Source: Halioglobus japonicus (GTDB taxonomy: Bacteria > Pseudomonadota > Gammaproteobacteria > Pseudomonadales > Halieaceae). Taken from it: 64,000 nt of DNA. This document shows, in pieces, positions 1-64,000 of the stretch (its first letter is position 1; each line of letters starts with the position of its first letter). The notes under the pieces were generated by a model. That model ran no database searches. It was not told the DNA's origin and worked only from the letters and a program-made list of their open reading frames with translations. A program made the position numbers and the translations under genes. The stretch spans positions 303,344 to 367,343 of the forward strand of contig CACSIL010000023.1 of the NCBI GenBank assembly GCA_902705825.1. Reading direction: 5' to 3'.

Positions 1-122
1 GACTCCAGCACGATCAGGCTCTGGTCCAGCTCGACCACATCGCCCACGGCTACCAACAATTCGATAACTTCAGCACCTTCGGCACCGCCAATATCGGGGA
101 CTGTGACTTGTTCTACTGACAC
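1..122 (-). CDS. aceF: Dihydrolipoamide acetyltransferase E2 of pyruvate dehydrogenase, N-terminal fragment
   Basis: Only the first 40 or so codons are in the window; the gene runs off the left edge. A GTG start at 122 is preceded by AAGGA about 8 bases upstream, and an in-frame TAG lies a little further up, so GTG is the likely start. The translation begins MSVEQVTVPDIGGAEGAEV and continues into VVELDQSLIVLES, the usual beginning of a lipoyl domain; the lysine to be lipoylated would follow just outside the window. It lies 64 bases downstream of aceE on the same strand, the standard aceE-aceF order, so it should encode the acetyl-transferring core of the cytoplasmic pyruvate dehydrogenase complex. 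Confidence 0.9.
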   Translation of the reverse strand, partial: MSVEQVTVPDIGGAEGAEVIELLVAVGDVVELDQSLIVLE

Positions 123-186
123 ATTATTTTCCTTCTGGTCAAACGGCTATTTACTCAAACTGTTGCTTGCTCAAAGCACGCTATGC

Positions 187-2838
187 TTAAACCTTGAGCG
201 GGTTGCTCTTTTCCGGGTCTACACCCAGAGCACCTATGGCCTGGGTTACAACGGCATGATCTATCTGCCCCTCATCGGCCAGGGCTTTCAGCGCTGCAAC
301 AACGACATAGTTGCGGCTGACCTCAAAAAACTCTCGCAACTTGGCACGCGTATCGGAGCGACCGAAGCCATCGGTGCCAAGCACCGTGTAACTAGCGGGT
401 ACAAATTCGCGAATCTGGTCGGCGTACAGCTTCACGTAATCCGTCGCGGCCACTACCGGTCCACCTGCATCCTGCAGCAGCTGCGTTACATAGGGAACAC
501 GCTGCTCCTCCTCGGGGTGCATCAGGTTCCAGCGCTGCACTTCCCTGCCCTCGCGCTGCAACTCATTGACGCTGGTTAGGCTCCAGATATCTGCTGCTAC
601 CTGATACTCGTTCTCCAGCATCTCTGCGGCCGCTTCAACCTCACGCAAAATAGTGCCGCCACCAAGCAACTGCACACGCAGTTTTAAATCGGCGCTGGAG
701 GCCTTCAAGCGGTACATGCCGCGGATAATGCCCTCTTCAACACCCTGCGGCATTTCCGGCTGTACGTAGTTTTCATTCATCGTGGTGATGTAATAAAAAC
801 GGTTCTCACCCTTGTGGTACATGCGCTGCAAACCGTCGTGGATTATCACCGCCAGTTCATAGGCATACGCCGGGTCATAGCTGACACAGTTGGGAATCGT
901 CCCCGCCATCAAATGGCTGTGACCATCCTGGTGCTGCAAACCTTCACCGTTGAGGGTGGTCCGCCCGGCTGTTGCACCAATGAGAAACCCACGCGCCTGA
1001 CTATCTCCCGCTGCCCAGGCGAGATCGCCAATACGCTGAAAGCCAAACATGGAATAGAAAATGTAGAACGGCACCATTGGAAACCCACTGGTGCTATAGG
1101 ACGTTGACGCGGCCAACCATGCCGAGAATGCACCCGCTTCGTTGATGCCCTCTTCCAGTATCTGCCCTTTGATATCTTCCTTGTAAAACATCATCTGACC
1201 CGCATCCTGCGGCGTGTAGCGCTGGCCGACAGAGGAGTAAATACCCAGCTGTCGGAACATGCCTTCCATACCAAACGTACGGGCTTCATCCGGCACTATC
1301 GGCACCACGCGTTCCCCAATATCGGCATCTTTCACCAGGCTGGAAAGAATGCGCACAAACGCCATAGTGGTCGACACTTTACGCTCGCCACTGCTTTTGA
1401 GTTGATGCCCGAACGCGGTCAGCGGCGGCGTCTCCAGCAATTCCATAGTGGCGCGACGCTTGGGAAGGGGACCGCCGAGTGCTTCGCGGCGCTCACGCAT
1501 ATAACGCATCTCTGCACTATCGGGCGGCGGGCGGTAATAGGGAACACTTTCCAGTTCCTTGTCACTGATGGGGATATCAAAGCGGTCGCGGAAGGCTTTG
1601 AGGCTTTCCATATCCAGCTTTTTCAGGGAGTGTGTTTCATTGTGTGCCTCACCCGACCCGCCCGTGCCATAGCCCTTCACCGTCATCGCCAGTATCACAG
1701 TGGGACGCTCGTGTTCCTCTACGGCTGCGGCATAAGCGGCATAGACTTTATAAGGGTCATGGCCTCCGCGATTGAGATACATGATGTCGTCATCCGACAG
1801 GTCGGCTACCAACTCGAGTAACTCAGGATATTTGCCGAAGAAGTGCTCGCGCGTGTATGCGCCGCCGTTGTACTTATAATTCTGCAACTCACCGTCACAG
1901 ACCTCATCCATGCGTTTTTGCAACAGGCCAGTAGTATCTTTCTCCAGCAGGTGGTCCCATTTGCGACCCCATATCACCTTGATCACATTCCAGCCGGCGC
2001 CGCGAAAAATCCCCTCGAGTTCCTGAATAATCTTGCCGTTACCACGCACCGGGCCGTCCAGGCGCTGCAAATTACAATTGATCACGAAATTGAGGTTGCC
2101 CATTCCCTCTCGCCCTGCCAGCGAGATCGCACCCAGCGATTCAGGCTCATCGCACTCCCCGTCGCCCATAAAACACCAGACCTCGCGATCGCCATGATCG
2201 ATAAGGCCTCTGTCCTGCTGGTACCTCATCACGCGCGCTTGATAGATAGCCTGTATCGGCCCGAGGCCCATAGACACAGTGGGGAACTGCCAGTAGTCCG
2301 GCATCAACCAGGGGTGGGGATAGGAGGACAGCCCGCCGCCATTCACTTCCCGGCGAAAATTATCGAGCTGCTCTTCATCGAACCGTCCTTCCAGATACGA
2401 ACGCGCGTACATGCCCGGCGCACTGTGGCCCTGATAGAAGATGATATCGCCGGGGTGACCGCCGTCGGTACCGCGGAAAAAGTGATTGAACCCGATGTCG
2501 TACAAGGTCGCGCTGGATGAAAAACTCGAGATGTGACCGCCGAGGCCCTCATCGTTGTCATTCCCCCGCATCACCATGGCCAGTGCATTCCAGCGCACCA
2601 GTGAGCGTATCCGTCGCTCCATGAATATATCCCCGGGCAGCGTTTTTTCTTCGGCCGGCGGTATCGTGTTGGAAAACGGTGTAGTGGTAGCCGATGGCAA
2701 GCGCAACCGCGATCCGATCGCGTGCTTGGCCAACTCCAGCAGCAAAAAGGAGGCGCGCTCCGGGCCTTCCTGTTTTACGACATCATCGAGTGCATCCAGC
2801 CACTCGCGGGTCTCCAGGGGATTTGTATCTTCCTTCAT
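187..2838 (-). CDS. aceE: Pyruvate dehydrogenase E1 component, homodimeric type
   Basis: The 883-residue product has the length of gammaproteobacterial AceE. It decarboxylates pyruvate with thiamine diphosphate and transfers the acetyl group to the lipoyl domain of AceF. The N-terminal half carries the ThDP-binding signature starting GDGECDEPE with the downstream NLQRLDGPVRGNGKIIQ segment, and the rest covers the pyrimidine-binding and C-terminal transketolase-like domains without a break. The ATG at 2838 has CAGGAG about 11 bases upstream. aceF follows 64 bases downstream. The upstream 290 bases contain several palindromes, described separately, which are likely control sites. No PdhR-type ATTGGT..ACCAAT box was seen there. 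Confidence 0.97.
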   Translation of the reverse strand: MKEDTNPLETREWLDALDDVVKQEGPERASFLLLELAKHAIGSRLRLPSATTTPFSNTIPPAEEKTLPGDIFMERRIRSLVRWNALAMVMRGNDNDEGLGGHISSFSSSATLYDIGFNHFFRGTDGGHPGDIIFYQGHSAPGMYARSYLEGRFDEEQLDNFRREVNGGGLSSYPHPWLMPDYWQFPTVSMGLGPIQAIYQARVMRYQQDRGLIDHGDREVWCFMGDGECDEPESLGAISLAGREGMGNLNFVINCNLQRLDGPVRGNGKIIQELEGIFRGAGWNVIKVIWGRKWDHLLEKDTTGLLQKRMDEVCDGELQNYKYNGGAYTREHFFGKYPELLELVADLSDDDIMYLNRGGHDPYKVYAAYAAAVEEHERPTVILAMTVKGYGTGGSGEAHNETHSLKKLDMESLKAFRDRFDIPISDKELESVPYYRPPPDSAEMRYMRERREALGGPLPKRRATMELLETPPLTAFGHQLKSSGERKVSTTMAFVRILSSLVKDADIGERVVPIVPDEARTFGMEGMFRQLGIYSSVGQRYTPQDAGQMMFYKEDIKGQILEEGINEAGAFSAWLAASTSYSTSGFPMVPFYIFYSMFGFQRIGDLAWAAGDSQARGFLIGATAGRTTLNGEGLQHQDGHSHLMAGTIPNCVSYDPAYAYELAVIIHDGLQRMYHKGENRFYYITTMNENYVQPEMPQGVEEGIIRGMYRLKASSADLKLRVQLLGGGTILREVEAAAEMLENEYQVAADIWSLTSVNELQREGREVQRWNLMHPEEEQRVPYVTQLLQDAGGPVVAATDYVKLYADQIREFVPASYTVLGTDGFGRSDTRAKLREFFEVSRNYVVVAALKALADEGQIDHAVVTQAIGALGVDPEKSNPLKV

Positions 2839-2955
2839 GTCAACTCGCGCTCCTGTCGAATATCAGGGAAAGGATTGAAACCTTGTAACAATTCCAATAT
2901 AGAACCCTGATGGGGTATTTCGGGCGAAACCTGAACAGACGCGGGAATTTTGCGT

Positions 2956-2982
2956 GCTCCCGCTACCCAAAAAGTCGGGAGC
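2956..2982. promoter_or_regulatory. 7-bp inverted repeat in the aceE leader region
   Basis: GCTCCCG at 2956-2962 and its exact complement CGGGAGC at 2976-2982 are separated by 13 bases. It lies about 120 bases before the aceE start and would form a hairpin in a leader transcript. There is no T-run after it on either strand, so it does not look like an intrinsic terminator. Confidence 0.35.
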
Positions 2983-3003
2983 GGCAGGTCAGCCTGAAGA
3001 GAA

Positions 3004-3056
3004 TACTACCCGAGCGGGTAGTACAAATCTATTTAGTTCTAAATTAGAACTAAATA
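3004..3056. promoter_or_regulatory. Two tandem perfect palindromes upstream of aceE, candidate operators
   Basis: The first palindrome has arms TACTACCCG (3004-3012) and CGGGTAGTA (3015-3023) with two bases between. The second, seven bases further, has 13-bp arms around one central base (3030-3056), core arms TTAGTTCTAA and TTAGAACTAA. Both are exact. They sit 165-220 bases before the aceE start, between aceE and the M16 protease gene, where operator sites for a pyruvate dehydrogenase operon would be expected. Neither resembles the E. coli PdhR consensus. The AT-rich one has the look of a MarR- or TetR-type site, which is a guess. Confidence 0.5.
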
Positions 3057-3075
3057 AATAGCAATATTGAACCCA

Positions 3076-3107
3076 GTGCCATAGCGCTCACGCAGCTGAC
3101 ATGGCAC
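3076..3107 (-). terminator. Weak hairpin downstream of the M16 protease gene
   Basis: GTGCCAT at 3076-3082 pairs exactly with ATGGCAC at 3101-3107 across an 18-base loop. On the minus strand it lies 25 bases after the protease stop codon and is followed by an A/T-rich stretch, but not by a clean T-run. It may be a weak terminator or a 3' end stabiliser. Confidence 0.25.
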
Positions 3108-3131
3108 CGCCGCAGCGATACCGGCCCGCGT

Positions 3132-5993
3132 TTACTCGATAATGTAGGTCGCATGTCCGCGCTTTATCGCGTCGGCGGAGTCATATACGCGTGCACCATC
3201 ATTGGGGAGTGCACCCCACTTGCCGGGCGCCACTACCCGCAGCGAATGTGGTTGCTGGAGAAAGACACGTGCGTAGTACGCTTTCCACATCGGCAGGGTG
3301 AGCGCTGTCACAGCATCGACCAGCTGCTGCCGGCTATCAAAATTCCACTCCTTGCGGGCGATCGACTGCCAGTAGTACTCGGCGCGTTCATTGAGGTTTT
3401 TGTCTGGACGCAAAATGTCGCTGATCAACGACGCTTTGTGTCGCTCAAACTGCTCTTCATCCAATGCTGGCTCCACACCCTGCATAAAGGTCTGCATCGC
3501 GGTGGTTACTGCTTTGGCATCTGCCACCGGCGACTGCACTAACATCACCAGGCCCGGAACATCGCCTTTGGAATAGTCATAGGTTCCAACCACATAGCCC
3601 AGCTGTTGCTCAGTACGCAACTCCTGAAAGAAACCCGATGACATGATCTGTGCGGTTAGTGCGGTGGCCGCCCTGTCCTTCCAGGTATCGCCCGCCCCCT
3701 GCAAATACCAGGCAACCACAGAGTCATCGTGCGGCACATCCACGACATATTCCAGCGATTCGCCCGCAGCGAGTTTTAGCAACTTGCGTTCCGGCAATGC
3801 TGGAGCCGGCTCATCGCCTACAACATCTACCAACATAGCGGACAGCTCCTCAACCACATCCGGCGCGTAGTTGCCGTAGAGCAACACTTCGGCTGTCGCA
3901 CCCTCCCAGAACGTCTGTATATAGTCATCAAGCATGCGCAAATTGACCTTTTCCAGCGCAGCGATCAGCACCGGCTCGCCCCACTCGCCGTACATCAGAG
4001 CTTCATTCAGATCGTCGACAGCCTGACTGCTGGGGCGCTTGGCAACTGAATTCTGCAACCGGCGAATCATGTCATTGCGGATATCCTCAAAGCGCTGCTG
4101 ACGAAAAGAGGGATCAACCATGCTGCCCAATAATCGCTGCAGCAGCAGCTCCTGCTTGTCGTTGTAGCCACTCAGACGCAAACTGATACCTTGGCTGTTC
4201 TTATAGATGTCGAAGCTCAATCCCGCGAGGTGGGCAGGATAGGTAAACTCATTGAAAAGATCGTTAAGTAGCGCGGTATAGAGCGCGACCTGCACAGTCT
4301 GCAACGCACGGCTACCGACTTCGGGAGAACGGAAATTGATATAGGCGACGCCGCGAGGAACCCTGAATTCATCATCTGGCATATACCAGATCTTCTGCCG
4401 CGCCGTTTCCAACGCTACCTGTGGTGTCTCTGGTATCAGCTGTGGCAGCTCTACCAGTGACACATCCTCAGCAATAAATTCATTCGGCGCTGGCAGGTGC
4501 AGGGCTTTTCCAATTGACTCATCACCGCTGTCTGTGACACGTTTGATATCCAGCGGCTGTTTCGAATACGGCACCTTGTAGTAGTGCGATACCCGGTCTC
4601 CCTTCACTGTCGCTGCGTTGAGAGTCACCAGGGCATTTTCCGGCCGTATTTGTTGCAGCAGCTCCGCCAGAATCGCGTCATCGTAACTGTCCATCATGTA
4701 AGGCCCGCGCAGAATATCTTTTGGCGCGTAGAATTGCATGCCGCTGGCCAGTGCGCTGACATACCCCATGGGACTGCCCTGCTCGCGAAAACGAAAGCTA
4801 AGCTCTGCCAGGCGCGACTGCTCATTGTAAAGCCACTTCTGGGGCCCTTCCTTACGCAACATTTCCACGTAGGCGAAGAGCAATTGAAGTACGCGATCAG
4901 GGTCAGCTGCGCCCTTCTCTGTCAGTGATACCTGGACACTGAACAACGCACCTCCCGGCCAGGCCAGGCCATCTCCCGCTGCCAGCCCCTGCGCCAGCCC
5001 CTCTGCCTTCAAGCGGGATAGCAGACTACCCTCTCCTTCGTGGCCGACAAGATTTCCCAGATAGGACTGCGGATTCACACGGTACTGATAACGGTAGTCG
5101 GAAATCGGGAACGATACATCCAGTTGCTGCTGCGTTGCCAGCGGCTGAACCTCTACCAGTAGCGGCAACTGCCCCGGCTCAAACAGGGGCACATCAATAT
5201 TCTCGCGCTGGTAGGAATGATTGGGTACCTGGCTGAACAGCGGACGCGTGAGCGCTTCCAGTTCATCCAGTGATTGCGAACCCAATACCACCAGGCGCAT
5301 GATATTGGCCGAATAATACTTGTTGTAGAACTGCACTAATTCATCGCGAACCTCGGAGTCGGGGCGGTCTGCCAGCGTCTCCAATGAACCGACTGTAAAC
5401 TGGCTGTAGGGGTGTTCCTGATTGAAGACTTCCTGCAGCACATCAAGCCCGCGTCGATCATCACTCTTCAGGCCCATCTGGTACTCGGCCTCCACTGCAT
5501 TTTTCTCGCGGTCCACATACTGTGCATCGAATAGCGGAGAGATAAAAAATTGCGCAAATCGATCCAGCGCGACAGGCAGATCGGGCGCATTGATATCGAA
5601 GAAGTAGTTGGTGTTCTCAAAACTGGTGTAAGCGTTACGGCTGCCTCCGTGCTCGGTAATAAAACGCTCGTACTCAGCCGCATCAGGGTATTTTTCCGTC
5701 CCCAGGAACAGCATATGTTCCAGAAAATGGGCCAACCCGGCGCGCCCGGGCGGGTTATCACCACTTCCCACCAGAACATCCAGCGAGGCAGCCGCCTTCG
5801 CGGTTTCCGGGTCGGAAATCAACAGCACTTCCATTTCATTGTCCAGCGTTAGCAGCCGGTACTGATAGTCATCGCTGGGACTCTTGACTGGCTGCACGTC
5901 CGATAACGGCGTGGTAACACAGGACACCAGAAGCAAAGTGACAAAAAGACCAAGCAGTGGCCTGAAGCCCTTGCGGACATTGAACACAAACAT
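3132..5993 (-). CDS. M16 (insulinase/pitrilysin) family zinc metallopeptidase, lipoprotein
   Basis: A large pitrilysin/PtrA-type peptidase of about 953 residues with the inverted zinc motif HFLEH (H89, E92, H93) and the downstream acidic ligand in NAVEAEYQMG; four M16 half-domains fit the length. The start at 5993 is preferred over the ATG at 6005 because GGAG lies 6 bases before it. The N-terminus VRKGFRPLLGLFVTLLLVSC ends in a lipobox with Cys25, so the enzyme is probably anchored in the outer membrane facing the periplasm, unlike soluble periplasmic E. coli PtrA. It would degrade small peptides. It follows the AI-2E permease gene by about 20 bases, so the two are probably cotranscribed. 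Confidence 0.92.
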   Translation of the reverse strand: MFVFNVRKGFRPLLGLFVTLLLVSCVTTPLSDVQPVKSPSDDYQYRLLTLDNEMEVLLISDPETAKAAASLDVLVGSGDNPPGRAGLAHFLEHMLFLGTEKYPDAAEYERFITEHGGSRNAYTSFENTNYFFDINAPDLPVALDRFAQFFISPLFDAQYVDREKNAVEAEYQMGLKSDDRRGLDVLQEVFNQEHPYSQFTVGSLETLADRPDSEVRDELVQFYNKYYSANIMRLVVLGSQSLDELEALTRPLFSQVPNHSYQRENIDVPLFEPGQLPLLVEVQPLATQQQLDVSFPISDYRYQYRVNPQSYLGNLVGHEGEGSLLSRLKAEGLAQGLAAGDGLAWPGGALFSVQVSLTEKGAADPDRVLQLLFAYVEMLRKEGPQKWLYNEQSRLAELSFRFREQGSPMGYVSALASGMQFYAPKDILRGPYMMDSYDDAILAELLQQIRPENALVTLNAATVKGDRVSHYYKVPYSKQPLDIKRVTDSGDESIGKALHLPAPNEFIAEDVSLVELPQLIPETPQVALETARQKIWYMPDDEFRVPRGVAYINFRSPEVGSRALQTVQVALYTALLNDLFNEFTYPAHLAGLSFDIYKNSQGISLRLSGYNDKQELLLQRLLGSMVDPSFRQQRFEDIRNDMIRRLQNSVAKRPSSQAVDDLNEALMYGEWGEPVLIAALEKVNLRMLDDYIQTFWEGATAEVLLYGNYAPDVVEELSAMLVDVVGDEPAPALPERKLLKLAAGESLEYVVDVPHDDSVVAWYLQGAGDTWKDRAATALTAQIMSSGFFQELRTEQQLGYVVGTYDYSKGDVPGLVMLVQSPVADAKAVTTAMQTFMQGVEPALDEEQFERHKASLISDILRPDKNLNERAEYYWQSIARKEWNFDSRQQLVDAVTALTLPMWKAYYARVFLQQPHSLRVVAPGKWGALPNDGARVYDSADAIKRGHATYIIE

Positions 5994-6015
5994 CAAAAAC
6001 TCCATCGAATTGGTG

Positions 6016-7092
6016 TTAGCTGGCAGGCCCGGGGAGTTCCTTTAACTCCTGGGAAGGCCAGGCATTGATTATTGCCTTTATAAGCGTTGCCAGTGGTATA
6101 GCGAAAAACACACCCCAGACACCCCAGATACCGCCAAAAAACAGCACCGCCATTATGATGGCAACAGGGTGCAGGTTTACCGCTTCCGAAAACAGCAGCG
6201 GTACCAGCACATTCCCATCCAGTACTTGTATGAAGAGATAGACCACAAACATGGAATAAAATTCACTGGTCAGGCCCCACTGGAAGAAGCCGACCATCAC
6301 CACAGGCAAGGTCACCAGGGCAGCGCCGATATAGGGGACAATGACGGAAATCCCCACGAGCAGCCCCAGCAGGGCTGCATAATCGAGCCCCAACCAGATA
6401 AATGCGAAATAGCTGACAGAGCCAACTATCAGCATTTCCAGCACCTTGCCCCGCGCATAATTGGCGAATTGCTCGTTCATTTCACCCCAGATACGTTGCA
6501 ACAACGGACGCTCCGCAGGCAAAAAGCCCGCTATCCAGTCTATGATGCTCTCCCTGTCCTTGAGAAAGAAAAACACCAGCATAGGAATCAGAATCACGTA
6601 AACCATTACCGTCAGGATGCCGGGGATAGACGCCAGCGAGCGCTTGACCACAGTCTGCCCGAGCCCGGCTATCTCCGTTTGCGCCACCGCTATCAATTCG
6701 CTCAACTGTACCCTGCTGACAATATGTGGATAGCGTTCCGGAAGCACACCGAGGAACTGCCGCGTAGTCTCCAGCATATCGGGCATTTGGCTGACCAGGC
6801 TCAGCATCTGCCGCCACACCAGTGGTAACAGCGCAAAGCAAAAACCGAAAAAGACGCCAACGAAGACCAGATAGGAGACCGCCACTCCAAGCCAGCGGGG
6901 CAGACCAAAACCCTGGAGTTGTGCCGACAGGCCCTGGGCCAGATAGGCAAGGACGATGGACGCAAGCACCGGCGCCAGAATATCGCCGATCGTCATCAGC
7001 AGCGTTACCGAGACCGTCAGCAGTACCAACAGCAGCACTGACTCCTCGTCAGAGAGATACCTTCTGTACCATTTTTTGAAAATATCCAGCAT
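6016..7092 (-). CDS. AI-2E/PerM family permease
   Basis: About 358 residues with the pattern of this family: two N-terminal membrane segments, a soluble middle region, then a cluster of C-terminal segments including GLLVGISVIVPYIGAALV and the typical SEAVNLHPVAIIMAVLFFGG. Members export small molecules or antiport Na+/H+; the AI-2 name does not establish the substrate. I take ATG 7092 (MLDIFKKW) as the start, because the frame can be extended only to a TTG at 7110 with no ribosome-binding site. It lies between a tusA-like gene and the M16 protease, all on the minus strand. Confidence 0.88.
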   Translation of the reverse strand: MLDIFKKWYRRYLSDEESVLLLVLLTVSVTLLMTIGDILAPVLASIVLAYLAQGLSAQLQGFGLPRWLGVAVSYLVFVGVFFGFCFALLPLVWRQMLSLVSQMPDMLETTRQFLGVLPERYPHIVSRVQLSELIAVAQTEIAGLGQTVVKRSLASIPGILTVMVYVILIPMLVFFFLKDRESIIDWIAGFLPAERPLLQRIWGEMNEQFANYARGKVLEMLIVGSVSYFAFIWLGLDYAALLGLLVGISVIVPYIGAALVTLPVVMVGFFQWGLTSEFYSMFVVYLFIQVLDGNVLVPLLFSEAVNLHPVAIIMAVLFFGGIWGVWGVFFAIPLATLIKAIINAWPSQELKELPGPAS

Positions 7093-7293
7093 AAACAGCC
7101 CGAACCCCAATGTGTAAGACAGGAAAACAAGGATTAATTCGCGGCCGATTATACCGCCGAAGTGGTGTGGTTTGCGTTCGCTATCTTCGTATTCTCAACA
7201 TTTTACTCATCAAACAATTGCGTGAGTGGGACCTTGCGTACCTTCGGCCCGCACCCGGCTAGCGCCCGGGCACGCATGACAGCTCCTGCACCC

Positions 7294-7539
7294 TCAACTT
7301 TTTTGCAGTAGATAGGTGTAGACGCCTTGCTCCTCTTCGCTGTGCAGGAGGAGGTGGCCAGATTGCTCTGCAAAAACACGAAAATCCCTCACCGATCCCT
7401 GATCTGTCGACATTACGCGCAAACGCTGCCCGACTTGCATCGCATTCAGCGCTCGCTTCGCTTTCAAAAGGGGCATGGGGCACGCCAGGCCGGTGGCGTC
7501 CAGTTCTACTAATTCAAAGTCAGCCATTGTTCCATTCAT
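7294..7539 (-). CDS. TusA/YedF-family sulfur carrier protein
   Basis: An 81-residue protein with the family signature ATGLACPMPLLKAKRAL, in which the Cys of CPMP carries the persulfide sulfur. TusA-like proteins relay sulfur for tRNA thiolation or molybdenum cofactor work. The start is either ATG 7539 or ATG 7527 (MADFELVELD); neither has a strong ribosome-binding site. The gene precedes the AI-2E-type permease by about 200 bases. Whether it is TusA itself or a YedF-like paralogue cannot be settled here. Confidence 0.85.
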   Translation of the reverse strand: MNGTMADFELVELDATGLACPMPLLKAKRALNAMQVGQRLRVMSTDQGSVRDFRVFAEQSGHLLLHSEEEQGVYTYLLQKS

Positions 7540-7583
7540 CTAGTCTTGCTTGACGTTAGTATGCGTGAGGTGCCATCCAGTTA

Positions 7584-8783
7584 CTATCGCTGGCCGTCGC
7601 TTTCCACGGTGCCAGCCAGCAAGGTTGCGAAATGCTCGATATAGCGTTTCTTGCTGAACTTTTCCTTTGCGTATCTGGCACCCCTACTCGCCTGTTCAGC
7701 ATATTCCGCCTTGTTGTGCAGCACTTGCAACATCGCATCTGCCACGCGCTCAGGATCAAGAACTTTCGTCGGCCCCATTGAATCATCAGTCGACTCAATT
7801 GAGTATTCCGACAGCCCATCCGATGAACTGCACCACTGTGCGTATTCAGCTAGCGCCATGGTTGGCTCTATCAAAGTGGTGCCCTCTCCTTCTTTGCCGA
7901 TCTCCGGAATACCGCCTGTTCTATTTGCAACGACAGGAGTTCCACAAGCCAGACTTTCGGCAACCACCAATGAGGCCGCCTCAGTGATGGATGGCACAAG
8001 CAGTAAATCAAGTCCTGCATAAAATTCCCGGAGGTCTCGCAATCCCGTATGGAAAGTGAGCTGATCCGAAACACCTTCGCGCACGGCCAACTCCAGCAAA
8101 TGACACCGCTCATCGCCATCACCGGCAACATCAAGGGATACCTCTATGCCCCTATTCTTCAGAATGGCAACGGCCTTAACAACAATAGCCATGCCCTTGC
8201 CGGGAACAACTCTGCCGGCCATCCCAATTCTGTAACCACCGTTCAACGTTGAGATCACTGGCTCCATCTCAACATACCAGTCATCTATAAAATTGTAGAT
8301 CACCTGCTTATTGAGTTGCTTCGCCGTGAACTTAAGTTCAAAGAGTTTTTCAATGCCCTTGGATACAGCCACCACGCGAGTGACACGCGTCAAAAATTCA
8401 TCCACCTTTTTCGCATCGTGCTCGAATGCGCTGTTGCCATGTTCGTAATAGATAACCTTTGCCGACGGAGGAATACACTGTGTAAAGGATGAAGGGAAAT
8501 TGTTCCAGAAGATGATGATATCGGGGCAGTTCTTGCGATAAAAACGCCTCACCCGGAGCGCTTTCAATTGCGCAGTCCGAACTTTCAGATGTTTACCAAA
8601 TTTGATACTCATGGCATCAGAGACATTGGACATAACATCTTCCCTAAAAAAGGGATGTATAACAGAGTTGAAAATAACCGTGTGATTGATATCCAGGGTG
8701 CCAAAATCAAACGACAAAAACTTACTGAACAGCGTCTCCACGCCTCCGACGTTCTTTAAGTCGACAATATGACAGATTTTCAT
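7584..8783 (-). CDS. GT4-type glycosyltransferase
   Basis: A glycosyltransferase of about 399 residues of the GT-B fold. It starts MKICHIVDLKNVGGVETLF, the donor-side GGxE motif of family 4, and near the C-terminus has EAASLVVAESLACGTPVV, with the E-x7-E pair that binds the nucleotide-sugar. I chose ATG 8783; a longer frame to 8897 adds 38 residues without family resemblance. It probably acts in the cytoplasm on a surface glycan. Sample 60-base lines inside the gene have 37-38% G+C against about 53% in the next gene, so recent transfer is likely. No other glycan gene lies beside it. Confidence 0.88.
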   Translation of the reverse strand: MKICHIVDLKNVGGVETLFSKFLSFDFGTLDINHTVIFNSVIHPFFREDVMSNVSDAMSIKFGKHLKVRTAQLKALRVRRFYRKNCPDIIIFWNNFPSSFTQCIPPSAKVIYYEHGNSAFEHDAKKVDEFLTRVTRVVAVSKGIEKLFELKFTAKQLNKQVIYNFIDDWYVEMEPVISTLNGGYRIGMAGRVVPGKGMAIVVKAVAILKNRGIEVSLDVAGDGDERCHLLELAVREGVSDQLTFHTGLRDLREFYAGLDLLLVPSITEAASLVVAESLACGTPVVANRTGGIPEIGKEGEGTTLIEPTMALAEYAQWCSSSDGLSEYSIESTDDSMGPTKVLDPERVADAMLQVLHNKAEYAEQASRGARYAKEKFSKKRYIEHFATLLAGTVESDGQR

Positions 8784-8951
8784 GTTCTGTATTTCTGGGT
8801 TAACGTTAGACCGTGGTGTGTAACGCAGTATAAAACAAATAGCAGAATTATAGCGGGTAGAGATTGGCTGACTGCGTACACGGAGAGCTCCCCCCACGAC
8901 AAACAGACAAGATAGCGCCCTATACTCACGCTTCTCAATCCGGACAATAAC

Positions 8952-9842
8952 ATGAAGAAAGTACTGATCGCGGGTGCCACCGGCTACCTGGGAAAATATG
9001 CGGTAAAAGCCTTCAAAGAGCGCGGGTACTGGGTGAGGGTGCTGACGCGCGACAAGAAGCGACTGTTTGAATCCGGCCCGTTTAACGCTCCGCCACTGAG
9101 CACAGAGGATTTCGACGATTTATTCATCGGGGAAGTTTCCGACCCCGCGACACTTATCGGCGTGATGGAGGGTATTGATATTGTTTACTCCAGCGTGGGC
9201 ATTTCCCGGCAACGCGATGGTCTGACTTTCGATCAGGTAGACTACCAGTGCAACTGCAATCTTATCGACCTCTGTCTCGCCGCCGGTGTGCCGCGATTCG
9301 TGTATGTCTCTATGCAAGGTGCTGAGAATATCATGCATCTGGCCATCACCCAGGCACATGAACGGGTCGTTGCAGACCTGAAGCAATCCGGATTGGAATA
9401 CCGCATCATCAGACCGTGCGGCTACTTTTCTGACATGGGCGTGCTCTATGATATGGCCCGCAAGGGCCGATCTTTCCTGATAGGGCAAGGCAACAACAGG
9501 ATGAACCCTATCCACGGCAGAGATCTGGCCGAGGCCTGTGTTGACGCCGCAGAGGGCGAGACTCTGGAGGTTGAAGCCGGCGGGCCGGACATCATGACGC
9601 AGCGGGAAGCGGCCGAACTGGCGTTCGAGGTGGCAGGGAATCCAGTCAAAATTACGGTCATTCCGATGTGGCTGGCGCGCGGCCTGGCCCGCTTTATCGG
9701 CCTACTGTCGACCCAGTTTGGTGACCTCGCTGATTTCATCGTTACCGCCGGAGAGCTGGATGGCGTTGGCCCAAAGCGCGGAAAAACCAGCCTCAAGAGC
9801 TATTTTGAGACACTGCACAGTGCAGCTGAAAAGCAGAAATAG
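8952..9842 (+). CDS. Atypical SDR / NmrA-like NAD(P)-binding protein
   Basis: A 296-residue Rossmann protein starting KKVLIAGATGYLGKYAVKAF, with the GATGYLG dinucleotide-binding loop and RVLTRDKKRL right after the second strand, which suggests NADP. The classical YxxxK catalytic pair is not evident (VYVSMQGAENIMHL occupies that region), as in the atypical SDR group whose members often act as sensors, assembly factors or quinone reductases. It is transcribed away from the glycosyltransferase and stands 145 bases before the next gene. Substrate unknown. Confidence 0.8.
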   Translation: MKKVLIAGATGYLGKYAVKAFKERGYWVRVLTRDKKRLFESGPFNAPPLSTEDFDDLFIGEVSDPATLIGVMEGIDIVYSSVGISRQRDGLTFDQVDYQCNCNLIDLCLAAGVPRFVYVSMQGAENIMHLAITQAHERVVADLKQSGLEYRIIRPCGYFSDMGVLYDMARKGRSFLIGQGNNRMNPIHGRDLAEACVDAAEGETLEVEAGGPDIMTQREAAELAFEVAGNPVKITVIPMWLARGLARFIGLLSTQFGDLADFIVTAGELDGVGPKRGKTSLKSYFETLHSAAEKQK

Positions 9843-9987
9843 CGGCTTGCTAACAGGCGAGGCAACGACTGGTGTGAACTGGCAGCCTCCAGCACAGCGC
9901 ACACCGAGACGCTACTGGCACAACAATTAGTCAGTATGGCGCCAGCTCTGCTTTATCTACCAGCTGCTTTGTGACTAGAATGCTACG

Positions 9988-11211
9988 ATGAAGAAACTCC
10001 TTCTCTATCCAAGCCTGCTACTCATTGGCACGGTATTCGGGTGGTGGTTACGCGATGCGTCTCCCGGGCTTGAATCACATCTACAAGCCTCTGCCTCCGC
10101 AGCCTCGGTCACGCCAAGCACCAGTCCTTCGCACACTCAGCTTGCCACCGCAAAACCAGCAGCCAGACCCCCTGCATCACCCGTCCCTGAAGCAAGTAAC
10201 ACCCCCGATACAGCGCGTTTCGAACAGCTGTTACATGAGCAGGAGTTTGAGCAGGCAATAGCGTACTACGAAAATGCCTTACGCATAGATGATGCCTATC
10301 AGGGGCTTTGGAGACCGAGGCTGGAAGCTTACCTGAGAGCAGCCCACCATCGCTGTGCCGACGGCGCTTTCGTTGAACTGGTGGACCTGTGGCTGGACAC
10401 CTACTATGCGGATATTCCTGTGTTACTACTACTGGCAGAGAACCAGCGTTTGTGCAGCTCGCCGGAGGAAGCGGCCAGAACACTACAGATCGCCAGAACA
10501 TATGCTATACAACCCGGCTCGCAGAACAGTGTCACAACCGCCGTCGCCCAATTGATAGCCGCCACGGATGAAAGCCTGTCCCAACAAAAAAGCTGGATTG
10601 CTTTGCTGGGGTTTTTCGAGTTCCTACAGGCGATCGATCTCTCCACTTTAGACTCGGAACTGCGCAGGGCCACACTTTACCAGTTGGTGGGCGAACACCA
10701 GCGCAGCCAGGATCTTCTGCTGGCGCTGCGCGAACGAGATGACGGGCGCGATGCCAACTGGACCGCTGCGCTTGATCTCCAGTGGAGGAAAAACGCCACT
10801 CAGGCATCTGCAGACGATTTACCCGTGCAGGCTATACCGCTGCTTCGAAAGGGAGACCACTTCCTCGTCTCTGCCCTGATAAACGATGTCAGCCCGGTTC
10901 TTCTAATGATAGACACAGGCGCTTCTGTTACCACCCTGGCAAGAAGTAGTTTTACTCAAATAGGTAACGCTGAATTCGGATACCGCGGTCAGCGGCTTTT
11001 CAATACCGCCAATGGTATTGCGCAGGGGGACGTTTATCAGGCAACGTCCATCATGCTCGGCGCCACTCGACTTGCCCTCCCCGATATCGCAATTCTGGAC
11101 TACGACGCAAACGGTGACATTGACGGCTTGCTGGGAATGAACGTGCTGCGAAACTACCGTTTTGAAATCGATCAGGACCAGAATCTGTTGTACCTGCACC
11201 CACGGCGATAA
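9988..11211 (+). CDS. Membrane-anchored retropepsin-like aspartic protease
   Basis: 407 residues. The N-terminus KKLLLYPSLLLIGTVFGWWL is a signal anchor, followed by a Ser/Pro/Ala-rich linker and a helical, TPR-like region. The last 120 residues are a single retropepsin lobe: the catalytic DTG in LLMIDTGASVTTLARSSF and the closing DGLLGMNVLRNYRFEID motif. With one lobe it should act as a dimer. The C-terminal part is probably periplasmic. It resembles the clan AA proteins common in Gammaproteobacteria; the target is unknown. Its stop lies only 6 bases from that of the convergent gene, with no terminator visible between. Confidence 0.82.
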   Translation: MKKLLLYPSLLLIGTVFGWWLRDASPGLESHLQASASAASVTPSTSPSHTQLATAKPAARPPASPVPEASNTPDTARFEQLLHEQEFEQAIAYYENALRIDDAYQGLWRPRLEAYLRAAHHRCADGAFVELVDLWLDTYYADIPVLLLLAENQRLCSSPEEAARTLQIARTYAIQPGSQNSVTTAVAQLIAATDESLSQQKSWIALLGFFEFLQAIDLSTLDSELRRATLYQLVGEHQRSQDLLLALRERDDGRDANWTAALDLQWRKNATQASADDLPVQAIPLLRKGDHFLVSALINDVSPVLLMIDTGASVTTLARSSFTQIGNAEFGYRGQRLFNTANGIAQGDVYQATSIMLGATRLALPDIAILDYDANGDIDGLLGMNVLRNYRFEIDQDQNLLYLHPRR

Positions 11212-11217
11212 GCGGGC

Positions 11218-11592
11218 CTAGCGGTCGGCCTCTATGACAACCGCACGCTCTCCCTGTGCCAGCTCGCGATTGGCATCCATCGTCAGCCACAGGGCGCGCA
11301 GGACATTGACTGCCGCCATACTCAGATGCTGCTCCGCAGCGCCCAGCGCGAGCTCCGCCGCCTGCTGTTTCTGCTGCGGGTCCAGATGGGAGGCCTTCTG
11401 TTTCATATCCGCATCGACAGTGTCGAGGACGACCTGGATTTCCCGGGCCACGTCATCTGACACCGTGCGCACTTCCCGCAGAAAATGCTCGATATCACCC
11501 GGCATGGCCACTACAGCCCTGGCACCCTTGAACGTCATACGGGCGGGCATCGTGGCAAGGCCGAAGCCCAGTGAAACCATTCTTTTAAGCAT
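11218..11592 (-). CDS. Hypothetical protein
   Basis: 124 residues that I do not recognise. The sequence is mostly helical: an N-terminal hydrophobic, weakly amphipathic part (LKRMVSLGFGLATMPARMTF) followed by acidic and Gln/Ala-rich helices. No signal peptide, Cys motif or enzymatic motif is visible. It is convergent with the retropepsin gene and downstream of two mechanosensitive channel genes on the same strand, about 135 bases from the nearer one. Codon usage looks like that of its neighbours, so I accept it as a real gene. Confidence 0.6.
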   Translation of the reverse strand: MLKRMVSLGFGLATMPARMTFKGARAVVAMPGDIEHFLREVRTVSDDVAREIQVVLDTVDADMKQKASHLDPQQKQQAAELALGAAEQHLSMAAVNVLRALWLTMDANRELAQGERAVVIEADR

Positions 11593-11726
11593 GGGAGCGC
11601 AGCCTCTGATCGAATACGGTGGCAGTGATTATACCGGCTGACAGGCGTATTTTGTATGCCGAATAAATAACGGTTGCCGTTCAAAGCCCATCGCCCTACC
11701 CGCGCGGGTCCTGGCAGCGAATGTCC

Positions 11727-12776
11727 TCAGGATTGCTTCCGCAGTACCTGTAACTCCTCGTCCAAGCGCGCCAACTTCTCCAAAACCGGTGCCAAATCCG
11801 GCCCCTCGCTGCTCGATTCCTTCAACTGGCGAACCCGGTCTTCCAGCTCACCACGAAGCACCTCCATCCCGGCGATCTCATTGGCCTTGTCAAATACGAT
11901 GGATTCGGCCTGAACGCCGTTATCGCTGCGCACTACCCGACTGGGTTGGGGGATTATCCGGTAGTCTTCGGACTGTGTGATATGGCGCGTTATCGTCGGC
12001 GAGACAATTTCGAGCCCGGCCCCGTGCAGAGTATGGAGTAACTGGTGATGCAGTTTGGAACGAGCGGTGAGAATCCCTTCCAGATCCGAGAGCAAGCCAC
12101 ACACTTTATAGCTGACCGAAAAATCTCCGAGCGCAACGATATGGACATAGGGGTCAGAGAGCCCCGCGCCTGACGCCGCCTCCAACATCAACGGCTCAAC
12201 CGTATCGCAGCTGAGATCGTACCCAAGCGACACGGTGGTCGATATGATGACACCGGAACTTCGCGCAACACTCACCGGCTGGGTGATAAACGTAGCGTTA
12301 GGAATCGCTATCAACTCGCGGTTCTCGGTTTGTATTTCCGTGTCGAACAGCCCGCGCTCGGACACTTTACCAAATAGCTCTCCCACCCGAATAAAGTCAC
12401 CGACCTTGAAGGGCTGGGTCACTCGCAGCATCACCGCCGCCATGAAATTGGTCACGAATGAGGTCGACGCCAGCGCTATCACGGCGGAAAGCGCTATCCC
12501 CATAAGAGTGAGAATACTGTTGCGCGTGGAATCCGGTAATGGCGCCACAATAAGCATCAATACCAGAGACAGCAGTGTCATAACGAACAGAACTAGTTGC
12601 CGCGGCAGCCGCGCCTCGCTGCCCAGCTCCCTGTGCCGCGCCAGCAGGAAGATGTGGCCAAGTGCCAGTAAGACCGCGCAAACGATGACAACCGTCAGCA
12701 GCGGCAGGTAGGACACGAATAGCGCTGTCATTTCTTTCTCGATGGTGTAGCCCCGGATAAGAACGGAGGCTGCCAT
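11727..12776 (-). CDS. MscS-family mechanosensitive channel
   Basis: A small-conductance channel-like protein with three or more N-terminal membrane segments, the pore-lining glycine/alanine helix region ALSAVIALASTSFVTNFMAA and the beta domain FKVGDFIRVGELFGKVSERG characteristic of MscS proteins. The C-terminus (LRGELEDRVRQLKE onward) is a predicted coiled coil, unusual for short MscS. The frame reaches a TTG at 12803; ATG 12776 and ATG 12731 (MTALFVSYLPLL, start of the first membrane segment) are both plausible. It should release solutes on hypo-osmotic shock. It follows a second MscS-type gene by 200 bases. Confidence 0.85.
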   Translation of the reverse strand: MAASVLIRGYTIEKEMTALFVSYLPLLTVVIVCAVLLALGHIFLLARHRELGSEARLPRQLVLFVMTLLSLVLMLIVAPLPDSTRNSILTLMGIALSAVIALASTSFVTNFMAAVMLRVTQPFKVGDFIRVGELFGKVSERGLFDTEIQTENRELIAIPNATFITQPVSVARSSGVIISTTVSLGYDLSCDTVEPLMLEAASGAGLSDPYVHIVALGDFSVSYKVCGLLSDLEGILTARSKLHHQLLHTLHGAGLEIVSPTITRHITQSEDYRIIPQPSRVVRSDNGVQAESIVFDKANEIAGMEVLRGELEDRVRQLKESSSEGPDLAPVLEKLARLDEELQVLRKQS

Positions 12777-12994
12777 GATGTCCCCAAAACCGACCTCGCG
12801 CAAGGCTGCACAACGCTGCCCAGTAACACTGACATTGTTTCTAACCGCGAGCTTTTTGCAGCAACTGCGTCGCCTTGAGTCGGATGTCTAGTGCCGTAAT
12901 GCGCAGAGCGCTGTTTGCAGTATCTGGCGACTTGCAGCCAGCAGGTCCGCCGCCGCCCAAGCTGTTCTTGAGACACCAGCACTCGGCCGGGAGT

Positions 12995-14230
12995 TTACAG
13001 CTGATGAATCGTAAACTCCGTGCCAGCGGGCTGCTGAAACAGACGCAAGCCAAATTCCGGGATTATCGCCAGCAGGTGGTCGAAGATATCCGCCTGTATA
13101 GCCTCATAATCCCCCCAGACCGTAGTAGTGGTAAAGCAGTACAGTTCGATTGGAATTCCCTGCGGCCCTGGCGGTAGCTGTCGCACCATCAGAGTCATTC
13201 CCTTATGTATTTGTGGGTGACACTGTAAATAGCGCTCGGCATAAGCCCGAAATGTACCGATATTGGTCAATCGACGCATATTTACCGCTATATCGCTATC
13301 TGCTTTTGCTTCTGTGCCCAGCGATTGATTGTACTCAGATAACTCACCCCGCTTTTCGGCAAGGTACTCCTCAAGCAGAAAGAACCGGCTGCAGCTCTCT
13401 ATTTCCTGCTCACTCATAAAATGCACGGAGGAAGCATCGAGGTACAGGGCCCGCTTGATCCGACGACCGCCGGACAATGACATACCACGCCAGTTTTTGA
13501 AGGAATCGCTGATCAACCTGTGCGTAGGGATGGTGGTGATAGTCTTATCCCAGTTCTGCACTTTGATGGTATGCAGCTCCACATCCACTACATCGCCGTC
13601 CGCACCAAACTGCGGCACTTCGATCCAATCACCTACTCGCACCATGTCCTGGGCTGTCAGTTGCACGCTGGCCACCAGAGACAGGAGTGTATCCTTGAAT
13701 ACCAACAGTAAAACCGCTGTCATCGCACCAAAGCCACTGAGCAATAGCACAGGAGATTCATCCATAAGTGCTGAGATAAACAGCAGTACGCCCAGAATCA
13801 CCACCGCTAACTGCAATAACTGGATAAATCCCTTGATGGGCCGCTGTCGGGCTCTGGGGTTGGACTCGTAAATATCGTTCGCGGAGCTGAGAATCGCGAT
13901 GACGGTGATAACCATCACCACTATCATGTAGGCGCTGGCGATGTTCGTCACCAGCGCCTCCACCTTGCCGTTGATATTGGCCAGCTTACCCACGCCTTCG
14001 TAGACGACGTATACCGGTACCAGTTGGGCCAGTTTCCTACCCACACGGTTCTTGATAAATGCATCATCCCAGGTAGCGCTGGTACGCGCCGCCAGCCTGT
14101 GAACCACCGCCAGCAAGACCCGCGATGTCATCAGGTACGCAAGCCAGGCTGTGATAATCAAGAACAGAACAGCGGCGATATCCGGCAAATTGGGATGGTA
14201 TTGTGCTAACTGCTCCAGCATGGATTTCAC
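12995..14230 (-). CDS. MscS-family channel, YbdG/MscM-like
   Basis: About 410 residues with five N-terminal membrane segments and then the MscS core VRVGDWIEVPQFGADGDVVDVELHTIKVQNWDKTITTIPTH split by a short insertion; this arrangement fits the YbdG-like miniconductance type rather than MscS proper. The frame starts with GTG 14230, and an ATG lies at 14221. It is transcribed away from the iron operon, and its start is about 110 bases from the Fur-type box, which probably does not control it. Confidence 0.85.
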   Translation of the reverse strand: MKSMLEQLAQYHPNLPDIAAVLFLIITAWLAYLMTSRVLLAVVHRLAARTSATWDDAFIKNRVGRKLAQLVPVYVVYEGVGKLANINGKVEALVTNIASAYMIVVMVITVIAILSSANDIYESNPRARQRPIKGFIQLLQLAVVILGVLLFISALMDESPVLLLSGFGAMTAVLLLVFKDTLLSLVASVQLTAQDMVRVGDWIEVPQFGADGDVVDVELHTIKVQNWDKTITTIPTHRLISDSFKNWRGMSLSGGRRIKRALYLDASSVHFMSEQEIESCSRFFLLEEYLAEKRGELSEYNQSLGTEAKADSDIAVNMRRLTNIGTFRAYAERYLQCHPQIHKGMTLMVRQLPPGPQGIPIELYCFTTTTVWGDYEAIQADIFDHLLAIIPEFGLRLFQQPAGTEFTIHQL

Positions 14231-14343
14231 TTCACTGATAAAGGGCGCAAAATTCTAGCACGAGAGCGGCAGCGCCTCTAACCAGCGGCGCCCGACTACA
14301 AATCACACGCATTTTGGTACTTTTCACTTAACAGTATTGATAT

Positions 14344-14370
14344 CCATTATCATTTGTATAATGATAATGG
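14344..14370 (+). promoter_or_regulatory. Fur-box-like inverted repeat overlapping a -10 element
   Basis: CCATTATCATT (14344-14354) and AATGATAATGG (14360-14370) are exact complements around a 5-base spacer. They contain the ATTATC/GATAAT hexamers of the known Fur consensus. A consensus -10, TATAAT, at 14357-14362 lies inside the repeat, so a bound Fur dimer would block RNA polymerase. The site is 12 bases before the first exbB start codon and 25 before the alternative one. Iron repression of the whole downstream operon is a firm inference. Confidence 0.88.
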
Positions 14371-14381
14371 TTCTTGAATGA

Positions 14382-15068
14382 ATGTGTGCAAATCTGATGA
14401 TTACGTCTTTTCTCATAACCGGCGGCCCGGTGGTCTGGCTGCTGGCGCTATTCTCGGTAATCGCTACGACCGTTATTCTGTTGAAAATCTGGCAGTTCTG
14501 GGTAGATAAGCGGCTCAACTCCAATATTCCCGATCGGGCGCTGCTTGCACTGGAAGACAACTCCCCCGCACAGGCCAGGCTACTCCTGCAGGGCAGCAGG
14601 AACCCTCAGTCGAGGGTTCTTCTGCGCGCAATACAACTTCACGATGAGGCAGCGTTAACCGCAGATGAAGCCCGCGTGGAGAGCTGGCGTTGCGCGCGAG
14701 CAGAAACAGGTGAGCTTGGTAGTTCACTGCGCATCCTGGAAGTCATCGCCAATCTCGCGCCCCTACTCGGGCTGTTTGGCACGGTGCTCGGCATGATCGA
14801 AGCGTTTCGCGCCATGGAGGCCGCCGGCGCGAGAGTTGATCCATCCATTCTTTCCGGCGGCATCTGGCAGGCGCTGCTAACCACGGCAGTAGGCCTTGGC
14901 GTGGCCATTCCGGTATCTATTGCGCACAGTTGGCTGGAGCGACGAGTGGAAGTGGAAGCGGCGGGAATGCAGGACAAATTGGAGCGTCTGATGACTTACT
15001 ACTGCACCAATGAGGGAGGCGCACCCAAGCAAGCCACCACATCCAAGAACCACAACAAGCACGCATGA
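14382..15068 (+). CDS. exbB: ExbB/TolQ-type proton channel subunit
   Basis: 228 residues with three membrane segments (VVWLLALFSVIATTVILLKI; LAPLLGLFGTVLGMIEAF; IWQALLTTAVGLGVAIPVSI) and the conserved TLLGTVxGM-like and TTAxGLxVAIP motifs of the MotA/TolQ/ExbB family. With ExbD it uses the proton gradient to drive TonB in the inner membrane. The start is ATG 14382 or ATG 14397 (MITSFLITGG); neither has a clear ribosome-binding site. Its stop overlaps the next start (ATGATGA), so it is translationally coupled to exbD. Confidence 0.93.
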   Translation: MCANLMITSFLITGGPVVWLLALFSVIATTVILLKIWQFWVDKRLNSNIPDRALLALEDNSPAQARLLLQGSRNPQSRVLLRAIQLHDEAALTADEARVESWRCARAETGELGSSLRILEVIANLAPLLGLFGTVLGMIEAFRAMEAAGARVDPSILSGGIWQALLTTAVGLGVAIPVSIAHSWLERRVEVEAAGMQDKLERLMTYYCTNEGGAPKQATTSKNHNKHA

Positions 15069-15478
15069 TGAATCAGCCGCTAATGGCTTCTCCCGTCAGG
15101 CGCAAGATCAGCCTCACAGCGCTGATTGATGTGGTGTTCATTCTGCTGATGTTTTTCATGCTGACAGCCTCATTCACCCAGTACTCCACGGTCACATTGA
15201 ATACACCGACAGCGAGCGAAAACACCATCAATGAAAGCCCGCAACTATTGCGTCTATCGGCAGATCACACAGTCACTATCATAGGTGCCGGTGACGCTGT
15301 GCAGCTGAGTCTCCAGGAGGCTATCCCCGCCCTTGATCCAGAATCGCCCATCGTCCTGCTGCCACATGTAGCAACTGACCTGCAAACAATTTTGTCAGTA
15401 TTTGAAGCGTTAGAAGCCAGCGGTGCCAGTCAGTTAACGCTGGGCGAGGCATGGGGCGTTGACGATGACCAGCTCTAG
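15065..15478 (+). CDS. exbD: ExbD-type biopolymer transport protein, canonical paralogue
   Basis: 137 residues: a short basic cytoplasmic N-terminus, one membrane helix (LTALIDVVFILLMFFML) and a periplasmic domain. Asp22 in the helix corresponds to the essential protonatable Asp25 of E. coli ExbD. It overlaps exbB by four bases at its start, and its last codons overlap the beginning of the second exbD, so the three are made as a set. Confidence 0.93.
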   Translation: MMNQPLMASPVRRKISLTALIDVVFILLMFFMLTASFTQYSTVTLNTPTASENTINESPQLLRLSADHTVTIIGAGDAVQLSLQEAIPALDPESPIVLLPHVATDLQTILSVFEALEASGASQLTLGEAWGVDDDQL

Positions 15479-15896
15479 CACATCTCTATCGCCTGCCCGG
15501 CGTCATCGCAGCAGCGATGACAACATGATCCCACTCATCAACATCGTATTCCTGCTACTCATTTTCTTCATGGTGGCTAGCCAGATAGACGCCTTTCGAC
15601 CGGCTGATGTGGCTCTTCCAGAAATGAAGGCAAGTGAAAAAGCCACTGTTGAAAAACTCACGATTGTTGTCATGGCCTCCGGGGACATATTCATCGACGA
15701 CAACCCGGTTGACCAGCAACAGTTAGGCGCGTGGATAGAGGGCCTGGATACCACTGTGCCTGCAACAATAATCACATTGCAGGCAGATAAGCAGGTAACG
15801 GCAGCCGCGCTGTCACCCGTACTGGCAGTTTTGCGAGAGCATCAGATTTCTGACATCACCCTCTATGTCCAGCGCAAGGTCACGGAGGACTCATAA
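15465..15896 (+). CDS. ExbD-type protein, second paralogue with Asn in place of the membrane Asp
   Basis: 143 residues from ATG 15465 (a TTG at 15459 opens the frame six bases earlier). It has the ExbD layout of cytoplasmic tail, one helix and periplasmic domain, but the helix reads NMIPLINIVFLLLIFFMV: Asn26 stands where ExbD has the proton-carrying Asp. In this operon it directly follows a canonical ExbD, so it may pair with it in an asymmetric ExbD dimer instead of acting alone. The stop TAA is immediately followed by the tonB start. Confidence 0.9.
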   Translation: MTSSSTSLSPARRHRSSDDNMIPLINIVFLLLIFFMVASQIDAFRPADVALPEMKASEKATVEKLTIVVMASGDIFIDDNPVDQQQLGAWIEGLDTTVPATIITLQADKQVTAAALSPVLAVLREHQISDITLYVQRKVTEDS

Positions 15897-16748
15897 ATGC
15901 GCTTCTTCCGCCTGCTTGCCGCATTGTGTGTGGCGCTTCTGCTTCATATCGCTTTGGCCTTTGCGTTCCATGATGCAACGCCGCTTGACCTCTCATCTGC
16001 CGCAGGCGCTGGCGAAGCTGGGCTGGAGATTGGGCTCGGGCTTGCGGGCAGCTATACCGACGCTATTGCTAATACGTCCGAGGAGGTCCCCACGCAGGAG
16101 CAACCAGAACCAGAACCGGTCAATACCAAAAAGCCTCCCGCGCCTGAAAAGGTCGTTGCAGTACCTCAAGAGCCTCTGCCTGCCCCCGATACCGTGCAAG
16201 CGGTAGTCGAGAAAGACAACAGTGCAGCAACGTTGGTTGCCGCCCACAAGGATGAGCCAGAGCCAACCATAGAAACACCAGTTGAACCCGCTGTTAAACC
16301 TCCCGTTGAACCCGCCCCACCAGCAGAGGTAAAGGCGGCACCTACAGAACAGGCCGCCCCCCAACCCGCCAAGCCTTCGCCAGCATCACAACGTGCCACG
16401 GGCGCTGCCAGTGACCGCTCCGCAGGCGGCAAACAGGGCAACAGCAAAAATTACTTCGCGGAGCTTATGGCTTGGCTAAACCAGCACAAGCAGTATCCAC
16501 GCGAGGCAAAAAAGGAAAAACAGCAGGGCATTGTGGAGCTGCAATTCACGCTGCAGCGAGATGGCACTGTATTGGCAAGCAGCATCAAGAAGAGCTCGGG
16601 CTACAAACAACTGGATGACGCCGCACTGGCCATGCTGGTGAACGCCGCGCCCCTGCCGCCACTTCCCGCATCGATGAATCGAGAGCAGGTCACGCTAGTC
16701 ATACCGATTGAATTTTCTCTAATTACCAACCAACGCTACAAGGAGTAA
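15897..16748 (+). CDS. tonB: TonB energy-transducing protein
   Basis: 283 residues: an N-terminal membrane anchor ([19 protein letters not shown]), a long Pro/Glu/Lys/Ala-rich periplasmic spacer of about 150 residues, and a C-terminal TonB domain with the [18 protein letters not shown] motif and the closing [10 protein letters not shown] strand. It bridges the ExbB/ExbD motor and the outer-membrane receptor encoded next. The start abuts the stop of the second exbD. AGGAG in its last codons serves as ribosome-binding site for the receptor gene. Confidence 0.93.
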
Positions 16749-16755
16749 TACCGTG

Positions 16756-19077
16756 ATGAAAAAAGCCAGCAAGCAACTTCTATCCCTGCGTCGCCCGGCA
16801 TTCGGCCATGCCGGCACACTGGGTATCACCTTACCCACTCTACTACTCTCGGGTCAGGCATTCGCTCAATCGGAGGAACCGATCGTACTGGACACACTAC
16901 AGATCGAAGAACGAACTGTAGATACCAACCCCTATGCAGAACCGGGCGCGCCCTACAAGGCCAAAATATCGGGAGACACCCGCCATACACGGCCTATTGC
17001 AGACACACCGCAAATCATTTCGGTACTGACACAAACCGAGATCAAAGATTCCGGAAAAACTGATCTGAAGGATATTGTTGCTGCCCAACCGGGGATTACC
17101 CTGGGCACGGGTGAAAACGGAAACGCCTTTGGTGACCGCTACATCATTCGCGGCCACGAAGCGCGTTCAGATGTCTTTGTCGATGGCCTGCGTGACCCGG
17201 GCATGACAACCAGAGAGAGTTTTGCCACCGAGCAGGTTGAGATAACCAAGGGACCCAGTTCTACTTTTGCAGGGCGCGGCTCTACCGGCGGCGCTATCAA
17301 CAGTATTACCAAGCAGGCCAGCACGGAGTACAACTTCAACAAAGTTGAAGGCGGGTTGGGAAGCAGTGACTTTGGACGTGTGACAGTAGACAGCAATACG
17401 GTCTTGAATGACGATCTGGCCATACGCATAAACGGTGTATATAGCACAGAAGACGTGCCCAGCCGCGACCCCGCTGATCGCGAACGCAAAGGGGTTGCGC
17501 TGTCGACCTCCTACGATGTGACCGACAAGTTCAACGTGATGGGTGACTACTACTACCTCGATGCCAAAGACAAGCCTGACCTTGGAACCTATATCGTTCC
17601 AGATGGCGGTGGGCCGGTATCCGACATTCCCGTCTATCTCCAATCACAGGACTTCCTCAAGTCCGAAACAAACACCTATACCTTGCGCGCAAACTATGAG
17701 GTTAGCAGCAAACTGCGGCTGGACAACTCAATGCGCTACGGTGAGACGAACAATGGCTATGTAACAACAGGCGCACGCGGCACCACACTTGCCGATTCAG
17801 ACCCGGTTGCACCGGGATCATCCAATGTGTCGCTCAGCACTCATCAGGGCTGGCAGGATGTTGACTATTTTGTCGATCGCTTCAATGTCTATCTCGACCA
17901 GGATATTGCCGGCTTCCAGAACGAGTTCATTTTTAGCCTCGAATACTCTGACCTGAAAGTGAAGAACGGCGTCTACGATGTGACCAATACCGGCACGACC
18001 AATTGTGTTACCAGCGGTCGTCGCGGGGACTCGCCGGGCTACTGTATCTACGATGCTAATGGCAACCGGGTTGGGAATCTGCAGCACCTTATGGGTCGTG
18101 AGATTAACAAGGGCGCCTGGGATTCACACTTCAAGATTGAAACCACTTCGCTGTCCATAATGGACACCGTCGACATCCATGAAGACTGGACCGTATTTGC
18201 CGGGGTTCGCTACGATGACTTCGATTACAACAACGACGTAATCAGTGGTGGAGAAACCACCAAGTACAGCTATTCCGATGGTCTGTGGAATGGCCATATC
18301 GGCGTTGTGTATGACGTGACAGAACAAGGGAATGTCTATTTCACCTACAGCACGTCATCAAACATTAATGGCGGCGAATCTGATTTGGGTGGCAACTGCG
18401 GCTATGGCGGCATATGTGGTGATGAAACACAGATCACCAACAGCAAACCAGAAAAAACAGAGAACATTGAGCTGGGAACGAAATGGAACATACTCAACGA
18501 TAAACTGCTGGCAACTGCAGCTGTTTTTCAAATCACCAAAGATGACGTTATGGAAAGTGTCGGTGATGATTATGAATCCCTTGGCACGCTGAACACCGGC
18601 AAGAACCGTGTGACCGGTATCGAGTTCTCTCTGTCGGGCAATATCACCGAAGAACTGAGCGTGTTTGCCGGTGCCAGCTTTATGCACTCGGATATCTTGA
18701 AGTCCTATAACGAACCAAGTGAGGGTAACAGGCTAAGTAACTTTGCAGACGACAGCGCCTATCTACAGCTGCGCTATCAGGCCACACCCAAATTCTCGTT
18801 TGGCGGCACTGTGACCTACTCCAGTGAAATGTATGCCGGGCAACCTGACTCAGCAGCGGGCTTTGATCCGGATACCGGGGAATACTCTTATGAGATACCC
18901 AGTTACACGGTATACGATCTCTTCGCCAGCTATACGTTTACCGAGAAGCTCAACGCCAGATTGAACGTCGGTAACATCATGGATGATAACTACTATCTGG
19001 CAGCGTATCGCAGCGGGGCCTTCACCTATATTGGCGATGCACGCAATGTGCAGCTTTACCTGACATACGAGTTTTAA
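16756..19077 (+). CDS. TonB-dependent receptor, catecholate siderophore (Fiu/PiuA-like) type
   Basis: About 773 residues with signal peptide ending SGQAFA, a plug domain (DTPQIISVLTQTEIKDSG; RYIIRGHEARSDVFVDGLRD; VEITKGPSSTFAGRGSTGGAI) and a 22-strand barrel ending in aromatic YLTYEF. The plug resembles Fiu and related catecholate ferric-siderophore receptors, which often neighbour piuC as here. The start is ATG 16756, or GTG 16753 one codon earlier; both use the AGGAG at 16741-16745. It lies in the Fur-controlled operon, and a 140-base gap with two hairpins follows it. The exact ligand is not predictable. Confidence 0.92.
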   Translation: MKKASKQLLSLRRPAFGHAGTLGITLPTLLLSGQAFAQSEEPIVLDTLQIEERTVDTNPYAEPGAPYKAKISGDTRHTRPIADTPQIISVLTQTEIKDSGKTDLKDIVAAQPGITLGTGENGNAFGDRYIIRGHEARSDVFVDGLRDPGMTTRESFATEQVEITKGPSSTFAGRGSTGGAINSITKQASTEYNFNKVEGGLGSSDFGRVTVDSNTVLNDDLAIRINGVYSTEDVPSRDPADRERKGVALSTSYDVTDKFNVMGDYYYLDAKDKPDLGTYIVPDGGGPVSDIPVYLQSQDFLKSETNTYTLRANYEVSSKLRLDNSMRYGETNNGYVTTGARGTTLADSDPVAPGSSNVSLSTHQGWQDVDYFVDRFNVYLDQDIAGFQNEFIFSLEYSDLKVKNGVYDVTNTGTTNCVTSGRRGDSPGYCIYDANGNRVGNLQHLMGREINKGAWDSHFKIETTSLSIMDTVDIHEDWTVFAGVRYDDFDYNNDVISGGETTKYSYSDGLWNGHIGVVYDVTEQGNVYFTYSTSSNINGGESDLGGNCGYGGICGDETQITNSKPEKTENIELGTKWNILNDKLLATAAVFQITKDDVMESVGDDYESLGTLNTGKNRVTGIEFSLSGNITEELSVFAGASFMHSDILKSYNEPSEGNRLSNFADDSAYLQLRYQATPKFSFGGTVTYSSEMYAGQPDSAAGFDPDTGEYSYEIPSYTVYDLFASYTFTEKLNARLNVGNIMDDNYYLAAYRSGAFTYIGDARNVQLYLTYEF

Positions 19078-19089
19078 GGTAGCATGAGT

Positions 19090-19134
19090 ATTGCGCGAAT
19101 CGGCAAGGGTTTGATATTGTCGGTTTCGCGCAAT
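19090..19134 (+). repeat. 10-bp inverted repeat after the siderophore receptor gene
   Basis: ATTGCGCGAA (19090-19099) and TTCGCGCAAT (19125-19134) are exact complements separated by 25 bases. It begins 12 bases after the receptor stop codon, in the only sizeable gap of the operon. It lacks a U-run, so a role in 3' protection of the receptor message or partial termination is more likely than full termination. Confidence 0.5.
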
Positions 19135-19154
19135 CTGCGCCACCTTGCAGTCTT

Positions 19155-19179
19155 GCTCGGCATGCTGCGCATACCGAGC
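19155..19179 (+). repeat. Second hairpin in the receptor-oxidase gap
   Basis: GCTCGG (19155-19160) pairs with CCGAGC (19174-19179), and inside it ATGC (19162-19165) pairs with GCAT (19169-19172), leaving a three-base loop and one internal mismatch. This compact stem lies 20 bases beyond the first inverted repeat and about 40 bases before the next start codon. Confidence 0.45.
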
Positions 19180-19217
19180 GCGCCAAGGCACATCTTCTCA
19201 GCAGATGGCATCGGCCA

Positions 19218-20342
19218 ATGAATCTCACTTACAGTACTAAATTATCAGCGATTCCTCGCGATATCGTTTGCCTCGATGACTATCAGCGACACGCCAAGCT
19301 TCACCTCGCGGAGGCGATTTACGAGTACATCGCCAGCGGCGCCGGCGATGATATTACTATGCGGCGCAACCAGCTTCGATTTCAGGACATTGCACTGTAC
19401 AGCCGCGTGCTAAAGGATTTCGACGGTGCTTCAACAGGCATACACCTGCTGGGCCGTGACTATCCGACACCAATAATATTGGCCCCGATAGCTTACCAAC
19501 GCCTGGTGCATCCCGATGGCGAAAAAGCCACGGCGCTCGCCGCAGACGCGATGAGCACACCCATGGTGACGAGCACACTGGCCTCGATCCCGATGAACGA
19601 AATTACCGAGCGTAACAATGCGGGAAACTGGTTCCAGCTATATATGCAGAGCAACCCCCAAAACACAGCAACGCTAATCAGGCGCGCTGAACATGCCGGA
19701 TATGACGCGATTGTCGTGACCGTTGACGCTGCAGTAAGCGGCCTGCGCAATCGCCCACAGCGTGCCGGCTTTTCATTGCCTGGAGAGATAAGCGCGGTAA
19801 ATTGTCAGGGCTTTGAAACAGAAACCCTGACACTGAGTGGCGGCGATAGCCCGGTACTGCATGGCATTATGGCCCAGGCACCACAGTGGCGCGATATTGA
19901 ATGGTTGCGACAACAGACACAATTGCCCTTGATAGTAAAAGGCATCTCGCATCCAGATGACGCGTTGCAGGCGCGCGCAATCGGAGCGGATGCTGTGGTC
20001 GTGTCAAACCATGGCGGCAGAACACTGGATACCCTCCCCGCCAGCATCGATACACTTGCCGCTATACGAGCGGCCGTTGGCGCTGAATTTCCACTGCTAC
20101 TGGATAGCGGCGTAAGGCGCGGTACCGACATTGTCAAGGCACTCGCATTGGGGGCGAATGCGGTGATGATCGGACGGCCGCAAATCTTCGCGCTGGCTGT
20201 GGCCGGAGCACTGGGTGTTGCTCACATGCTGCGTTTATTGCGCGAAGAACTCGAGATTGCTATGGCTCTGAGCGGTTGCGCAAATATCGCGGCCATAAAT
20301 GCCAACTGTCTCCACACTACAGAGCGGCCCGCAACATGCTAA
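19218..20342 (+). CDS. FMN-dependent alpha-hydroxy-acid oxidase/dehydrogenase (LldD/glycolate oxidase family)
   Basis: 374 residues of TIM-barrel type. The family active site is present as SNHGGR (263-268) with catalytic His265, plus Lys241 and the phosphate-binding GADAVMIGRP-like segment LGANAVMIGRP. The residue after SNHGGR is Thr where many members have Gln. Such enzymes oxidise L-lactate, glycolate, mandelate or other 2-hydroxy acids to 2-oxo acids. No membrane-insertion loop is obvious, so an O2-using soluble form is possible. Its place between a siderophore receptor and piuC suggests a link to iron supply; its end overlaps the piuC start by seven bases. Confidence 0.88.
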   Translation: MNLTYSTKLSAIPRDIVCLDDYQRHAKLHLAEAIYEYIASGAGDDITMRRNQLRFQDIALYSRVLKDFDGASTGIHLLGRDYPTPIILAPIAYQRLVHPDGEKATALAADAMSTPMVTSTLASIPMNEITERNNAGNWFQLYMQSNPQNTATLIRRAEHAGYDAIVVTVDAAVSGLRNRPQRAGFSLPGEISAVNCQGFETETLTLSGGDSPVLHGIMAQAPQWRDIEWLRQQTQLPLIVKGISHPDDALQARAIGADAVVVSNHGGRTLDTLPASIDTLAAIRAAVGAEFPLLLDSGVRRGTDIVKALALGANAVMIGRPQIFALAVAGALGVAHMLRLLREELEIAMALSGCANIAAINANCLHTTERPATC

Positions 20343-21016
20343 TAGCCATAGAAGACTTACTCAGCAGTGCTGACTTGCTGCAGATCACCGCGCAACTACA
20401 GGATGCCCGCTGGCTTGACGGCAAAGACACCGCAACCGGCCCGGCAAAGGCAGTAAAACACAATCTCCAACTGGACTCGTACAGTCCGGCGCTTGCGGAA
20501 ATTCGCAGCCTGATAGTACAGCGGCTATCGACGTCCATGCTGTTTCAGTCGGCCGCTCTGCCACGCCATATTTTTCCACCGCTGGTAAATTGCCACCGCG
20601 ATGGCGGAGAGTATGGGTTGCATACCGACAGTGCGATTCTGACACTGCCCGACCACACCCCCGTTCGCAGCGATCTATCTGCCACCATTTTCCTGACGCC
20701 GGCCGAAGACTACGATGGAGGTGAACTGGTAATCGAAAGTACGTATGGCGCACAGAGCATCAAGCTGGGCGCTGGCGATATGGTGCTATACCCCAGCAGC
20801 AGTTTGCACTGTGTAAACCCTGTAACTCGTGGCAGCCGCATTGCCGCCTGCTTTTGGGTGCAAAGTTTGCTGGCCAACCCACAGCAACGCGAGCAACTTT
20901 TCGAACTGGACCAGTCCATTCAAAGCTTGACCGTCGAGCGAGGCACGCAATGCCCACAGGTACAACGCTTGACGGCGGTGTACCACAATCTGGTGAGAAT
21001 GTGGGCAACGCCCTAG
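20336..21016 (+). CDS. piuC: PKHD-type Fe(II)/2-oxoglutarate hydroxylase PiuC
   Basis: 226 residues from ATG 20336, the standard PiuC/YbiX length; an extended frame from 20276 only reads into the preceding gene. The double-stranded beta-helix core shows the iron triad His96 and Asp98 (LHTDSA) with distal His158, and Arg168 for 2-oxoglutarate. PiuC-type genes repeatedly sit beside Fiu/PiuA-type receptors and are iron-repressed; their substrate is still not established. Here it is the last gene of the Fur-box operon and overlaps the oxidase gene. Confidence 0.92.
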   Translation: MLIAIEDLLSSADLLQITAQLQDARWLDGKDTATGPAKAVKHNLQLDSYSPALAEIRSLIVQRLSTSMLFQSAALPRHIFPPLVNCHRDGGEYGLHTDSAILTLPDHTPVRSDLSATIFLTPAEDYDGGELVIESTYGAQSIKLGAGDMVLYPSSSLHCVNPVTRGSRIAACFWVQSLLANPQQREQLFELDQSIQSLTVERGTQCPQVQRLTAVYHNLVRMWATP

Positions 21017-21066
21017 AGTGACTTCCTTTGGTATAACACGCTGATTCGATGCGGCCAGCGCTGCTA

Positions 21067-21981
21067 TCAACCAAACCACAGCGGGTGTCGCATCTGTGGA
21101 AACCGCGAAGGCGCAAAGAACCAGGTAATGGCCCAGGAGCGGGGTTTTTGCTCACCCTTGGGTCGCCTGCCCGTGCGATGCATAGTCATCTCATCGATAA
21201 ATATCGCATCTCCGGCTTCCAGAACAGGCGTGACAAGGGAATCGGCGCCGGCTAGCTCACGCACACCATCGTCCTTGAGTGACTTGCCATAAGTCAGTTC
21301 GGCGCGCTCGCCCTCCTCAACCCCGACAACGGTATTGAAACGGTGAGCAGCCACGGACAAACCCGTCGCATCGACGCCACAGCTATCCAGAGCCAGAAAA
21401 CTGTTAACGCCACCGGCATTGGCACCAAAAAAAGCGCCATCCTGGTGCCAGGGAAGCCCGGTCTGGAACGTTTGTCGGTCCAGCAGTATACGTTCAGACA
21501 GCAGCACCGCAGGTTCGCCCAGGTATTCCGCCATAATCTTTTGCATACCCGCATTCTGGTATGCCTCCACCAGTCCTTGCAGAGAAGCCGCCGAACACTT
21601 CAAAGGTGATGACCCCGGCAGTATTTCACCCCGGTCATCGCCCGGGTGCTGAGGGATGCTCCAGTCCTTGCCATCGATAAGCGAGACCAGCATTTCGACA
21701 TCCGCAGGGGCAATCAGCCCCCTGACCACCAGCGCACCGTGCTGGCGCAGGCCAGAGGCGACATGAGCGCCTGTCAGGTCGGCTCCGGATATTTCTGGCA
21801 CACCCGGTACGCCGGGGAACAAGTCCTGTTTGGGTTCAGGTGGCAGGCGCTTTTGCGCCTGCGCGACATAATGGGCACCAAGCTGGTGACGCAACACCGC
21901 CAAACGCCCCAGATCGGCTGGCGACAACGGCCGCGGCATCGCGGCAATTCTTTCAATTTCTGCGCTTGCTTCCAATGTCAT
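21067..21981 (-). CDS. Phytanoyl-CoA dioxygenase (PhyH) family protein
   Basis: 304 residues, Fe(II)/2-oxoglutarate dioxygenase fold. The iron ligands are visible in WHQDGAFFGANAGG (HxD) and near the C-terminus in MHRTGRRPKGEQKPR, where the Arg would bind 2-oxoglutarate. About 60 N-terminal residues precede the core. PhyH proteins hydroxylate a wide range of substrates, so the name implies no fatty-acid role. It converges on piuC and follows the sulfotransferase gene by about 50 bases on the same strand, so the two may be cotranscribed. Confidence 0.85.
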   Translation of the reverse strand: MTLEASAEIERIAAMPRPLSPADLGRLAVLRHQLGAHYVAQAQKRLPPEPKQDLFPGVPGVPEISGADLTGAHVASGLRQHGALVVRGLIAPADVEMLVSLIDGKDWSIPQHPGDDRGEILPGSSPLKCSAASLQGLVEAYQNAGMQKIMAEYLGEPAVLLSERILLDRQTFQTGLPWHQDGAFFGANAGGVNSFLALDSCGVDATGLSVAAHRFNTVVGVEEGERAELTYGKSLKDDGVRELAGADSLVTPVLEAGDAIFIDEMTMHRTGRRPKGEQKPRSWAITWFFAPSRFPQMRHPLWFG

Positions 21982-22029
21982 CGGGCACCGTTCCCTAGCA
22001 ATTATTCGAATGTAAAAGCCAATGTACCA

Positions 22030-22788
22030 TCACGCCACCGGGCGACCGAGATCATCTACCGCAGGCAGCCCCAGTAACTTCAGCGCATGCGAGTAGAGTT
22101 CAAAATCGAGCTTGTTATCTACGCGAATTCGTTCGATCAGTTCATCTGATACATCATACTCACCCGCGCGATTGACACCCAGGCGTTCACCCAGATCCCA
22201 ACCGAACGCGTTTTCCAGGCGTGTGCAGAAAGGATCAAAATCTTCCTGCACACCAATCACATCACACCGCTCCAGCGCTGCCAACGCTCGATCGAGGTGT
22301 CGTTGTTCCGGGCGCACCGGCGAAAAAAGACCGACGTCAATTTCGTGTGGGGCTACCCCCAGCATCTTGACCATATGGTTATCGAACAGTAAATGGAAAC
22401 GCAACGGGTTGTTGTAGATTGACTCTACAGTTTCGTTGGGATCCCTGTCACTCTGGCGACGCAGCGCAGATAGGACACGATCCAGCGGGTGTCGCAATAG
22501 GGTGAAGGTTCGCCATTGGCCAGCGCCCTCCTCTACACAGGACAGCGGAAAATGCCCTGACACAATCTTGCGGGATGAGTCAGTGCGTTTCATTTCCTCC
22601 AATGCCGCCTTGGCATCCACACTAATCATATCGTCCTTGGCAGGCGGCGGAAAAATCTCGCTTCTGGCAAACTGACGCTGCAGCATAAAAAACAGGGATG
22701 TGCCCCCGGTCTTCATCAGGTGGGCGAAAAACCAGCGTTCGGTCATCGCGCTGCGCTCCGTTGCGGATTCGGTGTGAGCATTATCCAT
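22030..22788 (-). CDS. Sulfotransferase family protein
   Basis: 252 residues with the two PAPS-binding motifs of the carbohydrate-type sulfotransferases: the 5'-phosphosulfate loop HLMKTGGTSLFFML near the N-terminus and the 3'-phosphate motif FTLLRHPLDRVLSALRRQ about 80 residues on. It would transfer sulfate from PAPS to a hydroxyl or amino group, probably of a glycan or lipid. Start ATG 22788 or ATG 22746 (MTERWFF), the latter with GGAG 10 bases upstream. It is divergent from a DUF4345-sulfatase pair, so addition and removal of sulfate are encoded back to back. Confidence 0.87.
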   Translation of the reverse strand: MDNAHTESATERSAMTERWFFAHLMKTGGTSLFFMLQRQFARSEIFPPPAKDDMISVDAKAALEEMKRTDSSRKIVSGHFPLSCVEEGAGQWRTFTLLRHPLDRVLSALRRQSDRDPNETVESIYNNPLRFHLLFDNHMVKMLGVAPHEIDVGLFSPVRPEQRHLDRALAALERCDVIGVQEDFDPFCTRLENAFGWDLGERLGVNRAGEYDVSDELIERIRVDNKLDFELYSHALKLLGLPAVDDLGRPVA

Positions 22789-22876
22789 TTTCCCAGTGAT
22801 TCTTGGTATTTAAGCCACAAGAGTATAAGTACCCTGTATGTACCGGGCAATCGGAATTACACCCATCAGCTCTGGC

Positions 22877-22898
22877 GTGTGCTGGTGCACAGGCACAC
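22877..22898. promoter_or_regulatory. 22-bp imperfect palindrome between divergent genes
   Basis: GTGTGC and GCACAC flank a central GTGCAC, with two mismatched pairs between; 9 of 11 base pairs are symmetrical. It lies in the 273-base divergent region between the sulfotransferase and the DUF4345-sulfatase operon and is a candidate operator acting on one or both. Confidence 0.35.
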
Positions 22899-23061
22899 TC
22901 AGGCAACCAGAGGGGGTATCCACAAAGTACTTTGACCTTGGCCTTCAACCTCTATACCTTCTCCGCTGCCTTTGTCATGATAGTGGCCTGTCTAACGTTA
23001 AACCCAAAACATGAAAAATCAGGTTTGACGGCACAATTCCAGAACGCTAAGGAGAAGTTCA

Positions 23062-23439
23062 ATGAAGACGCTGTTTCGTATATTGGTAGCCCTGCCGGCA
23101 ATACTCTTCGTGGTAATGGGATTGCGCTGGGCTGTTGACCCCACGGGTGCTGCCGCCGGGTTGGGTATGACACTGATGGAGGGCGTAGGCCTTAGTTCCC
23201 AGATTGGCGATGTAGGCTCATTCTTTCTCGCCATGGGCATTATGATGCTGCTTGGTCTGGTCACAGCAAAAGCCAGCTGGTTTCAGGCATCTGCGCTACT
23301 GTTGGCACTGGCAGCGGTATTTCGGGTGCTGGCCTGGCTTTTTCACGAGGCGGCCCTCACACCGGACATGATCATCGTCGAAGTGGTGTTAGCTGCTGTG
23401 TTGATGTTGGCATCCTCAAAGTTGACGGAAGATAACTAG
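23062..23439 (+). CDS. DUF4345-type membrane protein
   Basis: 125 residues with four predicted membrane helices (ILVALPAILFVVMGLRWAV; SFFLAMGIMMLLGLVTA; ALLLALAAVFRVLAWLF; IIVEVVLAAVLMLASS), matching the small DUF4345 family, whose function is unknown. AAGGAGAA lies 7 bases before the ATG. Only three bases separate its stop from the sulfatase start, so the two are surely coexpressed. Confidence 0.75.
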   Translation: MKTLFRILVALPAILFVVMGLRWAVDPTGAAAGLGMTLMEGVGLSSQIGDVGSFFLAMGIMMLLGLVTAKASWFQASALLLALAAVFRVLAWLFHEAALTPDMIIVEVVLAAVLMLASSKLTEDN

Positions 23440-23442
23440 CTC

Positions 23443-25221
23443 ATGCGCACTCTCTATCGTAGGTCAGTTGCCCCAATAGCCGCCCTGATACTGGCAGCCG
23501 CGAGCGTATGGGTGAGCCCGATGGCGCTCGCTGCACGCCCCAATGTCGTCCTTATCATCGCCGATGATCTGGGCTTCAGTGATATCGCGCCGTACGGCAG
23601 TGAGATCCAGACACCCGCCCTGTCGGCACTGGCGCAACGCGGCATCCGCTTCACCAACTACCACACCGCGGCCAGTTGCGCACCGACAAGAGGCATGCTG
23701 CTCACCGGCGTTGACAGCCATCGCAACGGTGTACCAAACATCCCGGAAACGATCCCGCCCGAGCAGGCGCAACACGCCAACTACCGCGGCACTCTGGGTC
23801 ACAACGTGGTGACTGTGGCCAGTTTGCTACAGGAAGCGGGTTACCACACCTACCTCGCCGGTAAATGGCATCTGGGTAAAACGCCCGATTTACTCCCCTT
23901 TCGCCGGGGCTTTGAACGCACGGTTACCATGGCCGATACCGGCGCCGACAACTGGGAGCAAAAGCCCTACATCCCTATTTACAAGAAAGCCAACTGGTTT
24001 GCCGATGGTGAACCGTTTGAACTCCCCGAGGACTTTTACTCATCGCGCTTTCTGGTGGACAAGACTATCGAATACATCTCGTCCAATGCCGGTGATGGAC
24101 AACCCTTTTTCGCCTACCTCCCTTTTCAGGCTGTGCACATACCGGTGCAGGCACCACAGGCGTTCACCGACAAATACATGGAAACCTACAATGAGGGCTG
24201 GGAGGTATTGCGAAAGCAACGCCAGGCGCGCGCAGAGCAACTGGGGATAATCGCTCCGGGCACCGACATGGTGGACATGTCGACAACCGCGGATTGGGAA
24301 TCCTATACCGCGGAGGAACAGCGGTACCATGCCAAACGCATGGCGGTATACGCCGGCATGATCGACGCAATGGATCATCACATCGGCAGGCTCATCAACT
24401 ACCTGAAGCAAACCGGCCAGTACGAAAATACAGTATTCATCTTCACCTCTGACAACGGCAGTGAGGCCTCTGGTGGCGATGACCCCCGCAGTGTGGCAAT
24501 GAAAATTGCCCTTGCAGAACAAGGGTATGTGAATGACTACGACACGCTCGGTTTAAAAGGCAGTTTCAATACGATAGGCCCCAGTTTCGCCAGTGCCGCA
24601 GCCTCTCCACTGGGCTTCTACAAATTCTATGCCGGGGAAGGCGGTATGCGTGTACCGCTAATAATTGCCGGCAAGCGTATCCCTTCATCAGCTCGATTGA
24701 CCAACGCATTGGCCTATGTCACCGATATAACGCCGACCATTCTCGATTTGACAGGTGTTAGTCCGCCGTCAGAACGTTTTGGCGGCCACCCGGTAGAGCC
24801 GATTGTGGGACGCAGCCTGTTGCCACTTGTACGCGGAGACGTCGAACGGGTCTATTCTGAAACAGACACCATTGGTTATGAGCTTGGGGGCAACTCCGCT
24901 CTTTTTCAGGGCGATTACAAGATCGTACTGAACATACCCCCGGTGGGAGACAACGAGTGGCATCTATACAATATTGTGAAAGACCCAGGGGAAACCAGGG
25001 ACCTGAAAGAGCAGATGCCGGAACGTTTTGAGAGAATGCTGGCCCACTACCGGCAATACACCATAGACAATAATGTGCTGCCACTGCCGGCAAATTACAA
25101 CCCGGCGTTCCAGGGCATTGCCAATGGCACACTGGATCGCTTCGGCTCACAGATACTACTGGGATTGCTATCCCTGATCGTATTGCTGCCGTTTTACCTT
25201 GCTTATCGGAGCAAAAAATAG
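23443..25221 (+). CDS. Arylsulfatase, S1 family, with C-terminal membrane anchor
   Basis: 592 residues. A signal peptide ending MALAARPNVVLII leads into the sulfatase domain: the metal-binding IADDLGFSD, then SCAPTRGMLLTG with Cys79 as the residue converted to formylglycine, and KWHLGK and FTSDNGSE further on. The last 20 residues (LLGLLSLIVLLPFYLAY then RSKK) form a membrane anchor, so the enzyme probably faces the periplasm. It hydrolyses sulfate esters; the substrate cannot be inferred. It needs a formylglycine-generating enzyme encoded elsewhere. Confidence 0.93.
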   Translation: MRTLYRRSVAPIAALILAAASVWVSPMALAARPNVVLIIADDLGFSDIAPYGSEIQTPALSALAQRGIRFTNYHTAASCAPTRGMLLTGVDSHRNGVPNIPETIPPEQAQHANYRGTLGHNVVTVASLLQEAGYHTYLAGKWHLGKTPDLLPFRRGFERTVTMADTGADNWEQKPYIPIYKKANWFADGEPFELPEDFYSSRFLVDKTIEYISSNAGDGQPFFAYLPFQAVHIPVQAPQAFTDKYMETYNEGWEVLRKQRQARAEQLGIIAPGTDMVDMSTTADWESYTAEEQRYHAKRMAVYAGMIDAMDHHIGRLINYLKQTGQYENTVFIFTSDNGSEASGGDDPRSVAMKIALAEQGYVNDYDTLGLKGSFNTIGPSFASAAASPLGFYKFYAGEGGMRVPLIIAGKRIPSSARLTNALAYVTDITPTILDLTGVSPPSERFGGHPVEPIVGRSLLPLVRGDVERVYSETDTIGYELGGNSALFQGDYKIVLNIPPVGDNEWHLYNIVKDPGETRDLKEQMPERFERMLAHYRQYTIDNNVLPLPANYNPAFQGIANGTLDRFGSQILLGLLSLIVLLPFYLAYRSKK

Positions 25222-25225
25222 CGGT

Positions 25226-25276
25226 TTTCAGCGCATTGGCATTCTGGCCGAAGCCAAAAATTGCTTGGCGCTGAAA
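25226..25276 (+). repeat. 9-bp inverted repeat after the sulfatase gene
   Basis: TTTCAGCGC (25226-25234) and GCGCTGAAA (25268-25276) are exact complements; within the 33-base loop TTGGC (25236-25240) can pair with GCCAA (25253-25257). It starts five bases past the sulfatase stop. A pyrimidine-rich but not pure-T stretch follows, so it could end transcription or protect the message. Confidence 0.4.
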
Positions 25277-25352
25277 TACTTCTTCTACTAAGATTGAAAC
25301 GCTTCCGGGATGTCACATCCCGCGCAATCAAATACGCTAAGAGGACCCTGTC

Positions 25353-25691
25353 ATGCTGATACACCGTTCACGCCTGGTTATTGCTGCAGCTGTTTCTATT
25401 CTGCTTTCTGCCTGCGCTTCCGGACCACCTTTTATCGACCAGATGCAAGCGACGGCGATAGATATGGCCGAACGCCGCGGCGCCTTTGAGATGAACTGCC
25501 CGGCAGCGAAAGGCGAGATTATTTCCAGCGAAACATTGCAACCGATATCGTTCCGTTGGGGCTACGAGCGCGCCGAGTACACTGTGGGTGTGACAGGTTG
25601 TAGTAAGCGCAACAGCTATGTGGTGATTTGCCCTGACAACGGCAGCAAATCCTGTTTTGCGGGCGCTTCCCGCGTGGACACAATGCAATAA
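25353..25691 (+). CDS. Small lipoprotein, function unknown
   Basis: 112 residues with a type II signal ending LLSACASG, so Cys is lipidated and the protein is membrane-anchored. The mature part contains four Cys ([27 protein letters not shown]), enough for two disulfides in the periplasm. I do not recognise a family. AGAGGA precedes the ATG at a good distance. It lies 17 bases before purT in the same direction, which may be only coincidental clustering. Confidence 0.75.
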
Positions 25692-25708
25692 ACCAGGGTA
25701 AAAAAACT

Positions 25709-26893
25709 ATGACTGTAACCTTGGGAACCCCGTTAAGCCCCAGCGCCAAGAAAGTCCTCTTTTGTGGCGCCGGTGAACTCGGCAAGGAAGTCGCTATCGA
25801 ACTGCAGCGACTGGGCGTGGAGGTGATAGCGCTCGATCGCTACGCCAACGCTCCCGCGATGCAAGTGGCCCATCGCTCACATATAGTCGACATGCTCGAT
25901 GGCAAGGCTCTGCGTCAAGTGATCGAAGCGGAAAAGCCCGACTTGATTGTCCCCGAGATCGAAGCCATTGCGACAGATACGCTGGCTGAGCTTGAGACAG
26001 AGGGTTTCACTGTTATTCCAACGGCAAAGGCCACACAGCTCACAATGAATCGCGAGGGCATTCGACGCCTTGCTGCAGAGGAACTGGGTCTTGAGACGAG
26101 CACCTACCACTTTGCACAAAGCAGGGAGGAATACCTTAAGGCCGTTAGAGACATAGGCCTACCCTGCATTGTCAAACCCATTATGAGTTCCTCCGGTAAG
26201 GGACAGTCATTGCTACGGGATGAAAAAGAGCTCGAGCAGGCCTGGCAGTACGCGCAGGAAGGAGGGCGTGCGGGCAAGGGTAAAGTCATCGTGGAGGGTT
26301 TTGTAGATTTCGATTTTGAAATTACGCTGCTGACTGTGCGTCATCGCGATGGCACATCATTCTGCGCTCCAATCGGTCACAGGCAGGAGGCGGGGGACTA
26401 TCGGGAATCCTGGCAGCCACAGGCCATGTCCGCGAAGGCCTTGTCCAGCGCACAGCAAATGGCTGAAAAAGTCACCACCGCTCTGGGCGGCCGCGGGCTG
26501 TTTGGCGTGGAGTTTTTTATCAAGGGTGATGAGGTGATTTTCAGTGAAGTGTCTCCGCGCCCCCATGACACCGGGTTGGTGACACTGGTGTCGCAGGATC
26601 TCTCCGAGTTCGCGCTGCATGCACGTGCAATTCTCGACTTGCCCATTCCCGCGATCAAACAAATTGGCCCCAGCGCATCCAGCGTGATCCTGGTCACCGG
26701 CGAGAGTAAAGACGTACGGTTTGGCAATCTGGAAAAAGCGCTTGCCACTGTCGATACTCAACTGCGTTTGTTTGGCAAACCGGAAGTTTCCGGGTCCCGC
26801 CGCATGGGGGTTGCTCTGGCAGTCGCTGATACGATCGAGCAAGCACGCGAAAAGGCCAATGCCAGTGCCGCGGCAGTGGATGTCACGCTGTAG
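25709..26893 (+). CDS. purT: Formate-dependent phosphoribosylglycinamide formyltransferase
   Basis: 394 residues, full length for PurT, which makes formyl-GAR from GAR, formate and ATP in purine synthesis. The N-terminal part [20 protein letters not shown] is the PreATP-grasp domain; [11 protein letters not shown] is the ATP-grasp P-loop-like segment; [16 protein letters not shown] holds the Mg-binding Glu. Cytoplasmic. The stop is two bases from the end of the convergent transglutaminase gene. Confidence 0.96.
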
Positions 26894-26895
26894 CG

Positions 26896-27747
26896 CTAGA
26901 AACGGCTAACCCACACACCAACGTCCAGCGTAGATTGCGCCGCCCCCCTGAACGTACCGGAGACCGGTGGCACAGATTCTGGCAGGTGCGCCACCGCAAC
27001 CGGAAAATGATCCGCGCCCACTATATCGCCAATCGTGGGGTCGAACCCTAACCAGCCAGCGCCTGGAAGATAAATCTCGGCCCACGCATGGGTGGAGCCA
27101 ATTCCCGTCACATAAGGCGCATGCAGATAACCGCTGACAAAACGGGCAGCCAGCCCAAGGCTTTGTGCCGCCTGCATAAACAGGTAGGCAAAATCACGGC
27201 AGGAACCTGTACCGCCCTGAAGAGTCTGCTTAGCCGTTTGCACGCCTGGCTCTTCACGTACGCGATACTCACAGGTGGCGTTGATGTGCTGGGCCATGCG
27301 CTGCAGCAATGCGTAGGTCTGCACGGTTTCCGACTCCTGCCAGAAGCTGCTAACCCAGGCGCGAAGCTCTCTCCCTGCTCCGTGTTCCTCAGGCTGCAGG
27401 TATGGCGTCAGCAATACCGCATCCTCGGCCTGATAGTTGAACGGGTAGTTCAGCGCGTAGTCAGCCACGATAAAGTCCAACGGGTCTTCATTATACTGCT
27501 GAACAATGACCTCGCTCTCTATCGCCAGTTGCTGTGTCCGCGACGGTTTGAAACTGGCCACCGCCACAGAGTTGCCCTCAACATCGCGGTGCCACTTGAT
27601 CGTCGCATCGGGCCTGACTCGCAGGTTGAACGACTGAATTCTCTGTGTGTGATCTTCCCGCGGGCGCAGCAATAGCTCATGTGTACCGAGCGTCACCGGA
27701 TCGGAGAAGTTGTAATAGGTATGGTGAATAATTTTATAGCACTGCAT
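26896..27747 (-). CDS. Transglutaminase-like cysteine peptidase family protein
   Basis: 283 residues with an N-terminal bacterial transglutaminase-like domain and the core Cys-His-Asp triad visible as GGTGSCRDFAYLF, GSTHAWAEIYLPG and LGFDPTIGD. No signal peptide. It is the last gene of a three-gene minus-strand operon with an alpha-E protein and a circularly permuted ATP-grasp protein. Comparative genomics has long grouped these three as a possible peptide-synthesis or peptide-tagging system; biochemical proof is limited. Confidence 0.9.
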   Translation of the reverse strand: MQCYKIIHHTYYNFSDPVTLGTHELLLRPREDHTQRIQSFNLRVRPDATIKWHRDVEGNSVAVASFKPSRTQQLAIESEVIVQQYNEDPLDFIVADYALNYPFNYQAEDAVLLTPYLQPEEHGAGRELRAWVSSFWQESETVQTYALLQRMAQHINATCEYRVREEPGVQTAKQTLQGGTGSCRDFAYLFMQAAQSLGLAARFVSGYLHAPYVTGIGSTHAWAEIYLPGAGWLGFDPTIGDIVGADHFPVAVAHLPESVPPVSGTFRGAAQSTLDVGVWVSRF

Positions 27748-27779
27748 GGTTCATCCGCGAAGTTATCTGGGCAGCTATC

Positions 27780-28712
27780 CTAATTGCTCTCGTGAGCAAA
27801 CCAGCCCGTACCGATTGCATTATGAACATCCACCAGCTGTAACTGTAGTGTGTCTATGTAGTCGTGCAGAGCCGGGCCAGCCAACGTACTGAAGTCTGTC
27901 TCCCGCAACTGCCGACGCAGGTTTGCCGCCACTTCCAGTGCACTTTTATGCTCAGGCAGCAATTTCATGCTGTTCTCTATTTGCAGCAGAGCGTGCGTGA
28001 CCGCCCGTGGGAACACTGTACTCTGAAACAGGAAAGCCAGCACTCCCTCGCGGTCCACACTGCGACGAACGTTCTGTCGATACATTTGATAAGCGCTGAG
28101 AGATTGCAGAACGCTGATCCACAGCACATTGCGAAACGGCGATGTTTCGTCGACATTACCCATCAACCCCGCTGATGCCGCGTCGATAATTCGCGTACTC
28201 ATATCGGCGCGCTCCAGATTCCTGCCCAAGCGAACAAACTGATAGGCAGCATCCTGATTCATCGAACCGGCAAGCAATCCGGTGACCTGCTGACAGGATT
28301 GCACGATGTTATTGAGCACAGAGTGCCGCATACCTCGTGGCAAATCCTTGTTGCTGCGCCGCGCCACACTGAGATACAGGCTGTTTACCCGCTCCCAGGT
28401 CTCGCTCGGCAATATCTCACGAGTCGTCCGCATATTCTCCCGTGCGCCGGCAAGCGAGCTGATAATCGAGGAGGGATTCTCGCGCTCGCCGAAGACAAAA
28501 CTGATAATGTTCTTCTCTGTGGCAGCACCGGGCAAGCTGGCAAAAGCTTCCTCTGCTCCCAACACCTGTAGCAACAAATCCCAACTCGGCTGCACCTCTT
28601 TGGGTAGATCCAGCACGGCATTGTGTCGCACCAGTATCAGGCGTGCGGTATTTTCCGTACGCTCCATGAAACGACCCAACCAGTAAACCCGCTCTGCGAC
28701 TCTCGATAACAT
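27780..28712 (-). CDS. Alpha-E domain protein (DUF403)
   Basis: 310 residues, all-helical, starting LSRVAERVYWLGRFMERTEN, the conserved opening of the alpha-E family. The role is unknown, but it nearly always accompanies the circularly permuted ATP-grasp protein. The start overlaps the stop of that gene (TGATG), with GGAGG 7 bases upstream, so translation is coupled. 32 bases separate it from the transglutaminase gene. Confidence 0.92.
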   Translation of the reverse strand: MLSRVAERVYWLGRFMERTENTARLILVRHNAVLDLPKEVQPSWDLLLQVLGAEEAFASLPGAATEKNIISFVFGERENPSSIISSLAGARENMRTTREILPSETWERVNSLYLSVARRSNKDLPRGMRHSVLNNIVQSCQQVTGLLAGSMNQDAAYQFVRLGRNLERADMSTRIIDAASAGLMGNVDETSPFRNVLWISVLQSLSAYQMYRQNVRRSVDREGVLAFLFQSTVFPRAVTHALLQIENSMKLLPEHKSALEVAANLRRQLRETDFSTLAGPALHDYIDTLQLQLVDVHNAIGTGWFAHESN

Positions 28713-30217
28713 CAGCTGGCCTCCGTATCGACAATCCAGGTGTCTTTACTGCCACCCCCCTGCGAGGAATTCACCACCAGCGACCCTTTTCGCAGGGCTA
28801 CTCGCGTCAGCCCTCCGGGTGTCACATAGTGGTTCTTGCCCTGCAGTATAAAAGGCCTCAGATCGAGGTGCCTGGGCTCTATATTATTACCGCACAACGT
28901 GGGCGCCGTAGACAGTTTCAACGCCGGTTGTGCCATGTAGTTCCGCGGGTTTTTCTTGATCAAATCAGTAAACAGCGCCAGTTCTTTCTTGGTCGCAGCG
29001 GGCCCTATCAGCATGCCGTAGCCACCGGACTCATTGGCCGGTTTCACGACCATGGTGGCGAGGTTTTCCAGCACATGTTGGCGCTGCACTGGATCAACGC
29101 ACAAAAAGGAGGGGACATTGGGAATGATCGGGTCCTCATCCAGGTAGTACTTGATAATGTCGGGCACAAACGTATAGATCACCTTGTCGTCGGCAACGCC
29201 AGCACCGGGTGCATTGGCCAGACCCACATTGCCCTTACGCCATGCGCGGAACAATCCCGGTGTGCCCAGTGTTGATTCGGGGCGAAACACTTCCGGATCA
29301 AGGTAATCGTCGTTGATACGCCGGTATATGACATCCACGCGGGCAAGGCCGCGTATCGTTTTCATGTACACCTTGTCATCGCTGCCAACCACCAGATCGG
29401 CGCCTTCGACCAGCTCCGCGCCCATACGTTGCGCGAGGTAGGCGTGCTCGAAGTAGGCCGAGTTAAAAATACCCGGTGTCATCACCACAATTTCAGGGTG
29501 GGCGACGCGACGCGGCGACAGCGAGGTCAGCATATCGAATAACTGCGACGGGTAATCGGCAACGGGTTGGATAGAATTTCGTTCAAACAGCTGCGGCAAT
29601 ACGCGCTTGGAGATTGCACGATTCTCCAGCATGTAGGACACACCGGATGGCACGCGAAGATTATCTTCCAATACGTACACGGTGCCATCAGCATCGCGCA
29701 CCAGATCAGAGCCACAAACATGGGACCACACCCCGTGGCGCGGTTTGGCACCGACACACTCCTTCAGGAACTCTGGAGAGCTGTCGATAATTTCCCTGGG
29801 CATCACCCTGTCTTTCAGAATCCGCTGTTTATTGTAGATATCATCAATAAACAGGTTGAGTGCCGTAAGCCTCTGGATCAAGCCACGCTCCAAAACCTGC
29901 CACTCCTTCAGTGGAATAATTCGAGGAATAATGTCCATCGGCCATGAGCGGTCAATGTTCTGTCCTTCACTGTATACCGTGAAGGTGATGCCCATTTCCT
30001 GAATGGCCAGATCGGCGGCCTGCTGTCTGGAGATCAGATGTTTGATCGTCTGTTTGCGCATAAACGCAGCCAGACTGCGCGTGGCAGGACGCGCTCGTCC
30101 GGGAGCGCTGATAATTTCGTCGTAGAATTCACCCGGATCGTAGTTGGTCCAGTCGATGGTCGCGCGCGGACGGGCACGCGTGTAGGGCTTCGGGGAAGTG
30201 ATTCTGGATTGCGCCAT
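28712..30217 (-). CDS. Circularly permuted type-2 ATP-grasp protein
   Basis: 501 residues of the DUF404/DUF407 type. Motifs visible include YVLEDNLRVPSGVSYMLENR, the acidic metal-binding part, and VVKPANESGGYGMLIG, the ATP-grasp nucleotide-binding lysine and glycine loop. It is predicted to form amide bonds with ATP, perhaps peptide ligation, in the cytoplasm. It heads the operon with the alpha-E and transglutaminase genes; AGGAGG lies 10 bases before the ATG. The 60 N-terminal residues are basic and Pro-rich. Confidence 0.92.
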   Translation of the reverse strand: MAQSRITSPKPYTRARPRATIDWTNYDPGEFYDEIISAPGRARPATRSLAAFMRKQTIKHLISRQQAADLAIQEMGITFTVYSEGQNIDRSWPMDIIPRIIPLKEWQVLERGLIQRLTALNLFIDDIYNKQRILKDRVMPREIIDSSPEFLKECVGAKPRHGVWSHVCGSDLVRDADGTVYVLEDNLRVPSGVSYMLENRAISKRVLPQLFERNSIQPVADYPSQLFDMLTSLSPRRVAHPEIVVMTPGIFNSAYFEHAYLAQRMGAELVEGADLVVGSDDKVYMKTIRGLARVDVIYRRINDDYLDPEVFRPESTLGTPGLFRAWRKGNVGLANAPGAGVADDKVIYTFVPDIIKYYLDEDPIIPNVPSFLCVDPVQRQHVLENLATMVVKPANESGGYGMLIGPAATKKELALFTDLIKKNPRNYMAQPALKLSTAPTLCGNNIEPRHLDLRPFILQGKNHYVTPGGLTRVALRKGSLVVNSSQGGGSKDTWIVDTEAS

Positions 30218-30414
30218 TACTACAATTTCCTCCTGCGCCTGGCCACAGCCGTCACGCGAATGTACTCGCCCCCCGCCAGACAGGAAAGGTTACGAATAAC
30301 GCATCCTATTGCACAATGGAGGACATCACCCACTAGCAAAACTGTAAACAACTTGGCAAAACCAGCGGATCGACGGCACACGGGCGGCAGGTGGAGCCCA
30401 GCGCAGCAAATAAT

Positions 30415-31401
30415 TCAGCGCTCCACCAGCTCCACGCGACGATTCTTTTCCTTGCCCGTGTCCTGTCCGTTGGAAAAAACGGGAGACAGCGGGCCGATAC
30501 CGTGCGGCTCCAACCTGTCGGGCGCTATATCAAAACGCTCCTGCAACGCGGCAACGACCGCAGCAGCACGGTCGTTAGACAACTTACTGTTGTACGCAAA
30601 AGTGCCCACCGAATCCGTGTGGCCTACCACATAGAAGGATTTGTCCGGATTGTCCTTGAGAAACCCGGCAATCACTTCAAGTGCAGGGTCGGACTCGGGC
30701 TTGAGGGTCGCTTTATCAAATTCAAAAACAATACCATCGAGCACTACACGGCCGTACTCCTGCAGATCAGCGCCCATCGCTTCGGCATCGACCACTACCA
30801 ACCCGGTTTCAGCAGCCTCAACCTCAATAATATCGATCAGCGTCCCTACATAATCAGCTGAATGCTGCTCGACACCGATGATAACGTACACAGTGCCCGC
30901 GGCGCGCTCCTTCTTGGCCACAATGGCGCCGGCGCCACCTGACGAGGAAGTACCGGCAAAGAAGGTACCGACTTCGCCCGGTTTAGTGGTGGGATTCGCA
31001 ATGAAATAGACCTCCGTCCAACTGCGACTACCCACGTGCACACCATTGCGGGAGGGGGACACGCCCTTGCCGAGGATTTCGAAATCCTGTTCCTGCAATG
31101 CCCTGAGGTAATTGAGGTAGAACTCAGCGAACGTGCGATCAGTACCCTTGTAGCGGTAGAAAGTCCGCGTGACTCTCCCCTGTGTGTCTATCCAGTCTTT
31201 GATCGTGCGGTAACCGGCAACTTCACCCACGGGCACCCGAAAAGGCATGTAATTTTCGATTTGCTGCCAGAGGATCTCCTGCCCCGGATACCGGGTGATC
31301 AGGCCGTGCTCCTGCACTCCCTCTATATCTGCGGCCTGGACGGCACCAACAAAGCCGAGACCCGACAGTAACAACACTAGAACCCATCTCATGCGCACCA
31401 T
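30415..31401 (-). CDS. OmpA-family outer-membrane protein with N-terminal DUF4892-like domain
   Basis: About 328 residues from ATG 31401, chosen because GGAGGGAG lies 6 bases upstream. A signal peptide (VLVLLLSGLGFVGAVQA) is followed by a domain of about 180 residues (EGVQEHGLITRYPGQEILW onward) that resembles DUF4892, and then an OmpA-C domain: DGIVFEFDKATLKPESDPAL, VVGHTDSVGTFAYNSKLSN and RVELVER. The last part binds peptidoglycan. It is 200 bases downstream of the ATP-grasp gene and on the same strand, but probably a separate unit. Confidence 0.85.
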   Translation of the reverse strand: MVRMRWVLVLLLSGLGFVGAVQAADIEGVQEHGLITRYPGQEILWQQIENYMPFRVPVGEVAGYRTIKDWIDTQGRVTRTFYRYKGTDRTFAEFYLNYLRALQEQDFEILGKGVSPSRNGVHVGSRSWTEVYFIANPTTKPGEVGTFFAGTSSSGGAGAIVAKKERAAGTVYVIIGVEQHSADYVGTLIDIIEVEAAETGLVVVDAEAMGADLQEYGRVVLDGIVFEFDKATLKPESDPALEVIAGFLKDNPDKSFYVVGHTDSVGTFAYNSKLSNDRAAAVVAALQERFDIAPDRLEPHGIGPLSPVFSNGQDTGKEKNRRVELVER

Positions 31402-31671
31402 GCCAACTCCCTCCTGTTTCACACTATTCTTACCCATACTTGCCGGCTATTCAAACCTCACTCTTTGGCGCCGTGAAAAGGGTGCTTCACGCGCGACCGC
31501 TTACTGACGATACGCCACACCCAAGGCAGGCCCCATACCCTTTTCGCGTGCGCTATCCACAGTAAAACACAAAAATGAGGTACGTTTTGGTGCATGCACT
31601 GGTTACACTTGCCTGTGCTGTTGCCCGGTTATCCGGCGACGCCAACGACGCGTACCCATGAAGGAACCCCT

Positions 31672-33729
31672 ATGTACACCTTGCAACACAGACTTTCGCG
31701 CCTCACAGCGGCATTCTCATTACTGCTTTTTATTCAGGCAGACAGCGCATTCGCTAACGAGGACAGTAAACCGCTGCTGGGAGACTGGGGCGTTGAAACA
31801 CAACACATTTCTTCCTCCGTATCGCCCGGGGATGACTTTTTCACCTATGTCAACGAGGGCTGGATCAAGCAGGCAGAATTTCCAGAGGGAATGCCAAGAA
31901 TGGATTCCTTTACCGAAGTGTATCTGCGCAGCGAAAGCCAGGTTCAAAGTATTATTGAGGATTTGCTGGCCGAGGATACACAACGTAACCAGGATGGCGA
32001 TCAGTTAGCAGCGCTCTACCAGAGCTACATGGATGTATCGCGCATCGAAGCACTGGGCCTGAAACCGTTGCAAGGCGAACTGGACGCTGTAATGAACATA
32101 ACAACGCCAGCCGATATTGCCCGCGCGATGGCAAAGCCCCTGCACAGCTCCGTGATTGGCATGGGTGTGGAGCTCGATCAAAAGAATCCAGACAGCTATA
32201 TTCTGTACCTGGGGCAAAGTGGCCTCGGCCTGCCAGGCCGTGAGTATTACCTTAGCGATGAACCGCCATTTCCTGAACACCGTAAAGCCTATTCGGCCTA
32301 CATCGAAGGCGTGCTTGCACGCGCAGACATAGATCAACCAGGCAAGCGCGCCGAGCAGATACTGAAATTTGAAACAGAGATAGCACGTCGCCACTGGACG
32401 CCAGAACAGCGCCGCGATCGCCTGAAAAACTACCAACCCATGAACCGCAAGCAATTGCTGGCGTTTGCCCCGGGCTTTGATTGGCAAGCCTTTTTCGAGG
32501 CCGGCCAGGTAGCAGATCAAGACAACTTCATTGTCACCTCCGACACCGCCATTCAAGCAATTGCCGCACTGGTAGAGCAGACACCGGTGGATGTATTGCG
32601 CTCCTATCTGGCGTTCCATTTTATCGATAATCAGGCGCCGTATTTGTCCAATGATTTTCGCGATGCCAATTTCGAGTTTTTCAAGCACACCTTGTATGGA
32701 ATAGAGCAACAACGCCCACGAGATCTCAGCGCACTGGCATATGTGAGTTCGAACCTGGGTGAGGTTTTGGGCCGTCTCTATGTCGACCGCTATTTTCCCG
32801 CCGAGAACAAGGCGCTTATGGAGGAGTACATTCATTTCATTCGTGAATCGTTCCGTCAGCGTATCGAGCAATCCCCCTGGATGGACAAGGCCACCAAAAC
32901 GGAAGCTCTGGCAAAACTGGACGCTTTCATCGCGAAAATTGGCTACCCCGATCAGTGGCGGGACCTGAGTGTTATTGATATCAAGGCCGATGACCTGATT
33001 GGCAACAATCGGCGCATCTACGATTGGTATATCGCCGACTCGCTGGCCAGACTGGGCCAACCCCGACGCAAATGGGAATGGGCACTCAGCCCACAAACCG
33101 TTAATGCTTACTATTCATCATCCCGCAATGAAATTGTATTTCCCGCCGCTATTCTGCAACCGCCTTTCTTTGACCCGCAAGCAGACCCAGCCGTCAACTA
33201 TGCCGCCATCGGCGCAGTCATCGGCCACGAAATGGGCCACGGTTTTGACGACCAGGGCAGCCGTTCTGACGGCAAAGGTGTTTTGCGGGACTGGTGGACT
33301 GAGGATTCCCGCGCGCATTTTGAAACCCGCACCCAGAAACTCGTCGACCAGTACGACAGCTATGAGCCAATCGCCGGCACTAACATCAACGGTCAGCTGA
33401 CCCTGGGTGAAAATATCGGTGATCTGGGAGGCCTGACCATCGCCTACGATGCTTACCAGAATTACCTCAAAGACAAACACGATGGCGAAGCGCCGGTTAT
33501 CGACGGCGTGACCGGAGACCAGCGGTTCTTCATGGCCTGGGCCCAGGTCTGGCGTGGCATTCAGACTGAGGATTTCCTGCGCAGTAAACTGCTGACGGAC
33601 CCGCACAGCCCTGGCTCGTACCGCGTGAACGGTATCGTGCGTAACCTGGACCCGTGGTACGAGGCTTTCGAGGTCACTCCCGAGGACGATCTTTTCCTGA
33701 CACCACAGGAGCGCGTCAGGATCTGGTAA
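31672..33729 (+). CDS. M13 (neprilysin/PepO) family zinc endopeptidase
   Basis: 685 residues from ATG 31672, with AAGGAA just upstream; a frame extension to 31594 is not supported. The signal peptide is TAAFSLLLFIQADSAFA. The zinc site is HEMGH (His519, Glu520, His523) with third ligand Glu580 in GENIGDLGG, and the substrate-binding NAYYSSSRNEIVFPA is present. It cleaves peptides in the periplasm or at the surface. It is divergent from the OmpA-family gene. Confidence 0.93.
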   Translation: MYTLQHRLSRLTAAFSLLLFIQADSAFANEDSKPLLGDWGVETQHISSSVSPGDDFFTYVNEGWIKQAEFPEGMPRMDSFTEVYLRSESQVQSIIEDLLAEDTQRNQDGDQLAALYQSYMDVSRIEALGLKPLQGELDAVMNITTPADIARAMAKPLHSSVIGMGVELDQKNPDSYILYLGQSGLGLPGREYYLSDEPPFPEHRKAYSAYIEGVLARADIDQPGKRAEQILKFETEIARRHWTPEQRRDRLKNYQPMNRKQLLAFAPGFDWQAFFEAGQVADQDNFIVTSDTAIQAIAALVEQTPVDVLRSYLAFHFIDNQAPYLSNDFRDANFEFFKHTLYGIEQQRPRDLSALAYVSSNLGEVLGRLYVDRYFPAENKALMEEYIHFIRESFRQRIEQSPWMDKATKTEALAKLDAFIAKIGYPDQWRDLSVIDIKADDLIGNNRRIYDWYIADSLARLGQPRRKWEWALSPQTVNAYYSSSRNEIVFPAAILQPPFFDPQADPAVNYAAIGAVIGHEMGHGFDDQGSRSDGKGVLRDWWTEDSRAHFETRTQKLVDQYDSYEPIAGTNINGQLTLGENIGDLGGLTIAYDAYQNYLKDKHDGEAPVIDGVTGDQRFFMAWAQVWRGIQTEDFLRSKLLTDPHSPGSYRVNGIVRNLDPWYEAFEVTPEDDLFLTPQERVRIW

Positions 33730-33746
33730 CACTTAGCGGCGGATCT

Positions 33747-33983
33747 TCAGTCTAACTTTGATGCCCAAATGGCCAGTTTGTGCTTCATCGTTAGCTGGGA
33801 AATCTTATCCTGTGGCAGCGGCTGAATGACTTTGTCGTGAACCAACAGGCGGTAGATGTACTCGATTTTCTCCGTCGCTGAATCCGTTGGTTCAAATTCA
33901 ACCACCCCCCTGTCTTCGCCGTATTTCATTCCTGCTGCGATGGCCTTTTTTACCAGTTCCTTCTCATTCTTCAGTTTCTTCAT
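33747..33983 (-). CDS. Small DUF5062-like protein
   Basis: 78 residues beginning KKLKNEKELVKKAIAAGMKYGEDRG, close to what I recall of the DUF5062 family of Gammaproteobacteria. It is mostly helical, soluble and charged, without signal or metal motif. It lies 17 bases from the end of the convergent M13 gene. Function unknown. Confidence 0.65.
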   Translation of the reverse strand: MKKLKNEKELVKKAIAAGMKYGEDRGVVEFEPTDSATEKIEYIYRLLVHDKVIQPLPQDKISQLTMKHKLAIWASKLD

Positions 33984-34061
33984 ACGGACAGGCCCTATTG
34001 GCGTTTGGAGCGAACCCCATTACACAGACACCGACTAATTTGAGTACCCCGGCGGCACCGC

Positions 34062-34520
34062 CTACAGGGATACTTCATACCCTACTTCGATTGCTCCTGA
34101 ACTGAGAATTGCGGCACGCAGCCCGGTATGCGCCAGATGGGGCAACACCTTTGGGTTTACCGTGGCGGCAAGATGAGCGCAGGGTTCACAGCGCTCTATA
34201 CCCAGAAATTTCACGGGCCCAATGGAAAACTCCCGTCCTATCAGATCCTGCAACTGAACACCCCGGGTGACGATGTTCCTGCGGACATCACCGTAACCTA
34301 AAGCCTCGTGCTGTGCAGCGTTGAACGCATCTATTTCCTCGGCAGCGATAAAAGTCACTTCGCTTTTTCGATTTCCTGCCAATTGCTTTGAAAAAGTACC
34401 CTCGCCGTCATAGTACCGGTCTCCCACCACGCCCTTACCCGCCTCAAGCTGGGCAGATGGATGAAGCGTTGCCGCCGCGCCTCTTTGTGCAATGTATATT
34501 GCCATAATACGCGCTGTCAT
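34062..34520 (-). CDS. MOSC domain protein
   Basis: 152 residues with the MOSC pattern: GKGVVGDRYYDGEG near the start, RRNIVTRGVQLQDLIGREF and the Cys of ERCEPCAHL, which is the family's persulfide or molybdenum-ligand position. MOSC proteins handle sulfur or reduce N-hydroxylated compounds with the molybdenum cofactor. Its start overlaps the stop of the VOC gene (ATGA), so the two are coupled. Confidence 0.83.
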   Translation of the reverse strand: MTARIMAIYIAQRGAAATLHPSAQLEAGKGVVGDRYYDGEGTFSKQLAGNRKSEVTFIAAEEIDAFNAAQHEALGYGDVRRNIVTRGVQLQDLIGREFSIGPVKFLGIERCEPCAHLAATVNPKVLPHLAHTGLRAAILSSGAIEVGYEVSL

Positions 34521-34906
34521 AATCGCTCCTCAGGCCGCGGCGCTTGCACACCGATATCGGTCCAGACCGCCAATTCGTTGCCGCTTGGCTCCTTGAAATG
34601 AAAACGGCGACCGCCAGGAAACGGGAATATCGGTTGAACGATAACGCCGCCAGCCTGCTCGATTCTAGCCTGCAAGGATTCTATGGCATCAGAATAAAGT
34701 ACCACCAGAACAGCACCGGACTCTACAGTGGAGGACTGTTCGGATTGGTAAAAGCCGCCATCAACACCTTGATCCGAGAAAGCCGTGTAACCGGGGCCGT
34801 AGTCTTCAAATGTCCAGCCAAACACGGTAGTGAAAAAGGCCTTCGTTGCCGCAATATCCGTCGCTGGAAATTCGATATAGTTGATCTTATTGCTGCTATT
34901 CATCAC
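34517..34906 (-). CDS. VOC (glyoxalase/bleomycin resistance) family protein
   Basis: 129 residues, two beta-alpha-beta-beta-beta modules: KINYIEFPATDIAATKAFFT with the first metal-position residue, and GRRFHFKEPSGNELAVWTD at the end. The conserved closing Glu of NELAVW is the usual metal ligand. Substrate unknown. Cotranscribed with the MOSC gene. Confidence 0.83.
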   Translation of the reverse strand: MMNSSNKINYIEFPATDIAATKAFFTTVFGWTFEDYGPGYTAFSDQGVDGGFYQSEQSSTVESGAVLVVLYSDAIESLQARIEQAGGVIVQPIFPFPGGRRFHFKEPSGNELAVWTDIGVQAPRPEERL

Positions 34907-35161
34907 TCGTTCAATCCGGCAGAAAAACGTCAGACATCGTGGTAAGGCAAGCGCATTGCTTGTAACACCAGCGTGGCTTGACCGACTGAATCTTTAGCCG
35001 GGTGTACCCACTGAAACCTTATACCTGTCTCCATCCATACTAGGAGTTTCTTGCTGACTTGTCATACCCTTTCACAGCCGGACTGCACGCAAGCGACACG
35101 CTACCCACAAGTTGCAATTGATGAAATACTACCGCCTCCTCCAACACCGTGATAATGCACT

Positions 35162-36721
35162 ATGAAGACAAATATCGGCCTATTGCTGGCAAAACGCGCA
35201 CAGATTTGCCCCAACCGTGAAGCCATAGTCGAGTTCGAACGCAATCGCCGCTTCACGTTTGCCCAACTAAACACCCGCGCCAACCGCATGGCAAACGCAT
35301 TGCTAGACAGAGGCATCCGTCCGGGCGACCGGGTGGCGTCTCTACTTAAAAACAGCGTGGAGTTTGTCGAGACCTATTTCGCTGTCGCCAAAATCGGGGC
35401 GGTGATGGTACCGGTAAACTGGCGCCTGGTGCCGGCGGAAATCGCCTATATCCTGCAAAACTCTGGCACTAAAGCCCTGGTGTACGATTCAGACTTCGAC
35501 GCTGCCGCAAACCCCCTACACAGCGGCGAACACGGAGAACTCGCCGTCGAACAGTGGGTGCGCCGTGAAAATGGCGACTCTGGCGCGCCGCAGTGGGCAC
35601 TGGATTACGATGCCTTTGCCGCTGCAGCCGCAACCACAGAGCCACCGATAGGTGCCTGGGATGACGACAATCTTTTTATTATGTACACCTCAGGCACCAC
35701 GGGACGCCCCAAGGGTGCAGTGCACAGCCACGAGGGTATGCTGTGGTCCCAGCTTACCAGCATGAGCACATCTGACATGCGCGATGGTGATCGCTGGTTA
35801 TTGGCGCTGCCCATGTTTCATGTCGGCTGCCTCAGCCCCACGTCGCTACTGGTACACCGCGGTGGCACCGGGGTCATCATGCGGGAGCTGGATATCGGCG
35901 CAATGTTCCGCTGCATCGCACAGGAGAAAGTCACGATATTCATGGCAGTTCCCGCGCTACTGCAGTTTATGCTGATGACGCCTGAGCGCGAGCAGAACGA
36001 TATCTCCTCGGTGCGCTGGATCGCTACCGGCGCCGCACCGGTGCCGATATCGCTGCTGCACGATTATGAAGCCTTGGGCATTCGAATATTCCAGGCCTAC
36101 GGCCTCACTGAATCCTGTGGTCCGGGCACCCTGCTGTTGCACGAAGACGCGGAAGCCAAAGTCGGTTCCTGCGGTCGCCCGCAAATGCATACCGAGATCA
36201 AGATAGTCGACAGCGACGGCAATACCATTCCAATGGGATCTGAGCAGGCCGGTGAACTACTGGTCGGCGGCCGTCACATGATGAAGGAGTACTGGAACAA
36301 CCCGGAGGCTACCGCTGAGACCCTGAGGGATGGCTGGTTACATACCGGCGACATCTGTACCTGGGACAGTGAAGGCTTCGTGACTATCTGTGACCGCATG
36401 AAAGACATGATTATCTCCGGCGGCGAGAACATCTACCCGGCAGAGTTGGAAAACGTGCTCGCAGCCTGCCCGGAAGTGCAGGAGGCGGCGGTGATCGGCG
36501 TGGCTTCACAAAAATGGGGGGAAACACCACTGGCCCTGGTCGTCCCGGCGGCCGGAACCTCACCCACGCCCGAATCCCTGAAGGCATACTGCAAAGCGAA
36601 CCTGGCGGGATACAAAGTACCGCAGCTTTATGAGCTGGTCGAAACCCTGCCCAGAAATCCGTCTGGAAAATTGCTGAAACCCGAGCTGCGCGAGCAGTAC
36701 CCAGGCCCCGCGCCATTTTAG
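35162..36721 (+). CDS. AMP-forming fatty-acyl-CoA ligase
   Basis: 519 residues of the ANL superfamily. Motifs in order are MYTSGTTGRPKGAVHSH (ATP loop), AYGLTESCGPG, GWLHTGDICTWDSEG, DRMKDMIISGGENIYPAELE (hinge) and RNPSGKLLKPELR with the catalytic Lys. It activates a carboxylic acid to its CoA ester in the cytoplasm. It resembles long-chain FadD13-type ligases. It starts divergently from the VOC gene after 255 bases in which I see no clear signal, and converges with a second ligase gene 12 bases away. Confidence 0.9.
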   Translation: MKTNIGLLLAKRAQICPNREAIVEFERNRRFTFAQLNTRANRMANALLDRGIRPGDRVASLLKNSVEFVETYFAVAKIGAVMVPVNWRLVPAEIAYILQNSGTKALVYDSDFDAAANPLHSGEHGELAVEQWVRRENGDSGAPQWALDYDAFAAAAATTEPPIGAWDDDNLFIMYTSGTTGRPKGAVHSHEGMLWSQLTSMSTSDMRDGDRWLLALPMFHVGCLSPTSLLVHRGGTGVIMRELDIGAMFRCIAQEKVTIFMAVPALLQFMLMTPEREQNDISSVRWIATGAAPVPISLLHDYEALGIRIFQAYGLTESCGPGTLLLHEDAEAKVGSCGRPQMHTEIKIVDSDGNTIPMGSEQAGELLVGGRHMMKEYWNNPEATAETLRDGWLHTGDICTWDSEGFVTICDRMKDMIISGGENIYPAELENVLAACPEVQEAAVIGVASQKWGETPLALVVPAAGTSPTPESLKAYCKANLAGYKVPQLYELVETLPRNPSGKLLKPELREQYPGPAPF

Positions 36722-36733
36722 GGTCGTGAACAA

Positions 36734-38338
36734 CTAGCGTTCAGCATCACCCAGATACGCATAGGCTTGACGCAACTCCCGCTTGAGCACTTTGCCGATG
36801 GAGCTCTTGGGTAGATCGTCGGCAAACACCAGTTGACTGATGCGCTGGAGCTTCCCCAGCTTGCCGTTCGCCCACTCTTTGAGCGTTGTCTCATCACTCG
36901 TTGCGCCCGGCTCGCGCACCACAATTGCCAGCGGTGTCTCACCCCATGCATTACTGGGCAATGCCACCACTGCCACCTCGTGAATCTCGGGGTGCTCCAG
37001 TAAGACCAGTTCCAGATCCGTGGCATAAACATTGAAACCACCGGAAATAATCATGTCCTTACGGCGGTCCGAGAGGTACAGCCAGCCGTCCTCATCGAGA
37101 TACCCGACATCGCCACTGCGGTAATAGAGGAGACCGTCGGTGTCGTACCAGTGCATTTCAGTATTGGCCTCTTCACGATTCAGGTAGCCATCGCTCATAC
37201 TGCCCGAACGACCGACAATTTCTCCTATTTCACCCACCGGCAGTGCCCGGCCCTGCTCATCGATAATTTTCAGTACAGCGCCAGGCAGCGCGGGCCCCAC
37301 AGAACCCAGTTTGCTCTGTTGCCGCGCGATACTGCCGATAAATAGCGTGCCAACGCCGCCCTCGGTAAGCCCGTAAAACTCCACCAACTCGCCGGGGAAA
37401 TTATCGATAACATCAGATTTTAGCGCGGCTCGCAGTGGCGCACTGGTGCTGAATTTGACCTGTAAGCTGGACAGATCATAGTCACCGAAGCTGTCCAGCC
37501 CCATGATGCGGTCGTATTGCACAGGCACCAGCATCACAGCGCTGACGCGGTGTTGTTGGATAAGCTGCAAAGCACCGGCTGCATCAAATTTTGGCATGAT
37601 GACCATCGTCCCACCGGCACAGAGTGTAGGCCACCAGGTGGTTATGGTGGTATTGGAATACAGGGGCGTCGCAACCAGAGTTACCGTATCGGCAGTGATA
37701 CCCAAATTCATCAGACCAGTGCCCAGCGCCTGCCGTGTGCGATGGCTGTGCACAATCCCCTTGGGTATGCCGGTGGTGCCGGAGCTGTAAATAACATTGA
37801 ATTCGGCATCGCCGCTCAGTGCAATTCCCGGTGCGCTATCCGCGTGTGTTGCCAGCCAGGATTCAAGTGCGCTGAACTGCTCGTCTTCAAAATCGAAACC
37901 GAGAAGACCTCCGGCCAGTATCTGTTCGTGATCTGTCAGGAACTGTGCTGTCAGTGCTGCCATATCGCGACTCACCACAAACACTTTGGCATTGCTGTCG
38001 CGCAACATCAGATCCAGACTCTGCTCGGAAATCATCGATTGCAGGGGCACAGCACAGGCCCCGGCGACCAGTATCGCCGCGAACATCTCAGAGTAGGCCA
38101 TGCTGTTACGCGATAACAGGGCGACCCTGTCACCCGGCTGAACGCCTAATGCCACCAGACCATTGGCCATGCGATAGATACGCGAGATCGACTCCCCCCA
38201 GGTTCTGGCCCTGCCGTCTTCAAGCAGTGCAACCTTGTCTGGCTGCTGCACGCGCAGCGACTCCAGAAGGCTCGGCAAGGCCATATCCACTTCGAACGGT
38301 ACGAATACTTTGTCACTGCTTGCAGCTTGCTTAGTCAT
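36734..38338 (-). CDS. AMP-forming acyl-CoA ligase, second copy
   Basis: 534 residues. Motifs are IYSSGTTGIPKGIVHSH, FYGLTEGGVGTLF, DVGYLDEDGWLYLSDRRKD, MIISGGFNVYATDLE and KSSIGKVLKREL with the catalytic Lys. It differs clearly from the neighbouring ligase, so it is not a recent duplicate. The substrate may be a fatty, aromatic or terpenoid acid. It converges on the other ligase and is divergent from the ThuA-like gene. Confidence 0.9.
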   Translation of the reverse strand: MTKQAASSDKVFVPFEVDMALPSLLESLRVQQPDKVALLEDGRARTWGESISRIYRMANGLVALGVQPGDRVALLSRNSMAYSEMFAAILVAGACAVPLQSMISEQSLDLMLRDSNAKVFVVSRDMAALTAQFLTDHEQILAGGLLGFDFEDEQFSALESWLATHADSAPGIALSGDAEFNVIYSSGTTGIPKGIVHSHRTRQALGTGLMNLGITADTVTLVATPLYSNTTITTWWPTLCAGGTMVIMPKFDAAGALQLIQQHRVSAVMLVPVQYDRIMGLDSFGDYDLSSLQVKFSTSAPLRAALKSDVIDNFPGELVEFYGLTEGGVGTLFIGSIARQQSKLGSVGPALPGAVLKIIDEQGRALPVGEIGEIVGRSGSMSDGYLNREEANTEMHWYDTDGLLYYRSGDVGYLDEDGWLYLSDRRKDMIISGGFNVYATDLELVLLEHPEIHEVAVVALPSNAWGETPLAIVVREPGATSDETTLKEWANGKLGKLQRISQLVFADDLPKSSIGKVLKRELRQAYAYLGDAER

Positions 38339-38484
38339 AGATCAGGATTCACGATTGATAGATGATGCATTTTTCCCGATACTGTAAGGGTTTAGGGGTG
38401 AGTATACAAAGCGTTAAGGGCGGAATGGGGGTTGCAGGCCGGACATTCGGCAATTGCATCCCTGCCAAGTAAAAGGAAGCTTCA

Positions 38485-39678
38485 ATGCGTCGTGGTTTAA
38501 TCTTCAGTGTGTCTCTGGTTCTACTGGTTTTCTGTTCTATCGGCAACTCCGCCGATGACCCGGCGACCGATAGTACTTCCGCCGACACAGCGTATCCTGT
38601 CGAGGACTACGCCGCTGATGAGTATCCTGTCGAAGAATATACGGTAGACGAATTCACTATCGACGAGGCCTCCACAGACACCACCTACGAAGCGGACGAG
38701 CTTACAGATGAAGCGGCCCCCACCAGCGAAGCCGCTGACACAACTCCGGTTGAACCGTTAAACCCACCATTGAAAGCGCTGATCCTCACCAGCCCCGGCG
38801 TATATCACAACTATGAGCAGCAAACCTGGGATCTCGCACACGGGATTGTCGAGCGCGCCAATGTTCGATTTGATGTCTCTCTGGCCGAACCGGAGCGCTG
38901 GAAAACCACGGATTACTCCGACGGCTATGATGTTCTTATCTACAACATTTGCATGGCGGACAACCAGGACGCCGAGTTGATAGCCAATATGCGCCGCCAG
39001 ACAGAAGAACTGGGGGTGCCCGCCCTGATCATCCACTGCACCACGCACTCTTTCAGGGATACCGAGCTCTGGTGGCCTCTGTACGGCCTGAAAACGAAAG
39101 CGCACGAACCCGAACGTGCGCTGCGGCAGATCCAGAATGGGCCACACCCGATTCTCACCGGCATCCCCGAAGACTGGGTCCTGCCCCAGGATGAGTTGTA
39201 CATTAACCTGGATTTCACCGGGCAGAGCCTGTTGTCCACTATTGGAGAGGACGGAGCGCCGCACACCACAGGCTGGCTTGATTACCAGGGGTTAACACCG
39301 ATATTCGGTACCACGCTGGGGCACAGCGAAGAAACCATGAAGAACAGCGCCTATCAACAACTCATTGCCAACGCCGTACTTTTTGTCACAGGTAACCTGT
39401 CGAGTGACGGCCAACCCCTGCCAGGTATGGGGCCTGTGGGCGACGGAATGGATATCTTTGACAACTTTTCAGCGCCTGAAGGTGTTAAATTTCTCGGCCG
39501 CGATGGCAAGGATTGCGCATATAGAAAGCTTATTCTCGCAGCCGCCCCCTGCTACCTCGGCTGCATATTGGATCCTTTCGAGTGGGGTGAGGAAACACGT
39601 GCCTGCAAGGAATCCTGTGACGCACACTTGCCACCATCAGACGAATTGATCAAAGCCTGCTCGCCGGGCAACTTGTAG
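38485..39678 (+). CDS. Secreted ThuA-like protein with acidic linker and Cys-rich tail
   Basis: 397 residues. A signal peptide (LIFSVSLVLLVFCSIGNSA) is followed by about 65 residues without Lys or Arg and very rich in Asp, Glu, Thr and Tyr, with a loose repeat (YPVEDYAADEYPVEEYTVDE). Then comes a ThuA-like glutamine-amidotransferase fold domain (LKALILTSPGVYHNYEQQTW; CTTHSFRD; THSF as in ThuA). ThuA-type proteins work on 3-keto-trehalose and other sugars. The last 55 residues hold six Cys. AAGGAAGC lies just before the ATG. The ThuA link is firm by pattern; the extra regions are unusual. Confidence 0.83.
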   Translation: MRRGLIFSVSLVLLVFCSIGNSADDPATDSTSADTAYPVEDYAADEYPVEEYTVDEFTIDEASTDTTYEADELTDEAAPTSEAADTTPVEPLNPPLKALILTSPGVYHNYEQQTWDLAHGIVERANVRFDVSLAEPERWKTTDYSDGYDVLIYNICMADNQDAELIANMRRQTEELGVPALIIHCTTHSFRDTELWWPLYGLKTKAHEPERALRQIQNGPHPILTGIPEDWVLPQDELYINLDFTGQSLLSTIGEDGAPHTTGWLDYQGLTPIFGTTLGHSEETMKNSAYQQLIANAVLFVTGNLSSDGQPLPGMGPVGDGMDIFDNFSAPEGVKFLGRDGKDCAYRKLILAAAPCYLGCILDPFEWGEETRACKESCDAHLPPSDELIKACSPGNL

Positions 39679-39717
39679 AGACTCGGCGCGAGGGCTTCCC
39701 TCAAATTAAAGTCAGGA

Positions 39718-39746
39718 TTGACTGTTTTATTTTTAGCATCCATACT
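39718..39746 (+). promoter_or_regulatory. Predicted sigma-70 promoter of the P450 gene
   Basis: TTGACT (39718-39723) and CATACT (39741-39746) are separated by 17 bases, and the P450 start codon follows 35 bases later. A 5-bp hairpin, AGTCA/TGACT, ending in a T-rich run overlaps the -35 and could close the ThuA transcript, so the two genes may be separate units. Confidence 0.5.
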
Positions 39747-39781
39747 TCCCCTCTAATTTTAAGTTCAACAGGGGATACCTC

Positions 39782-41038
39782 GTGACGGCACCCACCAAAA
39801 CGGACACCCGAGCGCTTGCAGACATGGCGCTGTTTGATAACGACACGCTCAAATGTCCCTACCACTACGATAAATCCCTTCGCGAACAACAACCTGTCTA
39901 TCGGGATCCGGCTTCTGGCGTATTTATCGTCTCCAGCTATGAACTGGTGCGCGAAGCACATAAAAACGATGCGGTGTTTTCAAACGAATTTACGCTGGCA
40001 CTGGGTTCAGCCGCAGAGTTGGACGCCGATGTAAAAGCGGCCATGGATAAAACCTACAATCTGGGCAAAGGCACGCTGCTGACTGTGGATGACCCGGAGC
40101 ACAAAGCCTATCGCGATATCGTCAGGGATTTCTTTCTGTCCAAGAACGTCGCGCGCTACCGCCCCTGGATCAGTGATCTCGCTGACAGTCTGATCAGCGA
40201 TCTGCCCTTTGGGCAGCCCTTTGACTTTATTGAATCGTTCTCCCGACCTCTGCCGCTTTCGGTAATCATGCATGTGCTGGGTATTCCGCTGAGCATGATC
40301 GATGATGCGTTTCGTTGGACTGTCGCCAATGTGACCGTGCTGTCACAGGTCTCCGACAAACAAACGCTGCTGGAGGCCCATGCCGCAGTGAAAGAGGAGT
40401 ACGACTGGTTCGTGACAGCGCTGGATGAACGCCGTAGCTCGCCCAGGGACGATCTGCTCAATCTGGTCGCACATGCCACTATCGATGGCCGCCCACTCAC
40501 CATTGAGGAACAGTTGGGCCACTGCACACAATTTTTGGTAGCTGGCAATGAAACCACCACGGCGACGCTGGCAGAGGGCATACGTCAGCTATGCCTGAAC
40601 CCTGATCAGGAAGCCGCTGTACGCGCCGACCGTTCACTCATTCCAAATCTGGTTGAAGAGACACTGCGTCTGGCTTCCCCCACTTCCAATATGTGGCGCA
40701 TAACAAAACAGGACCACACTCTCGGCGGTGTAGAGCTGCCTAAAGGCAGCATGGTGTTGCTGAAGTATTTTTCCGCCAACCACGACGAAGCACTGTTCCA
40801 ATCACCGCTTGAATTCGACGTGACACGAGACAACGCCAAGCGTCACATCGCATTCGGCTTTGGCACGCACGTATGCATCGGCCAACATTTGTCACGCCTG
40901 GAGATGATTGTCGCCTGGGAGAAGCTGTTCGACGCCACCAGCAGCATGCGATTGAACTGTGAGCCCAATGAGTTGGAATACATGCCTAACATTCTGTTGC
41001 GCGGCCTGGAAACGCTCCCTGTCATCTTCGAGAAGTAG
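39782..41038 (+). CDS. Bacterial cytochrome P450 (CYP)
   Basis: 418 residues, a soluble class I P450. The I-helix AGNETTT (254-260) supplies the oxygen-activation Thr, E293-x-x-R296 is the K-helix pair, and FGFGTHVCIGQH has the heme-ligand Cys365. It needs a ferredoxin and reductase, which are not in the window. It starts with GTG 39782, preceded by AGGGGA. The substrate is unknown; neighbouring acyl-CoA ligases fit oxidation of hydrophobic compounds, but that is only context. A strong bidirectional terminator follows. Confidence 0.93.
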   Translation: MTAPTKTDTRALADMALFDNDTLKCPYHYDKSLREQQPVYRDPASGVFIVSSYELVREAHKNDAVFSNEFTLALGSAAELDADVKAAMDKTYNLGKGTLLTVDDPEHKAYRDIVRDFFLSKNVARYRPWISDLADSLISDLPFGQPFDFIESFSRPLPLSVIMHVLGIPLSMIDDAFRWTVANVTVLSQVSDKQTLLEAHAAVKEEYDWFVTALDERRSSPRDDLLNLVAHATIDGRPLTIEEQLGHCTQFLVAGNETTTATLAEGIRQLCLNPDQEAAVRADRSLIPNLVEETLRLASPTSNMWRITKQDHTLGGVELPKGSMVLLKYFSANHDEALFQSPLEFDVTRDNAKRHIAFGFGTHVCIGQHLSRLEMIVAWEKLFDATSSMRLNCEPNELEYMPNILLRGLETLPVIFEK

Positions 41039-41049
41039 CACCAACAGCC

Positions 41050-41070
41050 GGCATCGATAGCTTCGATGCC
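41050..41070 (+). repeat. Hairpin after the P450 gene
   Basis: GGCATCGA (41050-41057) and TCGATGCC (41063-41070) pair perfectly across five bases. It lies 11 bases after the P450 stop and upstream of the main terminator. Confidence 0.4.
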
Positions 41071-41105
41071 TGAGGCACAACAACAGGTTCGGCAAGCGCA
41101 ATAAC

Positions 41106-41143
41106 AAAAAAAGCCCGCTGGCATCCATCCAGCGGGCTTTTTT
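41106..41143. terminator. Bidirectional rho-independent terminator
   Basis: GCCCGCTGG and CCAGCGGGC form a 9-bp stem with loop CATCCAT, flanked by seven A on the left and six T on the right. It serves the P450 gene on the plus strand and the convergent sulfatase gene on the minus strand. Confidence 0.95.
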
Positions 41144-41168
41144 GCTACAGCATTACATCACTTCAGGA

Positions 41169-42698
41169 TCAGTCCACGTCCAGGTAACGCTCTGTCAACT
41201 TGTCGATAGACCAGGAGTCAGGTTTCTGGCTCGGCGGGTACTCTTTGAAGGTCGACAGGAACTGCGCCATTACTGCCATTCCCTTGTAACCCTGTGGCGC
41301 TTTGTCGATCATCCAGTCCCAGTAGGTGTTGGAGTTGTGATCGGCGCGCTCGAAAGGATCGCGGCGCAAGTTGAAAATCTTGAACATGCGCAGAGTAACA
41401 AAGGGTTCAGCCCAGAGCGCCATGGTTTTCGCGCGGTTCTCGGCAAACACCAGCTTCCAGTCATCCACCCTGATGCCAACCGGCATACCGCTGTCTTCCA
41501 GGTAGATATACTCACGGCGTGGAGCAGTTTCGACTTCTCCCGTCAGGTAGGGCAGGAAGTTGTAGCCATCGAGGTGAAGTTTGGCGTTCTTGCTGCCCAC
41601 CTGCCGGCCTTTCAGCAAATCCTGCTTGATTGTCGTGTCACCGGCCATAGCCGCAAACGTTGGCATCCAGTCGAGGTGAGCCATAACCTGGTTGGATATC
41701 TGGTTAGGCTTGATCTTCGCGGGCCAGCGCACCATGGCAGGCACGCGGTAGGCGCCTTCCCAGTTGGTGTTCTTTTCACTGCGGAAGGGCGTAATCCCGG
41801 AATCGGGCCAGGTATTGAAATGCACGCCGTTATCCGTTGAGTAGAACACCAGCGTGTTTTCGGCGATGTCCAGTTCATCCAACTGATCGAGCATCTGCCC
41901 GACCAGTTTGTCGTGAGCTACCATCACATCGTTGTAAAAACCCTGACCGGAGAGTCCGACATTTTTTTCCGCGATATGCGTGCGAAAATGCATACCCGTG
42001 GTATTCAACCAGACGAAGAAAGGCTTGTCCTCATCCACCGCCTTGTCGATAAACTTCTTCGCCGCGGCTACAAATTCTTCGTCTGCTGTTTCCATGCGCT
42101 TGCGCGTCAGGGCACCGGTGTCCTCAATGCGTCCGTCAGCGTATGAGTGAATCACACCGCGCGGCCCAAACATTTTCTGGAATCCGGGGTCTGTGGGGTA
42201 ATCGGGATCCTCAGGCTCTTCCTCTGCATTGAGGTGGTAAAGGTTCCCAAAGAACTCATCAAAGCCATGATTGGTCGGCAGAAAGATATCTTGGTCGCCG
42301 AGGTGATTCTTGCCGAACTGCCCCGTAGCGTAACCCTGCGCTTTGAGCACCTCAGCAATCGTGATATCGCGATCCTGCAGGCCGAGTTCCGATCCGGGTA
42401 GCCCCACCTTGGTCAACCCCGTGCGCAGACCGGATTGGCCGGTGATAAATGTGGAACGACCAGCGGTACAACTCTGGTCACCGTAGTAGTCGGTAAAACG
42501 GATACCTTCGTCCGCTATGCGATCGATGTTCGGCGTGTGGTAACCCATTATGCCATCGCTGTAGGCGCTGATATTGGTGATGCCGATATCGTCACCCCAG
42601 ATCACCAGGATATTGGGTTTGTCCGCCGCCTGGGCTGATATTGCGAGGGCACAACCCAGCAAAAACAGCAGTGGCTTCATGATTTTTTGGTAGCTCAT
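41169..42698 (-). CDS. Arylsulfatase (CTAGR type)
   Basis: 509 residues with signal peptide ending AISAQA and sulfatase motifs ILVIWGDDIGITN and SCTAGRSTFITG; Cys77 is the formylglycine precursor within C-x-A-x-R, a permitted variant of C-x-P-x-R. FYSTDNGVHFNTWPDSG is the second metal site. It should work in the periplasm or outside. AAGAAGGAAAA precedes the ATG. It follows a BtuB-like receptor gene on the same strand but has its own predicted promoter. Confidence 0.93.
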   Translation of the reverse strand: MSYQKIMKPLLFLLGCALAISAQAADKPNILVIWGDDIGITNISAYSDGIMGYHTPNIDRIADEGIRFTDYYGDQSCTAGRSTFITGQSGLRTGLTKVGLPGSELGLQDRDITIAEVLKAQGYATGQFGKNHLGDQDIFLPTNHGFDEFFGNLYHLNAEEEPEDPDYPTDPGFQKMFGPRGVIHSYADGRIEDTGALTRKRMETADEEFVAAAKKFIDKAVDEDKPFFVWLNTTGMHFRTHIAEKNVGLSGQGFYNDVMVAHDKLVGQMLDQLDELDIAENTLVFYSTDNGVHFNTWPDSGITPFRSEKNTNWEGAYRVPAMVRWPAKIKPNQISNQVMAHLDWMPTFAAMAGDTTIKQDLLKGRQVGSKNAKLHLDGYNFLPYLTGEVETAPRREYIYLEDSGMPVGIRVDDWKLVFAENRAKTMALWAEPFVTLRMFKIFNLRRDPFERADHNSNTYWDWMIDKAPQGYKGMAVMAQFLSTFKEYPPSQKPDSWSIDKLTERYLDVD

Positions 42699-42795
42699 AC
42701 TTTTTCCTTCTTCAAAATCGGATTGAGTTCGCTACCTGATCTACCGTGGCGCTGCTCTAATATGCGCTACCCAAAAGTGGGCGATCAGGGCGTTT

Positions 42796-42823
42796 AGTAT
42801 GGCCCAATTTCGATAAAGTTCAA
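42796..42823 (-). promoter_or_regulatory. Predicted sigma-70 promoter of the sulfatase gene
   Basis: On the minus strand TTGAAC (42823-42818) and CATACT (42801-42796) are 16 bases apart, about 95 bases before the sulfatase start. The match is moderate (four of six in each box). Confidence 0.35.
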
Positions 42824-42863
42824 TGACTGCAACCGCACCAATCCCACCCTGTGCCTCCACACC

Positions 42864-42881
42864 CAGCTGGCGCGCCAGCTG
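42864..42881. promoter_or_regulatory. Perfect 18-bp palindrome between receptor and sulfatase genes
   Basis: CAGCTGGCG is followed directly by its complement CGCCAGCTG. It lies about 40 bases upstream of the predicted sulfatase -35 box and about 65 bases after the receptor stop. With no loop and no T-run it suits a dimeric regulator better than a terminator. Confidence 0.4.
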
Positions 42882-42944
42882 CACGCCACGTTACCGGCCC
42901 GCAGCCAGTGTCCAGACCTGATGGACAGGAATCGGCCTGTAAGG

Positions 42945-44825
42945 TTAATCCCTGTAGGTGATGCCCAGTCGAAACTCGCGTCCGGGTGCATCAAAACCTA
43001 CGGCAGTTTCATATTCTTCGTCCAGTACATTATCCACCGACAGTTGCACTTGCCAGGCTTGTGCCATCTGCCACCGCAACACCCAGTCCAGACGGTGGTA
43101 GTCATCCAGTTGTTCCGTCACCTGTTCGCCAGTGTGGCGCGAGGCTGCCCATTGATGACCTGCATAAAGGTAATCAAGTGCGGTATCCCAATCTTCGTAC
43201 ACCTGCCACTGCGCGACCAGGCTGGCAGTCCACTCGGGCCTGCCGGTGAGAACAGATTCCTCATTCTTTACATCGATATCCGTGTAGGTCGCCTGGCTGC
43301 GCAAAAACAATACTGGAAGAGGCTGCCAATCGGCCTGCAACTCAACCCCGCTGGTCTGCACACTTTTGCGATTGACGTTGCGGAAGGTTTCGTCGTCGAA
43401 ATCCACCAGGTCAGTGAAATCATTGTCGAACCAGGTTGCGCCCAACTGCAGGTTATCGGTTGCCGACCAGCTTGCACCCACATCCCAGCTCTCGCCCTTC
43501 TCCGGTTGTAGATCTGGATTGCCGACCAGCGCGTGGCCCAGTGCAAAAAAACTGGGCAGCTTGTAAGCCTCGCCCCAGTTTGCGGCCAGCGTGACACCAC
43601 CACCCACTGTGTATCTGGCGCCCGCCTGAGCAGACGTTTCACTGTCGAATTGTTGCGGATCGTCGTAACGCAAGCTGGCCTGCAACAGTAAATCGACCAG
43701 CGGTGTCGCGGAGACATCGACAAACACCCCACGGGTGTCCCGATCCAACTCGAAATCAGAAGGCAGCCGGTCACCAAAATATTCGATATAGCCCTTGCTC
43801 TTACCTTCCTCGTGACGATACTCAGCGCCGACATTGGCCTCTATATTCGACGCCAGTTGCAGCGTGTTGATCCAGCGTATCTGGTCGCGGGTGAAGTCTG
43901 TCTCCGCGCCATTGGGCGGCACCTCTACATAGGGCGAAATGCCGGGTGAGCGGTAGTGCTCCTCCTGCTCAAAGCGGCTTGCTGTCAACGTGCTGCGCCA
44001 CACCGGTGCGAGCTCCACGCCCCAGTCAAAAGCGAGAATATCCTGCGTGTACTTGCTGTCGTCCAATGCATCATAGAGCGCGTACTCAGGACCGCCACTC
44101 TGCTCCGGATAGGAACTGCGCTTGCCATCAATGTAACGGTAACTGATGCTCAGTGCCTGCGCATCGGAAGGTTGCCACCCCAGCCGCAGGTGAGCGCTGT
44201 CACTGTCCCGGGTACTGCCCGGCGTAGGCTCACCATCGTCACGACTGGCCAACTCTACAGTGTAGTTAAAATCACCGATACGACCGAGAGCACTGGCACC
44301 TACATCACTGTAATCGTGGTTGCCGCCTTCCATGTATGCCTGTTGCTCATGTCCCTCCTGCGGTCGGCGCGTGATGATATTGATAACCCCCGCCAGCGCA
44401 TCCGAACCGTAGATCGCCGATTGCGCACCGCGCACCACTTCTATGCGATCCACCCTATTGGGGTTGATGTTGGCGAAGTCAAAGCCGCCACCGCGAAAAT
44501 TGGTTGGGTCGTTCACGGCGACACCGTCTATCAGCACCAGTGTGAAGTTGGATTCGCCGCCGCGGATTGATACCGCCGTCAAACCACCCGGGCCACCCTG
44601 CGTCTCTACCAACAGCCCCGGCAACGTCTTCAGGATGTCGGCGACAGAGGTTTTGTTCAGCGCTGCAATCTGCTGCGCATCGAGAACCGACACTGAGGAT
44701 GTCTGCGCCAGTTGTGGCGCCAATGTACCCGTCACTAGTACGTCTTCAATCGCGGGTTTGAATGCCGCCTCACTGGTGCTGGCCACCAGAGGCAAAATAA
44801 CTATCGCCAGGGTTCTGTAGTGCAT
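42945..44825 (-). CDS. TonB-dependent outer-membrane receptor, BtuB-like
   Basis: 626 residues with signal peptide LVASTSEA and a TonB-box-like EDVLVTGTL. The plug carries LPGLLVETQGGPGGLTAVSIRGG and VEVVRGAQSAIYGSDALAGVINIITRR-type segments, the pattern of the BtuB/vitamin B12 receptor subgroup, and the barrel ends REFRLGITYRD. No cobalamin riboswitch was seen in the 119 bases upstream, so B12 is not assured as ligand. The next gene downstream is a sulfatase, so import of a sulfated compound is possible. Confidence 0.9.
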   Translation of the reverse strand: MHYRTLAIVILPLVASTSEAAFKPAIEDVLVTGTLAPQLAQTSSVSVLDAQQIAALNKTSVADILKTLPGLLVETQGGPGGLTAVSIRGGESNFTLVLIDGVAVNDPTNFRGGGFDFANINPNRVDRIEVVRGAQSAIYGSDALAGVINIITRRPQEGHEQQAYMEGGNHDYSDVGASALGRIGDFNYTVELASRDDGEPTPGSTRDSDSAHLRLGWQPSDAQALSISYRYIDGKRSSYPEQSGGPEYALYDALDDSKYTQDILAFDWGVELAPVWRSTLTASRFEQEEHYRSPGISPYVEVPPNGAETDFTRDQIRWINTLQLASNIEANVGAEYRHEEGKSKGYIEYFGDRLPSDFELDRDTRGVFVDVSATPLVDLLLQASLRYDDPQQFDSETSAQAGARYTVGGGVTLAANWGEAYKLPSFFALGHALVGNPDLQPEKGESWDVGASWSATDNLQLGATWFDNDFTDLVDFDDETFRNVNRKSVQTSGVELQADWQPLPVLFLRSQATYTDIDVKNEESVLTGRPEWTASLVAQWQVYEDWDTALDYLYAGHQWAASRHTGEQVTEQLDDYHRLDWVLRWQMAQAWQVQLSVDNVLDEEYETAVGFDAPGREFRLGITYRD

Positions 44826-44944
44826 TATCGACTCATACCTTTGGGTCTTTCATTGCTCTGGCCAAACTCGTAACCTTGAGAACCAGAATGGGCTGCAACC
44901 TTGAACATCAACCCGTTACTTGCTTAAAGGAACGCTACCAGACT

Positions 44945-45301
44945 ATGCTAATCAAAAGCTGTAACACGGTATTCCTGTTGGTTTATCTGTCATCTGCGGC
45001 TGTCCAGTATAACGACCCGGACGCGCTGCTATGGGTGGCAGTGTATCTGGCTGCCGCGTTGATGTGTGCCCTGCAGTTTCGTACCAACCCACCATCGTGG
45101 CTACCCCGCGTTCTGCTGGTAATCAGCGCCGTGTGGATGGGCGCGCTACTGCCCAGTATTGTCGGGCAGGTTTCCCTGCAAGAGATTTTCGCCTCTATCA
45201 GCATGAAAACACGGGCGGTGGAAGAGGCCCGTGAAATCGGTGGGCTGCTTCTTGTCAGTTTGTGGGCTGGCGTGCTCAGTTACCGCCAGCGCAAACGCTA
45301 A
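44945..45301 (+). CDS. TMEM220-like membrane protein
   Basis: 118 residues with four predicted membrane helices and the family's hallmark VQYNDPDALLWVAVYLAA near the N-terminus. Function unknown. ATG 44945 is preferred over an upstream ATG at 44876 because the family starts there; AAGGAA lies 13 bases upstream, a little far. It is divergent from the receptor gene and convergent with the large fusion gene. Confidence 0.75.
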   Translation: MLIKSCNTVFLLVYLSSAAVQYNDPDALLWVAVYLAAALMCALQFRTNPPSWLPRVLLVISAVWMGALLPSIVGQVSLQEIFASISMKTRAVEEAREIGGLLLVSLWAGVLSYRQRKR

Positions 45302-45331
45302 TGCACTTCACCGCCGCGTGCTGAAGGCGAC

Positions 45332-48300
45332 TTACTTCTTGCGTTTAACACGAATCTTCTCTCCCTTGCGGTGCAGAATCAGCGAATTCACTGAACCGTC
45401 AGGTTCTATCACAAACTGAATCTGCACATCCTCACCACCAGCGGCCGCGCCGAATGTGGTGGCATTAATCTCCTCCATTTTACCCGACCCGTACATCGGT
45501 ACATTCACATGCAAGCCATCGGGTTTATCTTCAAAGGTGAAGGTCACAAAGCTGATAGAGAACTCACCCTCAAACCGCTTGAAACCGCGATCAAAGGGTA
45601 CCTGTTCCAGCTCTTTAACGGTCCACGGTTGCATGCGATCAGCGCTGGCAGCGCGAATACCCGACACGACTTCGACGCTGACGGCATCTGCTTTATTGCC
45701 CCAGTTGCGCCGAATATAGGTCATCAACCCGGCCAGCGTAGCGTCATCCAGATCTTTCATGTGGCCGTGAGGCGGCATCACACCGTCAAAACTTGTCCCG
45801 TTCACTGTTACCGGACCGGTCATCCCCTGCAGGACGATACGACCGAGCCACTCCGGTGGCCCGGTAACCCAGGATGCTCCCGCCAGTGGCGGTGCCAGCC
45901 CGGCGGTACCCGCACCGTTTTCACCGTGACAGGCCGCACACTGTCCGTAGAATTTTTCACCCAGAGCCACCAGTTCCAGTTGCTCCGGACTCAGTGGTGT
46001 TATACCCAGCGCCAACTCATCACCCGGCCAGGTAAATGACACACGTGCAGCGAGCCGCGCATTCCACAGCGGATCGTCCTCACCCACTGAGCCATCGGCA
46101 AAAATCGGCGGAGGGCCTTCAAGTTGAGCGGGGACAAACCCCTGGCTGATTGAGACAGCCTCCATTCCGGTCAGCATGGCCATCTGCTGCCAGACGAGAT
46201 CACCCGAGCGAGAAGCGGCCAGTGCCAGCAGATCCAGCAGTTCCGGGTCTGCAACGTCTGCAGACGTGAGATCACCGCGTATATCCCGGTAAGTGTTGTT
46301 AGACAGCGCAATCAGCACCTTCTCTGCACCCGGGCTTGCCTGTGCCAGCGCTTCCAGCGCCAGAATCTCGCGCAGGAAATCGAGTTCCTGTCCCGCCACG
46401 GCCCGCACCACTGCCTGACGCACATAGGGACTGGTAATATCGGCGGCCAGCAGCTCAGCCAGCGCTGTGCGCACGCTTGCATCGGCTGAGTGATCTGCCA
46501 TGGCAAAAGCCAACTGCATGGACAGCGCTTCAGTCTGCCGGGCATCTGCCTCATCAACCTGAACACCAGTGTTGATCAATATCTGTTGTAGCTGCAGAAG
46601 ATCGGCCACCTCCAGCAGTGAGCGGCCGGCGCGCAGGGCCTGCAGTTGTAGCTGCAGGTTGCCCGATTCGGCCAGTGTCAGTACTAACTCCCGCTGCAGT
46701 TCTCCCCGGCCCTGCAGCGTCCAGATTGCATGCAGAGCAGGAACCGTATTGTCTTCATTGGTCTCAGCGGCCAATGCCACCATGTTCAACGCCGCAGTCA
46801 GGTCACCGTCGCGAGCCAGCAGCAGGCGCTGCGCGGTATCACGCACCCAACCGTTAGGATCAGACAGGGCCGCAACCAGCTCTTCATCGCTGGCTGTTGC
46901 GAGGTCGGGAAGATCGCGGCCGGCCTTGCCTTCGGTGTGACGTATGCGCCAGATTCTGCCCATCCCGATGGGGGATTCCAGATCGCGCTGGAAGACCTGC
47001 TCGCGCAGTTCATCGGTCATGTAATAGACATCCTGTGCGATGCCTCGATACATGTCGATGACATAGAGTGCGCCGTCGGGGCCGTTGGTGGTGTCCACTG
47101 GCCGAAAGCGCTCGTCAGTGGAGCCCAGAAAATCCCGCTGCCCCCATTTCTCGTCATCGTAGAGGCGCTGTGTGGCCTTGAGCGCCATGCCCTCCTCGCT
47201 CATCGCGAACTGGGCGACAACATTGCCCGCCACTTCCGGCACGAACACATCCGACTGATATTTGTCCGGGAACTGATCGCCGCGATAGGACACCAGACCA
47301 CTGACGCCGGTGGCGTTACGCAGCCGGCCGTCCTCGCGCAAAGTGCTGTCCAGATAAGCGCGATTGACGCCGGGATTGACCCGCACAGAAAAGACATCCG
47401 CAGGTTCGGTCAGGTTGACGCCCAGACCCTCCATAACAACCTGCAATTCCGGTCGCACCAGATCTTCGGCTGCGAAGAAATCGGCCTGTACCCAGGTGGA
47501 ATTGTGGTTGTAGAGCAGGCGACCGACATTGTCTTTGGCAATGCCCCACTGACCGCGGTTCAAACCCTCCCGTTCAACCAGTTCACCGTCAACTATGCGC
47601 AGGCTGCGGCTGGATTTAGAGTTGTAGAGCCAGTTGTCCAGGCCCTGCATCAGGCCGTTTTCCATGTGCTCGACATTGGCATCTGCCACCGCGGTGGCAT
47701 AACTGCCGATACTGCGCTTGTTCTCACACAGCGACGCTTTCTCGGGTAATTCACACAACCAAAGGTGGGGAGGCTCACCGATCAGCACACCTTCATTGAC
47801 CACCGCCACCGCGCGAGGGTTCACCAGTTCGCCCAGGAACACCTCGCTGGTATCCATTTGTCCGTCACCGTCGGTGTCCTCCAGGCGCACCACCTGCCCA
47901 ACCGGCTCTTCGCTGCCTGTCCCATAGGCATCGCGCATATAGCCGCGCATTTCCACCACGTAGAGGCGGCCATACTCATCCCAGGACATCGCCACCGGGT
48001 CTTCAACCAGCGGTTCAGCGGCGACCAGCTCTATCTCAAAGCCCGGTGCGATACTGAAGGCCTGCTGCGCTTCTTCGGGAGACAATACCGGAGCGGGCTT
48101 GTTGTCCAGCGTCTGGTAGAACAGCGGCTTGCCATCGCTCTGAGTGAGTGCAAACCAGTCGATGTCGGCGATCTGAAAATCATCGCCACAGCGCGCGGGC
48201 TGGATCCGCAACTGTCCGCGCTCCGGCAGGCCGGTATCGTACAAACGCAGTGCATCCACTTCATCCACGGTCAGTGTAATCGCGCCATCCATGGTGACAC

Positions 48301-49297
48301 CGACAAAGCGGTGCTGATCGGCCTGGGTCAGATCGACGGGATCGCTGAGTTGCTCGCCCGCCGGCGTCACTACACGGCCCTCGGCGCGGTCGGCATATAT
48401 CTTGACCTCGGCAAAGCTCGGCTCGGTTCCACTGTCGGCGGCCAGATAGCGCATACGGATGATCGTGGGCTGATCACAGGCGGGCACAGTCATGCTGACC
48501 ATTGCCTCATTGAACTGGCGCCGCGCTGTCAGCCAGAGCTCCCCCGCGGGAAATTCACCGGTAATAGCAGCTTCGGTAAATACCAGGCTATTGTTATCTC
48601 CGGGACGCCACTCCGCCGGCGCCAGCAGGCTGTCGCCGGGTTTTGCCATACCTGGCAATTCCTTCAGACGGATTCGCCGCCAGCGCATGATGCCTTTGTC
48701 GCCCTTGTGTACCTGCAGTGCGATAAAACCTTTGGGATCAAGGCCATCTACAATATCCGCTGCGAGAACGCCGTTGATCCAGGTCTTGATGCGCGCACCG
48801 CGCGCCTCGATCTCGATATCGTTCCAGTCATCGAGACGAATTGCCGCGCGCGCCTCGGGATTGTCCGTCAGGTCCGTCAACCAACCGCGACGCGCCTCAT
48901 CGTAAATACCACCGCTCCAGGAGCGATCGGAATCATCGAGTTCAAACTGATAACCGTAGACACGGCCATCTTCCTCGCGCTGATTCGCGCGGAACATCAC
49001 ACCGGAATTGCCGAGCTCATCCCAGCGCATCTGCATCTTCAGGGAGAAATCACCGTAGGCTTTATCGGTGCGCAGGAAGGTGTTATCGCCTTCGCCATGG
49101 TAGCCGACAATGTCTTCACCCTCGGCTTCAAAGGTGGAGTCGCCGCCCACCGAGCGCCACCCGGCGAGCGTTTTGCCATCGTACAGATAGTGGTATCCCT
49201 CCTCGAGTGTGAACTTGGGCTCCGGGGATGGCATCCAGACAAAATAGGCAGCACCGGCTATCACCACCAACGCCAACAGCAAAAGAAATTTCTTCAT
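45332..49297 (-). CDS. DUF1080 - PVC-type propeller - helical repeat - cytochrome c fusion protein
   Basis: About 1321 residues from ATG 49297; the frame extends to 49366 but the signal anchor KKFLLLLALVVIAGAAYFVW starts here. Approximate order: 30-215 a DUF1080 (3-keto-disaccharide hydrolase-like) beta-sandwich (YLYDGKTLAGWRSVGG; GNSGVMFRANQRE); 235-390 a second beta-sandwich; 410-850 a PVC-type propeller (GFEIELVAAEPLVEDPVAM; GPDGALYVIDMYRG); 850-1080 HEAT-like helices; about 1113 a heme c site, CAACH, with GVMPPHG downstream; the last 90 residues a DUF3471-like sandwich. DUF1080 proteins are known to cleave 3-keto-glycosides. Probably exported and membrane-anchored, passing electrons to a cytochrome. 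It ends the operon. Confidence 0.85.
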   Translation of the reverse strand: MKKFLLLLALVVIAGAAYFVWMPSPEPKFTLEEGYHYLYDGKTLAGWRSVGGDSTFEAEGEDIVGYHGEGDNTFLRTDKAYGDFSLKMQMRWDELGNSGVMFRANQREEDGRVYGYQFELDDSDRSWSGGIYDEARRGWLTDLTDNPEARAAIRLDDWNDIEIEARGARIKTWINGVLAADIVDGLDPKGFIALQVHKGDKGIMRWRRIRLKELPGMAKPGDSLLAPAEWRPGDNNSLVFTEAAITGEFPAGELWLTARRQFNEAMVSMTVPACDQPTIIRMRYLAADSGTEPSFAEVKIYADRAEGRVVTPAGEQLSDPVDLTQADQHRFVGVTMDGAITLTVDEVDALRLYDTGLPERGQLRIQPARCGDDFQIADIDWFALTQSDGKPLFYQTLDNKPAPVLSPEEAQQAFSIAPGFEIELVAAEPLVEDPVAMSWDEYGRLYVVEMRGYMRDAYGTGSEEPVGQVVRLEDTDGDGQMDTSEVFLGELVNPRAVAVVNEGVLIGEPPHLWLCELPEKASLCENKRSIGSYATAVADANVEHMENGLMQGLDNWLYNSKSSRSLRIVDGELVEREGLNRGQWGIAKDNVGRLLYNHNSTWVQADFFAAEDLVRPELQVVMEGLGVNLTEPADVFSVRVNPGVNRAYLDSTLREDGRLRNATGVSGLVSYRGDQFPDKYQSDVFVPEVAGNVVAQFAMSEEGMALKATQRLYDDEKWGQRDFLGSTDERFRPVDTTNGPDGALYVIDMYRGIAQDVYYMTDELREQVFQRDLESPIGMGRIWRIRHTEGKAGRDLPDLATASDEELVAALSDPNGWVRDTAQRLLLARDGDLTAALNMVALAAETNEDNTVPALHAIWTLQGRGELQRELVLTLAESGNLQLQLQALRAGRSLLEVADLLQLQQILINTGVQVDEADARQTEALSMQLAFAMADHSADASVRTALAELLAADITSPYVRQAVVRAVAGQELDFLREILALEALAQASPGAEKVLIALSNNTYRDIRGDLTSADVADPELLDLLALAASRSGDLVWQQMAMLTGMEAVSISQGFVPAQLEGPPPIFADGSVGEDDPLWNARLAARVSFTWPGDELALGITPLSPEQLELVALGEKFYGQCAACHGENGAGTAGLAPPLAGASWVTGPPEWLGRIVLQGMTGPVTVNGTSFDGVMPPHGHMKDLDDATLAGLMTYIRRNWGNKADAVSVEVVSGIRAASADRMQPWTVKELEQVPFDRGFKRFEGEFSISFVTFTFEDKPDGLHVNVPMYGSGKMEEINATTFGAAAGGEDVQIQFVIEPDGSVNSLILHRKGEKIRVKRKK

Positions 49298-49382
49298 GTA
49301 ATGACCTGTATTCCTGACAATATTTTCAATTCGGGCGAACCAGAACCGGACACCGCTTATGCCCACGGGCAGTCACACTCCG

Positions 49383-50453
49383 CTACTGTTCTGCCAACGC
49401 CTGCGCCTTCATGCTCAATTCGGCAGCCTTGAACACATGCGCCTGCGTCATGGCCGTTTCCGTGCGCACGATACAATCGCGTATCAACTGACCGAAAAAC
49501 GGAAACCCGCTACGGTTCAGGCAGTCGATTTCCCGCTCCTGCTCGCCATCGATAAGAAAGAGTTTGGCTGCGGGTGCCTCCCTGGCAACATCGATGTATT
49601 TGCGCAGTTCGATACTGCCGCTGGTACCGACAATAAACGTGCGACCATCACCCCAGGTACGCAGACCATCGGGCGTATACCAGTCCACACGACTGTAAAA
49701 AGACGCGCCATTATCCCCGGTCATGGACATTTCACCAAAATCCTCCAGGCCCGGTTTGTCTGGGTGGCTGAAGTTTGCGACGCGGGCAAAGTTGATCTCA
49801 GCGTCGGCGCAACCGGCGTAGGTCAGGAACTGCTCGACCTGATGTGAGCCGATATCGGTGAGGATGCCGCCATAACACGCCTTGTCAAAAAACCACGGCG
49901 GCCGGGTTGCCTTCGCCAGTCGGTGCGGCGCGAGATTGAGCACCTGCAATACGCGCCCGACAGCACCCTGTGCTATCAATTCACCGGCGTGACAGGCGGC
50001 ATCATTGTGCAATCGCTCGGCGTAGTACACCGCATACTTTTGCCCGGTTCGGGCGACTGCGGCGCGCACATCCTCGAGCTGTTGCAGGCTGATGAAAGGG
50101 GATTTGTCGGTAAAGTAATCGCGGCCCGATTCCAACACCTGTATACCCAGTGCAGCCCGCTTATCGGGCACTGCGGCGGCGGCTACCAGTTTGATGTCGG
50201 CATCCTGCAGTATCTGTTCGACGCTGTCTGCGACTACGACACCGGGGTAGGTTTCCACAAACGCGGCCACGCGCGCTGGATCGGGATCATAAACGTATTT
50301 CAGCGTCGCACCGGCATCGCGCAGGCCATTGGTCTGACCATAGATATGGCCGTGATCCAGATGTGCCACGGCGAAACAGAATTCTCCCGGGGCAACCACC
50401 TGTTCCGCTTCTGCGCTGGGCGCGTAATTGGCGCCGTCACCTATATTTATCAC
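49383..50453 (-). CDS. Gfo/Idh/MocA family oxidoreductase, divergent
   Basis: 356 residues, GTG start 50453 with GAGG about 11 bases upstream. It has the Rossmann and Gfo C-terminal folds, but the dinucleotide loop is not GxGxxG: it reads FAVAHLDHGHIYGQTNGL, as in a known subgroup. The usual EKP is DKSP (Asp116-Lys117-Ser118-Pro119), so the catalytic Lys is kept. DIGSHQVEQF supplies the conserved Asp and His. No signal peptide. Such enzymes oxidise or reduce sugars, inositols or glycosides. It lies 12 bases after the Nramp-like gene and 85 bases before the fusion gene. Confidence 0.87.
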   Translation of the reverse strand: MINIGDGANYAPSAEAEQVVAPGEFCFAVAHLDHGHIYGQTNGLRDAGATLKYVYDPDPARVAAFVETYPGVVVADSVEQILQDADIKLVAAAAVPDKRAALGIQVLESGRDYFTDKSPFISLQQLEDVRAAVARTGQKYAVYYAERLHNDAACHAGELIAQGAVGRVLQVLNLAPHRLAKATRPPWFFDKACYGGILTDIGSHQVEQFLTYAGCADAEINFARVANFSHPDKPGLEDFGEMSMTGDNGASFYSRVDWYTPDGLRTWGDGRTFIVGTSGSIELRKYIDVAREAPAAKLFLIDGEQEREIDCLNRSGFPFFGQLIRDCIVRTETAMTQAHVFKAAELSMKAQALAEQ

Positions 50454-50465
50454 TGTGCTTTACCC

Positions 50466-51845
50466 TCAGAACCAATTCAGCTTGATGCCGGTGCTGTAGG
50501 TGACGCTGGCAAGCACCGTCAGAATGCACAGCACCATAGCAAGGTTGTACCAAGCGCGGCGCGCACCCTCCGGCCGATCGGCACCCAGATAAGCCTTGTT
50601 ATTGTTTAAAAACAGCCAGCCCAGATAAGCAATAGGAAGCAGAAAGCCGCAGATTGCCGAGGTCGGTAAAATTACATACGAACCCATCGTTGACCATAAA
50701 AACACACCGAGTACCGCCGGGGTCGGCAGTAACAAAGCAAGCCGGTACTGCTTCGAATGCGGCTCCCAGTTGAACATCGCGCCGGCCGCCGCGCCGCAGC
50801 ACAGCATGTGCATCACCAGCGAACCCACGGCCATACCCAATATGCCCACCGCAAAAATAAGCCGACCAGTTACCGGCCCCATGCCCGCCTCACTGAACAT
50901 CTCGCCCGCCTGTGCCGGACTGAGTGTACCGTTCACGACGAATCCGGAATCGTAAAATGCACCGGCTGCCGCTATAGATATAAGACCCGTCACCAGCACA
51001 TAGGGCAGTACCAGTCCCAACACGATGTCATAGCGCGACAATTCGCGGTGCGCCGGCCCCCAGCCACGATCCAGCAGGGTGTAACCGTAGACAAATGTCA
51101 TATTGATACCGACCGCAGTGCCCAGTGCCGCCATGATGGTTGTCACGCCCGCTGCGTCGCTCGGCAGGCTGCTGGGGATATAACCCGATAGCACCGCGCC
51201 CCAGTCAACCTGGCCGTTGGCTGTAGCGGCCAGCACCACCCAGAGAAAGGCGAGAATAATCATACCGCTCAACAGCTTAATGGCCGTCTCAAACACATAG
51301 ACCGCCCGTCCGCCTGCGCCGTAATGCCACGCGGTGTAGGCGCATACCATCCACACTAAGACCGCCAGGCCGAACAGATAGAACTCGCGCGTCATACCGG
51401 GCTCATTTTGCAAATTCACGCCCCCGCTGACCGCGATAATTTCCTCCAGCATGCCAGCGCTGAGCGGGTAGTGTGAGAAGCCCCAGATGATGCTCGATGC
51501 CAGCGCCGCAATAGCCCATAACCAGGCCAGTGAGGGGTGTACGTGATCGCGCATTGCCGCAAATGGCCGCTTACCCGTGCTCAATGTCTGATGGGAGAGT
51601 GCGAACAACATAATGCAGCCGATAAGCATGGACAGCGGCTGCACCCACAGCAACTCATAGCCGTACACTGCGCCAATTGTCAGCGAGGTGATCGCACTGC
51701 CACCGCCGAGCGTCATTGCGCCCTGCAACCAACCCGGACCGCTCAGGCGCAGATAGGTAGGGAGCCGCTGCCGCAATGGCTTCTGGCCTAGCGCTGTGAG
51801 CTCGGCAACTTCGCGCTCCATTATCACTGCTGCTGACTCTGTCAT
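50466..51845 (-). CDS. Nramp-fold transporter lacking the Nramp metal-binding residues
   Basis: 459 residues with about 11 membrane helices and Nramp-like sequence in TM1 (LSGPGWLQGAMTLGGGSAIT). Canonical Nramp has DPGN at the TM1 break; here TLGGGS (45-50) stands there, so the metal-ligand Asp and Asn are absent. In TM6 the expected VMPH reads VGIN (245-248), removing the metal-binding Met. The substrate is therefore probably not Mn or Fe. The gene overlaps the upstream Gfo/Idh gene by four bases (ATGA) and precedes another one, which ties it to sugar oxidation. Databases would probably call it a divalent metal transporter. Confidence 0.85.
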   Translation of the reverse strand: MTESAAVIMEREVAELTALGQKPLRQRLPTYLRLSGPGWLQGAMTLGGGSAITSLTIGAVYGYELLWVQPLSMLIGCIMLFALSHQTLSTGKRPFAAMRDHVHPSLAWLWAIAALASSIIWGFSHYPLSAGMLEEIIAVSGGVNLQNEPGMTREFYLFGLAVLVWMVCAYTAWHYGAGGRAVYVFETAIKLLSGMIILAFLWVVLAATANGQVDWGAVLSGYIPSSLPSDAAGVTTIMAALGTAVGINMTFVYGYTLLDRGWGPAHRELSRYDIVLGLVLPYVLVTGLISIAAAGAFYDSGFVVNGTLSPAQAGEMFSEAGMGPVTGRLIFAVGILGMAVGSLVMHMLCCGAAAGAMFNWEPHSKQYRLALLLPTPAVLGVFLWSTMGSYVILPTSAICGFLLPIAYLGWLFLNNNKAYLGADRPEGARRAWYNLAMVLCILTVLASVTYSTGIKLNWF

Positions 51846-52996
51846 CGGTAGGAGGCACTCATATCAACGGTAGTTTCAATATCTGCCTTGCGGCGCAGTG
51901 TAGAATTGGTGATGCGCTCCGCCAGAACCTGTTGGTAATGCCCGCTGTCCAGCGGCAGCGAAACTGCCCGCGCCTCCCAACTGGACAACAGCATAGCGTT
52001 GGCCAGAGCCAGTGAATCCAGTCCCGCACTGGCCGGCGCAAGTAGCTCATCGCCACGCAGTATCGCGCCGACAAAATTGGTCATCACCGCAGCGTGTTGG
52101 TTGATGCTGCGATCCGGTGTGATATCGCACACCTTCGACGTCGGCATGCCAAACATCTCCCGGGTAGTGCGACTGAACTCAAGCGTACCCGGTTCGTTTT
52201 CACTGAGGAGCAGGCGCTCGCCGTCGAATGCAAGCGCGCCGCGATCGCCGATCACATCAAAGCGATTTACCCCGGGCGCCTCGCCAGTGGAGCCGACAAA
52301 TACGCCGCTAGCACCATTGGCGTAGCGGAAAACGGCCGTGGCCTCATCCTCCACTTCGATATCGTGATAGCGCCCAAATTCGCAGAAAGCCTGCACCGAT
52401 AACGGCATACCGCATAGCCATTGAAAAATATCCAGGTTATGGATGCATTGGTTGAGTAACAGTCCACCCCCCTCGCCACGCCAGGTGGCGCGCCAATCGC
52501 TCACCTTAAAATACACTTCCGGTCGGAACCAGTTGGTCATCGTCCAGTGTGTGCGGGTGATCTCACCCAACGCACCGCCGTTAACGATGTTACGCATAGT
52601 GGTGAACAGCGGATCAGTTCGCTGATTAAGCATCAACGCAAAGACCTGTCCACTTTGCTGCAGCGCGATTAAATCCTCGCCCTCTTGCGTCGACAGACCG
52701 ATGGGCTTCTCCATCATCAGGTGCAGGCCCGCACGCAGCACGCACGCACCAGTCTCGAAATGTGTGAACGTCGGGGTCGCTACCAGCACCGCATCACAGA
52801 GGCCGCTGTGCACCAGTTCAGTGTAATCTGTGAAATGCGGGACACCCAGATCGTCTGACAGGGCAGTGGGCTGGCGAGTGCAAACGGCCGCGAGCACACA
52901 GTCAGTGATCTGGCCGCTTGTCAGGTTTTCAATATGCTGTCGGGCGATATTCCCCAGGCCAATCACGCCCAGTCGTACTACCTTGTTCTGCCCCAT
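51842..52996 (-). CDS. Gfo/Idh/MocA family oxidoreductase
   Basis: 384 residues with the canonical dinucleotide loop GVIGLGNIA (10-18) and the catalytic motif EKP (96-98). LLLNQCIHNLDIFQWLCG carries the conserved His. It should be a cytoplasmic NAD(P)-linked dehydrogenase of a sugar or cyclitol, or of a glycoside at C3. AAGGTGAG lies 8 bases before the ATG. Its stop overlaps the transporter start. Confidence 0.92.
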   Translation of the reverse strand: MGQNKVVRLGVIGLGNIARQHIENLTSGQITDCVLAAVCTRQPTALSDDLGVPHFTDYTELVHSGLCDAVLVATPTFTHFETGACVLRAGLHLMMEKPIGLSTQEGEDLIALQQSGQVFALMLNQRTDPLFTTMRNIVNGGALGEITRTHWTMTNWFRPEVYFKVSDWRATWRGEGGGLLLNQCIHNLDIFQWLCGMPLSVQAFCEFGRYHDIEVEDEATAVFRYANGASGVFVGSTGEAPGVNRFDVIGDRGALAFDGERLLLSENEPGTLEFSRTTREMFGMPTSKVCDITPDRSINQHAAVMTNFVGAILRGDELLAPASAGLDSLALANAMLLSSWEARAVSLPLDSGHYQQVLAERITNSTLRRKADIETTVDMSASYR

Positions 52997-53056
52997 TGGC
53001 TACGCTCACCTTGTGTCTCGCCGGATTCTCCTGCTAATCGAGGCTAAAACATGCAG

Positions 53057-53087
53057 AAATTGGCCCGAAAAGTGGTCAGGCCAATTT
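53057..53087. promoter_or_regulatory. 9-bp inverted repeat between SDR and Gfo/Idh genes
   Basis: AAATTGGCC (53057-53065) and GGCCAATTT (53079-53087) are exact complements around 13 bases. On the minus strand it lies 35 bases after the SDR stop and 60 bases before the oxidoreductase start. With only three T after the stem it may be an operator or a partial terminator separating SDR from the oxidoreductase genes. Confidence 0.4.
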
Positions 53088-53121
53088 AGAGACAACGCCG
53101 ATGACTGTCAAGCAAAGCGAG

Positions 53122-53895
53122 CTAGAACCCCTCGACCTGATGCACCTGTTTCCAGATCAGACCGGGGAAGAGACGACGCATAATTGCGCCAATTTTGGAA
53201 TCGCGGGTCGGAAAAACGAAGAATTTGCCCTTCTTCAGGCACTCTTCCACGGCTTCAATCACAACTCTGGGTGCGATCGGGGCACTCTGGCTCTCCAGCA
53301 TTTTTGGCCAGGCGGTATCCTTGCCCTGTTGCAGCAGCGGTGTGGCAACAGCGGGCGGACACACACAGGCAAACCGCACGCCGGAATGCATATTCTCGTG
53401 ATACAGGGTCTCAGTGAAGCCCACCACAGCAAATTTGGTGGCCGTGTAGGCGCCGGTCAGCAACATCGGAATAATCCCTGCCATAGAGGCAAAGCTGACG
53501 AAATCACCCCGGCCACGCTGCAACATTCCAGGCAGCACTGCCTGTGTAATATTGACCAGACCGCCGTAGTTGATCGCCATCTGCTTGTGAATAATGGCGT
53601 TGTCCTGCTCCACCAGCTTGCCAAATGGCATAATGGCCGCACAGTTATAGAGACGCTCTACCGGGCCGAGTTTCTCTTCCACCTCTCGCACAGCCGCACA
53701 CACAGCGTCAAAATTCGTCATATCGACAGTCCAGCTATGGATGCTATCGAATGTCCCGGCTGTCTCTGCCATCCCGGCGGCATTCACATCAAACAGCGCC
53801 ACCGTGGCACCTTCCGTGGCAAAACGCCGGGCGGCCTCACGACCCATCCCGCTACCGCCACCGGTAATCAATACGACTTTTCCAGAATTTGCCAC
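53122..53895 (-). CDS. Classical short-chain dehydrogenase/reductase
   Basis: 257 residues, GTG start 53895 with GAGGGAG 10 bases upstream. The NAD(P)-binding loop is TGGGSGMG, the structural motif NCAA takes the NNAG place, and the catalytic Ser and Tyr-Lys are in SFASMAG and YTATK. An Asp in LFDVNAAG at the end of the second strand favours NAD. Substrate unknown. It is upstream of the Gfo/Idh-transporter operon with 125 bases between, holding an inverted repeat. Confidence 0.9.
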   Translation of the reverse strand: MANSGKVVLITGGGSGMGREAARRFATEGATVALFDVNAAGMAETAGTFDSIHSWTVDMTNFDAVCAAVREVEEKLGPVERLYNCAAIMPFGKLVEQDNAIIHKQMAINYGGLVNITQAVLPGMLQRGRGDFVSFASMAGIIPMLLTGAYTATKFAVVGFTETLYHENMHSGVRFACVCPPAVATPLLQQGKDTAWPKMLESQSAPIAPRVVIEAVEECLKKGKFFVFPTRDSKIGAIMRRLFPGLIWKQVHQVEGF

Positions 53896-53996
53896 GATGA
53901 TTGCACTCCCTCTAATTATAGTCGTCGCGAGTATAGCGCCGCCGAATCAAATAACGGCGCTTTTGCGCTAAATGCCAGTCGCTGGTTTAACAGCGC

Positions 53997-54039
53997 GGCC
54001 CAGTGTCAGCGCAATTTCCACAGGCGCTGACACTGGGCC
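53997..54039. repeat. 16-bp perfect hairpin between the DUF3604 and SDR genes
   Basis: GGCCCAGTGTCAGCGC (53997-54012) and its exact complement GCGCTGACACTGGGCC (54024-54039) are separated by 11 bases. It begins 15 bases past the DUF3604 stop on the minus strand; a second, 5-bp hairpin (CGCTG/CAGCG, 53980-53995) follows immediately. Neither is followed by a T-run. Probable 3' end structure of the DUF3604 transcript; a dispersed repeat is also possible. Confidence 0.6.
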
Positions 54040-54054
54040 AGCTTACGGGCCGCC

Positions 54055-56181
54055 TTATTCCTGCGGGCCTGCAGCAGATGCGGTGGGGCTATACCACACC
54101 GGCGATGTCCAGGCACGCTCCTGTACGATGGGGCGGTGCTCCGCTGAGCAGCAGCCCTCATACCCCTCGGTGATGGTGTCAGGACGCGCACAATCCACAC
54201 CGGCCGCAGCACACATGCGCTGGCTCCAGCGGCAGGTTGGGTTTTCTACTACACGGGAATAATAATAGGCCCGCTCATTGGGGTCGAAATCCGTGTCTTC
54301 CCAGACCGCACACAAATCGGCAAAACCGCTGCCACTGGTGGCGCACGATTGCACATCAACAGAGGCGCCGTTGTTGGCATTACCAGCCACATCAATCACC
54401 CGCTCATGGCGCTCACCGCCAGCGTCCACCCAGCCCTTGATCACCTGCAAGCGCTGCAGCGGTGTACCGGGCTCGGAGGATGTACCCGCATCCTGGCTGG
54501 CGGCAACGAGGAATGTGGGACGGTTCTGCGCGCCCGGTCGCGCGGGCAACATCGAGCCCATAGGCACACCATCAGCATAACCTCGCGCTATACGATCGGG
54601 TGCGCCGCACAGGTCCGCCGGGAAATCCCAACCGGCAAAAAAGCGACTGGTAATACGCGGCCCGCTGGTACCGTAGGTTTCGCGACGCTGCATCGCATCG
54701 AATAGCGCATCACGGCTGTTTTCGTGCGCCCAGAGTACGGCGAGACCGCCCGGGTTGTATTCCAACTCGTCGGGCAGACCGGGTGGAATTTCCGTCTCAG
54801 CAGGAACACCGGCACCACCGTGACCGAGAAACAAATCTTCCCGCGCAGCGCCCGGCGTACCCAGATGGGTATCCGTACTGGCTATCACGCCAAGCCGGTA
54901 GGGGTTTATACCCAGCGTGTTTTCGATCACCATGCCATCAGCCAGTACCTTGCGTACAAAGCCGGTATCCGGTGTCGGGGGATCATTGAAGCCGGCAATA
55001 TTGTCCTTGGGCAACTGCTCGAATGCACACAGCTCATCCTCTGTCACGCCCGCCTGGAAAAAACACTCAGATGAACCCTTGTGCTGCATAATCTCAACCA
55101 GCGGTTCAAAGCGTGCGCGTGACAAAGCATACTCCTCCGTCATCGGCGCGCCATCGTCTGTCAGGCCGCTGAACATTGAGCCGGCACTGTAGTTGGAGTT
55201 GTGGGGAATCACCAGAGATTCGCAGGTATTTCCCACACCGTTACAGTTTTCTTCCAGAGAGTCCCACAGCAAATGTGCCGCCGGTGCATCGATGAAACTG
55301 GTGGGCAGTTCGGGAACCTCGGCATTGCGGAATACCACGTTGCGATGCAAATTACCGCCGTTGGAACCATTCATGCCTGTCCATTCGTAACCGACGAATG
55401 TGGTGAATTCGCAGTCTTCACTGCGATCATAATAACGCTCTGCGGCCTCCTGCATCTCCTGCCACGGCAGCAGCGCTGCCTCCAGGCAACGCTCACCATC
55501 CTCGCCACACTGCCCCATATGCGCTTGCTCCATAGTCGCCATATAGTTAAACAGGTAGAAAGCCCCACGCGACCAGTTCCGGTAGAAAATGCACTGCCAG
55601 GACTTATAGCCGTCATACTCCGGGGTATTGCACATATAGACCTCACCGATGAGCTCGGCGTGATCCGACACCATGGCGAAATCCAATGGCCGCGACAATT
55701 GCAGAGAACGCAGCGCCTCACCGGATTCCGTCCAGGGTTGAATAGGGATGCGCTCGCCACGTGCAAACTGGTATGCCTGTTCGGGTGTCGTACGGGTGCC
55801 CTGGGTACTGGCATCCAACGAATAGCGCGTGTGCACATGCAAGTCACCAAAGAAGGGTTTTTTCAGGGGGGATTGTGTCGCACAGGGTTCACGTGTTTCT
55901 GAGTACGTCTGACTGGGTATTGGCAGCGCAGCCGAGGTGAGCTCCTCTATCGCCGTCCCCTCCTCAACCTCAACACTGTCTTCATTCGTAACGATGTCCA
56001 CCGACTCGATAGCGCTATCCGCATCGATTGCTTGCTCCGACACCATCGCGGGCTCGGGCTCAGCGACGGCTGGCGCAACGGATAACAGCAAAACACTATA
56101 AAGCGCTACTATTGCACCGAATGCTCCACCGACCATTCCACCGAACCGACTGCCGGCTTGCAATTTTCTGCGCTCAACCAT
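54055..56181 (-). CDS. DUF3604 family protein (PHP-like metallo-phosphoesterase relative)
   Basis: About 708 residues from ATG 56181, which follows the sulfatase stop after one base; the longer frame from 56325 lies within the sulfatase gene. A signal anchor (GGAFGAIVALYSVLLLSV) and an acidic linker precede the core: FFGDLHVHTRYSLDA and FAMVSDHAELIGE, metal-binding His/Asp motifs like those of PHP phosphoesterases, then FVGYEWTGMNGSNGGNLHRN. DUF3604 proteins are widespread in marine bacteria, often beside sulfatases, and their reaction is not established. Several paired Cys in the mature part suggest disulfides. Confidence 0.85.
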   Translation of the reverse strand: MVERRKLQAGSRFGGMVGGAFGAIVALYSVLLLSVAPAVAEPEPAMVSEQAIDADSAIESVDIVTNEDSVEVEEGTAIEELTSAALPIPSQTYSETREPCATQSPLKKPFFGDLHVHTRYSLDASTQGTRTTPEQAYQFARGERIPIQPWTESGEALRSLQLSRPLDFAMVSDHAELIGEVYMCNTPEYDGYKSWQCIFYRNWSRGAFYLFNYMATMEQAHMGQCGEDGERCLEAALLPWQEMQEAAERYYDRSEDCEFTTFVGYEWTGMNGSNGGNLHRNVVFRNAEVPELPTSFIDAPAAHLLWDSLEENCNGVGNTCESLVIPHNSNYSAGSMFSGLTDDGAPMTEEYALSRARFEPLVEIMQHKGSSECFFQAGVTEDELCAFEQLPKDNIAGFNDPPTPDTGFVRKVLADGMVIENTLGINPYRLGVIASTDTHLGTPGAAREDLFLGHGGAGVPAETEIPPGLPDELEYNPGGLAVLWAHENSRDALFDAMQRRETYGTSGPRITSRFFAGWDFPADLCGAPDRIARGYADGVPMGSMLPARPGAQNRPTFLVAASQDAGTSSEPGTPLQRLQVIKGWVDAGGERHERVIDVAGNANNGASVDVQSCATSGSGFADLCAVWEDTDFDPNERAYYYSRVVENPTCRWSQRMCAAAGVDCARPDTITEGYEGCCSAEHRPIVQERAWTSPVWYSPTASAAGPQE

Positions 56182-56182
56182 T

Positions 56183-57853
56183 TCATGGAACACTGACAAT
56201 TTCACTCTCCTCCCAGCCATAGCGCACCGCCCTGGCTTCAATTTCACTGCTTCTGCGCACTCTGGCTGGCCCGGTATAGAGCTGCCAGTCGCCGTCATCG
56301 ATGCGATATTCCAGCGAATGTCCACGCTCAGCCGGCGAGATCACCAGCGACTCTGCGCTGAATGAAAGTGTCGGTGCAGGGGTGACCCGACGCTTTCCAT
56401 CCGGCTCGAATCTGGCGACCATAGCGGACTCAGATTCATCGCTCCAGTCATCAACACGTGTCAGCCAGGCATCCATCGCACCGCGCATTCGTTTCAAGAC
56501 ATCCCGATATTGCAGATCTCCACTTACATCGTGCACTTCGAATGGGTCCAGTTCCAGATCAAACAGGCGCTCTTCCCCCGGCGGCTCATACCACTGCCGC
56601 TGTACCGCATTCAGTTGCCCGGCATCGTACATTGCCCGCATTTCGCGCACCATTTCGATATTGTCCCGAAAGGCCAGATCAGTGCCGCCCGGAACAGCCG
56701 GATACCAGCTTCGAATATACTTGTAACGCGTATCCCTGACAGCCCTTTGACGATCCTCAAGCTCATCAATGCGGTCTCGGGATGCATAAATATACTCGTT
56801 AGGCGCAGAACTTTTCTGCGCAAAGTCACGCCCATGCATATTGGCAGGCACCGGCACTCCGGCCAGCGACAAAATGGTGGGGCCCAGATCGACAAAGCTG
56901 ATCAGGCGCTCTTCTAGCGCACCGGGCTTCATGCCATCGGGGCGAAAGCCCTGCGGCCAACGAATAATCATCGGCACCTTGATGCCCGAATCAAACAGCT
57001 CGCGCTTGCCTCGCGGCAAGCCATCGCCATGATCGGTTGTCCAGATCACTATCGTCGAATCGGCCAGACCTGCAAGCTCAAGCTGCGTGAGAATGGCCCC
57101 AACCTCCTCATCCATGTAGGCAATATTGTTGTAATGTCGCGCCATATCGGCGCGCACTAACGGCGTATCAGGGTAGTAGGGTGGCACCGCAACATCCTGC
57201 GACTTCACCACCTCGTCCACCGGCCTGTCCTGGCTATACCAGCGCATCAACTGCATCACGAAATGGGTCGCACTGTTGGGCATCGCACCCAACGGGGGAA
57301 ACACGCCACTTTCATGCGTGACCATAAAACTGATAAAGCCAAAAAATGGCTGCCCGGCTGCGCGCTTGTCCCAGTCGGTGGCAGTACCGCCTTCGATATC
57401 CCATATAGAGGGCGGCCCGCTGTGCGCAAAAACAGCGCTGAACTGGTAATCCAGTTTGTGGTCCGTGTAGGTGTAGTATCCCCCCGCGCGCAATAACTCC
57501 GGGTAGGCCTTCGCATTTTCGGGTGGTACCGAGTAATAGCTGCCCTCAGGGCGAGTGCTGCTGCGCATGTACTGCGTGCCCGTCGATATCTGGTGCATAC
57601 CGAGGATATGCGCGGCCCGACTGGGTGCGCAAACACCCGCTGTGGTGAATGTGTTGGTATAGCGCACACCCTCCCCGGCCAGCGCATCAAGGTGAGGCGT
57701 GACGGCCACAGAGTCACCAAACGCACCCACTCTGCCGCTCATATCCTCTGCCATCAGCAGCAGTATATTGGGCCGCTGAGGTGGTGATTGAGCGCCCGCC
57801 ATCTGTGCGAAAAGGAACAGGGCGGAAAGGCCCAGCCCTCGAATTATTGGCAT
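56183..57853 (-). CDS. Sulfatase, S1 family (CAPSR type)
   Basis: About 556 residues from ATG 57853 ([20 protein letters not shown], a signal peptide), with GGAG 10 bases upstream; the frame reaches 57916 without support. Motifs are [13 protein letters not shown] (metal site), [12 protein letters not shown] with Cys75 as formylglycine precursor, and [16 protein letters not shown]. The C-terminal 80 residues form an additional beta domain. It is coupled to the DUF3604 gene: the stop and next start read TGAAATG. Confidence 0.92.
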
Positions 57854-58002
57854 CTGCGATACTCCAGAACTATAGCGAGATACAAGCCCGCACGTCACCG
57901 TCCAAGCGACATCCATTTTCCTGGGCCGCCTTTATAACAGCACAATACCCTAACGCCATTCCCCGAAAATGTCTTGTACGCACACATTCGCGACTACCGC
58001 TA

Positions 58003-58040
58003 CCGACAGAGGAAACGCTGTGTTGCTATACTGCAGCACA
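58003..58040 (+). promoter_or_regulatory. Predicted promoter and operator of the VOC-GFA pair
   Basis: CCGACA (58003-58008) and TATACT (58027-58032) are 18 bases apart. TGTGTTGC (58019-58026) and GCAGCACA (58033-58040) flank the -10 as an inverted repeat with one mismatch, so a dimeric repressor could sit on it. The VOC start codon is 30 bases beyond the -10. Confidence 0.5.
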
Positions 58041-58062
58041 CGTTTTGCGAGGGAGACAAACA

Positions 58063-58464
58063 GTGAGCCAGGACTCCATCCATATTCACCACTACAGCCT
58101 GAGTGCGCCCATGGACGTGCTTCAGCGAGTAGTTGAATTCTACAACCAGGCGTTGGGCTTTGAAAAAGGCTTCAGACCCGATTTTGGTATCGGTGGTTAC
58201 TGGCTATACGCCGGCAGCCATCCCATCCTTCACCTGGTGGAGGACCCGGGCAGAGCCAGTGAAAAATCGGGATATTTTGACCATATTGCACTGCGCTGCC
58301 ACGATCTCGAGGCCACGCGATCTCGTCTCGACAAGCACAACATCCCCTACAGCGAACTGGCGGTAGCCGACACCAGGCAGATGCAACTCTTTCTGACTGA
58401 CCCCGCAGGCACAACGGTGGAACTGAATTTTCAACTCGGCGAGCAGCCTGCCCAAGGAGCATAA
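58063..58464 (+). CDS. VOC family dioxygenase/isomerase-like protein
   Basis: 133 residues from GTG 58063, with GAGGGAGA 8 bases upstream; the open frame continues far upstream but without family similarity. [20 protein letters not shown] starts the first module, [16 protein letters not shown] the second, and [11 protein letters not shown] ends it with the metal-ligand Glu. His residues at both module starts complete a typical metal site. Substrate unknown. One base separates it from the GFA gene. Confidence 0.8.
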
Positions 58465-58465
58465 G

Positions 58466-58879
58466 ATGGACTCGGATTCTTCAACCTTAACTGGCGAGTG
58501 CTTTTGCGGGGCAATCGCCTACACCATTACAGGCAGCGTATTCGATGCACGCTCCTGCCACTGCTCCAAATGCAGAAAGGCATTCAGTTCGCAGGCGTCG
58601 TCCTATGCACTTGTCGAGCCCGGCACGTTTTCATGGACGCGTGGGCAAGACCTGCTGACAACCTATGAAAGTGAACCCGGGTTCGGACTTGCGTTCTGCA
58701 GCCGATGTGGGTCAACGCTCTGCGGCCTGCACAACGACCAGGTGCACGGCATAACACTGGGGTGTTTGAACGAAGACCCTCATATAGAAATTGGCAGGCA
58801 TATTTTTGTCGCGTCAAAAGCGAGTTGGGAAGTGATACCGGATTCTGTTGTTCAATATGCGGAAAACTCACCCGAATAA
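58466..58879 (+). CDS. GFA-family (glutathione-dependent formaldehyde-activating-like) protein
   Basis: 137 residues with the zinc-binding Cys pattern GECFCGAIAY, SCHCSKCRKAF and CSRCGSTLCG. The founding member adds glutathione to formaldehyde, but most members have unknown substrates. Its operon partner is the VOC protein, so both may act on a small aldehyde or glutathione adduct. It converges with the propeller lipoprotein gene, 35 bases away. Confidence 0.83.
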   Translation: MDSDSSTLTGECFCGAIAYTITGSVFDARSCHCSKCRKAFSSQASSYALVEPGTFSWTRGQDLLTTYESEPGFGLAFCSRCGSTLCGLHNDQVHGITLGCLNEDPHIEIGRHIFVASKASWEVIPDSVVQYAENSPE

Positions 58880-58914
58880 CACTTAGTCTATCGGCAAAGC
58901 AAGTCAGCCAAGCC

Positions 58915-60417
58915 CTAGAAAAACGTCACACACGACACGCACACGCCGAGCGAGCCCGTTGCAGGGCCAGCTCCCGCGCCGGGTAAATAAACCTTTATAT
59001 CCCGCGCTCCCGCAGAGTGCCGATTCTTTACGGTAACGTTAGCGCTGATCAGAGACTCGCTCCACACAACAAGGTTACTTAGCTCAGCATCCTCTACTTG
59101 CAACCTGGTACCCGGAAGGAAATCGGAGCCATGAACAACAATCTGCGTGGTCGAGCCAAGGGGCAGCATTTTTGGCACGACTGAGCTGACGGTCAGATGC
59201 GGTATGGCCCTGACAAACACATCCCGATCCTCATTATCATCACCTGCGGCAAGATTGGACGCCCATGAAGCGAAGGCAACATAGCGCCCATCGCCTGAGA
59301 CCGCCACCTCGTCACTGGAGCGATCAGCCTGTGCACCGTATGCGCCCAACGAGCTGCGCAAAGTAGTAGCTGTAGTACGATCATGAACAAATATATCAAA
59401 GTCACCATTGGTGTCATTGGCAACCAGATTCGACGCCCATGATCCAAATACTACATAGCGGCCGTCACCCGATATCGCTGACCATTCGCTATTCTCGTTC
59501 GACTGGGCACCTGTACTGCTGACGCTGGCACGTGTCGTCTTGCCGGTACTTCTATCATGCAAAAATACATCAGTGTATGAATTCGTGTCGCCGGGCACCA
59601 GATCGCCAGCAGATGATTGAAAAGCAACGTAGCGACCGTCCGCAGATATTGAGGGACGCCACCCTCCTGATGGGTTGCCTGCACTGTCAACACTCGCACG
59701 CGTAGTAGTGCCTGAGTTCCGATCATGGACAAATACCCCAGTTCCGGACTGGCCGAAGACCACGTAGCGGCCATTCGCAGAGATTTGGGAATTATTGCCG
59801 CCGCTAACTGAATAAATATTCGGAATACCAACACTGACCCGGGTGGTGATGCCGGTGCTGCGATCATGCACAAACACATCTCTTCGATTGTTGGTATCGC
59901 CGGCCACTAGGTTGCTGGCCTCGGATTCGAAAGCCACGTAACGCCCGTTAGTAGAAATCGAGGGAAGAAAAGAATAGCTGTTTCCCTCATTTCCGGCGCT
60001 ATCGACACTGACTCGGGTAGTCGTGCCGGTAATCCTGTCATGCACGAAGATATCGGTATCGTTGTTGGTTATATTTGCCACGAGATTGGTCGCTTTCGAC
60101 TGGAATGCAACGAATCGGCCATCAGCGGAGATCGCAGGATTACTACTGTGGCTATTTGCCTGACCACCTGCAGAGGTAAGACTGACACGTGTAGTGACGC
60201 CCTCTAAAAGATCGCGTACGAATATATCGACGCTGGCATTGGTGTCGCCTGGCACCAGGTTAGAGGCAGTGGAATCAAACGCGACGTAGCGACCGTCACC
60301 TGAGAGTGACATAGACTCTGAATCGCCATTACTCAACACCCCCGCGCTACTTACACTGGCCAGACCGATCCAGTCGCAGCCAGACAGGAACATCGCAAGG
60401 GACGCCAAACATAACAA
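58915..60417 (-). CDS. Seven-repeat beta-propeller lipoprotein with C-terminal IPT/TIG domain
   Basis: At least 500 residues. Seven repeats of about 55 residues each hold DGRYVAF, a Ser-Asn-Leu-Val...GDTN loop and DVFVHDR; the fourth lacks about 12 residues (GRYVVFGQSGTGVFVHDR). Seven blades make a TolB/PD40-like propeller. About 80 C-terminal residues form an IPT/TIG-like domain (VVPKMLPLGSTTQIVVHGSD). A lipobox SLAMFLSGC marks a lipoprotein. The only usual start in frame is TTG 60417, which leaves a short, uncharged signal; upstream in-frame codons would add the basic stretch SRWRGRPSVIR, so the true start is uncertain. Confidence 0.75.
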   Translation of the reverse strand: MLCLASLAMFLSGCDWIGLASVSSAGVLSNGDSESMSLSGDGRYVAFDSTASNLVPGDTNASVDIFVRDLLEGVTTRVSLTSAGGQANSHSSNPAISADGRFVAFQSKATNLVANITNNDTDIFVHDRITGTTTRVSVDSAGNEGNSYSFLPSISTNGRYVAFESEASNLVAGDTNNRRDVFVHDRSTGITTRVSVGIPNIYSVSGGNNSQISANGRYVVFGQSGTGVFVHDRNSGTTTRASVDSAGNPSGGWRPSISADGRYVAFQSSAGDLVPGDTNSYTDVFLHDRSTGKTTRASVSSTGAQSNENSEWSAISGDGRYVVFGSWASNLVANDTNGDFDIFVHDRTTATTLRSSLGAYGAQADRSSDEVAVSGDGRYVAFASWASNLAAGDDNEDRDVFVRAIPHLTVSSVVPKMLPLGSTTQIVVHGSDFLPGTRLQVEDAELSNLVVWSESLISANVTVKNRHSAGARDIKVYLPGAGAGPATGSLGVCVSCVTFF

Positions 60418-60584
60418 ACGGATTACAGATGGTCTGCCACGCCACCTTGAATTTTCAGTACTGATGGGGAAAGACTCCGGACAAAAAATTGCCGGAACAT
60501 TGTAAGTGCATTCATCGCCGATTGCGACTCAGAGCTGGCGTTGTGCTGACCACACCCTGATCGTAGAAAATGAAGTGCTCTGAA

Positions 60585-62159
60585 TCACAGCCACTTCATC
60601 AACTGCTCAACACCCCGAATAAAAGGCCCGTGGTACCAGGGCACCTCGGGATCCGACTCTGGCACCTGGTACTGCTCTCGCAGTTTGGCCAGGCGCTGTT
60701 TCAAATCCCCGGTGACATCATCATAATCCGGTTTACCATACAGATTTACCTGATCATCCGGATCCGTCACCAGATCAAACAACTCCCACTCGTCGTTCTG
60801 GTAGTAATACACCAGCTTGTAGCGCTCGGTACGCACACCGTAGTGGCGCGCCACACCGTGAAAGCCGGGGTTCTCGTAAAAGTGGTAATAGAGATCGCGC
60901 TGCCAGGGCTTGGGATCGTCCTCAAATAGCGGCAACAGGCTGACGCCATGCATCGGTTTATCGGGTTTCACACTTGCAGCGGCCAGCAATGTAGGCGCAA
61001 AGTCAATGTTCTGCACCAGCGCATCCGAGGCAGTGCCAGGTGGGATATGCCCCTGCCACTGCACCAGCAGCGGCACCTGCGAAGACACCTCATCCATCCA
61101 GCGCTTGTCAAACCAGCCGTTTTCACCGAGGAAGAAGCCCTGGTCGGAGCTATAAAGCACGATGGTGTTGTCCATCAGACCGTTCGATTCAAGATAGTCC
61201 AGCAGGCGGCCGATCTGGCGATCCATACTCTGCACTGACGCAGCGTAGGTTTTGATGTAGCGCTGGTATTTCCACCGCAGCGCTTCGTCAGCACTCAGAT
61301 CTGCATCTTCATACTGCCGGTTGCCCTCTGCGAAGGCCTGCTCCCACAAAGCCTCCTGCTCCGGCGTCAGGTTAAATGTCTTACTCAGCTTCACATCGCC
61401 GTCGGTCATATAATCTTCAATCCGCATACGCGCTTCGCGCCGCGCCCGGGTCTGCCCATCCAGATTTCGCAGTAGCGTCTCAGGCTCTTCGAACCTGGCA
61501 TCTTCATCCCAATTGCGCAATTCCTCCGGGCCAGGCATCCAGTCACGGTGTGGCGTCTTGTGGTTGTACAGCAGGAAGAACGGACTGCCCTCTCGCTGCG
61601 CTGCTTTCAGCCAGGCGATAGACTTGTCGGTCACCAGATCGGCAACGTAACCGGTCGCTTCCTCGATGCCAGCGGGGCTCCTGAACGACGGGTTGTAATA
61701 GGTGCCCTGCTCCATGACATTGTCTATTACCTCCCAGTGGTCAAACCCCACAGGATCGCTGTACAAATGCCATTTCCCGATAACAGCCGTCTGGTATCCG
61801 GCTGTCTGTAGCAGGCTTGAAAGTGTCTGCTGCTCACCATCGAACGGACCAGACCACTCATTGCTGTAAAAACCGTTGGCGTGGCTGTGCAGGCCAGTAA
61901 GCAGCGTCGCGCGGCTGGGCCCGCAGATCGCATTGCCGACATACGCGCGGTCGAAGCGCATACCGCCGGCGGCAATGCGGTCTATATTCGGGGTCTCGAC
62001 AAGACTGTCACCGTAGGCGCTCACCGCGCGGACGGCGTGATCGTCGGAAAAAATAAATACAATATTCGGTCGCTCAGCAGCGCTGCTGGCGACGCTAAAG
62101 ATCGTCGTCAACAGGGCCGCACCCATTCGAGCCATGCCCTGCATAGAAGCTTTACGCAT
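60585..62159 (-). CDS. Sulfatase, S1 family (CGPSR type)
   Basis: 524 residues. The N-terminus MRKASMQGMARMGAALL with the signal ending SVASSAA precedes the core NIVFIFSDDHAVRAVSAYG. Cys79 in NAICGPSRATLLTG is the formylglycine precursor; KWHLYSDPVGFDHWEV and LYSSDQGFFLGENGWFDKR complete the metal site. The length and these motifs suit the choline-/iduronate-/heparan-type sulfatases; no finer call is made. It is divergent from an AraC-type regulator, its likely controller. Confidence 0.93.
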   Translation of the reverse strand: MRKASMQGMARMGAALLTTIFSVASSAAERPNIVFIFSDDHAVRAVSAYGDSLVETPNIDRIAAGGMRFDRAYVGNAICGPSRATLLTGLHSHANGFYSNEWSGPFDGEQQTLSSLLQTAGYQTAVIGKWHLYSDPVGFDHWEVIDNVMEQGTYYNPSFRSPAGIEEATGYVADLVTDKSIAWLKAAQREGSPFFLLYNHKTPHRDWMPGPEELRNWDEDARFEEPETLLRNLDGQTRARREARMRIEDYMTDGDVKLSKTFNLTPEQEALWEQAFAEGNRQYEDADLSADEALRWKYQRYIKTYAASVQSMDRQIGRLLDYLESNGLMDNTIVLYSSDQGFFLGENGWFDKRWMDEVSSQVPLLVQWQGHIPPGTASDALVQNIDFAPTLLAAASVKPDKPMHGVSLLPLFEDDPKPWQRDLYYHFYENPGFHGVARHYGVRTERYKLVYYYQNDEWELFDLVTDPDDQVNLYGKPDYDDVTGDLKQRLAKLREQYQVPESDPEVPWYHGPFIRGVEQLMKWL

Positions 62160-62473
62160 AGTGCTATTCCGTCTATCTGTTAATGTTGTTTAGTGCGCGT
62201 CATATCCAAACCCCGCAAGCGAGAGGAGGTCAACATGACAATACCTGCTGCACGACGGCCCGCTTTATTATCTTCTCGCGAGCCGGTCTTTCAAACGCGC
62301 AGACGCTGCCCTGATAGTAGCGCGCTTTTATGTCGCCAAAGTAGGCCCAAATGCGCGACAAATGAATGCGCCAAGCTGCTGCATACTTGGCTTTTTCTGC
62401 TATTCTAAGTGCTCTATCAACACCCAAATTGAATGTGTTTACACGCACAGGTTTCCGAAGAGCAACCGTCAAC
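62160..62473. other. Divergent sulfatase-AraC intergenic region
   Basis: 314 bases between two diverging genes. I find no clear -35/-10 pair and no strong palindrome. GTGT-TT-ACAC (about 62432) is the only small symmetrical element. A short open frame with a strong ribosome-binding site lies in it and is listed separately. Confidence 0.5.
62235..62408 (+). CDS. Possible small Cys-containing protein or leader peptide
   Basis: 57 residues, starting ATG 62235 directly after GAGGAGGT with a five-base spacing, close to an ideal ribosome-binding site. The product begins TIPAARRPALLSSREPV, is basic and holds four Cys, and ends in a hydrophobic LLHTWLFLLF. It ends 65 bases before the regulator gene. 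No family recognised. Chance is possible given its length. Confidence 0.3.
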   Translation: MTIPAARRPALLSSREPVFQTRRRCPDSSALLCRQSRPKCATNECAKLLHTWLFLLF

Positions 62474-63658
62474 ATGGCAAAATCCACTGACATTGGCCCG
62501 ATCGAGCAGGCCGCTATCCTCTGCTACAGGTCCTACACTAATACGAGTGTCGATGAGACGGGAATGCAGGCCTTGTTTGCCATGTTCGGTTCACCGTTGA
62601 GCCGGCAGCAGATCAGGCATGTGATAACACGCTCGCGCCAGAGCGACAGTTTTGGTGACGTGCGCTCCAGTATCGTCGAAAAATGGCAACACCGTTTCGA
62701 TAGCGCCAGCGGGCTGGGCGAAACGGACGCCCAACTTTTCCTGCAGGAACTGCTCACCTCCTTCGATCGCAATCTCCTGTTTGAATACGGCGTCAGCGCC
62801 AGCAGTACACGGATAGAGCGCGGCAGGGTCAGCGACAGCTGGACCTACTATGACGGCACGATGCCCTGCTGGACTGTGCACCTGACCACCAGAGGCAAGG
62901 CACTTTACCTCAATGACAACATTGAACTGAATGCCGGGCCAGGTGATGTACTACTCTTTCGTCCAGAGGCCAGATTCCACTGCGGCCTCTCTCCCGGCGC
63001 ACGGCACTGGGAGCATCGCTGGGCGCTGTTCCAGCCAAAACCTCACTGGGATGACATCCTCGAATGGCAACCATTGGACACGGGCATTTATCATGTGGCA
63101 GTAGCAGGCAATGAGCCTCTGGCCAAAATGGCAAGCGTGTTCGGGGAACTGGTAGAGCTCAATAACGAGCACACACCGTTGCAGGCAGACTTGCAGTACA
63201 ACAAGCTGGAAGAGCTGTTAATACGTGCCAAGGGACAGAGCGCAGCAGCAGACGACACCATCGACAAACGCATCCAGAAAGCCTGTGATTATATGCGCGG
63301 CAATATCGCAGGGGGATTCAGGCTGGACGAGGTTGCCACCGCATGCAATCTCTCGACCTCGCGGTTCGCGCACCTGTTCAGGGAGCAGATGGGCATCAGC
63401 CCCAAGTGCTGGAGCAATAATATGCGCCTGCAACAAGCGCGTAAGCTACTTCTCACCGATAGCGATGATATTAACCTTATCGCCAGGCAGGTCGGCTACG
63501 ACGACCCATCCCAATTCAGCAGATACTTCAAGAAGAGTATCGGTTGCAGTCCGCGCGAGTTTCGCAAAGCATTCAGCACCCGGCAAGACAGACAGATTGC
63601 CGCTCTGTCCCGAGTAAAACCCGACAGTGAACAGAGGTCGGCAGCAGCTTCCCATTAG
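62474..63658 (+). CDS. AraC-family transcriptional regulator with long N-terminal extension
   Basis: 394 residues from ATG 62474; an upstream ATG at 62366 is unlikely. About 115 residues without a recognised fold come first, then an AraC-type cupin (WTVHLTTRGKALYLNDN; GPGDVLLFRPEARFHC), then two helix-turn-helix motifs (FRLDEVATACNLSTSRFAHL; INLIARQVGYDDPSQFSRYF) and the closing GCSPREFRK. Typical sensors of this group are near 280 residues. It is divergent from the sulfatase gene and probably regulates it in response to a sugar or sulfated ligand. Confidence 0.87.
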   Translation: MAKSTDIGPIEQAAILCYRSYTNTSVDETGMQALFAMFGSPLSRQQIRHVITRSRQSDSFGDVRSSIVEKWQHRFDSASGLGETDAQLFLQELLTSFDRNLLFEYGVSASSTRIERGRVSDSWTYYDGTMPCWTVHLTTRGKALYLNDNIELNAGPGDVLLFRPEARFHCGLSPGARHWEHRWALFQPKPHWDDILEWQPLDTGIYHVAVAGNEPLAKMASVFGELVELNNEHTPLQADLQYNKLEELLIRAKGQSAAADDTIDKRIQKACDYMRGNIAGGFRLDEVATACNLSTSRFAHLFREQMGISPKCWSNNMRLQQARKLLLTDSDDINLIARQVGYDDPSQFSRYFKKSIGCSPREFRKAFSTRQDRQIAALSRVKPDSEQRSAAASH

Positions 63659-63706
63659 AGACCCACTGTAAATTGACGCACTCACCAACGCCGCATCACA
63701 CCCGCG

Positions 63707-63743
63707 CGCCCCAGGACTGGTGACATACAGACTGGGGTGCGAC
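63707..63743 (+). terminator. Strong hairpin after the regulator gene
   Basis: A 10-bp stem, 63707-63716 with 63734-63743, including CCCCAG/CTGGGG and one G-U pair, with a 17-base loop. It is 50 bases after the stop. No T-run follows, so it is at best a weak or factor-assisted terminator. Confidence 0.35.
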
Positions 63744-63902
63744 ATCAGCTACCGGCAAAATAGCAGGAAAAGCCAACTATTCAGCAGCTTGGCGCATTCA
63801 TTTGTCCCGCCCTACGCCCTACTTTAGTCGCGACAACAGGCGCACCAACAGCAAAAGAAACAGGCGTCGCAGCATAAAGAAGCATTTCAGCGAGAAACCA
63901 TA

Positions 63903-64000
63903 ATGAAAATAGTCGCACGGCAAGCTTTGCTATACACCGGATTTTTTCTGCTCATCAACAGCGCCGCTAACGCCGCGCCAGGTGAAGCTCCTCTGCGGCT
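63903..64000 (+). CDS. Start of an exported protein, cut by the window edge
   Basis: 32 codons are visible: MKIVARQALLYTGFFLL then INSAANAAPGEAP, a signal peptide with probable cleavage after ANA. The function cannot be told from this fragment. Confidence 0.6.
   Translation, partial: MKIVARQALLYTGFFLLINSAANAAPGEAPLR

Follow-up and report, generated by a model that had tools for sequence, protein, structure and literature searches.

Our analysis shows that five consecutive genes in the window (the whole 64,000-nucleotide stretch of Halioglobus japonicus DNA that was analysed) form two modules. Module B, encoding a Gfo/Idh/MocA oxidoreductase (Gfo1), an Nramp-like transporter, and a second Gfo/Idh/MocA oxidoreductase (Gfo2), is a fixed gene unit, whereas module A consists of a DUF1080-DUF7133-cytochrome c fusion and its own neighbours. 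The two modules could cooperate in glucuronide salvage, with oxidation outside the cytoplasm followed by uptake, reduction, and the UxaC route, a reading whose chances we consider evenly balanced; its chemistry would most likely be that of the known 3-keto-glycoside route in a version linked to glucuronides. The features of the locus are as follows.

38485-39678, plus strand: ThuA-like protein (PF06283, 59 bits; four congeners have it in synteny with the fusion)
39782-41038, plus strand: cytochrome P450 (labelled by eye; four congeners have syntenic copies of 78-82% identity)
41169-42698, minus strand: sulfA, a sulfatase beside the TonB gene (family match)
42945-44825, minus strand: TonB-dependent receptor, often adjoining the fusion (family match and neighbourhoods)
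44876-45301, plus strand: TMEM220 small membrane protein (family match; syntenic in congeners)
45332-49366, minus strand: DUF1080-DUF7133-cytochrome c fusion, 1344 aa counted from GTG
45707-45970, minus strand: cytochrome c domain of the fusion (PF00034, 33.7 bits, residues 1133-1220; CxxCH at 45926-45940)
46934-48082, minus strand: DUF7133 beta-propeller of the fusion (residues 429-811; fold like PQQ sugar dehydrogenases)
48662-49189, minus strand: DUF1080 / 3-keto-disaccharide hydrolase domain of the fusion (PF06439, 131 bits, residues 60-235)
49383-50453, minus strand: Gfo2, second Gfo/Idh/MocA oxidoreductase, HxHIY subfamily, 356 aa (Pfam GFO_IDH_MocA families)
50466-51845, minus strand: Nramp-like, Nramp-fold membrane transporter, 459 aa (Pfam Nramp, 80.9 bits)
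51842-52996, minus strand: Gfo1, Gfo/Idh/MocA oxidoreductase, 384 aa (Pfam GFO_IDH_MocA families)
53083-53111, minus strand: promoter-like match before Gfo1 (consensus only)
53122-53895, minus strand: SDR oxidoreductase, 257 aa (Pfam adh_short, 156 bits)
54055-56325, minus strand: DUF3604 protein (family match; neighbours the SDR and the fusion in congeners)
56183-57916, minus strand: sulfB, sulfatase-like (labelled by eye and from its resemblance to sulfA; congeners keep the synteny)

The ORF listing and Pfam bear out the five long minus-strand genes and the identities given to them in the preliminary description, and the set goes beyond chance because the ORFs are long, the family matches exceed curated cut-offs, and orthologues stand in the same order elsewhere. 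By ORF coordinates, Gfo1 shares 4 bases with the Nramp-like gene, which lies 12 bases from Gfo2. The gap between Gfo2 and the fusion is 85 bases, measured to an inner ATG at 49297 (MKKF...), which is probably the true start of the fusion, as relatives begin there. The SDR and Gfo1 are 125 bases apart, and this gap contains a sigma-70-like match (TTGACA-17-TAAATT, 53111-53083); the region holds 5 such matches versus 4.3 in shuffles, so the promoter match is weak and there is no excess.

The Nramp-like protein was used to search 96 relatives, source genome included. Copies of 64-91% identity occurred in 15 of the 95 others, giving 16 carriers with the source genome, and the next-best Nramp-like matches were far weaker (best E 1.5e-14, 27% identity). 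The same-strand order Gfo1-Nramp-Gfo2 was present in all 15 other carriers, Gfo1 being cut by a contig end at L045. A scan of named genomes, in which the best 80 of 215 matches represented 77 loci, yielded 46 near loci (62-91% identity) from 45 genomes, L096 and L098 being two contigs of one MAG, and 31 far loci (31-43% identity), mostly from Verrucomicrobia and Planctomycetes. All near loci are labelled gammaproteobacteria except L077 (Rhodobacteraceae); 13 of the 46 are on the same contigs as the relatives' loci L033-L047, so that about 32 carrier genomes are additional. Named isolates of Parahaliea and Paraglaciecola are among the carriers. The cassette is complete in 43 of the 46, the exceptions being L089, with an incomplete Gfo1 match, and L096 and L098, cut by contig ends. 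Where there was room, Gfo2 lies directly downstream of the Nramp-like gene in 45 of 45 loci and Gfo1 directly upstream in 44 of 45, the last being L089. The protein distance matrices also correlate (r 0.69-0.89 for six pairs, 0 of 500 permutations each), a correlation to which species descent contributes. In the far set, a Gfo1-like gene is directly downstream in 7 of 31 loci (26 with room) and close by in L100 and L108. Ten far-set neighbours were scanned (four from L111, five from L115, and one from L116) and included one sulfatase and one glycosyltransferase; the other eight had no evident link to sugar breakdown. A GH78 rhamnosidase gene is found beside the cassette in one locus, L079.

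Module A, on the other hand, also occurs without the cassette. A strong DUF7133 propeller match (E under 1e-89) was found in 15 of 16 carriers versus 11 of 80 non-carriers; outside the genus, 8 of 9 carriers and 2 of 69 others have the strong propeller protein, and within it 9 of 11 non-carriers have one. Loci were fetched for 8 of the 11 propeller-bearing non-carriers. Six congeners (G002, G003, G004, G005, G007, and G009) share the order DUF3604-SDR-propeller protein-TMEM220 (other strand)-TonB in the absence of the cassette, except that G009 has no TonB match; G044 has DUF3604, ThuA, and the propeller with no SDR match, and the G032 propeller contig is 3 kb. Among the six cassette-free congeners, L133, L134, L135, and L137 have ThuA and the P450 next in line, as the window does (with ACS2 in three of these four), and neither gene was found in L136 and L142; ThuA is also near the fusion in two carriers (L161 and L163). 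This synteny lends support to the earlier hunch that the ThuA-like protein belongs to the same chemistry, and it overturned the view that ThuA is unrelated to the cluster, which had come from finding no match in L033-L047, where the stretches mostly end before ThuA. Three of the six (L136, L137, and L142) have a propeller protein with no DUF1080, and L137 has a separate DUF1080-like gene nearby. A TonB gene is near the propeller protein in L033, L035, L037, L042, L043, L044, and L046 and in cassette-free L133-L136 and L142, and not in L137. The window locus thus has the module A arrangement with the cassette placed between the SDR and the fusion.

Because the SDR adjoins the propeller protein in six cassette-free congeners, it is a partner of the older neighbourhood of the fusion and not of the cassette. 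The idea of a single five-gene operon including the SDR was therefore abandoned; an SDR match was found in only 7 of the 46 named loci, one of them at 33% identity and on the opposite strand. Of the 15 relatives' cassette loci, 10 have the propeller protein within the stretch (of the other five, L036 and L045 reach contig ends), and carriers G036 and G062 have it on a different contig from the cassette, the G062 copy being only 42% identical. In the named set, the expectation of a conserved neighbourhood held for both Gfo types and the Nramp-like protein, and 24 of 46 loci have a propeller/cytochrome protein within the sequence fetched, which reached up to 10 kb on either side; a DUF1080-like match was in the stretch in 28 of 46.

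The preliminary description had left the substrate as a glycoside or sugar in general, and the evidence now points to glucuronate. UxaC, the glucuronate isomerase, is encoded by 15 of 16 carriers versus 9 of 80 non-carriers (Fisher p 1.4e-10, uncorrected for genome size), the sole UxaC-less carrier being G046, which is 70% complete. Within the genus the contrast is 7 of 7 carriers to 0 of 11 non-carriers, and outside it 8 of 9 to 9 of 69. Genomes of carriers within the genus are 4.1-5.4 Mb versus 3.0-4.4 Mb for non-carriers (2.1-5.0 Mb for carriers outside the genus), and the larger carrier genomes may account for part of the UxaC link within the genus. UxuA and UxuB mark the glucuronate branch, and 17 of 46 named loci contain a UxaC-, UxuA-, or UxuB-like gene within the fetched stretch, L068 contributing just a 38% UxuB-like fragment. 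For example, G049 has the order Gfo1-Nramp-Gfo2-GntR-UxaC-UxuB-like-fusion-TonB with UxuA divergent, and in the source genome UxaC, UxuA, GntR, the UxuB-like gene, and PfkB are clustered away from the window locus. RhaA occurs in 0 of 96 relatives, too rare to act as a matched control, and a rhamnose link via RhaA was ruled out.

The best PDB match of Gfo1 is 8tdi, "P2B11 Glucuronide-3-dehydrogenase" (E 3.7e-67, 229.9 bits; next best 99.7), the paper on which reportedly appeared in Nature in 2024. The two share NW[FY]RPxxY[FY]xxSDWRATWxGEGGG[LV]LxNQ around the probable active site, and E96-K97-P98 and H186 are invariant across 15 aligned Gfo1 sequences. The second-best entries, 3q2k/3q2i, are 3-dehydrogenases of a UDP-hexuronate. 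A generic sugar substrate was dropped given this match together with the UxaC co-occurrence, and these two lines of evidence suggest that the cassette substrate is likely a glucuronide. Gfo2 is closest to 2p2s (E 5.8e-97) and 3u3x (E 3.6e-86), and D116-K117 is invariant in an alignment of 16 Gfo2 sequences. It had been called divergent, and it does have an atypical stretch, AHLDHGHIYG, at the usual glycine-loop position; because a comparable HxHIY segment occupies that position in 2p2s and 3u3x, this is a trait of the subfamily and not a peculiarity of Gfo2. Both proteins have the Rossmann and C-terminal domains and the conserved Lys of the Gfo/Idh/MocA family.

The transporter has the Nramp fold, with 378 residues aligned with DraNramp, and three NCBIfam Nramp models match it below their cut-offs. 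Canonical Nramp proteins bind the metal through a DPGN motif in TM1 and an MPH motif in TM6. In their place, the window protein has GGGS and GIN, both invariant in 36 homologues. Loss of DPGN is not unique to the cassette group, because all 11 of the other Nramp-like proteins of relatives that were compared (L030 left out) also lack it. PxpT, an Nramp-family protein reported in connection with 5-oxoproline, offers a precedent for an organic acid (PMC13274462), and the cassette protein perhaps brings in a sugar acid.

The fusion comprises a hydrophobic leader, DUF1080, a linker, the DUF7133 propeller, a helical region, cytochrome c with the one CxxCH of the protein (CAACH at residue 1143), and a C-terminal beta region. 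Its DUF1080 domain matches 4jqt (E 2.1e-52), and the whole exceeds the cut-off of TIGR02604, PVC-type heme-binding CxxCH protein (163.7 bits versus 122.2). By fold and a distant profile match, the propeller belongs to the PQQ sugar dehydrogenase superfamily (PF07995/GSDH), with the non-PQQ-type entries HHIP and SMP30 scoring close behind. By eye, one His and three Arg (H152, R189, R338, and R340 of alignment A4, invariant in 23 sequences) match PQQ-site residues, which we take to bind PQQ or Ca, and the Lys and the GGDExN loop of the family were not seen. PqqC is absent from all 16 carriers, source genome included, which may import PQQ. The parts of the fusion also occur in other arrangements: L071 and L091 have DUF1080 and propeller-cytochrome as adjacent separate genes, as opposed to fused in the window, and a second protein of the same genome has the other order, cytochrome c, DUF7133 (20.8 bits, below the cut-off of 27), and DUF1080. 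The PF06439 match (131 bits) places a DUF1080 domain beside a dehydrogenase, the gene pairing of a 3-keto-glycoside pathway, for which Gfo1, homologous to 8tdi, and the propeller, only fold-similar to sugar dehydrogenases, are the candidate glycoside 3-dehydrogenases.

Export leaders were judged by eye on the first residues of up to 14 proteins of each kind. Hydrophobic leaders or lipoprotein-like cysteines are present on most DUF1080 and propeller proteins, and no export signal was seen on Gfo1 or Gfo2 in gene calls and alignments. This runs against the previously suggested order, in which Gfo proteins oxidise, DUF1080 cleaves, and electrons pass to the cytochrome, although cytochrome-linked keto-sugar chemistry as such stays the best reading, given the propeller/cytochrome protein in about half of the named loci. 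A third Gfo/Idh with a twin-arginine-type leader stands beside DUF1080 with no propeller in 6 of 46 named loci, and a third Gfo and a propeller never share a locus (0 of 46). Because BT2158 is reported to act in the periplasm as a glycoside 3-dehydrogenase (PMC11300592), this six-locus variant looks like the BT2158 system, and the propeller-cytochrome protein would fill that place elsewhere. Neither propeller, third Gfo, nor DUF1080 is nearby in 10 of 46, of which four (L059, L063, L072, and L096) end close to the cassette; the MAG of L096 has a propeller match on contig L098.

We infer a pathway in which the propeller of the fusion, in the cell envelope, would oxidise a glucuronide on its sugar ring, with C3 as the most likely site, passing electrons to the cytochrome c domain, and DUF1080 on the same chain would cleave the 3-keto-glycoside. 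The keto-glucuronate released would cross the inner membrane via the Nramp-fold transporter and be reduced by Gfo1 (with Gfo2) to glucuronate using NAD(P)H, which would enter central metabolism via UxaC, UxuB, and UxuA, and the freed aglycone may be processed by the other neighbours of the fusion. What the data show directly is which genes are present, their order and co-occurrence, and the folds of their domains; the reactions, the direction of Gfo1, C3 as the site, the protein locations, and the transported substrate belong to the model. Two counts weigh against it: a strong propeller protein is retained by 11 of 80 non-carriers, and 10 of 46 named loci, four of them truncated, have no nearby partner for the cleavage. 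In its complete form, with one envelope protein acting as a respiratory oxidative deglycosidase that oxidises the glucuronide, feeds its own cytochrome c, and cleaves, and with a metal-transporter-fold importer of keto-hexuronate, two reductases, and the UxaC pathway, this scheme is tentative and to be regarded as doubtful.

Other readings share parts of this evidence. It is rather unlikely that the Nramp-like protein is a metal importer supplying a pathway cofactor, e.g. Mn2+ for a lyase. By fold and family it groups with metal transporters, YcsG, an operon-embedded Nramp, is reported to import Mn2+ (PMC10448178), and 3-keto-glycosides are reported substrates of an Mn2+ eliminase (PMC10628242); the invariant replacement of both metal-ligand motifs argues against this role, as does the lack of any other importer gene in the cassette. 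Direct import of the whole glucuronide by the Nramp-like protein, followed by oxidation by cytoplasmic Gfo1 and completion by Gfo2 or an unlinked lyase/hydratase, with the fusion merely nearby, appears unlikely. It would fit with P2B11, the closest enzyme to Gfo1, being named for the oxidising direction, with the 10 loci that have neither exported dehydrogenase nor DUF1080 nearby, four of them cut short, and with the 22 of 46 in which module B has no propeller match in the fetched stretch. However, the cassette has no lyase gene, a leader was visible by eye on most of the DUF1080 proteins listed, and the genomes of 15 of 16 carriers encode a strong propeller protein.

It also seems improbable that the two modules work independently, with the TonB, fusion, SDR, P450, and acyl-CoA ligase genes of A freeing and oxidising a lipophilic glycoside or aglycone and B serving hexuronate from elsewhere. 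Six congeners do have A in the absence of B, and the non-carriers within the genus have the strong propeller in 9 of 11 and UxaC in 0 of 11. Against this, 10 of the 15 loci from relatives have B near a propeller protein, as do Alteromonadaceae L071 and L091 of the named set, where no SDR or TonB match is in the stretch, and outside the genus the strong propeller is largely confined to carriers (8 of 9 versus 2 of 69). Glucuronide salvage by both modules, with oxidation in the envelope, is the reading we prefer.

Hydrolysis is the usual picture of how glycoside bonds are broken, and the oxidative alternative is recent. Mostly marine bacteria with the cassette probably split off and consume glucuronic acid by oxidation first and not by ordinary hydrolysis. 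If this is true, oxidative glycoside cleavage extends to gammaproteobacteria of mostly marine origin, is tied to respiration in place of NAD cycling, and has glucuronides as a named substrate class, and a transporter family known for metals gains another organic-acid case. Sister species that differ in whether the cassette lies between the SDR and the fusion provide a ready natural comparison. Among the literature matches listed, no title concerned this gene set, subscription papers being mostly outside the coverage. To call the pathway new, as proposed at the outset, is nevertheless too strong, since published work describes the 3-keto route for disaccharides and glycosides (PMC9007349, PMC10628242, PMC11300592) and a glucuronide 3-dehydrogenase, 8tdi, is in the PDB.

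In the Agrobacterium oxidation-elimination-hydration-reduction operon (PMC10628242) and the levoglucosan route (PMC7676230), as reported, the ring is converted to the 3-keto form, the bond is cleaved, and a Gfo oxidoreductase acts as 3-keto-sugar reductase; here, in contrast, the propeller-cytochrome fusion would replace the first dehydrogenase and DUF1080 the eliminase, with glucuronate as the probable sugar. The Bacteroides BT2157/BT2158 and Caulobacter LacABC-DUF1080 systems are reported to combine a periplasmic glycoside 3-dehydrogenase with a DUF1080 protein for disaccharides (PMC9007349, PMC11300592), a pairing that six relatives resemble with their Tat-type Gfo and DUF1080, whereas the window carries a c-type cytochrome on the same chain as DUF1080. 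P2B11 glucuronide-3-dehydrogenase (8tdi) is the nearest solved relative of Gfo1, with an active-site stretch in common. The PQQ sugar dehydrogenases (sGDH, Asd, and AA12) share the propeller fold and a distant profile match with the fusion, but the window propeller is fused to DUF1080 and cytochrome c in a host lacking PqqC. Nramp/MntH, EleNRMT, and PxpT/YcsG have the same fold as the Nramp-like protein, which differs from them in having no canonical metal-ligand motifs and in lying between two Gfo/Idh genes.

The window's own genome encodes a second protein joining a cytochrome c domain to DUF1080, in a domain order different from that of the DUF1080-propeller-cytochrome c fusion:

L132 (G000:C50, own genome), 8353-11610: 1085-aa protein

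Here the cytochrome c domain (residues 298-380) comes first, followed by a sub-threshold match to DUF7133, the propeller domain, and then by DUF1080 (870-1083); many congeners likewise have DUF1080-bearing open frames, of ~1057-1140 aa. Among the fetched loci, DUF1080 also occurs as a standalone gene, adjoined by a ThuA gene differing from the window's, the two lying divergent from the Gfo1–Nramp-like–Gfo2 cassette in L044, L046 (by cluster), L065, and L067, for example:

L044, 12550-14201, divergent from the cassette: ThuA (other than the window's) and separate DUF1080 gene

In the genomes of L044, L046, and L065, the propeller protein is without DUF1080; for L067 it lies past the contig end, and in L069 only the end of ThuA is visible.

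L057, L077, L080, L081, L082, and L088 are variant loci, in which a Tat-type Gfo is found together with DUF1080 and there is no propeller match. Close to this Gfo in L057 are sulfatase, PhoD, GH28-like, and Na/sulfate symporter genes, of which L077 and L080 have clustered counterparts. The L077 record is titled Rhodobacteraceae, and its cassette (66% identical) and neighbors resemble Porticoccaceae/SAR92 loci; it is perhaps a mislabelled MAG or a case of transfer.

Elsewhere in the own genome, an AMP-binding (acyl-CoA synthetase) domain continues the UxuB-like gene in frame; the two may be genuinely fused, or the assembly may have joined them:

L131 (G000:C5, own genome), 4894-8013: UxuB-like frame, 1039 aa in total

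In Verrucomicrobia (L102, L103, L105, L113, L116, L121, and L122), a Gfo/Idh-like gene directly follows a distant Nramp-like gene, which suggests an older link between Gfo enzymes and this type of Nramp-like transporter.
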